Assembly: GCF_004349065.1 (NCBI RefSeq)
Contig: NZ_SMKZ01000064.1
Span: 1 to 36,158, forward strand
DNA from: Jiangella asiatica
GTDB lineage: Bacteria; Actinomycetota; Actinomycetes; Jiangellales; Jiangellaceae
Length of the DNA stretch: 36,158 bases
Reading direction: 5' to 3'
Shown here: positions 1 to 36,158 of the stretch, in pieces
Layout: every line of letters starts with the position of its first letter
How positions within the stretch are numbered: the stretch's first letter is position 1
Translations under genes and position numbers: made by a program
Notes under the pieces: model-generated
Told to the model about the DNA's origin: nothing
Seen by the model: the letters and a program-made list of their open reading frames with translations, nothing else
The model's database searches: none

Positions 1-222
1 CGGGGTGGGTGTGCGGGTCGGCGACGGGGTCCGGCTCGGCGTCTCGGACGGGATCGTCCCCGGGTCCGAGGTGGACGAGCCGGGCGTGCCGACATCGACC
101 GGGTCGCCGAAGTCGTCACCGACGGACGGCGCGGCGACGAGTGCGCCGACGCCGATCGCGCCGGCGATGACGACGACCAGCGCGGCCACGGTGAGGGTTG
201 CCGCCGACTTCATGGACAGCAT
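1..222 (-). CDS. Membrane-anchored protein with Ser/Thr/Pro-rich linker, partial
   Basis: The reading frame runs off the left edge, so only the first 74 residues are seen. After a short N-terminus (MLSMKSA) comes one hydrophobic segment (about residues 8-31, rich in Val, Ala, Ile and Gly). A low-complexity stretch of Asp, Pro, Ser and Thr follows, ending in repeats of the TPSPTRTPTP type. This is the usual layout of a secreted or single-pass protein whose linker carries an extracellular domain, which lies outside the window. The start at 222 is chosen because a second Met lies only three codons on (213) and no better start is seen upstream. No Shine-Dalgarno is clear. The function is unknown. 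The plus-strand frame over the same DNA looks like a shadow. Confidence 0.55.
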   Translation of the reverse strand, partial: MLSMKSAATLTVAALVVVIAGAIGVGALVAAPSVGDDFGDPVDVGTPGSSTSDPGTIPSETPSRTPSPTRTPTP

Positions 223-254
223 CGTCGGCCCGCCGCGGGAGACGACGATGAGCC

Positions 255-278
255 GCGGATGAGAGAGTTCTCATCCGC
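255..278 (-). terminator. Perfect 10-bp hairpin between two minus-strand genes
   Basis: GCGGATGAGA and TCTCATCCGC are exact inverted repeats separated by GAGT. The hairpin lies 70 bp after the stop of the Kelch lipoprotein gene and 33 bp before the start of the next gene on the same strand. There is no T-run, as is common for terminators in high-GC actinomycetes. An operator for the downstream gene is the alternative. Confidence 0.5.
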
Positions 279-347
279 CGTCGACATCATCGTCGGAGCG
301 CTGGTCACGGGTCGAGTGTCCCACCATCCGGGGCGGAGTGTCCCGGG

Positions 348-1568
348 TCATCCTGGTGGTGGCAGCCGCCAGACCCAGCCCTCGGCCACCAGCTCGCCGT
401 CGGGCCAGCGCGAGCCGCCCCACAAGAACACCGTCGTGCCGTCGGCGGTGTCGGCGAGTGCGACGGCCTGCCCCTGGACGTGGCCGTCCTCCGGCGGGTC
501 GGGCACCCTGCTCCAGGTCAGCGTGGGCACGTCGAGCACCCACGCGCCGGAGACGACGGTCCGCTCGCCGCTGACGTCGCCAGGGACCATGAACCCGTCC
601 AGCGAATCGCGCTCGGCCCGCTCGGGCAGCTCGGACCAGGTGCCGGCGACGGGGTCGAGGAGGCCGGCGTACGGGATCCGGCGGCCCCAGTTGTTGGTCT
701 CGCCGCCGTCGGCGCCGCCCTCGACCGCACTCACCAGGACGTTTCCGACGCGACGGAAGCCGATGCCGGTGAGGACGTCGCCGTCGGGCAGCCGCGACCA
801 CGTGCCCGACGCCGGGTCGAGGGTGGCGGCGCGGACCACCGGCGGGTCGACGCCGGGGTCCGGGACCAGGTCGCTGGTCAGCAGCACGGCGCCGTCGTCG
901 GTGCCGACCAGCCGGCGGTCGAACGACGGCGCGAGCGGGTCGGGCGGGAGCTCGGACCACGTGTCGGTGACGGCGTCGTAGACGAGGTCGGGCGGGATCG
1001 GGTCGCGGGCCGCGCCGCTCCCCCCGGTCTCGTGCGAGCTGAGGTAGGCGACAATCTGCCCGGCCACTGTCGTGAGGCTCCACCAGTCGTCGGCGCCCGG
1101 CGGTGTCAGGGTCGCCCAACTGTCCGCGGCGGCGTCGTAGGCCAGGAACGACCGCAGCAACGCCCCGTCCGCCGGGTATTGCGTCGATAGCAGGTACACG
1201 GTGTCGCCGACGACGGCGGCGGTGTCCGGCCCGGCGCCCACCGGGGCCGGCGCGTCCGAGATCGGTGCCCACGCGTCGGCGACGGGATCGTAGGCCGCAC
1301 CGTCGCGCAGCAGCTCCGGCGGGCCGGCGCAGCCCGCGTTCGGCGGGCACGGCGGACCGTCGCTGCCGCCGATGACCAGGATCGAGTCGCCGACGGTGAC
1401 CGTCAGCGGCGCCTCGCGCGGGCTGAGCGGCGCGTCGGCGACCCGCTCCCAGCCCGACTCCGTCGAATCGCTGTCCGTCCCCGGATCGAACGCGTCCGCA
1501 CCGCAACCCGCCGCGAGCAGGGCCACCAGCCCTGTCGCGGCCACCCACCGTGCCCGTGGCGGCGTCAT
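348..1568 (-). CDS. Kelch-repeat lipoprotein
   Basis: A secreted lipoprotein built from Kelch-type beta-propeller blades. The start at 1568 gives a classic lipoprotein signal: MTPPRAR, a hydrophobic core, then the lipobox LLAAGC, where Cys is lipidated. The longer frame upstream would put 14 extra residues in front. At least six blade signatures of the form YDP-x-x-x-x-W-x-x-L repeat at roughly 50-60 residue spacing (for example AYDPVADAW, AYDAAADSW, VYDAVTDTW, LDPASGTW, LDPVAGTW, LDVPTLTW). Early in the protein is a typical GDSILVIGG strand. Length is 406 residues, enough for a 6-7 bladed propeller. No enzymatic residues of galactose oxidase are evident, so a binding role on the outer face of the membrane is inferred. 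It lies 131 bp downstream of the CPBP protease gene on the same strand. Confidence 0.8.
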   Translation of the reverse strand: MTPPRARWVAATGLVALLAAGCGADAFDPGTDSDSTESGWERVADAPLSPREAPLTVTVGDSILVIGGSDGPPCPPNAGCAGPPELLRDGAAYDPVADAWAPISDAPAPVGAGPDTAAVVGDTVYLLSTQYPADGALLRSFLAYDAAADSWATLTPPGADDWWSLTTVAGQIVAYLSSHETGGSGAARDPIPPDLVYDAVTDTWSELPPDPLAPSFDRRLVGTDDGAVLLTSDLVPDPGVDPPVVRAATLDPASGTWSRLPDGDVLTGIGFRRVGNVLVSAVEGGADGGETNNWGRRIPYAGLLDPVAGTWSELPERAERDSLDGFMVPGDVSGERTVVSGAWVLDVPTLTWSRVPDPPEDGHVQGQAVALADTADGTTVFLWGGSRWPDGELVAEGWVWRLPPPG

Positions 1569-1699
1569 GCACCTTGGACGCGGTGGCCAGCCTGCCCGTT
1601 CCGGCGCCACTCAGCCCTGCACTTGCCACCGACCCCTGCTTCTTCGCGTCCCCTCGCCGTTGGTGAGCGCGGGGCGAACGGGCTTGACGGCCCGTCTGA

Positions 1700-2452
1700 T
1701 CACGGCAGGCCGAGCTCGTCGGCGAAGAGGTCGTAGCCGACGAAGGAGACGATGTCGAGCAGGGAGTGCGCGATGACCAGCGGCATCACCCGGCCCGTCC
1801 GGTGGTACCACCACGCGAAGAGCACGCCCATGAGCGCATTGCCGATCGCCATCCCGAAACCCTGGTACAGGTGGTAGGAGCCGCGCACCGCGGCGCTCAT
1901 GGCGATGACGGCCGGCAGCTCCCAGCCGAGCTGCTTCAGGCGAGTCATGAGGTACCCGACGACGATGACCTCCTCGACCACCGCGTTCTGCAGGGCCGAC
2001 AGGATCAGGACCGGGACGGTCCACCAGTACGCGTCCAGTGCGCTGGGCACCACGGTCGCGCTGACGCCGAGCTCGCGGCCCAGCACGTAGACGCCGATGC
2101 CGGGAAGGCCGACGACGACTGCCAGCCCGGCGCCGACCAGGAGGTCGCGGCGCGGCTGTCCGAGGTCGAACCCGATGGCCCGGGCCGCTGAGCGGCCCGG
2201 CGCCGACAGCAGGTAGAGCGCCAGCACCACCGGCACCAGCGCGAACCCGATGGACAGCAGCTGGTACGTCAGGTCGAGGTACTCGCGGGTGCTCTGCGGC
2301 GCGTTGAGGGTGGCCGTCTGGTCGCGCAGGCTGCCCTCACGGGTCAGCTTGGCGATCAGGCTGACGACGGCGTACACCGCCGACTGCCCGAGCGACAGGC
2401 CCAGGACGATCCAGACCTCGGCCGTGATTCGCCGCCGCGACGGCTGCGTCAT
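1700..2452 (-). CDS. CPBP-family intramembrane glutamic endopeptidase
   Basis: A polytopic membrane protein of 250 residues with the hallmarks of the CPBP (CAAX protease and bacteriocin-processing, Abi/Rce1-type) family. Motif 1 is the EE pair in NAVVEEVIVVGYL, with the usual Arg/Tyr region following. Motif 2 is SYHLYQG, supplying a His. Motif 3 is VIAHSLLD, supplying the third metal or catalytic His. Several hydrophobic helices precede them. The family cleaves within or near the membrane; in bacteria some members process peptides, but no substrate can be named here. The start at 2452 (MTQPSRRR) is preferred over a longer frame whose N-terminus has shadow-like Arg/Pro composition. A GTG about 16 codons upstream is an alternative start. 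Confidence 0.85.
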   Translation of the reverse strand: MTQPSRRRITAEVWIVLGLSLGQSAVYAVVSLIAKLTREGSLRDQTATLNAPQSTREYLDLTYQLLSIGFALVPVVLALYLLSAPGRSAARAIGFDLGQPRRDLLVGAGLAVVVGLPGIGVYVLGRELGVSATVVPSALDAYWWTVPVLILSALQNAVVEEVIVVGYLMTRLKQLGWELPAVIAMSAAVRGSYHLYQGFGMAIGNALMGVLFAWWYHRTGRVMPLVIAHSLLDIVSFVGYDLFADELGLP

Positions 2453-2613
2453 CTGCTCGTCGTGCGTCGCGGGCACCTGCTGACCGACCACGGTTCCGAG
2501 GGTAACCGCGACCGGCCCCGACGCGGGCTCATGCGCGTCAGGGCCGGGAGGTCCGGGCGGGGCTCGTGGCCAGGACGGTGCCTTCACGGCCGGGACGGAC
2601 GGCGTGCCCCCGG

Positions 2614-3039
2614 TCAGCCGGCAACCCGGCGGATCGCCACCGTCTCGACGACGGCGAACCCCGCGACCAGCGCGGCCTGGGCAAGGACCCACACGGTGCC
2701 GGCGGTGGTCAGGTCGAACCAGCCGGCCGCGGCGACGACGACGCTGTCGACCACCCAGACGGCGTTGATCGCGACGACGCCCCACAGCCAGGCGACCGGG
2801 ACGACGCGCCGTGTCGACAGCGCCACCAGGACGGCGCCGGCCAGGACGAGGAACGCGCCGGCCGGGTACAGCAGCGCGGTCGGCAGGCCGAGCCGGTCGC
2901 CGATCCACCCGGCCGCGACGAGGTAGGCCAGGCCGTTCAGCCCGGTGCCGACGCCATCGAGCTCGAGGACCCAGCGCAGCAGCGGGGTCTCCCGGACCCG
3001 GGCGACGGAGGCGGTGCGGGCGACGGTGTTCGTGGTCAT
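2614..3039 (-). CDS. Small four-helix membrane protein, unknown function
   Basis: 141 residues with about four hydrophobic segments separated by short loops; a soluble N-terminus of about 25 residues precedes the first. The start at 3039 has a good Shine-Dalgarno (AAGGAG) about 10 bases upstream. The composition and layout resemble small actinobacterial integral membrane proteins of unknown role; no catalytic motif is visible. Upstream lie the clustered direct and inverted repeats at 3104-3175, which are candidate regulatory sites for this gene. Before prophage insertion this gene lay directly downstream of the interrupted host membrane-protein gene on the same strand. Confidence 0.7.
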   Translation of the reverse strand: MTTNTVARTASVARVRETPLLRWVLELDGVGTGLNGLAYLVAAGWIGDRLGLPTALLYPAGAFLVLAGAVLVALSTRRVVPVAWLWGVVAINAVWVVDSVVVAAAGWFDLTTAGTVWVLAQAALVAGFAVVETVAIRRVAG

Positions 3040-3103
3040 GAGGACCAGCTCCTTGAGTGAGGTGCGAATGCGTGTCGGACACCGCCCACCGTCGCCGGCA
3101 GAC

Positions 3104-3175
3104 CACTGCCACCTGCAGACCTGGCACTGCCAATCACTGCCAGTTCGCCCGCGCGGGGAGTCAGCGGGGAGTCAG
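3104..3175. repeat. Cluster of short direct and inverted repeats
   Basis: CACTGCCA occurs three times (3104-3111, 3125-3132, 3135-3142). The middle copy sits in the perfect dyad TGGCACTGCCA (3122-3132). CGGGGAGTCAG is then duplicated head to tail (3154-3164 and 3165-3175), overlapping the stop codon of the interrupted host gene. The cluster is upstream of the small membrane protein gene and may hold operator sites. Confidence 0.6.
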
Positions 3176-3363
3176 TCGTCGCGCGAGCGCAGGTCCAGCG
3201 CCACCACCCGGGCCGCCGCGTTCTGCCAGTTGTAGAGGGTCCGCTCCGGCACGTAGCGGCGCAGCCAGTCGAACGCCCGGCGCGAGGTGTCGTCCAGGCC
3301 GCTGAGGTCGGGCTGGCGGCGGTACGGACGGATGCCGGCCACGTACGGGAAGTACAGGGCGTT
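3172..3363 (-). pseudogene. 3' fragment of host membrane-protein gene cut by the prophage
   Basis: This 63-codon piece (NALYFPYVAG to LDLRSRDD) has strong GC-third-position coding bias and the look of a real C-terminus, but no start of its own: upstream in the frame the codon usage collapses exactly where prophage DNA begins. It completes the truncated gene at 20467-21684. There the last host-like residues are EEWRYYN; here the sequence resumes with N-ALYF. Joining at the Asn codon (AA shared, minus strand) keeps the frame and gives a protein of about 439 residues. The fragment is rich in aromatic residues (FDWLRRYVPERTLYNWQ), like a small helical cytoplasmic domain. It is probably not expressed in the lysogen. 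Confidence 0.85.
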
Positions 3364-3392
3364 CCAGAAGGTGGGGTCAGTCCATACGTTCA
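3335..3392. other. attL: attL (left prophage junction)
   Basis: Host coding sequence ends and prophage sequence starts at the dinucleotide TT (3362-3363, plus strand; AA on the coding strand of the host gene). The same TT is at 20555-20556. Around the cores the two junctions share only scattered matches (CAG, TT, AG-AG), as expected for a serine integrase, which needs only a 2-bp identical core. The phage-side arm carries TATGGAC (minus strand), mirrored at attR. Confidence 0.75.
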
Positions 3393-3401
3393 GGAGGGCC
3401 G

Positions 3402-3524
3402 ATGTCCACGACCAACGCACCCCTGCGCCAGCGTAAGCTCCAGAGCCTCGACCGACTGCTGGTGTGGCTCCCTCACATCACCTACCCGATCGCGTTCGTG
3501 ATCTTCGCGGTGTCGACACGATGA
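3402..3524 (+). CDS. 40-residue membrane ORF at the prophage edge
   Basis: A short reading frame that begins 39 bp inside the prophage. It has a perfect AGGAGG Shine-Dalgarno at 3392-3397, five bases from its ATG, which argues that it is translated. The N-terminal half is basic (PLRQRKLQSLDR), the C-terminal half hydrophobic (LPHITYPIAFVIFAVS), consistent with one membrane segment. Its stop overlaps the ATG of the matrixin gene (ATGA at 3521-3524), so the two are translationally coupled. It could be a leader that couples translation, a small partner of the protease, or a holin-like peptide; the sequence does not decide. A weak TACGTT (3385-3390) just upstream could serve as a -10. Confidence 0.6.
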   Translation: MSTTNAPLRQRKLQSLDRLLVWLPHITYPIAFVIFAVSTR

Positions 3525-4072
3525 TCCGCGACCCGAAGTTCTACGCCCTGCTGGGCATCGCGGTCCTGCTCTCGCTGATCCTCGTGGTCCTGCTCGCCGA
3601 CCGCGGCGTCGTGGCTCCCCCCGAGCCGCAGCCGGCGCCCTACAGCACCGGCGACCGGCTGGAGGGCACCGACCCGGTGCTGTGCATCGAGGACCACACC
3701 AGCGGCTTCCCCGTCGCCCAGGCGGCCGCCGAGTTCGAGGGTCTCGTGCGGATGGTCGTGGAGGACGACTGCAGCGGGCAGCCGAACGCTGTGCTCGTCG
3801 CCCTGGTGATCCGCGACGACGAGAGCTGGTCCGGCTGGTACAACGGGCCGAACCCGTCCCGCGACGGCGCCGCGTTGATCTCGCTGAACGTCGCCGAGGC
3901 GTTCCGGCTCGACGCGCGCGGCTGGCGGATGGTCCTCGTGCACGAGCTCGGCCACGCCGCCGGCCTCGACCACACCTTCGAGGGCGAGTCGGTCATGGAC
4001 CCGCTCGACTACAGCGACCACGACGGCCTGACCGAGTCGGACCGGCGCCAGCTTGCGGAGATGTACGGGTAG
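3521..4072 (+). CDS. Membrane-anchored matrixin-type zinc metalloprotease
   Basis: 183 residues. A single N-terminal membrane anchor (about residues 9-26) places the catalytic domain outside the cell. The domain carries the full metzincin signature HELGHAAGLDH (three zinc-binding His and the general-base Glu, about residues 140-150), followed by a Met-turn-like SVMDP. This identifies a matrixin-like peptidase (M10 type). There is a Cys pair in the propeptide-like region (LCIEDH and DDCSG). The gene starts at ATG 3521, overlapping the stop of the upstream small ORF. It is convergent with the tail fibre gene, with one base between their stops. Beside attL and on the opposite strand from the structural genes, it has the position of a cargo (moron) gene. 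Roles in lysogen surface proteolysis, exclusion or lysis are all possible. Confidence 0.85.
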   Translation: MIRDPKFYALLGIAVLLSLILVVLLADRGVVAPPEPQPAPYSTGDRLEGTDPVLCIEDHTSGFPVAQAAAEFEGLVRMVVEDDCSGQPNAVLVALVIRDDESWSGWYNGPNPSRDGAALISLNVAEAFRLDARGWRMVLVHELGHAAGLDHTFEGESVMDPLDYSDHDGLTESDRRQLAEMYG

Positions 4073-4073
4073 C

Positions 4074-5069
4074 TCAGGCGCCCATGCCGCTGATGACCCA
4101 CCAGTTGGTTCCGTCGTAGACAACGGTGCGGAGCCCCAGAGGGCTTTCGATGCCGATGGTCGGTGTGCCGTCGATGTTGGCCCCGGAGCCGTCGATGGTG
4201 ATGCCGAGCGTGCCGGCGACCTGCTTGATCGTGAAGACCTTGCCGGCTGGCGCGTCGGTGGGCAGGTTGACTGCTGTGTCGTTGACGTTGCCCGTAGTGT
4301 CGATCAGCTGAACTGTGGGCGAGTCGGCTGCCAGGTTGACGGTTTCGCCGGTTTGGGTGGTGACGGTGAGGTGTCCACCACCAACGCCGGCCACGGCAGA
4401 GTCGACGTACGCCTTGGTGGCCGTGGAGATGGGCTTGTCGGCGTCGCTGGTGTTATCGACGTTGCCGAGCCCGACGTCGGCCTTCACGAGCGTGACCGCG
4501 CCGGTGTGGCCGTTGACCGAGATGACGCCGGTCGCCGCCTCGAACTTCTGCCAGACCGCGCCCTCGTAGACGACCAGGTCGCCCACGTCGAAGGTGATCG
4601 ACCCGGAGCCGAGATCCTGTGAGCCGGCGACGTGCACCCGGTACATGTCGCCGGCCGCCCCGGTCCCGTCGGCGAGCGTCGGCGTGTTCGTGCTGGCATC
4701 CCAGTTGCCGTGGTAGTTCAGGCCACTGATCGGCATCTGAGCCAGCTTGATGAGTCCGGAGCCGTCGAGCACCGGCACACCATTGGCCGCGTCCGTGGTG
4801 AGCGACAGAACGACGTCATCGCCGTTCGGGGTGACGACCAGCGGCGGGTCAGCGGTCACCTGGTCGCTGGCGTTGCCGCCCAGGGTCGTGATGGGCGTGG
4901 CGACGCCGTCAACGACCGCGTAGAGCGCCACGCGCCCCACCAGGTCGCCGTCAGCGGTCCGCGGGAAGCCGTCGACCTCCTCGCCCTGCAGTGCGGTGGC
5001 TGGGTCGCCGTCGGCGTACGGGACGGCGCGGCCGACGAGCTGGCCGTCAGCGGTTCGAGCGGGTGCCAT
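4074..5069 (-). CDS. Tail fibre protein
   Basis: 331 residues, last gene of the structural operon. The N-terminus holds two copies of RTADG(Q/D)LVGR about 32 residues apart (around residues 5 and 37), probably the tail-attachment region. Residues about 115-180 have the GNWDASTNTP ... DMYRV ... GDLVVYEG-xx-W pattern common in phage tail fibres. Residues about 185-225 carry GHTGAVTL and NVDNTSDADKPIS followed by YVDSAV, a widespread trimeric fibre signature. The C-terminal third is a beta-rich domain ending in GTNWWVISG, like other fibre tips that contact the host. The start at 5069 has an AGGAGGT Shine-Dalgarno about 8 bases upstream. A 38-bp gap separates it from the preceding tail gene. Confidence 0.85.
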   Translation of the reverse strand: MAPARTADGQLVGRAVPYADGDPATALQGEEVDGFPRTADGDLVGRVALYAVVDGVATPITTLGGNASDQVTADPPLVVTPNGDDVVLSLTTDAANGVPVLDGSGLIKLAQMPISGLNYHGNWDASTNTPTLADGTGAAGDMYRVHVAGSQDLGSGSITFDVGDLVVYEGAVWQKFEAATGVISVNGHTGAVTLVKADVGLGNVDNTSDADKPISTATKAYVDSAVAGVGGGHLTVTTQTGETVNLAADSPTVQLIDTTGNVNDTAVNLPTDAPAGKVFTIKQVAGTLGITIDGSGANIDGTPTIGIESPLGLRTVVYDGTNWWVISGMGA

Positions 5070-5107
5070 TGCGCGTGACCTCCTGATATGTACTGGGCGT
5101 GTCTCCG

Positions 5108-5785
5108 TCAGGAGACCGCCATCGCCTGCCACGAGACCGGGATATTCGACCAGCTCGTCGTGCTGCCCGTGGAGTTGAAGATGAACAGCGTGAAGCCGGT
5201 GGTGGTGACGCTGATCGCCCGGCTGTGATGCTGGGCCGTCGCCCCCGATCCGCTGACGATCTCGGTGGTCACTGCGGGCGGCGCATCGAACGTCCGGCCG
5301 AAGCTCACGTTCTGCGTATGCGTGGTTTGCGAGGTGAACGACACGGTGGCGATGCCGGCCGCTGCGTCCGGCGGGCTCGTCGTCTCTGCCCAGTCCGACC
5401 AGACGTCCGCGGCCGCACGCCAGTGCCGCACCCACTGCTGCGCCGTTTCCTGCGATCCGACCTTGAAGAACTGCTGCACCGTCCGGGCGGAAGTCGGATG
5501 CCGGAAGGTGACCACGAAACCGAAGTTCTCCGGCCACGTGTTGTCCCCGGACACGTTGCTGACCGATAGCCCGATCGGGTATGCGGTCTCGTCGGTCGAT
5601 GCCGGAGGCGCCGCCGGGATCTGCGACGACATGAACTGACCCAGCAGGGCGACGTTTCCGCTCGACCGGGTGTCGATCCCGTCTACCGTCTCCTCGATGG
5701 CGCGGAAGCCGGCGTCGATCTGGTCCGGGCCGTCCGGCTCGTCGTCGAGGGTGGGGACCGGCCAGCCGTAGATGGGCGTGTTCAT
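5108..5785 (-). CDS. Minor tail protein, probable receptor-binding or pre-fibre protein
   Basis: 225 residues. The N-terminus (MNTPIYGWPVP ... DQIDAGFRAIEETVD) is typical of short actinophage tail proteins that sit before the fibre: a Trp/Pro strand, then a helix ending in a register of acidic residues. The C-terminal part is beta-rich, with many Ser and Thr. The middle (FGFVVTFRHPTSARTVQQFF ending WSDWAE) resembles the head-like repeat found in prophage tail fibres where the structure reports a trimeric beta-fold. The ATG at 5785 overlaps the stop of the gene before it (ATGA) and has AGAGGAA upstream. It probably forms part of the tail tip with the fibre. The family is not identified more exactly. 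Confidence 0.7.
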   Translation of the reverse strand: MNTPIYGWPVPTLDDEPDGPDQIDAGFRAIEETVDGIDTRSSGNVALLGQFMSSQIPAAPPASTDETAYPIGLSVSNVSGDNTWPENFGFVVTFRHPTSARTVQQFFKVGSQETAQQWVRHWRAAADVWSDWAETTSPPDAAAGIATVSFTSQTTHTQNVSFGRTFDAPPAVTTEIVSGSGATAQHHSRAISVTTTGFTLFIFNSTGSTTSWSNIPVSWQAMAVS

Positions 5786-6723
5786 GGCGTTCCTCTCTTG
5801 GTGACTGAATACGGCATGCCGATGACCAAGCCGGAGCCGCCGGTCCTGCGCAGCTGCAGCTCCAGCGTCCAGAACCCGTACGGCGTCATGACGGGGTCCG
5901 GGAGGAGGCGAGGACCGAGGTCGACGATCTGGGCCGTGGTGCCGGAGAACGCCTCCGTGCTGCCGAGCTGGTGGCCGCCGACCAACACCCGAACGGCGCC
6001 CCCCGTGGCTTCCGGAGCGCACCAGCAGCGCATGGCCACATGCAGTGCTGGGTGCGTCACATAGAGGCGCCCGAGCCAGACGGTCGTGTATGCAGTGGAG
6101 TCGACCGAACTGTTGCCGAGCGAGGACACCGGGTACACCGGGACGTCCATGTAGGGGCGGTCGAGCATGCCGGCCGGCCCGGCGTCGGTGGCCAGAGCCC
6201 GGACGCCCTCGTGGTCGGAGATGCGCACGATCGGCGGTGCGTTCGGCTCTGGCGGCGCGATGCCGAACAGGTCTCGCCGGTCGTCCTGCTGGACCACCAA
6301 CCCCTGGCCGACGATCTCGCCGGTGTCCTCGATGATCAGCTGTCCTGCGATCATGTGCGGGACGCCGTTGGGGTGGTAGGTGACGATCTCGCCGCCGCCG
6401 GCCGAGGTGCGGCGGATGCGGACGGTGGCGCGGCCGGCGCCGTCGCGCACCACGATCTCGCCAGGGTCGGTGGAGATGCGCCCCAGCACGAAGTACTGCG
6501 ACTTCACACGCAGGACGCCCACGACGTCGCCGACCTGAATGGCCAGGGCCTCGGTGCGCATCAGGAACGGCACGCCCGTGATCGAGGTGCCGGCGATGAC
6601 GATGGCGTTGTGCCCGGTGTCGGTCTCCCACTGGGTCACGATGCCGGACCGGAACCCGATGTCACCCTCGCCGGCAGACACCAGCCGCGTGAGCGCGGTG
6701 GTCAGATCGTCCTGGGTGCTCAT
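5782..6723 (-). CDS. Minor tail protein, baseplate or spike-like
   Basis: 313 residues. The N-terminal 100 residues contain an OB-like beta pattern (GIVTQWETDTGHNAIVIAG, GVPFL, GDVVGVLRVKSQYFVLGRI) like the spike-hub or gpV-type proteins of long-tailed phages. After a linker with IIEDTGEIVGQGLVV comes a beta-rich C-terminal domain. The ATG overlaps the stop of the preceding gene and its stop overlaps the next ATG, so it is embedded in a translationally coupled run. Assignment as a tail tip component is by position and pattern; no catalytic motif is visible. Confidence 0.72.
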   Translation of the reverse strand: MSTQDDLTTALTRLVSAGEGDIGFRSGIVTQWETDTGHNAIVIAGTSITGVPFLMRTEALAIQVGDVVGVLRVKSQYFVLGRISTDPGEIVVRDGAGRATVRIRRTSAGGGEIVTYHPNGVPHMIAGQLIIEDTGEIVGQGLVVQQDDRRDLFGIAPPEPNAPPIVRISDHEGVRALATDAGPAGMLDRPYMDVPVYPVSSLGNSSVDSTAYTTVWLGRLYVTHPALHVAMRCWCAPEATGGAVRVLVGGHQLGSTEAFSGTTAQIVDLGPRLLPDPVMTPYGFWTLELQLRRTGGSGLVIGMPYSVTKRGTP

Positions 6724-7853
6724 GACAGCCCGATCTCGATGCTGGTCTGGTCCTTCGTGGTCGCCGTCAGCGGCTCACCGGCAGTGAGCGGGATGGTGAC
6801 CGTCTGCAGCGTGTGGATGTAGTCGTGGTCCCGCGTGAGCACGCGGACCGGGTCGAAGGGCTCCAGGGCCGGGTTGGGCACCGCGGCGAGGTCGAGCGAG
6901 AACGGCAGCCCGAGGTTGTCGCGCAGCATCTTGGCGGCGGCGGCCTGCGCCTGCTGGGTGGTGGTGAGGAACTGCGAGGAGTAGAACCGCGGCACCTTCC
7001 CGAAGGTCAGACCGTACTGGTTCACACCATGCCAGTACGTGGGCGACGCCGGGTCGTCGTCGACGGCCAGCGCCCGGACGGGGACTGTCTGGTCCGCGCC
7101 TTCACCGGTGGCTACGACGCCGTTGTAGACGCCCTCGCGGGTGAGCTCCCGGGACATCTCCACCAGGACGCCGTTGCGGCCGGCGTTGACCTCGAACACC
7201 GGCTCCGCGGGGTCGGGCCGGTCCTTGACGACGAAGATCCCCCGGTAGTCGACGTAGAAGTCCTTGGCCATCGCGTCGGCCAGGTCGCGCAGGAAGGCGT
7301 ACCGGTCCTCCTCGGCGACCATGTTGCGGTTGAACACCACCGAGGTCATGTCGAAGTCGGCGTCGATGACCGCCGACGGGTACACGTCGAGGATCAGCTG
7401 CTCGAACGCCTCCTGCAGGGTGGTGCCGAGCGCGAACTGCACGGGCGCGACCAGGCGCCCGTCCACGATCGCGGCCATCCGGTCCTTGGCGGTCACCTCG
7501 ACCTCACCGAGCGGTGCTGCATCCTGGGCCGGCGACTCGACACGGAAGTAGCCGAGGCTCACCCATTCCACGTGACGGTCGCCGAACTCGATGCCGCGCC
7601 GGACGAACAGCTCCTGCCCGTACGGCGCGAGCACGTCGGTGTGGTCGTTGGGCCACAGTGCCGGCTCGGTGGTCAGGTCGAGGCTGGCGCGGACGTCGGC
7701 GGTGCCGTCGGACACGACGTTGCCGCCCAGGATCTTGATCTGTGTGCCGGTGGGGTTGACGCCGGTCTGGTGGCCGGGCACGGCGATCACCTCGGCGCGC
7801 ATCTTGTGCGAGTCGCGCACCGCGTCGAGGAACTGCTGGCTAACCGGCCTCAT
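6720..7853 (-). CDS. Minor tail protein, tail hub-like
   Basis: 377 residues. The opening (MRPVSQQFLDAVRDSHK) and the following strand-rich domain are typical of the DUF5047-type minor tail proteins of Streptomyces and related phages, which form the hub below the distal tail ring. A second domain (GTTLQEAFEQLILDVYP ... FLRDLADAMAKDFYVDYRG) has the helix and strand pattern of gp27-like hubs. The C-terminal region (TTTQQAQAAAAKMLRDNLG, then NPALEPFDPVRV) matches the usual end of this family. The start at 7853 overlaps the previous stop as ATGA. It most likely connects the distal tail ring to the spike protein encoded next. Confidence 0.8.
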   Translation of the reverse strand: MRPVSQQFLDAVRDSHKMRAEVIAVPGHQTGVNPTGTQIKILGGNVVSDGTADVRASLDLTTEPALWPNDHTDVLAPYGQELFVRRGIEFGDRHVEWVSLGYFRVESPAQDAAPLGEVEVTAKDRMAAIVDGRLVAPVQFALGTTLQEAFEQLILDVYPSAVIDADFDMTSVVFNRNMVAEEDRYAFLRDLADAMAKDFYVDYRGIFVVKDRPDPAEPVFEVNAGRNGVLVEMSRELTREGVYNGVVATGEGADQTVPVRALAVDDDPASPTYWHGVNQYGLTFGKVPRFYSSQFLTTTQQAQAAAAKMLRDNLGLPFSLDLAAVPNPALEPFDPVRVLTRDHDYIHTLQTVTIPLTAGEPLTATTKDQTSIEIGLS

Positions 7854-9328
7854 GGGACGATCACGTCCGTCGGGTCGCCGATGCGGTCCATGAGCTGCGC
7901 CCACGTGGCGTTGGCGGCGATGACGTCGCGCCAGGTGGCGTAGGCGTTGAGGACGCCCTGCCAGGTGACGGTGGACCCGACGATGGACGGGTCGGGCGCG
8001 GCGACCTCGGTAAGCGGCAGGTCGAAGTAGCGCCGCATCCCCCGGGTGGACCGCCGGCCCTCGGTGGTGTCGCCGATCACCACGTACATGGTGTCCACGC
8101 CGCAGGTGGCTGGCGCATGCAGGAACATCGGGTCGCCGGAGGACAGGATCACGTCAAAGTCGCGGGCGTCACCGAGGTTGTCGGTCATGATCGTGATGGT
8201 CTGCTGCCGCGACATCCGCAGGTCGGTCACGGCGACCGGGTAGCTGCGGCCGACGACGGGGAACACGCCGTTACGGGAGGCACGCTCGACCTCGGAGAAG
8301 TCGGTCAGCGCCACCTTGCGGTTCAGGAACGGCCGGGTGAGCGACTTCAACCACAGGCCGTCCAGGGCCACCGTGATCGAGGCGGTGAGCACTACGTCCG
8401 TGACCGAGCCGACCGCGACGGTGAAGCCGCGAGCGTTGAACAGGCCGTCGGTGTCGCCGGCTTCGAGGTCGAACGCGAATGCCTGCTGGCCACTCTGGCC
8501 AGCTGAGGCGAGGTGCCGCGTGTAGACCGCGCCGAGCATGTACCCGTCGGTGCTCCCGCTCGTGACGATGGGCGTCGCTGCGTCGGCCGACTTCGTGTAC
8601 CCGGCCTGGTCCAGGAAGTCGCTGTTTCCGGTGGCCGGAGTCGGTGCCTGCACCTGCCCGGTCGGCATGCGGAGCTCGAAGTCATGCGGGCCGGTGGGGT
8701 CCACCGACGGCGTCTCGACCGGGTTGAGCGTCGGGAGGAGGCCGGAGAAGGCTGAGGCGGCTACCGGCGCCAGGTCTTCGCGGCCGCCGCTGATCGCGGC
8801 CACGGCAACGACGCATGCGCCGTCGGTGGACTTGCGGAAGATGTAGAACGGGGGCAACGTGTCGCCCTGCACCTTCCACCAGAGCTTGCAGAAGCCGCCG
8901 GAAATCAACGGGTGCCAGGTGTCACCACCGCCGAAGTCGCTTGGGAGCGTCATGTCGGCGGCGCTTCCGCCCTGCTGCATCTGGAGGGCGACGATCACGT
9001 CCCCCGGCTGGACTCCGGCCGGGGGTGTCACAGACTGGTTGTCGAACCCGTCGTCGGTGGCTGTGTCGACGGCGATGGAGCGCAGGTCCGCGGTCGGGGC
9101 ATCGGCCGGTGGCCGCACCCGGTAGAAGTTCTCGACCGAGTCGGCGAACTCGTAGTCGTCCAGCTTGAACGCGCCGTTGACGACCGGCACGGCCGTGCCG
9201 CCGCGGACCGTGGTCCACCGGATCTGGTCGGTCGACCGCTCCACTATTGCGATCCCAGCCGGCAGGTCGGTGGCCTCGATCCGAACCCGGGACAGGTCGT
9301 CGAGGTAAGTCAGGGTGAGGCTGCTCAT
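7850..9328 (-). CDS. Minor tail protein, distal tail-type with inserted beta domain
   Basis: 492 residues, directly after the tape measure, where the distal tail protein is expected. Residues 1-70 form an immunoglobulin or fibronectin-like strand set ending in FYRVRP. Residues about 310-492 (ITVALDGLWLKSLTRPFLNR onward) form the rest of what in related phages is usually one continuous protein. Between them sits an extra domain of about 230 residues with the pattern PAGVQPGDVIVALQM ... WHPL ... KLWWKV ... GACVVAVAAISGG. It is Gly, Ala and Trp rich, like adhesive beta-sandwiches on virion surfaces. Start and stop both overlap the neighbouring genes by ATGA. The insertion may contact the cell envelope or polysaccharide. 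Confidence 0.78.
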   Translation of the reverse strand: MSSLTLTYLDDLSRVRIEATDLPAGIAIVERSTDQIRWTTVRGGTAVPVVNGAFKLDDYEFADSVENFYRVRPPADAPTADLRSIAVDTATDDGFDNQSVTPPAGVQPGDVIVALQMQQGGSAADMTLPSDFGGGDTWHPLISGGFCKLWWKVQGDTLPPFYIFRKSTDGACVVAVAAISGGREDLAPVAASAFSGLLPTLNPVETPSVDPTGPHDFELRMPTGQVQAPTPATGNSDFLDQAGYTKSADAATPIVTSGSTDGYMLGAVYTRHLASAGQSGQQAFAFDLEAGDTDGLFNARGFTVAVGSVTDVVLTASITVALDGLWLKSLTRPFLNRKVALTDFSEVERASRNGVFPVVGRSYPVAVTDLRMSRQQTITIMTDNLGDARDFDVILSSGDPMFLHAPATCGVDTMYVVIGDTTEGRRSTRGMRRYFDLPLTEVAAPDPSIVGSTVTWQGVLNAYATWRDVIAANATWAQLMDRIGDPTDVIVP

Positions 9329-10476
9329 GCGGTCGCCACCCTCGGTGCGCCGGAGGTGATCGCCCGCTTGATCGCCCTGCCGTTCTTCTTGATCTCGACC
9401 TGGGCGATGCCGGCGATGGCCTCCTTGGAGAGCATCACGTTCACGGTGATCTCGCCGCCGCCCTGGCCGGGCGTCAGGACCCGCTCGCCGCGGCGCAACA
9501 GCGCCAGCCCCTCGGAGCGGCCGTCGCGGGGCATGAACACGCCGCCGGAGTGCAGCGTGGGGATGTTGGGCGTGTTGAAGGTGAACCGGGGCACGGTGAT
9601 GGTTGGCCCGAACTGCCCGAGCGGGTCGTACGAGCCGCCGCCAATGGTGAACGACAGCCGGTTCCAGCCTCGGATGATCCCGTTGATCGCGCTGCGGAAG
9701 GCGTTGCCCAGCCCGTTGAACGCCCCGGACACGGCCCGCGAGATGCGCCCGGGCATCCCGGTGAAGAACCCGACGATGGCGTCAACCCGGCCGCCTACCC
9801 AGCTGGCCGCGCCACCGACCGCATCACGAACGGTCCGCATCGCCGTGGCGACGCCGTTGCCGACGGCGCGGCCAGCGGCCAGCACGGCGCCGAACGCTGC
9901 CTGGACGATGCGACGGAACGTCTCCGAGCGCTGATAGGCGAGCACCACGGCGGCCACCAGGGCCGCCAGGACGGTGATGACGATGCCGATGGGGTTGGCC
10001 CGCAGCACAGCGTTGAGCGCGCGCTGCACGACCGTGTAGGCGGTCGTCGCGGCGGTGGCGGCCCTCGTGGTGACGGTGTGCGCGACGGTAGCAGTGGTCG
10101 CCCTCACGGTCGCTACGGCGTTCGAGATGAACCCGGTAGCGGCGGCCTTCACGCTGGGGATGAGGAAGTTCGCGAACCCGGACGCGAGGTCACCGACGCC
10201 CATACCGAGGGTGAACAGGCCGTTGAACAGGTCACCCTTGGCGATCATCGATACGCCACTCATCGAGTCCTGGACACCTGTCAGGGTGTCGCGGAACCCC
10301 ATGGCTCGGGTGTCGACGGAGTCGGCGGCCTCGCCGGCGCGGTCGAAGCTGGCGCCGGCATCGCGGCTCGCGCTCGACACGCGGTCCAGGCCGCGACTGG
10401 CTCCGTCGGTGGCGTTCTCCAGGCCACGCGCGTCACCGGTGAACTTGATCTTTACGGTACGCTCGCCGGCCATCAT
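9325..10476 (-). CDS. Tail tape measure protein, very short
   Basis: 383 residues. The start is the first of two tandem ATGs, overlapping the previous stop and preceded by GAGGTGG. The N-terminus (RTVKIKFTGDARGLENATD) is the usual tape-measure start with an amphipathic coiled-coil-like region. The middle contains hydrophobic helices (FNGLFTLGMGVGDLASGFANFL and the stretch around GIVITVLAALVAAVVLAY), as in other tape measures that insert into membranes. The C-terminus has LHSGGVFMPRDGRSEGLALLRRGERVLTP, a signature shared by many siphoviral tape measures. Because tape length sets tail length at roughly 1.5 angstrom per residue, the tail should be only about 55-60 nm. It has no lytic transglycosylase or peptidase domain. 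Confidence 0.9.
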   Translation of the reverse strand: MMAGERTVKIKFTGDARGLENATDGASRGLDRVSSASRDAGASFDRAGEAADSVDTRAMGFRDTLTGVQDSMSGVSMIAKGDLFNGLFTLGMGVGDLASGFANFLIPSVKAAATGFISNAVATVRATTATVAHTVTTRAATAATTAYTVVQRALNAVLRANPIGIVITVLAALVAAVVLAYQRSETFRRIVQAAFGAVLAAGRAVGNGVATAMRTVRDAVGGAASWVGGRVDAIVGFFTGMPGRISRAVSGAFNGLGNAFRSAINGIIRGWNRLSFTIGGGSYDPLGQFGPTITVPRFTFNTPNIPTLHSGGVFMPRDGRSEGLALLRRGERVLTPGQGGGEITVNVMLSKEAIAGIAQVEIKKNGRAIKRAITSGAPRVATA

Positions 10477-10922
10477 CCACCTCGCGTGAACTCGTCGATG
10501 ATCTCGTCGGCGGCCGCGTTCCACTCGCGGCTGATCAGCGCCTCCTCGGACTCGATGGTCTTGAAGAACCAGTACGAGCCGCGACCCAGGTGCGGCCGGA
10601 ACTGCCGGTACCGGCGCGAGCCGAACTCCGAGCCGAACAGCAGCTTGAACGCGGGCGCCCGGTTGCGGCCCAGGCGCTTCGTCCCGCCGGCCTCGACGAC
10701 GGGTACACGGTCGCGCCGCGCCTTCACCGTGGTGGCGACGAGACGGGCCTGGCGCCCCTCGGCGCGGCCGGACTGGGTGGCGCGGTCGGCGAGCAGCTGC
10801 GCCAGCCGCTGGGCGCGGTCGCGCAGCTGGTCGTTGGCGTCCTTGGGCAGGTCCCGGAAGGCGTCGAGGGTCTCGTGGACGCCGTCGACCCGGACGGTCA
10901 TCGTCAGCGACGTCCTAGCCAC
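10473..10922 (-). CDS. HK97 gp10-like tail-completion or connector protein
   Basis: 149 residues. The pattern VRVDGVHETLDAFRDLPKDANDQLRDRAQRLAQLLADRA, an N-terminal strand followed by a long helix, and a C-terminal Arg/Trp-rich domain with LGRGSYWFFKTIE, fits the HK97 gp10-like family that joins head and tail. Such genes usually lie before the major tail protein; here the gene lies after the tail chaperone and before the tape measure, an unusual order. The GTG start at 10922 is supported by AGGAGGGGGA ending about 6 bases upstream and overlaps the chaperone stop; a later ATG at codon 8 is less well placed. Confidence 0.72.
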   Translation of the reverse strand: MARTSLTMTVRVDGVHETLDAFRDLPKDANDQLRDRAQRLAQLLADRATQSGRAEGRQARLVATTVKARRDRVPVVEAGGTKRLGRNRAPAFKLLFGSEFGSRRYRQFRPHLGRGSYWFFKTIESEEALISREWNAAADEIIDEFTRGG

Positions 10923-11327
10923 GAGAGTCCCCCTCCTTCTTCAACGCCTGTTCGATCAGCTCGGTCGCGGTGACGATCGCCGGCATCCCCTCCTCCACCC
11001 ACACCGACGGCGCGATGCCGGTGGCGACCGCCAGCTCGATCACTCGTCGGGCGAGTGATCCGGCTGGGTAGGGTCCGGCTCGTCGTCCTGGTCTTCCTCG
11101 AACGCCAGGTCGTGGGTGTCGGCGAACTCGTCGAGCGAGCCGGCGAACATGCCCTGCCGGCGGCACGCTGTGTGCGCCAGCTGGTACAGCTCGGTCATGG
11201 TGCCGCCGCCGCGCAGGTTCGAGAACGCGGCGCCGCGGTACGCCTTCTCCCACAGGAAGACGTCGCGGGAGGCGGCGGTGATGTCGAACGGCTCGCCGTG
11301 GTCCGGCTTGACGGTGAACTCGATCAC
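10915..11327 (-). CDS. Tail assembly chaperone, -1 frameshift product (GT type)
   Basis: The downstream frame (10915-11406) has no start of its own near the overlap but encodes a strongly conserved-looking segment, RRVIELAVATGIAPSVWVEEG ... TATELIEQALKKE, typical of the T part of siphoviral tail chaperones. It lies in the -1 frame relative to the upstream gene, as in lambda G/GT. A likely slip region is GGACCCT (11076-11070, minus strand), read GAC CCT in the zero frame; CCT to CCC re-pairing in the P or A site is possible, and both routes give the same residues (EPD-PYPAG). The fused product would have 137 residues and scaffold the tape measure. The exact slip site is inferred. Confidence 0.75.
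11040..11327 (-). CDS. Tail assembly chaperone, unshifted form (G type)
   Basis: 95 residues from a GTG that overlaps the stop of the major tail protein (GTGA). It starts with beta strands (IEFTVKPDHGEPFDITAAS), then helices (LWEKAYRGAAF, MTELYQLAHTACRRQG) and ends in an acidic tail (FEEDQDDEPD). Small size, position between major tail protein and tape measure, and the frameshift overlap identify it as the short form of the tail chaperone. It would be made in excess over the GT form. Confidence 0.8.
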   Translation of the reverse strand: MIEFTVKPDHGEPFDITAASRDVFLWEKAYRGAAFSNLRGGGTMTELYQLAHTACRRQGMFAGSLDEFADTHDLAFEEDQDDEPDPTQPDHSPDE

Positions 11328-11740
11328 GACTGAAGGTCCCTGCTGTAGATCGGCTTCCCCTCGATCGGGAAGGTGACGGTCTGGGTCTCGGTGGTGCGCA
11401 CGGCACCCCCGGCGCTGGGCGCCTTGACCTTGCATTCGCCGGTCCACTGGACGCCCCAGTCCGGGTCGTCCGGGTGGTTGACGAGCAGGAACGTCACCCA
11501 CTGCCCGTCGAGGGTGGTGAGGACGTCGCTGATGCCGCCCACGGTCCAGTCGGCGAAGTAGGTGAGCTCCAGCGCGTAGTCGGGGTCGGCCTCCTCGCGG
11601 AACTCCCCGTCCGGGCAGAACGTGTAGAACCGCTCGCCGTCCTCGGTGTTGTTGACCACCTGCCAGTTCGACACCTGGCACTGGTAGTCCACGCCGTCCA
11701 GCGTGAGCGTGATCTCCTTGAGCTTCTTGTGGTTCACCAT
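11324..11740 (-). CDS. Major tail protein
   Basis: 138 residues. A single beta-sandwich-like sequence (LTLDGVDYQCQVSNWQVVNN ... ALELTYFADWTVGGISDVL ... GQWVTFLLVNHPDD ... TTETQTVTFPIEG) matches the compact major tail proteins that stack as rings to form the tube. Position just before the chaperone pair and after the connector genes agrees. The ATG at 11740 has an AGGAAGGACC-type ribosome site upstream. The next gene starts inside its stop codon. Confidence 0.88.
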   Translation of the reverse strand: MVNHKKLKEITLTLDGVDYQCQVSNWQVVNNTEDGERFYTFCPDGEFREEADPDYALELTYFADWTVGGISDVLTTLDGQWVTFLLVNHPDDPDWGVQWTGECKVKAPSAGGAVRTTETQTVTFPIEGKPIYSRDLQS

Positions 11741-11753
11741 GTCCGGTCCTTCC

Positions 11754-12110
11754 TCACAGGTCCGCCTCGACGGTCAGTTCGTACGCGGGCAGATCGGCGT
11801 TGCCGACCTGGTAGGTGCCGGGCAACGCGATGGTGACCACGGCGAAGTCGGTGCCCTCGTCGATGGCGGCCGCCGCAACCGGCACGAGATCCCACAGGTT
11901 CTCGATGCTGCGGTCGTCGAACCGCTGCGTGAGGTAGACCAGGAACGTCGCTGCCGTCGGCTCGGTGCAGCCGGTCTCCCACGTCAGCCGCGGCGGCATG
12001 ATGACGGCGGCCGGCGGGTCCAGCGATGCGCCCGGGTCTCGCGTCACCCGCAGGTTCGGCACGGCGGCCAACGCCGCCTCGATGGCCTCGGCGGCCTCGC
12101 GGACGTTCAT
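11754..12110 (-). CDS. Tail terminator or connector protein
   Basis: 118 residues. Helix (MNVREAAEAIEAALAAV) followed by strands with PPAAVIMPPRLTWE and FLVYLTQRFDDRSIENLWDLVP gives the alpha-beta pattern of tail terminator proteins that cap the tail tube at the head. The C-terminal VVTIALPGTYQVGNADLPAYELTVEA fits as well. The ATG overlaps the previous stop (ATGA). It lies between the head-tail adaptor and the major tail protein, the expected place. Confidence 0.72.
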   Translation of the reverse strand: MNVREAAEAIEAALAAVPNLRVTRDPGASLDPPAAVIMPPRLTWETGCTEPTAATFLVYLTQRFDDRSIENLWDLVPVAAAAIDEGTDFAVVTIALPGTYQVGNADLPAYELTVEADL

Positions 12111-12460
12111 CCGACCACCGGTCTCGCGTGGCGGCCGATGCGCAGCAGACGGTCGATGTCGGGGTCGACGGACGGCACGCGCCCTGACCCGGCCTCGGCC
12201 ATCATCACCAGGCCGTCGGGCGACCGGTTGCGCGCGTGCCACCGGCCGGCCAGCCTGATCGTGCCCAGGATCAGGCTGGCGTCACCGGCCGGGTCGGGCT
12301 TCGTCGAGGTCGAGCCGCCGCCGAAGTTGTAGTCACGCGCGCGCACCCGCTCGACGAAGAACACCGAGGCGTCGAGGACACGGGTGAGCCGCTCGTCGTC
12401 GCGGTCGTCGGTGATCTTCAGATCGTCCTTCAGCTCGTCCAGCGTCGGCGGCCACGCCAT
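12107..12460 (-). CDS. Head-tail adaptor (connector) protein
   Basis: 117 residues starting MAWPPTLDELKDDLKI, a common opening of actinophage head-to-tail adaptors of the HK97 gp6 type, which form a ring under the portal. Helices follow (DDERLTRVLDASVFFVERVRAR) and a region with GTIRLAGRWHARNRSPDGLV. A strong Shine-Dalgarno (GGAGGTGA) sits upstream of the ATG at 12460. It is the second gene after the capsid. Confidence 0.78.
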   Translation of the reverse strand: MAWPPTLDELKDDLKITDDRDDERLTRVLDASVFFVERVRARDYNFGGGSTSTKPDPAGDASLILGTIRLAGRWHARNRSPDGLVMMAEAGSGRVPSVDPDIDRLLRIGRHARPVVG

Positions 12461-12474
12461 GCCCAGTCACCTCC

Positions 12475-12579
12475 CTACTTCTTCTCGATCTCCCAGCCGC
12501 GCTCGGTGAGCACGTGCCCACCGGCGCGGACCGGCTCGGCCTTCGGCTTCGCCTTGGCCTTCGGCTTGCGCTCGGCCAT
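12475..12579 (-). CDS. 34-residue basic Lys/Ala/Pro protein
   Basis: A tiny gene whose ATG shares a base with the TGA of the capsid fusion (TGATG), so translation is coupled. The sequence begins MAERKPKAKAKPKAEPVRAGG and ends GWEIEKK. The first half is a lysine/alanine/proline stretch, likely disordered and DNA or capsid binding; the second half contains a short strand. Small basic genes right after the capsid are common in actinophages, and some encode capsid decoration or connector peptides. No function is proven. Confidence 0.6.
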   Translation of the reverse strand: MAERKPKAKAKPKAEPVRAGGHVLTERGWEIEKK

Positions 12580-15500
12580 CAGGAGCCCGCGGTGTGCCGG
12601 ACGGCGAACAGGCCGACCGGGCGCAGCAGCCGCGTCGCGAAGTAGCCGAACAGCGCCAGGTCGATCTGGGCGGGGCCGTTGCGCTCCTCGTAGCGGAAGG
12701 TGAGCAGAGCCGACTCCCACGCCCACACGTCCGAGCGGTTGTAGCCGAGGACGTCGGCGTCGCCGGCGCCATTGCCGAGCATCGACCAGGTGGGCACGTT
12801 GGCCAGCCCGTCGACGGACCAGCCCTGCTGGACGGCGTTGCCGAGGCCGGCGGTGTTGGTGGCGCCGATGCTGGGCAGCAGCGGCCGACCGTCGGCACCG
12901 ACAGCGCCCGCGTACTCCGAGGTGGCCTCCTGGCTCAGGTGGGCCAGGGTGGGCGCGGCGAACCGGCGGAACGGGTAGACCGCGAGGGCCTGCCGCACCG
13001 TGGTCAGCAGCTCCAGGCCAGCGCCGGCGCTGGTGAACACCTGGGCACCGGCTCCGGAGAAGCCGTTGGTGATGGTGCCGCCCTGGCCGTTCGGCCCATT
13101 CAGCTCGGCGTACACCTTGGCCTCGCACTGCTGGCTGTACGACTCGCGCATGGCCTGCAGGGCGATCGCGTCGATCTGCGGGTTGGACGAGTCGACCAGC
13201 TCGCGGGTGACCTCCATCAGGCCCGAGATGGCGCCCGGGGTGACCGTCACCGGCTCGAACGTGATGCTGCCCGGCGTCGGGTTGGTGCCCTCCGTGTGGT
13301 CGCTGGTGGCGTTGGTGGCAGACACGAACCGCGGCACGGTGAACGGCGTGGCGTCGGTGAGGGTGCCGCGCGACACGGTGTCGACGAGCGGGCGGCCCTG
13401 CGGCAGCTGGCCCACGTACAGGTCGGGCCGGTAGCCGGGCGGGATGATCTGCGGGTCGCTCGTGGTGGACTCCACGAACTTGAGCTCGGCGGCCCGCTGG
13501 GCGAAGTCGGCGGACTGCTCGGAGTACTTGCGCAGCCGCGCCACGGCGTCGTCGGCGGCAGGACCGTGCTCCTGCTTCGCCTTCCAGGCGTCGCGGACGA
13601 ACGACGGGCCGGAGCCGTCGAGCCGGTAGACGGGCGCCTCCCGGACGACCTGCACGCCGGGCGTCGGGCGGCCGGCGCGGACGACCTCGCGGATGTTCTG
13701 CGGGTCCTCGGGGTCCACGCCGATGCGGGCGAAGCCGGCCGTGACGGCCTTCTCCACGGCCTCGGCGATGCCGGCGGTGAACGCGGTCAGGTCCGGCGCC
13801 TCGGCCGTCTCCTTGACCTTGGTGTCGGACATGTCGGGTTCCTCTCGTTCCGCGGTCACGGTTGTGACTCGCGCGTCTTCGAAGGCGGGCATCGCCGTGA
13901 TGGTGATCTCCCGCAGGGCCGCGTTGCGGACCAGGCGCACAGCGCGGTCGGTCGGGTCGGCCTGCCAACCGTCCTCGTCGGTGAAGTCGACGCCGACGCT
14001 CAGGCCATCCAGCACGCCATCCTCAGCGAGCGAGAGCACGCGGTCGCCCTCCTCACCGCGGGCGACACTGAACGTCGCCTCCAGGCCGGCGTCGGTGGCC
14101 TTCAGCGCGGTGGCACGGCCGACGGCCTGGCGCGCGTCGTGGTCACGCAGCAGCTTCACCCGAGCCGGGTCCGTCCACGACAGCGAGCCCTTGGCGAACC
14201 GCCAGCCGTATCCCCCGGAGCGCGCGGCGACGCCCCACGGCACGGCGAGGCCGGTGATGGTGCGCTTCTCGGCGTTGACCCGGAACGCGGCGGCAACCTC
14301 GGGCGTGTCGAACTGGACGGCCGGGCCGGCGCTGAACGTACGCTCGGCGGGTCGCTCGGCTTCGGTCTCGGTCACGGCCTCCTCCTGGGGCTGGGTCTGC
14401 GGCTGGGCAGCGGGACGGATGCGGGCGAGCTCGGCCGGCGTGAGGGCCGGCTTGTCTTCGAGCTCGCGGATCTCCTCGACGGTGAAGGCGCCGACGCGCA
14501 GACCGACCTCGTAGGTCTGCATCCGCGTGAGGGTGTCGCCGCGCAGGAACGCGGCCCAGTCGACGTGGGCGGTGTAGCCGCGCGGCAGCGTGTCGTTCAT
14601 CGACAGCCGGTCCTCGACGGCGGACACGTACGGCGCCAGCGTGAAGTCGATCAAGTCCTGGCGGCGCTGCTCGCTGTTCTGGTACGTCCGGGTCGTGACG
14701 GACACGCCGAGGTCGGTGGGGTCGATGCCGGTGGCGCGGGCGATCTCCAGCACGGCGTGCTGGCGGGCGTCGGCCATCTGCAGCTGCTCGGGGTTGTATC
14801 CGAGCTGGTGCAGCTGCAGGCCGCCGACGTAGCCCCAGGCGTTGCGCTGCCGGGACGTCTGCCAGTCGTCGATGATCTCCTGGACCTCGTCCTTGTCCGG
14901 GAGGTCCGCACCCTCGGGCGCGGAGAAGTAGCCGAGCGGCGGCACGCCGAAGGCGAACAGCGCGGCGGCCTTGTCCAACATGAGAGCGGACCGGATGGCG
15001 CGGGCGCCGTGGATCAGCAGCGGCGGGTTCGGCGAGTCGAACCGGATCACCTGGTCGTCGGGGACGTAGACGCCGTCGATGTAGACGCGGCCGTGCTCCG
15101 GCCAGCGCGGGTTCTCCGGGTCGTAGTCCGACGGCAGCAGTGGCCCGTCGGGCTGGACGGTGACGGCGTCGAGCGGGACGTGTTGGGCGCGGGTCGGGAA
15201 GCCGTGCCAGCCGAGCTGGGTGACGCGCCAGAACGAGACCGACTCGAACAGCAGGTCGGCGTAGGTCACGGCCAGCGTGACGCTGTTGGGCACGTCCGGG
15301 TCGATCTGGCCGCCGAGCAGGTAGGTGGCGTCGGGGACGACGCGGCGGTCTGGTCCGTGCACGCGGTGCGGCAGCGACCCCGGCGTGCTGATCAGGTTCC
15401 GCGCCCGCAGCACGGCCGGCACCTGCAGAGCCTCGCTGCGGGAGATGCGCGGTGCGATGCCGGCAGGCGCCATCGCCTCCAGCAGCTCGGGCGGAATGGT

Positions 15501-15590
15501 GATGCTGGAGAACGTCTGGCGCGGCGCCGGTGCGACGGCCTGAACCCCGGCCGCTCGGCGCGTCAGTCGCAGTGCATCCCGCCATCCCAC
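12579..15590 (-). CDS. Portal-prohead protease-major capsid fusion (1003 residues)
   Basis: One uninterrupted frame encodes three head functions that are normally separate genes. Residues 1-405 are an HK97-type portal (SRSEALQVPAVLRARNLIS near the start, QLHQLGYNPEQLQMADARQ and GIDPTDLGV in the middle). Residues about 406-586 are an S78-type prohead protease: His in KLLRDHDARQAVGR and Ser in DGVLDGLSVGVDF are the expected catalytic residues. Residues 587-1003 are an HK97-fold capsid: a helical delta domain, then RGTLTDATPFTVPRF and ISGLMEVTRELVDSS. The start is the GTG at 15590, the only start codon in frame before the portal motifs; no Shine-Dalgarno is visible there. A strong internal site precedes the protease and a moderate one precedes the capsid, so separate products may be made too. 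Confidence 0.9.
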   Translation of the reverse strand: MGWRDALRLTRRAAGVQAVAPAPRQTFSSITIPPELLEAMAPAGIAPRISRSEALQVPAVLRARNLISTPGSLPHRVHGPDRRVVPDATYLLGGQIDPDVPNSVTLAVTYADLLFESVSFWRVTQLGWHGFPTRAQHVPLDAVTVQPDGPLLPSDYDPENPRWPEHGRVYIDGVYVPDDQVIRFDSPNPPLLIHGARAIRSALMLDKAAALFAFGVPPLGYFSAPEGADLPDKDEVQEIIDDWQTSRQRNAWGYVGGLQLHQLGYNPEQLQMADARQHAVLEIARATGIDPTDLGVSVTTRTYQNSEQRRQDLIDFTLAPYVSAVEDRLSMNDTLPRGYTAHVDWAAFLRGDTLTRMQTYEVGLRVGAFTVEEIRELEDKPALTPAELARIRPAAQPQTQPQEEAVTETEAERPAERTFSAGPAVQFDTPEVAAAFRVNAEKRTITGLAVPWGVAARSGGYGWRFAKGSLSWTDPARVKLLRDHDARQAVGRATALKATDAGLEATFSVARGEEGDRVLSLAEDGVLDGLSVGVDFTDEDGWQADPTDRAVRLVRNAALREITITAMPAFEDARVTTVTAEREEPDMSDTKVKETAEAPDLTAFTAGIAEAVEKAVTAGFARIGVDPEDPQNIREVVRAGRPTPGVQVVREAPVYRLDGSGPSFVRDAWKAKQEHGPAADDAVARLRKYSEQSADFAQRAAELKFVESTTSDPQIIPPGYRPDLYVGQLPQGRPLVDTVSRGTLTDATPFTVPRFVSATNATSDHTEGTNPTPGSITFEPVTVTPGAISGLMEVTRELVDSSNPQIDAIALQAMRESYSQQCEAKVYAELNGPNGQGGTITNGFSGAGAQVFTSAGAGLELLTTVRQALAVYPFRRFAAPTLAHLSQEATSEYAGAVGADGRPLLPSIGATNTAGLGNAVQQGWSVDGLANVPTWSMLGNGAGDADVLGYNRSDVWAWESALLTFRYEERNGPAQIDLALFGYFATRLLRPVGLFAVRHTAGS
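13830..13847 (-). promoter_or_regulatory. Internal ribosome site and ATG before the capsid domain
   Basis: Within the fusion frame, GAGAGGAA lies 7-8 bases before an in-frame ATG at 13832 that opens MSDTKVKETAEAP, exactly where a free HK97-type capsid with its delta domain would begin. Starting here gives a 417-residue protein, a normal capsid precursor length. Confidence 0.6.
14373..14387 (-). promoter_or_regulatory. Internal ribosome site and GTG before the protease domain
   Basis: AGGAGGAGG followed by CC and an in-frame GTG at 14375. The core AGGAGG at 14386-14381 is 5 bases from the start codon, among the best ribosome sites in the window. It falls in the Gln/Pro-rich linker between portal and protease (PQTQPQEEA-V-TETE). 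Starting here would make a protease with or without the capsid. Confidence 0.55.
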
Positions 15591-15648
15591 GTACCAGATG
15601 GTACGCCAAGATTCTTGACGTCGAGATTCTTGATGCGACGATGATGGT
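15591..15648. promoter_or_regulatory. Divergent control region between portal fusion and terminase
   Basis: A 58-bp gap separates two divergent phage operons. It holds the perfect dyad GTACCA-GA-TGGTAC (15591-15604, plus strand) directly before the portal GTG, and two direct copies of AGATTCTTGA 15 bp apart (15609-15618 and 15624-15633). TTGACG (15615-15620) resembles a -35 for the terminase direction; no clear -10 follows at 17-18 bp. On the minus strand TACCAT lies 7 bases before the portal GTG, the placement of a -10 for a leaderless transcript. A regulator binding the repeats could switch both operons. Confidence 0.5.
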
Positions 15649-17079
15649 GTGTCGACCGTCCTGGGGTGCGAGCAGCCGCGGCTGTTCACGCTGCCGCTGC
15701 GCGAGCTGACACCGGAGACGTCGCTGGGCTTCGAGGCCACCGAGTGGATCGAGAAGCACCTGTTCCCGCTGCTGCCGTGGCAGCGCTGGTGGCTGGTGCA
15801 CGCGCTGGAGCTGCGGCCGGACGGGACGCTGCGGTTCCGCACGCTGATCACGCTGATCGCCCGGCAGAACGGCAAGAGCCGGCTCATGCAGGCGCTCACG
15901 TTGTGGATGATCTTCACCGGCCGCGCCAAGTTGGCGTTGGGTGCCGCGCAGTCGCTCGACGTCGCCCGGGAGGCGTGGACCGGCGCCGTCGACCTCGCCC
16001 AGGACGACGACGACCTGCGCATGGACATTGCCCGCGTGCGGATGGCGAACGGCGAGCAGGAGCTGCGCCTGGCCAGCGGCGCCCGCTACAAGATCACGGC
16101 GGCGACGAGGTCAGCCGGCCGCGGCCTGTCCGTCGACCTGCTGAACCTCGACGAGCTGCGCGAGCACCGCGACTGGCTCGCCTGGGGTGCGCTCTCGAAG
16201 ACGACGACGGCCCGGCCGCAGGCGATCACCGCGGCGTTCTCCAATGCCGGCGACGACGACAGCGTGGTGCTGAACAGCCTCCGTGACGGCGCGCTGGCGG
16301 CGATCGAGGACCCGGAGACGAGGGTGTTCCTCGCCGAGTGGTCCGCACCGGACGGCTGCGAGCTCGACGACGTGGAGGCCATCCGCCAGGCGAACCCGGG
16401 CCTCGGGCACATCATCGACATCGACAGCATCCACGCTGCCCGGCTCGTCGACCCGCCGGCCGTCTACCGCACCGAGACGCTGTGTCAGCGCGTCGCCGCG
16501 ATGGACGGAGCGATCGATCTTGCCGCCTGGACCGACAGCGGCGACATCGGCACCCTCGACGGCGTCCGCGACCGCGTGTGCCTCGGCCTCGACGTGAGCC
16601 CGGACCTGCAGCACGTCACGCTCGTGGCTGCCGCCCTCCTCGACGACGGCCGGGTGCGCGCCGAGGTGGTCGCCGCGTGGTCCAGCACCGAGGACGCACG
16701 CTACGAGCTGGATGAGCTGCTGGACCGCATCAAGCCGCGCGCCGTCGGATGGCTGCCAGGTGGGCCGGCCGCCGCTCTCGCCGCAGACCTGCGGGGCCGG
16801 CGAGGTCTCACCGAGATCAAGTCGGCCGACGTCGGCGCCATCTGCCAGGGCCTGGCCGAATTCGTGTCCGCCAGGCGTGTTCTGCACTCGAATGACCCGT
16901 TGCTGACTGCGCAGGTGCAGGGCGCATCGAAGCTGTACAGCGGCGACGGATGGCGATTCACGCGCAAGGGAGTCGGCCACGTCGACGGCGTCTACGCGCT
17001 GAGCGCCGCCGTGCACCTCGCGCGCACCCTCCCAGCGCCACGCGAACGCCCACGCCTGATCCTGCCGCGCGCAAGCTGA
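15649..17079 (+). CDS. terL: Terminase large subunit
   Basis: 476 residues; packages phage DNA into the prohead. The N-terminal ATPase has LIARQNGKSRL (about residues 70-80), the variant P-loop of many actinophage terminases, preceded by the LLPWQRWWLVHALE adenine-binding-type motif. SVDLLNLDELREHRD (about residue 165) is the Walker B region with its acidic residue. The nuclease half contains VCLGLDVSPDLQHVTLVAA, the first metal-binding Asp region, and the C-terminal DGVYALSAAVHLARTL. Length is normal. It is the only late gene on the plus strand. The GTG start follows the divergent control region without a Shine-Dalgarno; a leaderless transcript is possible. It converges on the HNH gene, with 93 bp between the stops. 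Confidence 0.93.
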   Translation: MSTVLGCEQPRLFTLPLRELTPETSLGFEATEWIEKHLFPLLPWQRWWLVHALELRPDGTLRFRTLITLIARQNGKSRLMQALTLWMIFTGRAKLALGAAQSLDVAREAWTGAVDLAQDDDDLRMDIARVRMANGEQELRLASGARYKITAATRSAGRGLSVDLLNLDELREHRDWLAWGALSKTTTARPQAITAAFSNAGDDDSVVLNSLRDGALAAIEDPETRVFLAEWSAPDGCELDDVEAIRQANPGLGHIIDIDSIHAARLVDPPAVYRTETLCQRVAAMDGAIDLAAWTDSGDIGTLDGVRDRVCLGLDVSPDLQHVTLVAAALLDDGRVRAEVVAAWSSTEDARYELDELLDRIKPRAVGWLPGGPAAALAADLRGRRGLTEIKSADVGAICQGLAEFVSARRVLHSNDPLLTAQVQGASKLYSGDGWRFTRKGVGHVDGVYALSAAVHLARTLPAPRERPRLILPRAS

Positions 17080-17172
17080 TCAAGAGAGAGAGATTCATAG
17101 GGGGCATGGATGTCCGCGGCTGGTGGTGCGGGAAAAATGGGACCTGCTGTCACCTGCTGGGTCTGTGACTAC

Positions 17173-17436
17173 TCACCACTGTGTTCTTGGTCTGGGTGGT
17201 GGGTCCTTCGCGAGGCGTGTCGGATCGCCGACTCGCAGGTTGCAGTGCTTGCAGCTGGCGACGAGGTGAGCTGGGTCGTCGCCTGTGACGCTGCGCCCGA
17301 GTGTGTGGTGTACCTCGGTGGCGATGGTGGTGCATCCGGGTAGCTGCAGTCGGCAGCGTCGTCCGTCGCGGGCGAGCACCCGTGCACGGACGACGCGCCA
17401 TGCACGGGTGCTGCCCTTGGCCCACGCTTTGCTCAC
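17173..17436 (-). CDS. HNH endonuclease
   Basis: 87 residues. The core is RARVLARDGRRCRLQLPGC, then EVHHTLGRS and a closing ASCKHCNLRVGD: a zinc-binding Cys set around a beta-beta-alpha metal finger with the HH catalytic pair and the final Asn. HNH proteins encoded beside terminases in HK97-like phages stimulate terminase cutting at the cos site, and this gene lies next to terL, though on the other strand. The GTG start at 17436 overlaps the stop of the preceding gene (GTGA). The longer frame upstream is Arg/His-rich and looks like a shadow of the 117-residue gene. Confidence 0.85.
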   Translation of the reverse strand: MSKAWAKGSTRAWRVVRARVLARDGRRCRLQLPGCTTIATEVHHTLGRSVTGDDPAHLVASCKHCNLRVGDPTRLAKDPPPRPRTQW

Positions 17437-17786
17437 GTCGGGATGGTGGAGGCGAACAGGTACCCGGTAGAGCCGAGCACACCGACGGTGGCGATGAGTA
17501 CCTGGCTGATGTGGCCGGCGTCGGATGGGCGTGGTGTGCGCTGGCCCTCGCTGATCTTGCGGCGGTGGCGCCGGCAGCGTCGGCAGGCGCAGGCTCGTGC
17601 GCGTTCGGCGAGTAGCTGTTCTCCGAGTGCGCGGATGGTGTCCCGCTGTTCGGCGACTCGTTCGGTGGCGTCGGTGAGCAGCTGTTCGACGGCGGGCGGC
17701 ATGTCGCGCCACCAGGGCGAGTCGGCGCTGTTGGCCAGGTGCTGCTCCAGCTGTGCTCGTGCGGTCTCTCGTGCGTCGTCGCTCAT
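17433..17786 (-). CDS. Hypothetical phage protein with Cys cluster
   Basis: 117 residues. The N-terminal two thirds are helical and acidic-basic mixed (ARAQLEQHLANSADSPWWRDMPPAVEQLLTD, then a coiled-coil-like ERVAEQRDTIRALGEQLLAERA). A cluster ACACRRCRRH could bind a metal. The C-terminal 25 residues are hydrophobic (HISQVLIATVGVLGSTGYLFAS). Start and stop overlap the neighbouring genes by ATGA and GTGA, so it is co-translated between the winged-helix protein and the HNH nuclease. A small terminase role is conceivable from its position but no helix-turn-helix is visible. I do not recognise the family. Confidence 0.6.
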   Translation of the reverse strand: MSDDARETARAQLEQHLANSADSPWWRDMPPAVEQLLTDATERVAEQRDTIRALGEQLLAERARACACRRCRRHRRKISEGQRTPRPSDAGHISQVLIATVGVLGSTGYLFASTIPT

Positions 17787-18496
17787 GCTGCTGCTCTCCT
17801 CTCGCTGATGATCTTGTTCACGATGATCTGCGGAGTGTGGACCCCGTTGGCGAGCATGCCGTCGACCTCCGAGCGCTCGATATCGCCGACCGGCTCGTGG
17901 CCTCTCATCGCCAGCGATTCGTCGATGCAGCCGGTGACGTCGTCGTGGCTGTCGTCGATGCAGTGCCAGCCGTCGTCGCGTTCTTCGACGTGATCACTCC
18001 ATCGCCAGGGCCGCGACTCGTCGCGGTCCCGACGAGGAGGAGGCGACGAAGGAGCCGACGACGAGGCGGAACGCTCTTCTTCGTCTCGGTCCTTCGTCTC
18101 GGTCCTTCGTATAGCGCCTGGTTCTCCGACGCCTGGTTCTCCGACGCCGGTTTTCCAGTCCTCGGCGCCACCTGCAAGGATGCCGGATTCGCCCTGGTCG
18201 GAGTGCTGCGGCGTCTCATACACGAACGTGACCGTGATCCATCGCCCTCGCTCGCCCCGCTGCTTGCGCCGCACGACGTAGCCGGCGTCCTCCAGCTCCC
18301 GCAGCGCTGCACGGATCGCATCGCGCCCCTCGCGACCCTCACGGGTCAGCTGGGTGGAGTTGGTGCGCCAGTCCGCCGGTCGGCTGAGGATGGCGGCCAG
18401 CAGGCCGCGAGCACGGAACGACAGGCGCTCGTCGCGCAGCAGCGCGTTGTCCAGGATGGTGAAGTGCGCCGTGTGACCCGGAGCCCTGACAATCAT
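17783..18496 (-). CDS. Winged-helix phage replication or regulatory protein
   Basis: 237 residues. The N-terminal 90 residues are a winged helix common in actinophage early regions (HFTILDNALLRDERLSFRARG, LSRPADWRTNSTQLTREGREGRDAIRAALRELEDAGYVVRR), close to replisome-organiser and DnaD-type N-termini. A disordered linker (SASSSAPSSPPPRRDRDE) leads to a C-terminal acidic and helical part with CIDESLAMRGHEPVG and PQIIVNKIISERR. A role in replication initiation is the best guess. Two tandem repeats lie in the linker coding region: 13 bp twice (18081-18106) and 15 bp twice (18115-18144, giving GVGEP repeated). The start at 18496 overlaps the upstream stop (ATGA); the longer frame is a shadow. Confidence 0.75.
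   Translation of the reverse strand: MIVRAPGHTAHFTILDNALLRDERLSFRARGLLAAILSRPADWRTNSTQLTREGREGRDAIRAALRELEDAGYVVRRKQRGERGRWITVTFVYETPQHSDQGESGILAGGAEDWKTGVGEPGVGEPGAIRRTETKDRDEEERSASSSAPSSPPPRRDRDESRPWRWSDHVEERDDGWHCIDDSHDDVTGCIDESLAMRGHEPVGDIERSEVDGMLANGVHTPQIIVNKIISERRAAA
18081..18144. repeat. Two tandem duplications inside the winged-helix gene
   Basis: TCGTCTCGGTCCT is duplicated exactly (18081-18093 and 18094-18106), followed by an exact 15-bp duplication of CGCCTGGTTCTCCGA (18115-18129 and 18130-18144). The 15-bp unit keeps the frame. The 13-bp unit does not: loss of one copy would move translation into a frame that stays open to a stop at 17905. Confidence 0.85.
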
Positions 18497-18756
18497 GCCG
18501 CCACCGCCTTGGCGCGGTCGTTGATGCGGTGGCACAGGATGCAGCGCGGCTCGTAGTCGTCCGGCCACGGCGAGTACCTCAACCCTCGCGGGTTGATCAG
18601 CTCGTCGGGCGAGTCGCCTCTGTACGACCACTCCAGCGCTCGTGCGCCGCAGTCGACGCAGCGGTGCTCGGCGGCGTCACCGCGGGCCGCTGCGACTCGT
18701 TGGTGAGCGCTGGAGTACGCCGGGGTCGTCGTTCGGTAGCCGCCGCGCGCCATCAT
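18493..18756 (-). CDS. Small zinc-binding HNH-like protein
   Basis: 87 residues with two CxxC pairs, HRCVDCGARALEWSY and RCILCHRINDRA, spaced about 38 residues apart. The intervening segment (GDSPDELINPRGLRYSPWPDDYEP) is typical of actinophage early proteins that resemble HNH nucleases but lack an obvious HH pair. Zinc binding is likely; DNA cutting is not assured. The ATG at 18756 overlaps the upstream stop (ATGATG) and has GAGG in front. Confidence 0.7.
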   Translation of the reverse strand: MMARGGYRTTTPAYSSAHQRVAAARGDAAEHRCVDCGARALEWSYRGDSPDELINPRGLRYSPWPDDYEPRCILCHRINDRAKAVAA

Positions 18757-18962
18757 GCACCTCGCAGCAGGTCGGCGAGACGGTCACGCTGCTCGGGAGT
18801 CAGCGGAGGGAATGAATCGACGAGATTCTTGATGTATTCCTCGGCATTCAGGAAATGCAATTCCCGTCGCGCTTCCTGTGCCTTTTCGTGGTGCCCCCAT
18901 CGCGTATTCTGTGCGATTTGGCCACCGAGCGACTTACGTCGCTGCTCGATCTGACTTGCCAT
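18753..18962 (-). CDS. First early gene, small helical protein
   Basis: 69 residues: MASQIEQRRKSLGGQIAQN, then TRWGHHEKAQEARRELHFLNAEEYIKNLVDSFPPLTPEQRDRLADLLRG. It is helical and basic at the N-terminus. It is the promoter-proximal gene of the early operon, with AAAGGTGAG upstream of its ATG. The opening of GGQIAQNTRWGH is reminiscent of short actinobacterial conserved hypotheticals found in integrative elements. No excisionase-type winged helix is evident. Recognised only as a conserved-looking small phage protein. Confidence 0.65.
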   Translation of the reverse strand: MASQIEQRRKSLGGQIAQNTRWGHHEKAQEARRELHFLNAEEYIKNLVDSFPPLTPEQRDRLADLLRGA

Positions 18963-19007
18963 TGAGATCTCACCTTTCGATAAGGCGATAACCTCTCTCG
19001 ACCATTA

Positions 19008-19036
19008 ACTCTAGCTGTCGTACAGTCGTTCGGCAA
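19008..19036 (-). promoter_or_regulatory. Early promoter of the prophage
   Basis: On the minus strand TTGCCG (19036-19031) and TAGAGT (19013-19008) are separated by exactly 17 bp, a good vegetative promoter, with about 45 bp to the first early gene. The spacer holds CTGT-CGT-ACAG (19016-19026), a short dyad that could be an operator. The surrounding 200 bp between integrase and early genes holds no ORF and is less GC-rich than its surroundings. Confidence 0.65.
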
Positions 19037-19122
19037 GCTGGATCATGCAGGTGATATAGGGACTCCTGGTCCCTCCGTGGCCCTATTTGAAAGAATGCCC
19101 TGGTCGCCGCTTGATCCAACAA

Positions 19123-19156
19123 GAATGGCCCCCCGGAATTCACCGAAGGGCCATTC
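19123..19156 (-). terminator. Terminator after the integrase gene
   Basis: GAATGGCCC and GGGCCATTC are perfect 9-bp inverted repeats with a 16-base loop. The hairpin starts 10 bp after the integrase stop, and on the minus strand it is followed by TTGTT. Confidence 0.75.
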
Positions 19157-19166
19157 CTATGGCGAG

Positions 19167-20522
19167 CTAGCTTCGCGGTTGGATGAGCACGCTTTCGGGC
19201 CTGAATGTCCGAATTCCTCTACCCGGCGACAACAGCTTCACCGTCATCAGCTCGGCGATGACGGCTCGCCGCTGCTGGAGGTCCAGGCCCTCCCACACCG
19301 CCCGCGCCTGCTCGGCGCCCGCGAACGCCAGCAGGGCGCTCTCCCGCGCCGCTGCTGCCAGCTGGCCGTCCAGCTGCTCCAGGCGCCCGTCGAGGCGTTC
19401 AGTGCCGACTCGCAGCTGTGAGGCCGTCAGCTCGCCGTCGGCGAACAGCACGGCCAGCTGGTCACGCCGCTGCCGCAGCGTCGCAGCCTCGGTATGCAGG
19501 GCACCGACGTCCGGGCGCTTCGCCGCGACCAGATCGGCGACGTCCGGGCGCCCCAGTCGCTCGCACACCACTGCAGTCACGAAGTCGTCGACCGGGCCGG
19601 CCGCGCGCACCACGTGGCTCTTGGAGGCGCACCGGTAGGTCCGGTTGCCGTGGTTGAGGCCGCCGGCCCGGATCAGGCCACCGCAGACGCCGCACGTCGC
19701 CAGACCCGTCAGAAGGTAGGTCCGCTCGGTCCCGGGCGACACCCGCCGCTCAGGGTCGCTGAGAATTCCCTGCACGAGCCGCCACAGCTCCTCGTCCACG
19801 ATCGCCGGCCACGCACCCTCCCCCACGACCTCACCGCGGTATGAGCGCAAGGCGGCGTAGCGCGGGTTCGCCAGGACCGTCCGGACGGCGCGAGGTGTCC
19901 ACGGGCGCCCCCACGTCGTCGTGTGGCCCTCCCAGGCACGGACGATCGACAGCACCGACCCGCCGGCGGCCACCTTCTCGAAGGCGCAGCGGACGAGCTC
20001 GGCCTCGACGGGTACCAGTTCCATGCCGTCGGAGCTGTAGCCGAACGCGCGCGGCCCCTGCGGCGGGCGTCCCTGCCGGGCACGCTGCGCATTCGCGAGC
20101 ACCTGCCGGCTCGACTTCCGCTCCACCTCACCACGGGCCACGGCGGTCAGGATACGGCCCACGAGGCGCCCGGAGTCGGTGGCGAGGTCAAGGTCTCCCT
20201 GGACGGTCACGACCGCGATGCCGGCGCGCTCGCACAGCACCACCAGGCGCTCCATGTCGGCCACGCCGCGGGTGAGCCGGTCCAGGGACCACGCCATGAT
20301 GACGTCGTACCGGCCGGCCTCGGCGTCGGCGAGGAGCTGCGTCCAGCGCGGCCGCGCGCCGTTCGTCGCGGAGACGCTGTTGTCGACGTACTCCTCGACG
20401 ACGGTCAGCCCGCGAGCCTGCGCGAGGCTGGTGCACGCGTCCCGCTGCCGATCGACGGCGGCGCCGTCACCGGTCCGGTCGAGCGACTGCCTCAGATAGA
20501 GCACTGCCCTCTTGCCATCCAT
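19167..20522 (-). CDS. int: Large serine integrase
   Basis: 451 residues; integrates and excises the prophage by breaking all four strands at a 2-bp core. The resolvase domain has the nucleophile Ser13 in YLRQS, then the conserved VDRQRDAC, MAWSLDRLTRG and AVARGEVERKS motifs. The recombinase domain follows (GPRAFGYSSDG, AVRTVLANPRYAA). A zinc ribbon with CGVCGG and YRCASKSH and a long coiled coil (about residues 340-410) complete the normal architecture. Its start is 33 bp from the attR core, so its own coding start lies beside the attP arm. The gene reads in the same direction as the interrupted host gene, whose truncated frame runs 56 bp into it, so host transcription may contribute to its expression in the lysogen. 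A terminator follows its stop. Confidence 0.95.
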   Translation of the reverse strand: MDGKRAVLYLRQSLDRTGDGAAVDRQRDACTSLAQARGLTVVEEYVDNSVSATNGARPRWTQLLADAEAGRYDVIMAWSLDRLTRGVADMERLVVLCERAGIAVVTVQGDLDLATDSGRLVGRILTAVARGEVERKSSRQVLANAQRARQGRPPQGPRAFGYSSDGMELVPVEAELVRCAFEKVAAGGSVLSIVRAWEGHTTTWGRPWTPRAVRTVLANPRYAALRSYRGEVVGEGAWPAIVDEELWRLVQGILSDPERRVSPGTERTYLLTGLATCGVCGGLIRAGGLNHGNRTYRCASKSHVVRAAGPVDDFVTAVVCERLGRPDVADLVAAKRPDVGALHTEAATLRQRRDQLAVLFADGELTASQLRVGTERLDGRLEQLDGQLAAAARESALLAFAGAEQARAVWEGLDLQQRRAVIAELMTVKLLSPGRGIRTFRPESVLIQPRS

Positions 20523-21684
20523 ACCCTGAACTATGGCATAGTCGTAACAGCTGATTGTAGTAGCGCCACTCCTCGCTGGTGCCGAACTCCTGGTCGCGCG
20601 GGCGCAGCCGCTCGATGCTCTCCAGCAGCATGGCTTTCAGCTCGACCGCGCGCTCCAGTGCGTGGTCGGCGTGGTCACGGCGCTGCAGCCGCTTGTCGAC
20701 TGCCGGCAGCCCGATGAGCGGGCTCGACACCAGCTTGCCGAGGTCGCCGTAGTTGCGCAGGGCGTCGCGGACCAGCCGGGTGAACCCGTCGTCGTCGAGG
20801 TCGGCGATCCGCGGGTGCTCGTCGCGGCGCGGCAGCGCGTCGGCGGCGTCGCGCAGATCGGACCGCTCGGCGCGCAGCTCGGGCCGGCCGGTGAAGACCA
20901 GGCGGTCGACGAGCGCCTGCAGCGGACTGGCCAGCGTGACCACCGCGATGGCCGCCCCGACGACGCCGAAGGCGAGCGGGCGCAGCGCGTCGGCGTCGTC
21001 GGCGCCGACGGCCACCAGCCCGACCTGCCCGCCGAAGACGACCACCGCGATCCCGGCACCGACCGCCGACCGGCGCAGGTCCGCGGCCACCGCCTCGCCG
21101 GCGTCCAGGGCGTTCGACACCGCGACGACGACGCCGAGGACGGCCAGGTCGAGCCCGACCCCGGCCAGCACCAGCCCGGTCGGCAGCAGGTCCAGCGACA
21201 TCAGCAGGGCCGCGGCGCCCAGCGCGAACAGTACGCTCACCAGCACGACCGCGCCCCGCCGCAGGTCGCCGCCGAGCCCGTGCTCGCGCAGCAGCACGAC
21301 CAGCGCGGCCACCAGCGGCGCCAGCACCAGCACCGCCGTCAGCGGCTCCCAGCTGCCGCCGACGACCGCGGCCGCCACCAGCTCCGCCGTCCCCAGCGGC
21401 AGGACGACCCACCGCCACCCGAGCTCGGCGGCGGAGCGCCACCGATGATCCGGCGGTAGCAGCGCGAGCAGCACGCCGGTCCAGATCAGCACCGGCAGCC
21501 CCGCGAGCACGTAGCCGGCGGCGTCGGCGAAGGACCCGTCGAACGGCGCGAACGCCAGCGCCAGCGCGTAGGCGAGCAGCCCCAGCCCGGCCCGGCGCAT
21601 GGCGGCGTCCGTCACGTCGCGGGCGATCAGGTAGAGCCCGAGCCACCAGGCGACGGAGAACGCGACGACGGCCACGATCAGCAC
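20467..21684 (-). pseudogene. Host membrane protein, 5' part, truncated by the prophage
   Basis: The first 376 codons are host sequence; after EEWRYYN the frame enters prophage DNA and ends 29 codons later with a foreign tail. At least seven hydrophobic segments fill the N-terminal 240 residues, like sensor-type membrane domains. A soluble part follows (AERSDLRDAADALPRRDEHPRIAD ... LLESIERLRPRDQEFGTSEEW). The missing C-terminus is at 3172-3363; the restored protein would have about 439 residues. No kinase or output domain is recognised. The start GTG at 21684 lacks a clear ribosome site. It is divergent from the formylglycine-generating enzyme gene. Confidence 0.85.
20527..20585. other. attR: attR (right prophage junction)
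   Basis: The prophage ends and host coding sequence begins at TT (20555-20556). The phage-side arm reads GAACTATGG (20528-20536). Joined to the left phage arm, it gives a reconstructed attP of about 55 bp in which GAAC(G)TATGG appears at both outer ends, inverted and about 27 bp from the core, the dyad expected of a serine-integrase attP. Confidence 0.75.
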
Positions 21685-21735
21685 GACAGGAGGCTAGCCG
21701 TTCGCCGTGCCGGCCCTTATGGGTACGGTGATGCG

Positions 21736-22731
21736 GTGTCGCACACGTCGGGATGTTGCGGTCCGTCCGCCGATCGCGGGCCGGCCGAAGGCCACGCGCC
21801 GTCGGGCGCCGTCGAGCTGCCGTTCACACCACCGGTCCGGGACGCCCGCGAGGTCGCCCGCGGCATGGTCCGCATCGACGGCGGTGAGTTCGCGATGGGC
21901 GGTGACGACCCCGACGCCTTCCCCGACGACGGTGAGGGCCCGGTCCGGGCGGTCACGTTGTCGCCGTACCTCATCGACGCGACCGCCGTCACCAACCGGC
22001 AGTTCGCCGCGTTCGTCAAGGCGACCGGGTACACCACGGAGGCCGAACGGTTCGGCTGGTCGTTCGTGTTCCACTTGTTCATCGGCCCGGAGCAGCGCCG
22101 GCACGTCATGGACGCGACAGTGCCGCAGGCGCCGTGGTGGAACGCCGTCGAGGGCGCGTACTGGCGGGCCCCCGACGGTCCCGGCTCGGACGTGACCACC
22201 CGGCCGCAGCACCCCGTCGTCCACGTGTCGTGGAACGACGCGAGCGCCTACGCCGCCTGGGCCGGCAAGCGACTGCCCACCGAGGCCGAGTGGGAGATGG
22301 CCGCCCGCGGCGGGCTGCGGCGCGCGAAGTTCGCCTGGGGCGACGACCTGGTGCCGAAGAACCGCTGGCGCTGCAACATCTGGCAGGGCCGGTTTCCGGC
22401 GGTCAACACGTCCGAGGACGGCCACGTCGGCCCGGCGCCGGTCAAGTCGTACCCGCCGAACGGCTACGGGCTGTACGAGGTGGCCGGCAACGTGTGGGAG
22501 TGGTGCTCGGACTGGTGGAGCACCACGTGGCACGCCGACGACCGCCCCGAGACCCGCACCGACCCGGCCGGCCCGCCCGACGGCTCCGCCCGGGTGACCC
22601 GCGGCGGCAGCTACCTGTGCCACGAGTCGTACTGCAACCGCTACCGGGTGGCCGCGCGCACCAGCAACACCCCGGACAGCTCGACGGGCAACATCGGCTT
22701 CCGCTGCGCCGCCGACCTACCGACCGGGTAG
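21736..22731 (+). CDS. Formylglycine-generating enzyme
   Basis: 331 residues. It oxidises a Cys in the CxPxR motif of target sulfatases to formylglycine, using copper and oxygen. The C-terminal active-site motif RGGSYLCHESYCNRYR contains the two catalytic Cys four residues apart, as in the human and Streptomyces enzymes; family landmarks HPVVHVSWNDASAYAAWAGKRLPTEAEWE and GNVWEW are intact, and the N-terminus carries CC (SGCCGPS). The length is normal for bacterial enzymes. No sulfatase gene is in the window; the next genes encode a PHP phosphoesterase (13 bp downstream, same strand) and PhoD. The GTG start at 21736 is preferred because upstream space is only 51 bp. Confidence 0.93.
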   Translation: MSHTSGCCGPSADRGPAEGHAPSGAVELPFTPPVRDAREVARGMVRIDGGEFAMGGDDPDAFPDDGEGPVRAVTLSPYLIDATAVTNRQFAAFVKATGYTTEAERFGWSFVFHLFIGPEQRRHVMDATVPQAPWWNAVEGAYWRAPDGPGSDVTTRPQHPVVHVSWNDASAYAAWAGKRLPTEAEWEMAARGGLRRAKFAWGDDLVPKNRWRCNIWQGRFPAVNTSEDGHVGPAPVKSYPPNGYGLYEVAGNVWEWCSDWWSTTWHADDRPETRTDPAGPPDGSARVTRGGSYLCHESYCNRYRVAARTSNTPDSSTGNIGFRCAADLPTG

Positions 22732-22744
22732 CCCGGAGCGTCGC

Positions 22745-24061
22745 GTGAGCCGTGACCCACACGAGCTCGGCGACCCGGCCGTCGTGGCCGGGCTGAGGCG
22801 GCGCGATCTCCTCGCCGGTGCGGGCGGACTGCTCCTGGCCAGCGTCGCCGCCGGCACCCCCGGCGCGGACGCGGTCCCGACCGCGGCCGGCGACGCCACC
22901 GTGCGGCAGGCGCGCGGTGCCGACCGCGCCTCGCTGATCACCCGGGACCGGCGGCTGGTCCACGCCGACCTGCACAACCACACCGCGCTCTCCGACGGTG
23001 CCGGCGACCCGGAACGGGCGTTCGCGTCGCTGCGCTCGGCCGGGCTGGACGTGGCGGCACTCACCGACCACGCGATCGTCGCCGACGGAGCCCTCACCGT
23101 CCTGGACCCGCTGCTCCCGGCCGACGCGAACCGGGTGCTCGGGTTGAGCCGCCGCGGTTGGCGGCTGACCGGGGCGCTGGCCGACGCCGCCGACGACCCC
23201 GGCCGGTTCACCGCGATCCGCGGCTTCGAATGGTCCAACCCGCTGCTGGGACACATGAACGTGTGGTTCACCGGCGAGTACACCGACGTGCTCCAGGCGT
23301 CCGTCATGAGCGAGTTCTTCGACTGGCTGACCCGCGAGTCCGGCTTCCTGGGCCTGGGCGACGGCGGCGCCGACGGGCTGGCGGGTTTCAACCACCCGGG
23401 CCGCGAGCCCGGCCGGTTCCAGGGATTCCGGTTCGAACGGGCCGCGCGCGACCAGGTGGTGAGCCTGGAGATGTTCAACCGCCGCGACGACTACCTGTTC
23501 CGCGGCTGGTCCGACGGGGTCAGGTCGCCGCTGGTCGCGTGCCTGAACGCGGGCTGGCGGCCGGGCCTGAGCGGCGTCACCGACGAGCACGGCACCGACT
23601 GGGGGCATCCGGAGGGCAAGGGCCGCACCGGGATGTGGGTCACCGAGAACACCCGGAGCGGAGTCTTCACGGCGATGAGCGAGCGGCGGTTCTTCGCCAC
23701 CCGGGTCTCCGGGCTGCGGCTGGACGCGACCGCCGACGGGGTACCGATGGGCGGCGGCCTCACCAGCTCCCGCGGCGACGTCCGGTTCGCCGTCGACCTG
23801 GACCGTGGACCGGAGTGGGCCGGCCGGCGGCTCGACGTCCAGGTGCTGCGGCCCGGCGCCGAGGTCCCCGAGGTCGCCGACGTGGTCCCGGTGACGGTCG
23901 GGCAGGTCACCCGGTTCACGGTGCCGCTGGACGCCGACGACGGCGACTGGGTGGTGCTGCGCGTGGCCGACCCTGAACAGCCGAACGAGACACCGGGGCC
24001 GGACGGCCACCCGGGCAACGACTGGGGCGTCGCCTACTCCAGCCCGTGGTGGCTGGAGTAG
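22745..24061 (+). CDS. Tat-exported PHP-domain phosphoesterase (CehA/McbA-like)
   Basis: 438 residues. The N-terminus has a twin-Arg signal (LRRRDLLAGAGGLLLASVA), so the folded, metal-loaded enzyme is exported. The PHP core shows VHADLHNHTALSDG (metal-binding HxH), AALTDHA, GFNHPGREP and GVTDEHGTDWG, the usual metal ligands, and ends in a beta domain (VDLDRGPEWAGRRLDVQVL). CehA/McbA-type members hydrolyse phosphoester or carbamate bonds; the substrate here is unknown. It starts 13 bp after the formylglycine-generating enzyme gene and is probably co-transcribed with it. PhoD follows, suggesting extracellular phosphate scavenging. Confidence 0.85.
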   Translation: MSRDPHELGDPAVVAGLRRRDLLAGAGGLLLASVAAGTPGADAVPTAAGDATVRQARGADRASLITRDRRLVHADLHNHTALSDGAGDPERAFASLRSAGLDVAALTDHAIVADGALTVLDPLLPADANRVLGLSRRGWRLTGALADAADDPGRFTAIRGFEWSNPLLGHMNVWFTGEYTDVLQASVMSEFFDWLTRESGFLGLGDGGADGLAGFNHPGREPGRFQGFRFERAARDQVVSLEMFNRRDDYLFRGWSDGVRSPLVACLNAGWRPGLSGVTDEHGTDWGHPEGKGRTGMWVTENTRSGVFTAMSERRFFATRVSGLRLDATADGVPMGGGLTSSRGDVRFAVDLDRGPEWAGRRLDVQVLRPGAEVPEVADVVPVTVGQVTRFTVPLDADDGDWVVLRVADPEQPNETPGPDGHPGNDWGVAYSSPWWLE

Positions 24062-24085
24062 GCCGCGACCGCTCATGGAGACGGT

Positions 24086-24118
24086 CTTCACCGCGGCGCT
24101 GCCCGGAGTTCATCCGGA
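24086..24118 (+). promoter_or_regulatory. PHO-box-like direct repeats upstream of phoD
   Basis: Three consecutive 11-base units (CTTCACCGCGG, CGCTGCCCGGA, GTTCATCCGGA) match, with decay in the middle unit, the direct repeat GTTCACCCGGC-type consensus bound by PhoP in Streptomyces. They lie about 65 bp before the phoD start and 25 bp after the stop of the preceding gene, so phosphate control of phoD is likely. Confidence 0.5.
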
Positions 24119-24183
24119 ACGTGGCCCACAGTCCGGACAGTTGTGATGAGATCGGGCACCCCCTCAGTGCCTTGGAGGCGTCC

Positions 24184-25767
24184 GTGCCCGATCGTCAGCT
24201 CACTCTCGACCGTCGTCGGTTCCTCGCCCTCGCCGGCGGCGGCGCCGTCACCTTCGCCGCCGCGCTCACCGGGTTCTCGGCGGCACCGGTCCGCGCCAAC
24301 CCGGTCTTCCGCCAGAACCCGTTCACCCTCGGCGTGGCCTCCGGCGACCCGCTGCCCGACGGCGTCGTGCTCTGGACCCGCCTGGCACCGGAGCCGCTGG
24401 CCGTCGACGGCAGCGGCGGAATGGCCGCGCAGTCCGTCCCGGTGCAGTGGCAGCTCGCCCGCGATCCCGCGTTCGGGCAGGTCGAGCGGTCCGGCACCGT
24501 CCGGGCCACACCGGAGCTGGCCCACTCGGTCCATGCGGAGGTCACCGGCCTGGAGCCGGACCGCGAGTACTGGTACCGCTTCCGCGCCGGCCGCGAGCTC
24601 AGCGCCGTCGGGCGCACCCGCACCGCGCCGGCCGTCGACGCGCGGCCGAACGATGTCACCTTCGCGTTCGCCAGCTGCCAGAACTACTCCGAGGGATTCT
24701 TCACCGCGTACCGCCACCTGGCCGCCGACGGCGTCGACCTCGTCGTCCACCTCGGCGACTACATCTACGAGGGCTCCGGGCAGGGCACCATCGGCCGCGG
24801 CCACCTGCCGGCCGTCGAGTGCCACTCGCTGCAGGACTACCGGGTGCGCTACAGCCAGTACAAGACCGACCCCGACCTGCAGGCCGGCCACGCGGCCGCA
24901 CCGTGGATCGTGGTGCTCGACGACCACGAGATCGACAACAACTGGGCCGACGACCTCGACGGCGGCGACGCCGGCGGTCCGGAGTTCCTGGCCCGCCGCA
25001 CCGCCGCGATGCAGGCGTATTACGAGAACACCCCGCTGCGCCGTGCCTCGATGCCGTCCGGTCCGGACATGCAGCTCTACCGCCGGCTGCGTTACGGCAC
25101 GCTGGCCGACTTCAACGTCGTCGACACCCGCCAGCACCGCGACAACCAGGCCTGCGGCGACGGCCGCCAGATCGACTGCGAGGAGCGCCTGGACCCGGCG
25201 CGCACCATGCTCGGCGACGCGCAGGAGGCGTGGCTGCTGGACGGCCTGGAGGGGTCGCCGGCCACCTGGAAGGTCATGGCGAACCAGATCTTCATGATGC
25301 AGGCCGACCACGACGCCGGCCCGGTGCAGGCGTTCGGCATGGACACCTGGGACGGCTACGCGGCGGCCCGGTCGCGGCTGCTCACCGGCGTGCGCGACCG
25401 CGGCGTGGAGAACCTCGTCGTCATCACCGGCGACGCCCACCGCAGCGTCGCGGCCGACCTCAAGCTCGACTTCGACGACCCCGAGTCCGCCACCGTCGGC
25501 ACCGAGTTCCTGTCAACGTCCATCAGCGCCAGCGGCGACGGCGTCGATCAGGACGCGCTGGGCCAGGTGTGGCTGGCGGAGAACCCGCACATGAAGTTCC
25601 ACAACGTGCAGCGCGGCTACGCCCTGTGCACGCTGACGCCTGAGTCGTGGCGGACCGACTACCGCGTCATGCCCTACGTCCGCCAGCCGGATGCGCCGGT
25701 GAGCACGCGCGCCAGCGTCTATGTCGAGGCCGGCCGCCCCGGCATCGTCCAGGTCGACGCCGACTGA
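24184..25767 (+). CDS. phoD: Alkaline phosphatase D, Tat-exported
   Basis: 527 residues. The signal peptide is a twin-Arg type (LDRRRFLALAGGGAVTFAAAL). The PhoD N-terminal domain follows (NPFTLGVASGDPLPDGVVLWTRLAP). Catalytic and metal-binding motifs are all present: FAFASCQNYSEGFFTAYRHLA, VVHLGDYIYEG, IVVLDDHEIDNNWADD, and the C-terminal VITGDAHRS. PhoD enzymes are secreted, Ca and Fe dependent phosphodiesterase/phosphatases that release phosphate from esters or teichoic acids. The GTG at 24184 has GGAGG five to six bases upstream; the longer frame would destroy the signal peptide. PHO-box-like repeats precede it. Confidence 0.95.
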   Translation: MPDRQLTLDRRRFLALAGGGAVTFAAALTGFSAAPVRANPVFRQNPFTLGVASGDPLPDGVVLWTRLAPEPLAVDGSGGMAAQSVPVQWQLARDPAFGQVERSGTVRATPELAHSVHAEVTGLEPDREYWYRFRAGRELSAVGRTRTAPAVDARPNDVTFAFASCQNYSEGFFTAYRHLAADGVDLVVHLGDYIYEGSGQGTIGRGHLPAVECHSLQDYRVRYSQYKTDPDLQAGHAAAPWIVVLDDHEIDNNWADDLDGGDAGGPEFLARRTAAMQAYYENTPLRRASMPSGPDMQLYRRLRYGTLADFNVVDTRQHRDNQACGDGRQIDCEERLDPARTMLGDAQEAWLLDGLEGSPATWKVMANQIFMMQADHDAGPVQAFGMDTWDGYAAARSRLLTGVRDRGVENLVVITGDAHRSVAADLKLDFDDPESATVGTEFLSTSISASGDGVDQDALGQVWLAENPHMKFHNVQRGYALCTLTPESWRTDYRVMPYVRQPDAPVSTRASVYVEAGRPGIVQVDAD

Positions 25768-25798
25768 TCACGTCAGCTTCCGGTCGCGTCGCCGATCG

Positions 25799-25814
25799 GG
25801 GTCCAGGACGACCC
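25799..25814. terminator. Possible short hairpin between convergent genes
   Basis: GGGTC and GACCC are inverted with a 6-base loop in the 52-bp gap between phoD and bioN, which converge. The stem is short and there is no T-run, so this is weak. Confidence 0.3.
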
Positions 25815-25819
25815 GGGCA

Positions 25820-26428
25820 TCAGTCGTCCAGTCCGCGTGCCCGCAGCGCCTCGCCCATCGCGTCGGCGTGCCGCAGCACCCCGACGACGAGCGGCACGGC
25901 GAAGGCCCGGGCGCTGCGCCGCCCGCCGCGCGCCCAGCGGGCCTCCCGCAGCCGGGCCGCGATGCCGGCCACCACCGGCACGCTGCGCAGCGCCAGCGAC
26001 ATGGTCAGCGACACCCGAGCGGGGTCGACGCCGACTCGGCGCAGCGGCCGCAGCGCCCGTTCCAGCGTCGCCATCAGGTCGGTCGTGCGCGTCGTGAGCG
26101 TCACGAGAGCGGCCAGCGCGACCGCGAGCACCAGCCGCCCGGTCAGCGCCACCGCGGTGGACACGTCGGCGATGAGCACCTGGACCACGATCAGCACCAC
26201 GACGAACCACCGCAGCGGCCGCAGCTGCGCCCAGGCGGCCGCGGGCCCGATCCGGCCCACCGCGTACAGCGCGACCACGACCACCGCGCACGCGGCCACC
26301 AGCAGCGGGGTCCGGGCCAGCAGCAGTGCCGTGCACGCCGTCGCCAGCAGTGCCAGCTTCGGCCCGGCCGGCGCCCGGTGCAGCGGCGACGTGCCGGGAA
26401 CGTAGGCACCGGTCAGCAGCGCGCTCAC
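25820..26428 (-). CDS. bioN: Energy-coupling factor transmembrane protein, BioN type
   Basis: 202 residues. EcfT subunits join the substrate-binding protein (here probably BioY) to ATPases. Both coupling motifs are intact: ARWARG and, near the C-terminus, LRARGL. Hydrophobic helices fill the first 120 residues and the region LMATLERALRPLRRVGVDPARVSLTMSLALRSVP is the usual cytoplasmic coupling helix. The GTG start overlaps the thiolase stop (GTGA). The gene ends the operon bioY-ligase-thiolase-bioN and converges with phoD. No ATPase subunit (BioM) gene is found anywhere in the window. Confidence 0.85.
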   Translation of the reverse strand: MSALLTGAYVPGTSPLHRAPAGPKLALLATACTALLLARTPLLVAACAVVVVALYAVGRIGPAAAWAQLRPLRWFVVVLIVVQVLIADVSTAVALTGRLVLAVALAALVTLTTRTTDLMATLERALRPLRRVGVDPARVSLTMSLALRSVPVVAGIAARLREARWARGGRRSARAFAVPLVVGVLRHADAMGEALRARGLDD

Positions 26429-27582
26429 CGGACCACCTCGAACAGCCCGGCCACGCCCATCCCGCCGCCGATGGCCGCCGTCGCCAGGCCGAGGGTTCCG
26501 GCCGGCGCGCCGCCGCGGACCAGCCGGCTGAACAGCCGCACGACGACGACGGCGCCGGACGCGCCCCACGGGTGGCCCAGTGCCAGTGCGCCGCCGTCCG
26601 CGCAGACCAGCGCGGCGTCGCGGTCCAGCGGTTGGAGCCCCAGCGCGTCGGTCACGGCGAGCACCTGACCGGCGAACGCCTCGACGACCTCGATGGCCGA
26701 CACGTCGCGCAGGGTCACGCCGGCGTCGCGCAGCACGCGGCGAACGGCCGGCACCGGGCCCCAGCCGGGCAGCCGCGGATCGCACCCGACGACGGCGCCG
26801 GCCACCAGCCGCAGCCCCGGGCGGCCGCCGCGCAGCCCGTCGGAGACCAGCGCAACCACCGCGGCACCGTCGCTGTTCGGGCAGGAGTTGCCGGCGGTGA
26901 CCGAGCCGCGGGGCACGAACGCGGCCGGCATCCGGGCCAGCACCGCGGGCGCCAGCCGGCGCGGGCGGTCGTCGGAGGTGACCTCGCCCAGAGGCACGAG
27001 CTCGGCGTCGTACCGGCCTGCGTCGCGGGCGGCCAGCGCCTTGGCGTGGCTGGCGGCGGCGTAGGCGTCCTGCCGCTCGCGGGTGACGCCGCGGGCGCGG
27101 GCGAGCGCGTCGGCGGCGGCGCCCATGTCGGGGTCGCCGAACTCCGGCGGGGTGAACGGCGCGCGGTCGTACGGCCCGGGCTCTCCACCGTCGGGCGGCA
27201 CCCGGTGCGACCGCTGCGGCGCGGTGGAGGCGCTCTCGGCGCCGCCGGCCAGCATCAGCCGCGCGTCACCGGCCCGGATCGCCTGTCCCGCCTGCAGGAT
27301 CGCCGCCAGGCCGCTGCCGCACTGCCGGTCGACCGTCACGCCCGGCACACCCTCGCCGAGCCCGGCGGCCAGGGCCGACACCCGGGCGATGTTGCCGCCA
27401 GGGCCCAGGCAGTTGCCGAGCACGACGTCGTCGACCCCGCGCGCCGCGCCGAGCGGCCACACGTCGTCGACGACGGCGGCGACGACCGGCGTGGCCAGCC
27501 GGTCGACCGTGACGTCGCGCAGTGCCTTGCCGGCGGTCCCGATCGGGGTGCGCCGGGCCGCGATGACGACCGGGGCGCTCAT
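26425..27582 (-). CDS. Thiolase-like protein with altered active site
   Basis: 385 residues, thiolase fold. The nucleophilic Cys is present (VDRQCGSGLAAI) and the GHP motif is intact (GGALALGHPWGASGA). The NEAF motif is VEAF (IEVVEAFAGQVLA), losing the Asn. The second catalytic Cys, normally in CxGGG, is replaced: LATAAIGGGMG has Ala. A normal degradative or biosynthetic thiolase should not work like this. Acyl transfer from a thioester to the first Cys could still occur. Thiolase-like genes beside BioY and an acyl-CoA ligase recur in Actinobacteria, so the operon may handle a biotin precursor or analogue, but this is inference. It is overlapped at both ends by its neighbours (ATGA and GTGA). 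Confidence 0.82.
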   Translation of the reverse strand: MSAPVVIAARRTPIGTAGKALRDVTVDRLATPVVAAVVDDVWPLGAARGVDDVVLGNCLGPGGNIARVSALAAGLGEGVPGVTVDRQCGSGLAAILQAGQAIRAGDARLMLAGGAESASTAPQRSHRVPPDGGEPGPYDRAPFTPPEFGDPDMGAAADALARARGVTRERQDAYAAASHAKALAARDAGRYDAELVPLGEVTSDDRPRRLAPAVLARMPAAFVPRGSVTAGNSCPNSDGAAVVALVSDGLRGGRPGLRLVAGAVVGCDPRLPGWGPVPAVRRVLRDAGVTLRDVSAIEVVEAFAGQVLAVTDALGLQPLDRDAALVCADGGALALGHPWGASGAVVVVRLFSRLVRGGAPAGTLGLATAAIGGGMGVAGLFEVVR

Positions 27583-28862
27583 GGCACCGGCCGGGTCGCG
27601 AGCGTGCCCGCCGCCACGCCCGCTCCGATCAGCGCCCGGGCGGGTTTCCCGCCGGCGGTCCGCGGCAGCTCGTCCACGGCGAACCAGCGGCGCGGCCGCT
27701 GCGCGGGTGCCAGGCCGGCCCGGGCCGCGGCCTCGAGCGAACGCCGTCGTACCCCGTCACCCTCGACGACCGCGGCGACCACCGCGCCGAGCCCGTCGTG
27801 CGGCAGCCCCACGACGACGACGCCGGCCACTCCCGGCACCGCGGCCAGCACGGACTCGACGTCCTCGGGAACCACGGTGGCGCCACCGGTGAGCACGGTG
27901 CCGTCGCCGCGCCCGCGCAGTCGCAGTGGCGAGCCTGGGGTGGCGGGCTCGGCGAGGTCGCCGACGGTGGCCCAGCCGGCGGCGTCGCGGCGCAGCGGCC
28001 CGGCCGCGCCCAGGTAGCCGTGCGCGATCCACGGCGAGCGCACCCACACCTCGCCCGGCCGCCGTACGTCGATCTCCACCTCGGGGAACGGGCGCAGGCC
28101 CGACCCGTCGGCGTCGACGGCGACGAAGGACAGCTCGGCGGCGCCGTAGTACGCGACCGCCCCGACCCCCGCCGCGGCGGCCCGCTCCCGCAGCGTCTCC
28201 GGGAGGGCCGCGCCACCGACGACTGCCGTGCGCAACCTGCCGCGGCCGGCCCGGGCCACCGTCTCCAGCGCATGCGGGACGAGGTGGACGACGTCCGAGC
28301 CGGGCAGCGCGGCGTGCAGCAGCCGCGGCGACCAGCCGGGCGTGAGCACGAGGGTGGCGCCGACGGCGAGCGTGTGCAGTGCCGCGAACGCGTACAGCGA
28401 CGACACCAGCGGCCCCGGGACCAGAACAGTGTCGTCGGGGGTGGTGCCGGTGAGCCGGGACAGCGCAGCGTAGCTGCCGGTCCACGAGGCGCGGCGGCGG
28501 ACGACCACGCGTGGCCGGCCGGCGCTCCCGGAGGTGAACCCGGCCCAGGCGAGGTCGTGCTCGGCCGCGCCGTCCACCGTCGCCGGCAGCGCGCCGAGCA
28601 CCGCCCGCCGGTGGTCCGGGCGCCAGGCGGGGTCGCAGATCAGCGGCACCGCGCCGGCGAGGTCCGCGGCGATCACCCCGCTCAGGACGTCGACCGGGTC
28701 GGTCGAGGTCAGCGGGACGAGCCGGCCGGCGTCCGTGCCATTTGTTCCCCGCTCGGCGTCCCGGGCGAGCTGCGCGTACGTCCGGGTGACGTCACCACAG
28801 CGGACGGCGACATGGTGCGGCCGGCCGGCGGCATGGGCGAGGACCTCGCGGGCGATCGGCAT
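27579..28862 (-). CDS. ANL-superfamily acyl-CoA/AMP ligase-like protein, short
   Basis: 427 residues, shorter than the usual 500-560. The ATP-binding loop is WAGFTSGSAGRPRVV (canonical Lys replaced by Arg). YYGAAELSF is the A5 motif, GWATVGDLAEP carries the ribose-binding Asp, and LRGRGDGTVLTGGATVVPEDVE is the hinge. The C-terminal catalytic lysine motif PRTAGGKPARA is present, so adenylation is plausible. A loss of about 100 residues from the N-terminal subdomain suggests a small substrate or specialised acceptor. It lies between bioY and the thiolase and overlaps the latter; the bioY stop is 10 bp upstream. The pair could activate and use an acyl precursor linked to biotin. Confidence 0.8.
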   Translation of the reverse strand: MPIAREVLAHAAGRPHHVAVRCGDVTRTYAQLARDAERGTNGTDAGRLVPLTSTDPVDVLSGVIAADLAGAVPLICDPAWRPDHRRAVLGALPATVDGAAEHDLAWAGFTSGSAGRPRVVVRRRASWTGSYAALSRLTGTTPDDTVLVPGPLVSSLYAFAALHTLAVGATLVLTPGWSPRLLHAALPGSDVVHLVPHALETVARAGRGRLRTAVVGGAALPETLRERAAAAGVGAVAYYGAAELSFVAVDADGSGLRPFPEVEIDVRRPGEVWVRSPWIAHGYLGAAGPLRRDAAGWATVGDLAEPATPGSPLRLRGRGDGTVLTGGATVVPEDVESVLAAVPGVAGVVVVGLPHDGLGAVVAAVVEGDGVRRRSLEAAARAGLAPAQRPRRWFAVDELPRTAGGKPARALIGAGVAAGTLATRPVP

Positions 28863-28872
28863 GGTGAGAGCT

Positions 28873-29475
28873 TCAGGACCGGCCGTCGATGCGCTCGCGC
28901 CAGGCGGCCGGCGCGGCGTCGGGGTAGGCCCGCTGGGCGCCCGCCGCCACGAGCGCCGCGACGATCGCCTTGGCGGTGTCGCCGGGGACGAAGGCGAGGG
29001 CCAGTCGGAACGTCTCGGCCAGCGGCACGCCGCTGACGGCCGCTTGCACCGGGATGCCGACGGCCAGCGTGGTAGCCGACCCGAGCAGGCAGGCGATCAG
29101 CACCCAGTGGGTGCCCGGCCGCCGCCCCGACCGCTCCACGATCAGCCCGGCGACGAACGCGGCCGCCACCCACCCGATCAGGTAGCCCACTGACGGCCCG
29201 GCGAACACGCCCAGGCCGCCGCGACCGCCGGCCAGCAGCGGCATCCCGGCCGCGACCAGCGCCAGCAGCAGGATCACCGACAGCGCACCGCGCCTGGCGC
29301 CGAGGATCGCGCCGGCCAACAGCGGCCCCATCGACTGCAGCGTCACCGGCACCGAGTTCCCGAACAGGGTGAACGCGCCGGGCAGGCCGAGGACCGCGAT
29401 GAAGGCGGCGAAGGCCGCGATCCGCGCCAGGTCGCCGGCCGGCAGCTTGGACCGGCCCTCCGTCGAACGCGCCAT
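28873..29475 (-). CDS. bioY: Biotin transporter substrate-binding membrane subunit BioY
   Basis: 200 residues, six-helix S-component of an ECF transporter. The family motifs are clear: ALGLPGAFTLFGNSVPVTLQSMGPLLAGAILG near the N-terminus, GPSVGYLIGWVAAAFVAGL in the middle, and GIPVQAAVSG ... FVPGDTAKAIVAA. BioY binds biotin with high affinity and in some species transports it without the ATPases. The start at 29475 has AAGGAGAGG 4 bases upstream, making the longer frame unlikely. It heads the operon with the ligase, thiolase and bioN genes. No BioQ-like palindrome or riboswitch was recognised in the upstream 250 bp. Confidence 0.9.
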   Translation of the reverse strand: MARSTEGRSKLPAGDLARIAAFAAFIAVLGLPGAFTLFGNSVPVTLQSMGPLLAGAILGARRGALSVILLLALVAAGMPLLAGGRGGLGVFAGPSVGYLIGWVAAAFVAGLIVERSGRRPGTHWVLIACLLGSATTLAVGIPVQAAVSGVPLAETFRLALAFVPGDTAKAIVAALVAAGAQRAYPDAAPAAWRERIDGRS

Positions 29476-29723
29476 CGAACCTCTCCTTGTCATGACGGAC
29501 CTCCACCGGCCCGTCCGCTCGAAGCGTGATACCCGTCCACTCTGACCGACGGACCGCTCCGGGACATAGTCGGCACATCGCACCATCGCGGCTGCCGCGC
29601 CTTGGGGATCCTCCACAACAGGCCATCGCGCCCCCGCGCCGGGGTGTGTTCTGTCTCGTCCGACTCTCCGGTGGGGGAGGCTGCGGCTTCGCGCCGCGGA
29701 GCTTGTCGGTGGGCGGGGGCAGA

Positions 29724-30275
29724 ATGGGCGGCATGGTCGATGATGTGGCCGTCGGCGGCCTCGACACGCCGGTCGGCCCGCTGGCGGTGGCCGTCACCCG
29801 CGACGGCCTGGCCGCGGTGGGCTGGGGCGCCCCGGCGCGGCTGACCGGCCGTGCCCAGGTCCCCGTCGCCGACGACGCCGCGCGGACCGCCCCCGTGCTC
29901 ACCCAGCTGGGCGAGTACTTTGCCGGCACGCGGCGGCACTTCGACGTCCCGGTCGACTGGCGCTACGTCACCGGCTCGGCGCGCACGGTGCTGACCACAC
30001 TGCACTCCACCGTCGGCTACGGCGCCTCGGTCACCTACGGCGAGCTGGCCGGCCGCGGCGGCACCGGCGTCCCGGCCCGCGGCATCGGCGGCATCATGGG
30101 CGCCAACCCCATTCCCATCGTGGTCCCGTGCCACCGCGTCCTCGCCCATGACGGCCTCGGCGGCTACAGCGGCGGCTCCGGCGGCAACGGCCTCGAGGTC
30201 AAGCGGTGGCTGCTCACCCTCGAAGGCGTCCTACCCCCGACCTTCGACTGGAACCCCAACCACCTGAGCACCTGA
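29724..30275 (+). CDS. ogt: Methylated-DNA--protein-cysteine methyltransferase
   Basis: 183 residues. It repairs O6-methylguanine by moving the alkyl group to its own Cys, a one-use reaction. The active site PIVVPCHRVLAHDGLGGYSGG is canonical and the preceding helix-turn-helix TYGELAGRGG ... ARGIGGIMGANP is intact. The N-terminal ribonuclease-H-like domain is short (about 90 residues). The start at 29724 follows GGGGGC; ATG 29733 is an alternative. The longer ORF upstream (29526 on) has shadow-type composition. The gene is divergent from bioY and convergent with the MmyB regulator. Confidence 0.92.
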   Translation: MGGMVDDVAVGGLDTPVGPLAVAVTRDGLAAVGWGAPARLTGRAQVPVADDAARTAPVLTQLGEYFAGTRRHFDVPVDWRYVTGSARTVLTTLHSTVGYGASVTYGELAGRGGTGVPARGIGGIMGANPIPIVVPCHRVLAHDGLGGYSGGSGGNGLEVKRWLLTLEGVLPPTFDWNPNHLST

Positions 30276-30306
30276 CGGCCATCGGCACCACCTGAGCGGC
30301 GTTCAT

Positions 30307-30359
30307 GCGCCAGGACTGAGCACCGGGTAACCTCCCAGCCGGCACTCGCGACCTGGCGC
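30307..30359. terminator. Large hairpin between convergent genes
   Basis: GCGCCAGG (30307-30314) and CCTGGCGC (30352-30359) are perfectly inverted. Inside, GAG/CTC and CCGG/CCGG can pair further, giving a long interrupted stem centred in the 85-bp gap between ogt and the MmyB gene. It likely terminates both. Confidence 0.6.
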
Positions 30360-30360
30360 G

Positions 30361-31221
30361 TCAGCCCGCGACAGCGTGGAGGGCGCCTGGGCGCCGGCCG
30401 GTCAGGCGATCCAATGCCGCGGAGGACGCGTCGTCGGCGGGCAGGTAGACGACCAGGCGTTGGTGCCCGGCGTCGGGCAAGTCGAGGGTCTCGAAGGCCA
30501 GCCGCAGCTCACCGGCATCCGGGTGGACCAGCCGTTCGACCCCGGTCCGCTCGGCGACGGCGGACGGAGCGGCCCACCGGTCGGCGAACGGGGCACCGGC
30601 GACCACGGTCAGCTCGTCCACGAGCGTGGCCAGATGTGGATCGGAGGGTCCGGACTCGAACTTGAGCGTCGCGACGTACCGGTCGGCGACAGCCTCCCAG
30701 TCCGGGTACGCGGTCCGGGCGCCGGGGTGGGTGAACAGGTATCGCGGCACGTTGGGCGGGTCGCCGCGGAGCAGTCCGAGCGGCCCGGCCAGGGCGCCGA
30801 AGCCGGCGGTCGCGTCCAGTACGTCGCCGATGCGGTTGATCAGGACGGCCGGCGTCGGCTCCAGCCGTTGGAGCAGGGCCCGGACGGTGGGGCGCACGGT
30901 CCGGGCCGGCGGTTCCTCCATGGACGGGCAGAAGGCGTCACCTTCGGCGACCTTGGCGAGGTTGCGCAGCACGACCCGGTCGGCCAGCTCTAGGCACAGC
31001 GCGTCGGCCAGGGCCGAGAGCACTTGGGCGGACGGGCGGCGGTCACGGCCCTGCTCCAAGCGGGTGAGGTAGTCGACGCTGACGCCGGCGAGGGTGGCGA
31101 GCTCTGCCCGGCGCAGGCCCGGGGTGCGGCGCCGCGGCCCAACCGGCAGCCCGACCTCGGCGGGGCTGACGGCCTCGCGCCGGGAGCGCAGGAACGCGCC
31201 CAATTCGGTGTCGCTCACCAC
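30361..31221 (-). CDS. MmyB-family helix-turn-helix transcriptional regulator
   Basis: 286 residues. The N-terminal XRE-type HTH is LGAFLRSRREAVSPAEVGL ... TPGLRRAELATLAGVSVDYLTRLEQGRDRRPSAQVLSALADAL. The remaining two thirds form the PAS-like MmyB ligand-binding domain (VLINRIGDVLDATAGFGALAGPLG ... ETLDLPDAGHQRLVVYLPADD). Such regulators often bind fatty-acid-like ligands and control the divergent oxidoreductase gene; here an F420-dependent enzyme is divergent. It starts GTGGTGAGC, so either of two tandem GTGs could serve. A nested dyad lies directly in front and is a likely autoregulatory operator. Confidence 0.92.
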   Translation of the reverse strand: MVSDTELGAFLRSRREAVSPAEVGLPVGPRRRTPGLRRAELATLAGVSVDYLTRLEQGRDRRPSAQVLSALADALCLELADRVVLRNLAKVAEGDAFCPSMEEPPARTVRPTVRALLQRLEPTPAVLINRIGDVLDATAGFGALAGPLGLLRGDPPNVPRYLFTHPGARTAYPDWEAVADRYVATLKFESGPSDPHLATLVDELTVVAGAPFADRWAAPSAVAERTGVERLVHPDAGELRLAFETLDLPDAGHQRLVVYLPADDASSAALDRLTGRRPGALHAVAG

Positions 31222-31258
31222 GCCAGGCTATGCCCGACCGCGACGGTCGCCGCCTGGC
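31222..31258. promoter_or_regulatory. Nested inverted repeats upstream of the MmyB gene
   Basis: GCCAGGC (31222-31228) pairs with GCCTGGC (31252-31258), and inside CGACCG (31235-31240) pairs with CGGTCG (31244-31249). The outer arm begins one base from the regulator start. This is an excellent operator candidate for autoregulation and for control of the divergent oxidoreductase. Confidence 0.6.
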
Positions 31259-31321
31259 CCTGCCGGGGCTAGCCTCGGCACGGCCTTCCTGACGGCCGCC
31301 GACACGCCTCAAGCTGGAGTC

Positions 31322-31759
31322 ATGACCAGCACGTTCACCGACTCCGAGATCGCCTACCTGACCAGCCAGCGCCTGGGCCGGCTGGCGACCGTCGGCCCCG
31401 GCAACCGTCCGCAGCTCGCACCGGTCGGAGTCTTCTTCGACCCGGCGACACAGACCATCGTGGTCGCCGGCCACGAGGGCACCGGCATGGCGAGGAGCCA
31501 GAAGTTCCACAACGCACGGCAGCGCCCCGACGTGACATTCATCGTCGACGACCTGATCAGCGTCGACCCGTACCTTCCCCGCGCGCTCGAAGTCCGCGGT
31601 CGCGCCGAGACCGCCGACGCGGGCGGCGAGGAGCTTGGCCGCCGGATCACCACCATCATGCCGTTCGACCCGGCGTACATCCGGATTCATCCGCGGCGCA
31701 TCCTGTCCCGGGGCATCGACTCCGACCCGTTCGAGCTGCTCGCCCGCGACGTCGGCTGA
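31322..31759 (+). CDS. PPOX-class F420-dependent oxidoreductase
   Basis: 145 residues, the split beta-barrel pyridoxamine-oxidase-like fold. The opening FTDSEIAYLTSQRLGRLATVGPGNRPQLAPVGV, then TIVVAGHEGTGMARSQKFHNARQRPDVTFIVDD, and the closing ILSRGIDSDPF are typical of the F420-binding subgroup in Actinobacteria. Substrates are unknown; many reduce lipophilic compounds. It is divergent from the MmyB regulator, which probably controls it. Longer frames upstream would overlap the intergenic operator region. Confidence 0.9.
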   Translation: MTSTFTDSEIAYLTSQRLGRLATVGPGNRPQLAPVGVFFDPATQTIVVAGHEGTGMARSQKFHNARQRPDVTFIVDDLISVDPYLPRALEVRGRAETADAGGEELGRRITTIMPFDPAYIRIHPRRILSRGIDSDPFELLARDVG

Positions 31760-31872
31760 GCCGCTCAGGCGCGTGGACGACGTACGGCACACCGTTCCGG
31801 CTGCGCAGCACCGGTGAGCGGACGAACCCTCCTCACCGAGCCGGATCGACAGATGTCCGATGAAAGCGGTAG

Positions 31873-32190
31873 AAGCCCAAGCTGGTCGCCGAGTCCGGCT
31901 GCGGGCTCATCGCGATCACGCGCGATCTCGGCGTGGTGGCCGGCCTCTGTGACACTGTGCACGTGATGTACGCCGGGCGAATCGTGGAGTCCGCCGGCAC
32001 GAAGGAGCTGTTCGGCCGGCCCTCGCACCCATACACCGACGGGCTGCTCCAGTCGATCCCGCGGATCGACGACGAGGACCCGTCGACGCTGCTGCACACG
32101 ATCCCGGGGTCGGCGCGCGACACTGTCCCATGGGAAGTGCGTGCGGCCGGTGGGCGCGGACCTGCTCGTCGACGAAGGGAACGTGGCCCG
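31873..32190 (+). pseudogene. Remnant of peptide ABC-transporter ATPase (DppD-like)
   Basis: The frame opens after a TAG at 31870. It reads KLVAESGCG, the end of a Walker A region lacking KS, and jumps at once to [36 protein letters not shown], the segment after Walker B. At least 90 residues including signature and Walker B are missing. The following [19 protein letters not shown] is typical of the peptide-transporter ATPase C-terminus, which then breaks off after LHTIPGS. No start and no intact nucleotide-binding fold remain. In frame with the next remnant. Confidence 0.85.
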
Positions 32191-32670
32191 GTGAGTCTGC
32201 TCGAAGTCCGCGACCTCGAGGTCCACTTCCCCATCAGGGCCGGGACGCTGTTCCGGCGCTCCGTCGGCGCGGTCAAGGCCGTTGACGGCGTCGACCTGGA
32301 CATCGAGGCGGGTACGACGTCCGGGCTGGTGGGCGAGTCCGGCTGCGGGAAGTCCACGCTTGGCCGCGCGGTCATGCGGCTGATCGAGCCGACGGCCGGT
32401 TGCCGGTTCCACACCCGCTGCCCGTGGAAGCAGGACACGCGCTGCGACACCGAACGGCCGGCGCTGCGCGCACTTGCCGGCGGGCACGAGGTCGCCTGCC
32501 ACTTCGCCGAGGACATCCGCGACGGGAAATTCGCCCCGCACGAGGTGAAGCCGGAGGAGGTCGCGTCGACCGCCCCCGGTTCACCTGGCGGAATCAAGGC
32601 CGCCATCGACGCTGAAGAGGCACACGTCGCCGGTGGGCTCACTCCCGGAGGGCCTCCTGGTGCCCGCTGA
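32191..32670 (+). pseudogene. Remnant of peptide ABC-transporter ATPase (DppF-like)
   Basis: 159 codons from a GTG. The N-terminus is normal ([50 protein letters not shown] with a complete Walker A). After RLIEPTAG the sequence skips to [22 protein letters not shown], the C-terminal oligopeptide motif. The Q-loop, signature, Walker B and H-loop (about 150 residues) are missing, so it cannot hydrolyse ATP. A degraded C-terminus extends to the next gene's start. Two neighbouring ATPases with separate internal deletions suggest decay of a peptide importer once linked to the dehydrogenase genes downstream. Confidence 0.85.
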
Positions 32671-33790
32671 CGTCGTGGTGATCGGCGCCGGCGTGGTCGG
32701 CGCCGCCACCGCCTGGTACGCCACCCGCGCGGGGCTGTCGGTCACCGTCGTCGACCGCGGACCGGTGGCCGGTGGCACCACCGGCGCCGGCGAGGGCAAC
32801 ATCCTCGTCTCCGACAAGCCACCGGGCGCGGAGCTGGACCTGGCCATGCTGTCGTCGCGGCTGTGGCGCGAGCTGGGCACCGAGGTCGGCGGGTTCGAGT
32901 ACGACGCCAAGGGCGGCCTGGTGGTCGCGTCGGCGGCGGACGGCGTCGCGGCCCTGTCCGGGCTGGCCGCGGAGCAGGCGAAGGCCGGCGTCGACACGGT
33001 GGTGGTCCCGGCCGGCGACCTGGCCGAACACGAGCCGCACCTGAACCCCGAGCTGGCCGGCGGCGTGCTGTACCCGCAGGACGCCCAGGTGCAGCCGATG
33101 CTGGCCGCGGCCCGGCTGCTGCGCTCGGCCCGCCGCTCCGGCGCCACGGTGCACACCGGCGTCGAGGTCACCGGGTTCCTGCGCTCGGGCGGCCAGGTGA
33201 CGGGCGTGCGCACCTCCACAGGCGACCTGCCGGCCGGCGCCGTCGTCAACGCCGCGGGCACCTGGGGCGGCGAGATCGCCTCACTGGCAGGAGTGGAGGT
33301 GCCGGTGCTGCCGCGGCGCGGGTTCATCTTGGTCACCGAGCCGCTGCCGCGGCTGATCCGGCACAAGGTGTACGCCGCGGAGTACGTCTCCGACGTGGCC
33401 AGCGACGACGCCGCCCTGCAGACATCGCCGGTGGTCGAAGGCACCCGGGCCGGGACCGTCCTGATCGGTGCCAGCCGCGAGCGCGTCGGGTACGACCGAA
33501 CACTGTCGGTGCGCGTGCTGCGGGCGCTGGCCGCCCAGGCGGTCGAGCTGTTCCCGGTTCTGGCCGGCGTGCAGGTGATCCGCGCCTACCGCGGCTTCCG
33601 CCCGTACTGCCCCGACCACCTGCCGGTCATCGGGCCCGATCCGCGCGCGCCCGGACTGTTCCACGCCTGCGGGCACGAGGGCGCCGGCATCGGGCTCGCG
33701 GCCGCCACTGGACTGCTGATCGCGGAGCTGATCGACGGGCAGCAGCCGTCCCTCGACGTCGCCCCCTTCCGCCCGGAGCGCTTCCGATGA
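32660..33790 (+). CDS. FAD-dependent D-hydroxyproline dehydrogenase-like, beta subunit
   Basis: 376 residues, DAO-type FAD oxidoreductase. The dinucleotide motif [21 protein letters not shown], then [10 protein letters not shown] and the C-terminal [17 protein letters not shown] ... [25 protein letters not shown] match the catalytic beta subunit of LhpB/OoxB-type heteromeric dehydrogenases, which oxidise D-hydroxyproline, D-proline or opines. GGAGGG lies 7 bases before the GTG at 32660; the GTG at 32633 is possible but has no ribosome site. Alpha and gamma subunits follow, and a 2-oxoglutarate-semialdehyde dehydrogenase, so hydroxyproline is the preferred substrate guess. It overlaps the end of the ATPase remnant. 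A 109-bp gap separates it from the gamma subunit. Confidence 0.88.
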
Positions 33791-33899
33791 CCCGCCGGTT
33801 CCCCCGGCTATGGCGGATGGCCTGGTGGGCCTGTAGCGCCACCAAACCGCCCGCCATCACCGCGCCAACGCGCGGCCGCGGACCAGGAGGCGGGTGCCC

Positions 33900-34172
33900 G
33901 TGAGCCACACCTTCGACTTCGACGGTCGCGCCATCCCGTTCACGACGGGACAGAGCGTGGGCGCCGCGCTGGTGGCGGCGGGCATCCGGGCCTGGCGGAC
34001 GACTCGGCGCGAGGGCCGGCCGCGCGGGATCTTCTGCGGCATCGGCGTGTGCTTCGACTGCCTGGTCGAGGTCGACGGCGTCCCGAACCAGCGTGCCTGC
34101 CTGGTCCCGGCCGCCGCGGACATGATCGTGCGACGTCAGGAAGGAGCCGGCCGTGGTCACCTCGCCGTCTGA
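33900..34172 (+). CDS. [2Fe-2S] subunit of the dehydrogenase, gamma type
   Basis: 90 residues, ferredoxin-like. Cluster ligands lie in GIFCGIGVCFDCLVEVDG and QRACLVPA (C-x4-C-x2-C then C). Such small subunits shuttle electrons between the FAD sites of LhpBEF-type dehydrogenases. The GTG at 33900 has AGGAGG nine bases upstream; GTG 33894 has only three. The end overlaps the alpha-subunit start by 20 bp in another frame, typical of this operon. The 38-codon ATG frame between beta and gamma (33787-33903) looks non-coding. Confidence 0.9.
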   Translation: MSHTFDFDGRAIPFTTGQSVGAALVAAGIRAWRTTRREGRPRGIFCGIGVCFDCLVEVDGVPNQRACLVPAAADMIVRRQEGAGRGHLAV

Positions 34173-35613
34173 CGGTACTCCGCCGGCCGGCAGGGCCATG
34201 GAGACCTACGACGTCGCCGTCGTCGGTGGCGGACCGGCCGGGCTCGCGGCCGCGTCGGCGGCGCTGGCCACCGGCGCCAGGGTCGTGCTCGTCGACGCCG
34301 GGCGGCAGCCCGGCGGGCAGTACTGGCGGCACCCGATCGGCGACCTCGGCGCCGTCGCCGACCTGCACCACGACCTGGCGACCTTCCGGCGGCTGGTCGC
34401 CGGCGCCAGCGCAGCGGTGCGCTTGTTCGGCCACCAGGCCTGGACCGTGGAGCCAGCCGAGCGCGGCTTCCTGGTCCGTGCCGTCGCCGACGGCATGGAG
34501 CGTGCGGTGCCCGCTCGGGTGCTCGTGCTGGCCCCCGGCGGCTACGACCGGCAGGTCCCGTTCCGCGGCTGGGACCTGCCGGGTGTCTACACCGCCGGGG
34601 GCGCTCAGGCCCTGCTCAAGGGCCATCAGGTGGTGGCCGGGAGGCGGGTCGTGGTCGGCGGCACGGGACCGTTCCTGCTGCCGGTCGCGGCCGGCCTCGC
34701 GGTCCGCGGCGCGTCCGTGGCCGGCGTGTTCGAGGCCAACGCGCCGGCCGGCTGGCTGCGCCGGGCCGGCTCGGTGCTGCCGGTGGCGGGCAAGCTCACC
34801 GAGGGCGCCGGTTACGCCGCGGCGCTCGCCCGGCACCGGGTGCCCTACCGGAGCCGGCGGGCCATCGTCGCCGCGCACGGCGCCGAGTCGCTGACCGCGG
34901 TCACGGTGGCCCGGCTGGACGCCCGCTGGCGGGTGCTGCCCGGCTCGGAGCGGATCGTCGAGTGCGACACCGCCGCGGTCGGCTGGGGCTTCACCCCGCA
35001 ACTGGAGCTGCCGCTCGCGCTGGGCTGCGCCACCCGCGTCGACGTCGACGGCTCCCTCGTCGTGGCCGTCGACGACCTCCAGCGCACGTCGGTGCCGGGC
35101 GTGTACGTCGCCGGTGAGGCCTGCGGCATCGGCGGAGCGCCGCTCGCCGTCGCCGAGGGCGAGATCGCCGGCCGGGCGGCCGCGAACGCCGCCACCGCCG
35201 CGAACGCCGCCGGCCAGCCCGCCGTGGTCGTTCCGAGCCGGCTGCGACGGCGCCGGCGCGCGCTGCGTCGTTTCGCCGCCGCCATGCACGAGGTGCACCC
35301 GGTCCGCGACGGCTGGCAGACCTGGCTGGGCGAGGACACGCTGGTCTGCCGGTGCGAGGAGGTCACCGCCGGCGAGGTCCGGGCCGCCGTCGACGAGCTG
35401 GGCGCCACCGACGCGCGCACCGCGAAGCTGCTCAGCCGCGCCGGGATGGGCTGGTGCCAGGGCCGGGTCTGCGGGTACGCGACCGCGTGCGTGGCCGCCG
35501 GTTCCGGCCGTCCCGTCGAGGCCGATCTGCGCGGCGTCGCCGAGCGCCCGATCGCCGCTCCGATCACGCTCAGTGCGCTCGCGAACCCGGAAGGAGCACC
35601 CCGCCAACAGTGA
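34153..35613 (+). CDS. FAD/NAD(P)-binding alpha subunit with BFD-type iron-sulfur domain
   Basis: 486 residues. A Rossmann motif (VAVVGGGPAGLAAASAALATG), a second GTGPFLLPVAAGLAVRG motif, and the closing GVYVAGEACGIGG form the disulfide-oxidoreductase-like fold. The C-terminus carries a BFD-type [2Fe-2S] domain with VCRCEEVTAGEV and CQGRVCGYATAC. This is the alpha subunit of the heteromeric D-hydroxyproline or opine dehydrogenase family. AAGGAG precedes the GTG start at 34153 by 7 bases. The pyridine-nucleotide site may be vestigial; electrons probably pass on to the respiratory chain. Confidence 0.9.
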   Translation: MVTSPSDGTPPAGRAMETYDVAVVGGGPAGLAAASAALATGARVVLVDAGRQPGGQYWRHPIGDLGAVADLHHDLATFRRLVAGASAAVRLFGHQAWTVEPAERGFLVRAVADGMERAVPARVLVLAPGGYDRQVPFRGWDLPGVYTAGGAQALLKGHQVVAGRRVVVGGTGPFLLPVAAGLAVRGASVAGVFEANAPAGWLRRAGSVLPVAGKLTEGAGYAAALARHRVPYRSRRAIVAAHGAESLTAVTVARLDARWRVLPGSERIVECDTAAVGWGFTPQLELPLALGCATRVDVDGSLVVAVDDLQRTSVPGVYVAGEACGIGGAPLAVAEGEIAGRAAANAATAANAAGQPAVVVPSRLRRRRRALRRFAAAMHEVHPVRDGWQTWLGEDTLVCRCEEVTAGEVRAAVDELGATDARTAKLLSRAGMGWCQGRVCGYATACVAAGSGRPVEADLRGVAERPIAAPITLSALANPEGAPRQQ

Positions 35614-35637
35614 CATTTCACATGTCACTAAGATAAT
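35609..35637 (+). promoter_or_regulatory. Promoter with overlapping dyad operator
   Basis: AGTGACAT and ATGTCACT (35609-35616 and 35622-35629) are exactly inverted around TTCAC. GTGACA (35610-35615) and GATAAT (35632-35637) form a promoter with a 16-bp spacer, so a protein bound to the dyad would block the -35. The region is the only AT-rich patch nearby and starts at the stop of the alpha subunit. A FadR/GntR-type repressor of hydroxyproline genes is a reasonable binder, but none is in the window. Confidence 0.65.
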
Positions 35638-35651
35638 CTGGTGAAAGCACC

Positions 35652-35683
35652 CGAGTCGGCGTGGGCCGCCCCACGCCGGCTCG
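35652..35683 (+). terminator. Long hairpin in the leader before the aldehyde dehydrogenase
   Basis: CGAGTCGGCGTGGG pairs with CCCACGCCGGCTCG over 14 bp with a single G-U and a 4-base loop. It lies after the promoter at 35609-35637 and 39 bp before the next start, so it is either a terminator of the upstream operon, leaving a weak readthrough, or an attenuator. No T-run follows. Confidence 0.5.
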
Positions 35684-35721
35684 GTCGTCGATCTGGCCAC
35701 CGGCCGTCTGGAGAGCTGACC

Positions 35722-36158
35722 ATGTCTGATGTCGATCACGCGGTTCGCGACGCGGCGGAGACCGCCGCGGCGTTCGAGCAGCGTGGCCGGACTGGCCGCG
35801 CTGACGCGCTGGACGCCGTCGCCGAAGCCCTCGAGACCGACCGCGAGGCCATCGTCGCCACCGCGGACCTCGAGACCGCGCTGGGCCCGACCCGCCTGAA
35901 CGGCGAGCTCACGCGCACCACCTTCCAGCTCCGGCTCTTCGGCGAGGTGCTGCGCGAGGGCTCCTACGTCGAGGCCACGATCGACCACGCCGGCGACACC
36001 TCGATGGGCCCGCGGCCGGATCTGCGCCGGATGCTGGTGCCGGTCGGCGTCGTCGGGGTCTTCGGCGCCAGCAACTTCCCGCTCGCGTTCAGCGTCCCCG
36101 GCGGCGACACCGCCTCCGCGCTGGCCGCCGGCTGCCCCGTCGTCGTCAAGGCCCACCC
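35722..36158 (+). CDS. 2-Oxoglutarate semialdehyde dehydrogenase, partial
   Basis: The first 145 residues; the gene runs off the right edge. It is the aldehyde dehydrogenase fold of the KGSADH branch: VPVGVVGVFGASNFPLAFSV ... GGDTASALAAGCPVVVKAHP is the diagnostic block (GASNFPLA and PVVVKAHP). The enzyme oxidises 2,5-dioxopentanoate to 2-oxoglutarate with NADP, the last step of hydroxyproline and pentose degradation. GGAGAG lies 6 bases before the ATG. Downstream of the dehydrogenase subunits, it supports a hydroxyproline pathway. The catalytic Cys region is outside the window. Confidence 0.93.
   Translation, partial: MSDVDHAVRDAAETAAAFEQRGRTGRADALDAVAEALETDREAIVATADLETALGPTRLNGELTRTTFQLRLFGEVLREGSYVEATIDHAGDTSMGPRPDLRRMLVPVGVVGVFGASNFPLAFSVPGGDTASALAAGCPVVVKAH

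Follow-up and report, generated by a model that had tools for sequence, protein, structure and literature searches.

In the textbook account, a phage head is built from portal, protease and capsid proteins that separate genes supply in very unequal amounts. In the 36,158-nucleotide stretch of Jiangella asiatica DNA studied here (the window), all three are encoded by one gene. How could a single reading frame supply them in different amounts? The first-pass annotation, made from the sequence of the window alone, had described one open frame of 1003 codons in which portal, prohead protease and capsid are joined, and had proposed that self-cleavage or internal starts uncouple the products. Our ORF reading confirmed a single uninterrupted frame on the minus strand, from a GTG start at 15590 to a stop codon that ends at 12579 (Table 1). 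An upstream ATG at 16028 was dismissed as an unlikely start because it falls within the oppositely oriented terminase gene.

Domain searches were carried out on a 1149-residue reading with 146 extra N-terminal residues; all numbering is given for the 1003-residue protein. The portal part matched PF04860 well above its cut-off (E 4e-30, 105.6 bits versus 39.1) and fell under the stricter cut-off of TIGR01537 (51.3 bits versus 112.05). A sequence profile search of the PDB returned three chains, all of them portals. The second part matched the S78 prohead protease family PF04586 (E 2.8e-14, 54 bits versus a cut-off of 21), with TIGR01543 slightly under its cut-off (56 versus 59). His484 and Ser531, which we take to be the predicted catalytic pair of the S78 protease, are unchanged throughout alignments of 26 and 64 rows. 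The capsid part scored just under the PF05065 cut-off (22.7 bits versus 24.2), and most of the relatives listed carry PF05065 as a precomputed match. The PHROGs family phrog_2263, "major head protein", spans both protease and capsid (E 1.9e-55). These matches and the invariant protease residues uphold the portal and protease parts of the first-pass annotation and make its HK97-type capsid part probable. The NCBIfam model for a protease/capsid fusion protein, NF045541, gave 27.6 bits, with 525 needed.

An AlphaFold2 model of the protein (mean pLDDT 75.6) has folded portal, protease and capsid parts, whose mutual placing is unreliable because the pTM is 0.43. Its low-confidence stretches, residues 395-420 and 568-605, coincide with the two seams. 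The helix at 602-622 could be a delta domain, judging from this model. Foldseek searches against viral models found portals, proteases and capsids either apart or as protease-capsid, among the 50 matches shown of 522 at E <= 0.001; HK97 capsid models were among the matches.

The gene lies in a small prophage, probably of siphovirus type. Comparison with the other genomes of the genus placed the end of the left flank at window position 3363 in all 11, and the start of the right flank at 20555 in 10 of the 11 and 8 bases earlier in the remaining one. In 10 of these genomes the two flank matches share 2 bases, and in the remaining one 10 bases; so short an overlap is consistent with the serine integrase encoded by the prophage. 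A replication-initiation-like gene and an HNH endonuclease are also present. The recurring order in relatives is HNH, terminase, fused gene, then connector and tail genes, and among 76 partly redundant loci the terminase is co-directional with the fused gene in 64 and divergent in 12, the window's phage included. IMG/VR contains the same prophage (L022), which does not represent independent sequencing.

Table 1. Positions of the fused head gene, its parts and candidate start signals, and of the surrounding prophage, in the window
Feature	Position	Strand	Details
Prophage	3364..20554		About 17.2 kb; edges from the empty site in 11/11 other genomes of the genus
Tape-measure-like protein	9325..10524	-	399 aa
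Major tail protein	11324..11740	-	phrog_4574, E 2.4e-10; downstream of the fused gene, same direction
Fused portal-protease-delta-capsid gene	12579..15590	-	1003 codons, GTG start, predicted 108.2 kDa
Delta-like helix and HK97-type capsid part	12582..13832	-	Residues 587-1003
Second inner start, ATG	13830..13832	-	Residue 587; candidate delta-capsid, 417 aa, 44.1 kDa
Shine-Dalgarno-like GAGAGGAA of second inner start	13839..13846	-	dG -6.0
Protease part	13833..14375	-	Residues 406-586; PF04586; invariant His484 and Ser531
First inner start, GTG	14373..14375	-	Residue 406; candidate protease-delta-capsid, 598 aa, 63.5 kDa
Shine-Dalgarno-like AGGAGGAGG of first inner start	14378..14386	-	dG -10.3
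Portal part	14376..15590	-	Residues 1-405; PF04860; PDB portal chains 3kdr, 9lbn, 8cez
Terminase large subunit	15649..17079	+	phrog_9, E 2e-69; divergent from the fused gene
Serine integrase of prophage	19167..20522	-	Domain and PHROGs matches

Full-length homologues, which the annotation had left to a database search, were found. A protein search gave 569 matches. Of the 120 that were listed, the window's protein among them, 115 have alignments spanning 95% or more of the query; the lengths of these 120 range from 942 to 1277 residues. Among the hosts named are Micromonospora, Amycolatopsis, Actinophytocola, Prauserella, Labedaea and Saccharomonospora. Loci were then taken from species genomes (20) and from IMG/VR, as the best 80 of 195 matches to the whole protein and the best 80 of 312 to the capsid only. 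The capsid-only scan was added because the whole-protein scan could favour fused genes. An additional capsid query from the Salinispora branch gave only 5 loci. Among 165 relative loci, which pool the whole-protein and capsid-only viral sets, were chosen by similarity to the fused query or its capsid, and are related to one another, 118 are fused, 24 are split at the first seam (portal/protease) and 9 at the second (protease/capsid); none has three separate frames. A further 12 are incomplete: 8 lack the upstream part yet have protease and capsid fused, and 4 are incomplete in other ways. The last 2 gave no match to the capsid. Clustering at 90% capsid identity gave 91 clusters. All three parts are present in 83 of these, of which 64 are fused, 14 split between portal and protease only, 4 between protease and capsid only, and 1 mixed. 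As far as these sequences go, the portal-protease-capsid fusion is a trait of the family, in which natural splits recur.

In a sample of the phylum, 9 of 396 genomes had any match (mostly with two candidates scored per genome), as did 4 of 22 genomes sampled from the host family; the window's own match was the sole full-length one, so that in these samples full-length homologues are rare around the host. None of 563 matching isolated-phage records covered 80% of the query, and the same search with two distant family members as queries found none among 195 and none among 264. Matches occurred in 29 plasmid records, none with coverage above 80%.

Each seam of the fused gene contains a candidate inner start behind a Shine-Dalgarno-like (SD) sequence. 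The layout is AGGAGGAGG-cc-GTG (14386-14373) at the first seam and GAGAGGAA-cccgac-ATG (13846-13830) at the second, and SD sites of comparable strength precede other genes of this prophage. The gene's own first GTG has no SD (dG -1.5). We scored in-frame ATG and GTG codons by the pairing energy of their upstream bases with the anti-Shine-Dalgarno tail in 66 fused representatives less than 90% identical to each other, the window's own included. With dG <= -6 and bins of 20 residues, two peaks were found, at residues 400-419 (46 of 66) and 580-599 (38 of 66); the next bins were 40-59 (18), 0-19 (14), 360-379 (13) and 960-979 (12). At a cut-off of -7, bin 400-424 retains 42 representatives and bin 575-599 retains 28, with 2 left in bin 325-349, where a conserved portal Met reaches 36 of 66 at the laxer cut-off of -4.5. 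At that laxer cut-off a second-seam start occurs in 64 of the 66 (ATG in 57 of these), the two exceptions being the Nocardioides loci L006 and L021. A first-seam start at dG <= -5.5 is missing in 14, including most of the Micromonosporaceae rows.

The two seams differ in how their signals compare with 100 synonymous shuffles. First-seam starts occur in 47 of 66 rows, with a shuffle mean of 25.6 and a maximum of 33. The SD count at the second seam lies within the shuffle range in the same 66 rows (38 versus a mean of 35.4 and a maximum of 44), since the SD there is dictated by the encoded amino acids. Other features mark this seam. Met587 is present in 80% of rows and its flanking residues in at most 36%, a comparison in which the aligner may favour matching Met. 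In 60 of 66 rows, with 26.7 expected, an ATG lies no more than 30 codons from where the protease ends, mostly 6-9 codons past that point. The SD occurs in differing codon phases (29/25/5), and third positions are A/T-rich at codons -8 to -3. The mRNA at the two starts is less folded than in synonymous shuffles, by 2.40 +- 0.44 and 2.68 +- 0.39 kcal/mol, whereas at two control Met codons the difference runs in the opposite direction. Both inner starts fall in the low-confidence linkers of the AlphaFold2 model. On this comparative evidence, inner starts have good support at both seams.

The relatives in which the gene is naturally divided point the same way. Portal is separated from protease-capsid by a stop or frame change in 14 clusters, and the capsid is out of frame with portal-protease in 5, one of which also has fused members; every break found sits at a seam. 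When ATG, GTG or TTG was allowed and the best candidate taken, the downstream part had a start at dG <= -5 in 18 of the 19 split clusters, several as 4-base ATGA overlaps. L187 lacks such a start, L098 has an insert of about 1.8 kb, and the start of L067 is TTG. Split second-seam starts sit 35-98 bases within the upstream frame, matching the position in the fused forms. Some of the single frame changes at the second seam could be assembly errors. A tree of 84 rows requires at least nine changes between fused and split forms, eight of which strongly supported branches make unavoidable, a count that gives no direction; in a midpoint-rooted tree of 72 rows the splits are nested within fused groups. 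Of the two means of uncoupling raised in the first-pass annotation, internal starts are thus supported at both seams, by the signals across the 66 representatives and by the splits.

The linkers also bear on whether the long chain itself is used. The first linker varies greatly in length, with 30 values among the 66 rows, and the frame is nevertheless kept at the first seam in 69 of 83 clusters and at the second in 78 of 83 (the mixed cluster counts as fused for the first seam and is placed in neither class for the second). Since the frame should otherwise drift, varying length with a kept frame makes it seem that both the long chain and the inner starts are retained, and suggests, on this comparison, a need for the long chain as well. 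A search of the portal/protease linker in the 66 rows found no conserved cleavage motif. Of the 66 first linkers, 32 contain triplets resembling A[AG]R, which prove nothing there because they are commoner in delta ends (47 of 66) and portal cores (63 of 66).

We compared several ways in which such a gene could work. The sequences examined show a fused frame, start signals at the seams, a signature resembling that of starts in use, and natural breaks at these seams. The reading that we consider probable is that three head genes have lost the stops between them and retained their ribosome-binding sites, so that nested starts would set the products. Ribosomes starting at the first codon would make a small amount of a portal-protease-delta-capsid polyprotein (108 kDa); those starting at the portal/protease seam would make protease-delta-capsid (63.5 kDa), and those at the protease/capsid seam delta-capsid (44 kDa), in the largest amount. 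The capsid end of the long chains would enter the prohead, carrying portal and protease along, and the protease would next cleave the linkers and the delta domain. A portal part ending just before the first inner start would be 44.8 kDa. Translation at the inner starts, the amounts made and the cleavage that frees the portal are what we infer. More tentatively, the full-length chain may act as a covalent initiator, its capsid end in the shell and its portal and protease loaded at one vertex, with amounts set by rare initiation at the first start and the protease freeing the portal, itself and delta; we think this possible rather than probable.

Were the 1003-residue chain instead the sole product, cut by the embedded protease into portal, protease, delta and capsid, the invariant His484 and Ser531 would fit, as would the frame retained despite changes in linker length and the lack of an SD-led second-seam start in two of the 66 fused relatives and in the isolated phage Emperor. 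Such a true polyprotein would yield portal and capsid in a 1:1 ratio, which to our knowledge no icosahedral head uses, and it leaves unexplained the start signals at the seams and the splits that depend on them. We regard it as unlikely. Quite unlikely, too, is a neutral fusion, in which protease and capsid come entirely from inner starts and the stop codons can be done without. The repeated changes between fused and split forms, and the starts that split forms still have, would agree with this, but an unconstrained frame should have lost register in roughly two thirds of cases, and most seams are in frame despite the wide variation in linkers (the sample being phylogenetically non-independent). 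Internal promoters, rather than internal ribosome starts, could boost capsid amounts, and the A/T-richer stretch ahead of the second seam might be read in that way; a ribosome start would still be required, and the conserved feature is an SD with a start codon, which makes this very improbable. Least credible of all is a lost stop, whether as an assembly or sequencing artefact, which the first-pass annotation had wished to exclude, or in a decayed prophage: although the genome is a draft of 134 contigs, the core residues are conserved and the same open frame is shared by the 118 fused loci, from many independent assemblies, and we reject such an accident on these grounds.

Nested starts of the kind that we favour have a precedent in phage lambda, where an in-frame internal start in C produces Nu3, so that protease and scaffold share their C-terminal part. 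The Jiangella gene resembles this arrangement in having an internal in-frame start with a ribosome-binding site, recognized here from sequence signals. As far as we know, the lambda frame contains no portal or capsid, and its protease is of another family.

The closest published genes are the protease-capsid and protease-scaffold-capsid fusions described for small actinophages, including Arthrobacter cluster AN, Microbacterium cluster EE, Rhodococcus RRH1 and others (PMC5513430, PMC7302621). Like the window's gene, these combine protease, scaffold or delta, and HK97 capsid in one gene, in genomes of 14-17.5 kb; unlike it, they have the portal as a separate gene, and protein identity is about 30%. 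We examined 11 protease-capsid fusion genes, ten of them from actinophages and one from Pseudomonas phage Hadban. The portal gene is immediately upstream of the fusion, with a 4-base overlap, in Maggie, Kels, Penoan, Majesty and Atraxa, and in 5 of the 11 lysins or small ORFs intervene between portal and protease. Nine of the 11 have a seam ATG (dG -5.7 to -10.3) located 10-19 codons past the protease end, except in Schiebs, where the distance is 65 codons. A seam start is lacking in Emperor, and SallySpecial has only GTG codons, in a Pro/Ala-rich run. Seam starts in single phages could be due to chance, because each gene has 1-7 starts at dG <= -5.5.

Two other kinds of fusion are known. The PAJU2 "capsid polyprotein" has protease and major capsid in one chain, for which self-cleavage was proposed (PMC8306868); as presented there, fusions of this type differ from the window's gene in having no portal and in their unrelated hosts. 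Portal-MuF fusions, reported for clusters AK, EA and EB (PMC5513430, PMC7302621), likewise join the portal to another head protein, the partner in those accounts being MuF and not protease and capsid. No portal-protease-capsid fusion was found in the open-access PubMed Central literature searched, which is weak evidence of absence. The protease-capsid fusion is already published, and the addition of the portal would be the new element of this family.

We have here a widespread phage group with portal, protease and capsid in one frame, in which nested starts seem to handle the amounts. If this is true, three nested starts in a single frame set the stoichiometry of the head. The group would offer a simple, testable system for one-frame stoichiometry and for the route by which portal and protease enter the prohead. 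It also suggests that small phages with a published protease-capsid "fusion" produce capsid on its own from an inner start as well, hidden by gene callers.

In 10 of the 11 other genomes of the genus, the flanks of the prophage join directly, overlapping by 2 bases, as would be expected for a serine integrase. The divergent arrangement of the terminase gene and the fused portal-protease-capsid gene occurs in 12 of the 76 loci. Because no Shine-Dalgarno sequence was found before the GTG start codon of the fused gene (position 15590), this start may be leaderless or regulated. Near the inverted repeat upstream of this codon, TCAAGAATC is present twice.

Features of the prophage and of the region upstream of the fused gene
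Feature	Position	Strand	Remark
Prophage ends	3362-3364 and 20554-20556		Flank comparison with other genomes of the genus
Terminase gene	15649-17079	+	Divergent from fused gene
Inverted repeat GTACCA-TC-TGGTAC	15591-15604		Directly 5' of GTG 15590

Pfam and PHROGs scans of late ORFs (3482-11740, minus strand; small ORFs covered in part) revealed neither a holin gene nor an endolysin gene, with the sole exception that the tape-measure ORF matches an "endolysin" family.

In several relatives split at the portal/protease junction (L041, L073, L080, and L100), a small extra domain (MPWH...KDADxSNEGCH...ALYANE) opens the protease part; the fused relatives do not have this domain. In another split relative, an insert of about 1.8 kb separates portal from protease (L098:2452-4300).

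The Gordonia phages Emperor and SallySpecial (L117 and L125) have protease-capsid fusions and no Shine-Dalgarno-led ATG at the protease/capsid junction. These fusions may be true cut polyproteins. Among the best 50 of 522 Foldseek matches, two long viral proteins (ranks 10 and 31) match the portal part alone; one is a 1201-aa "Phage portal protein, HK97" and the second is an 884-aa entry. These two proteins may be other portal fusions.
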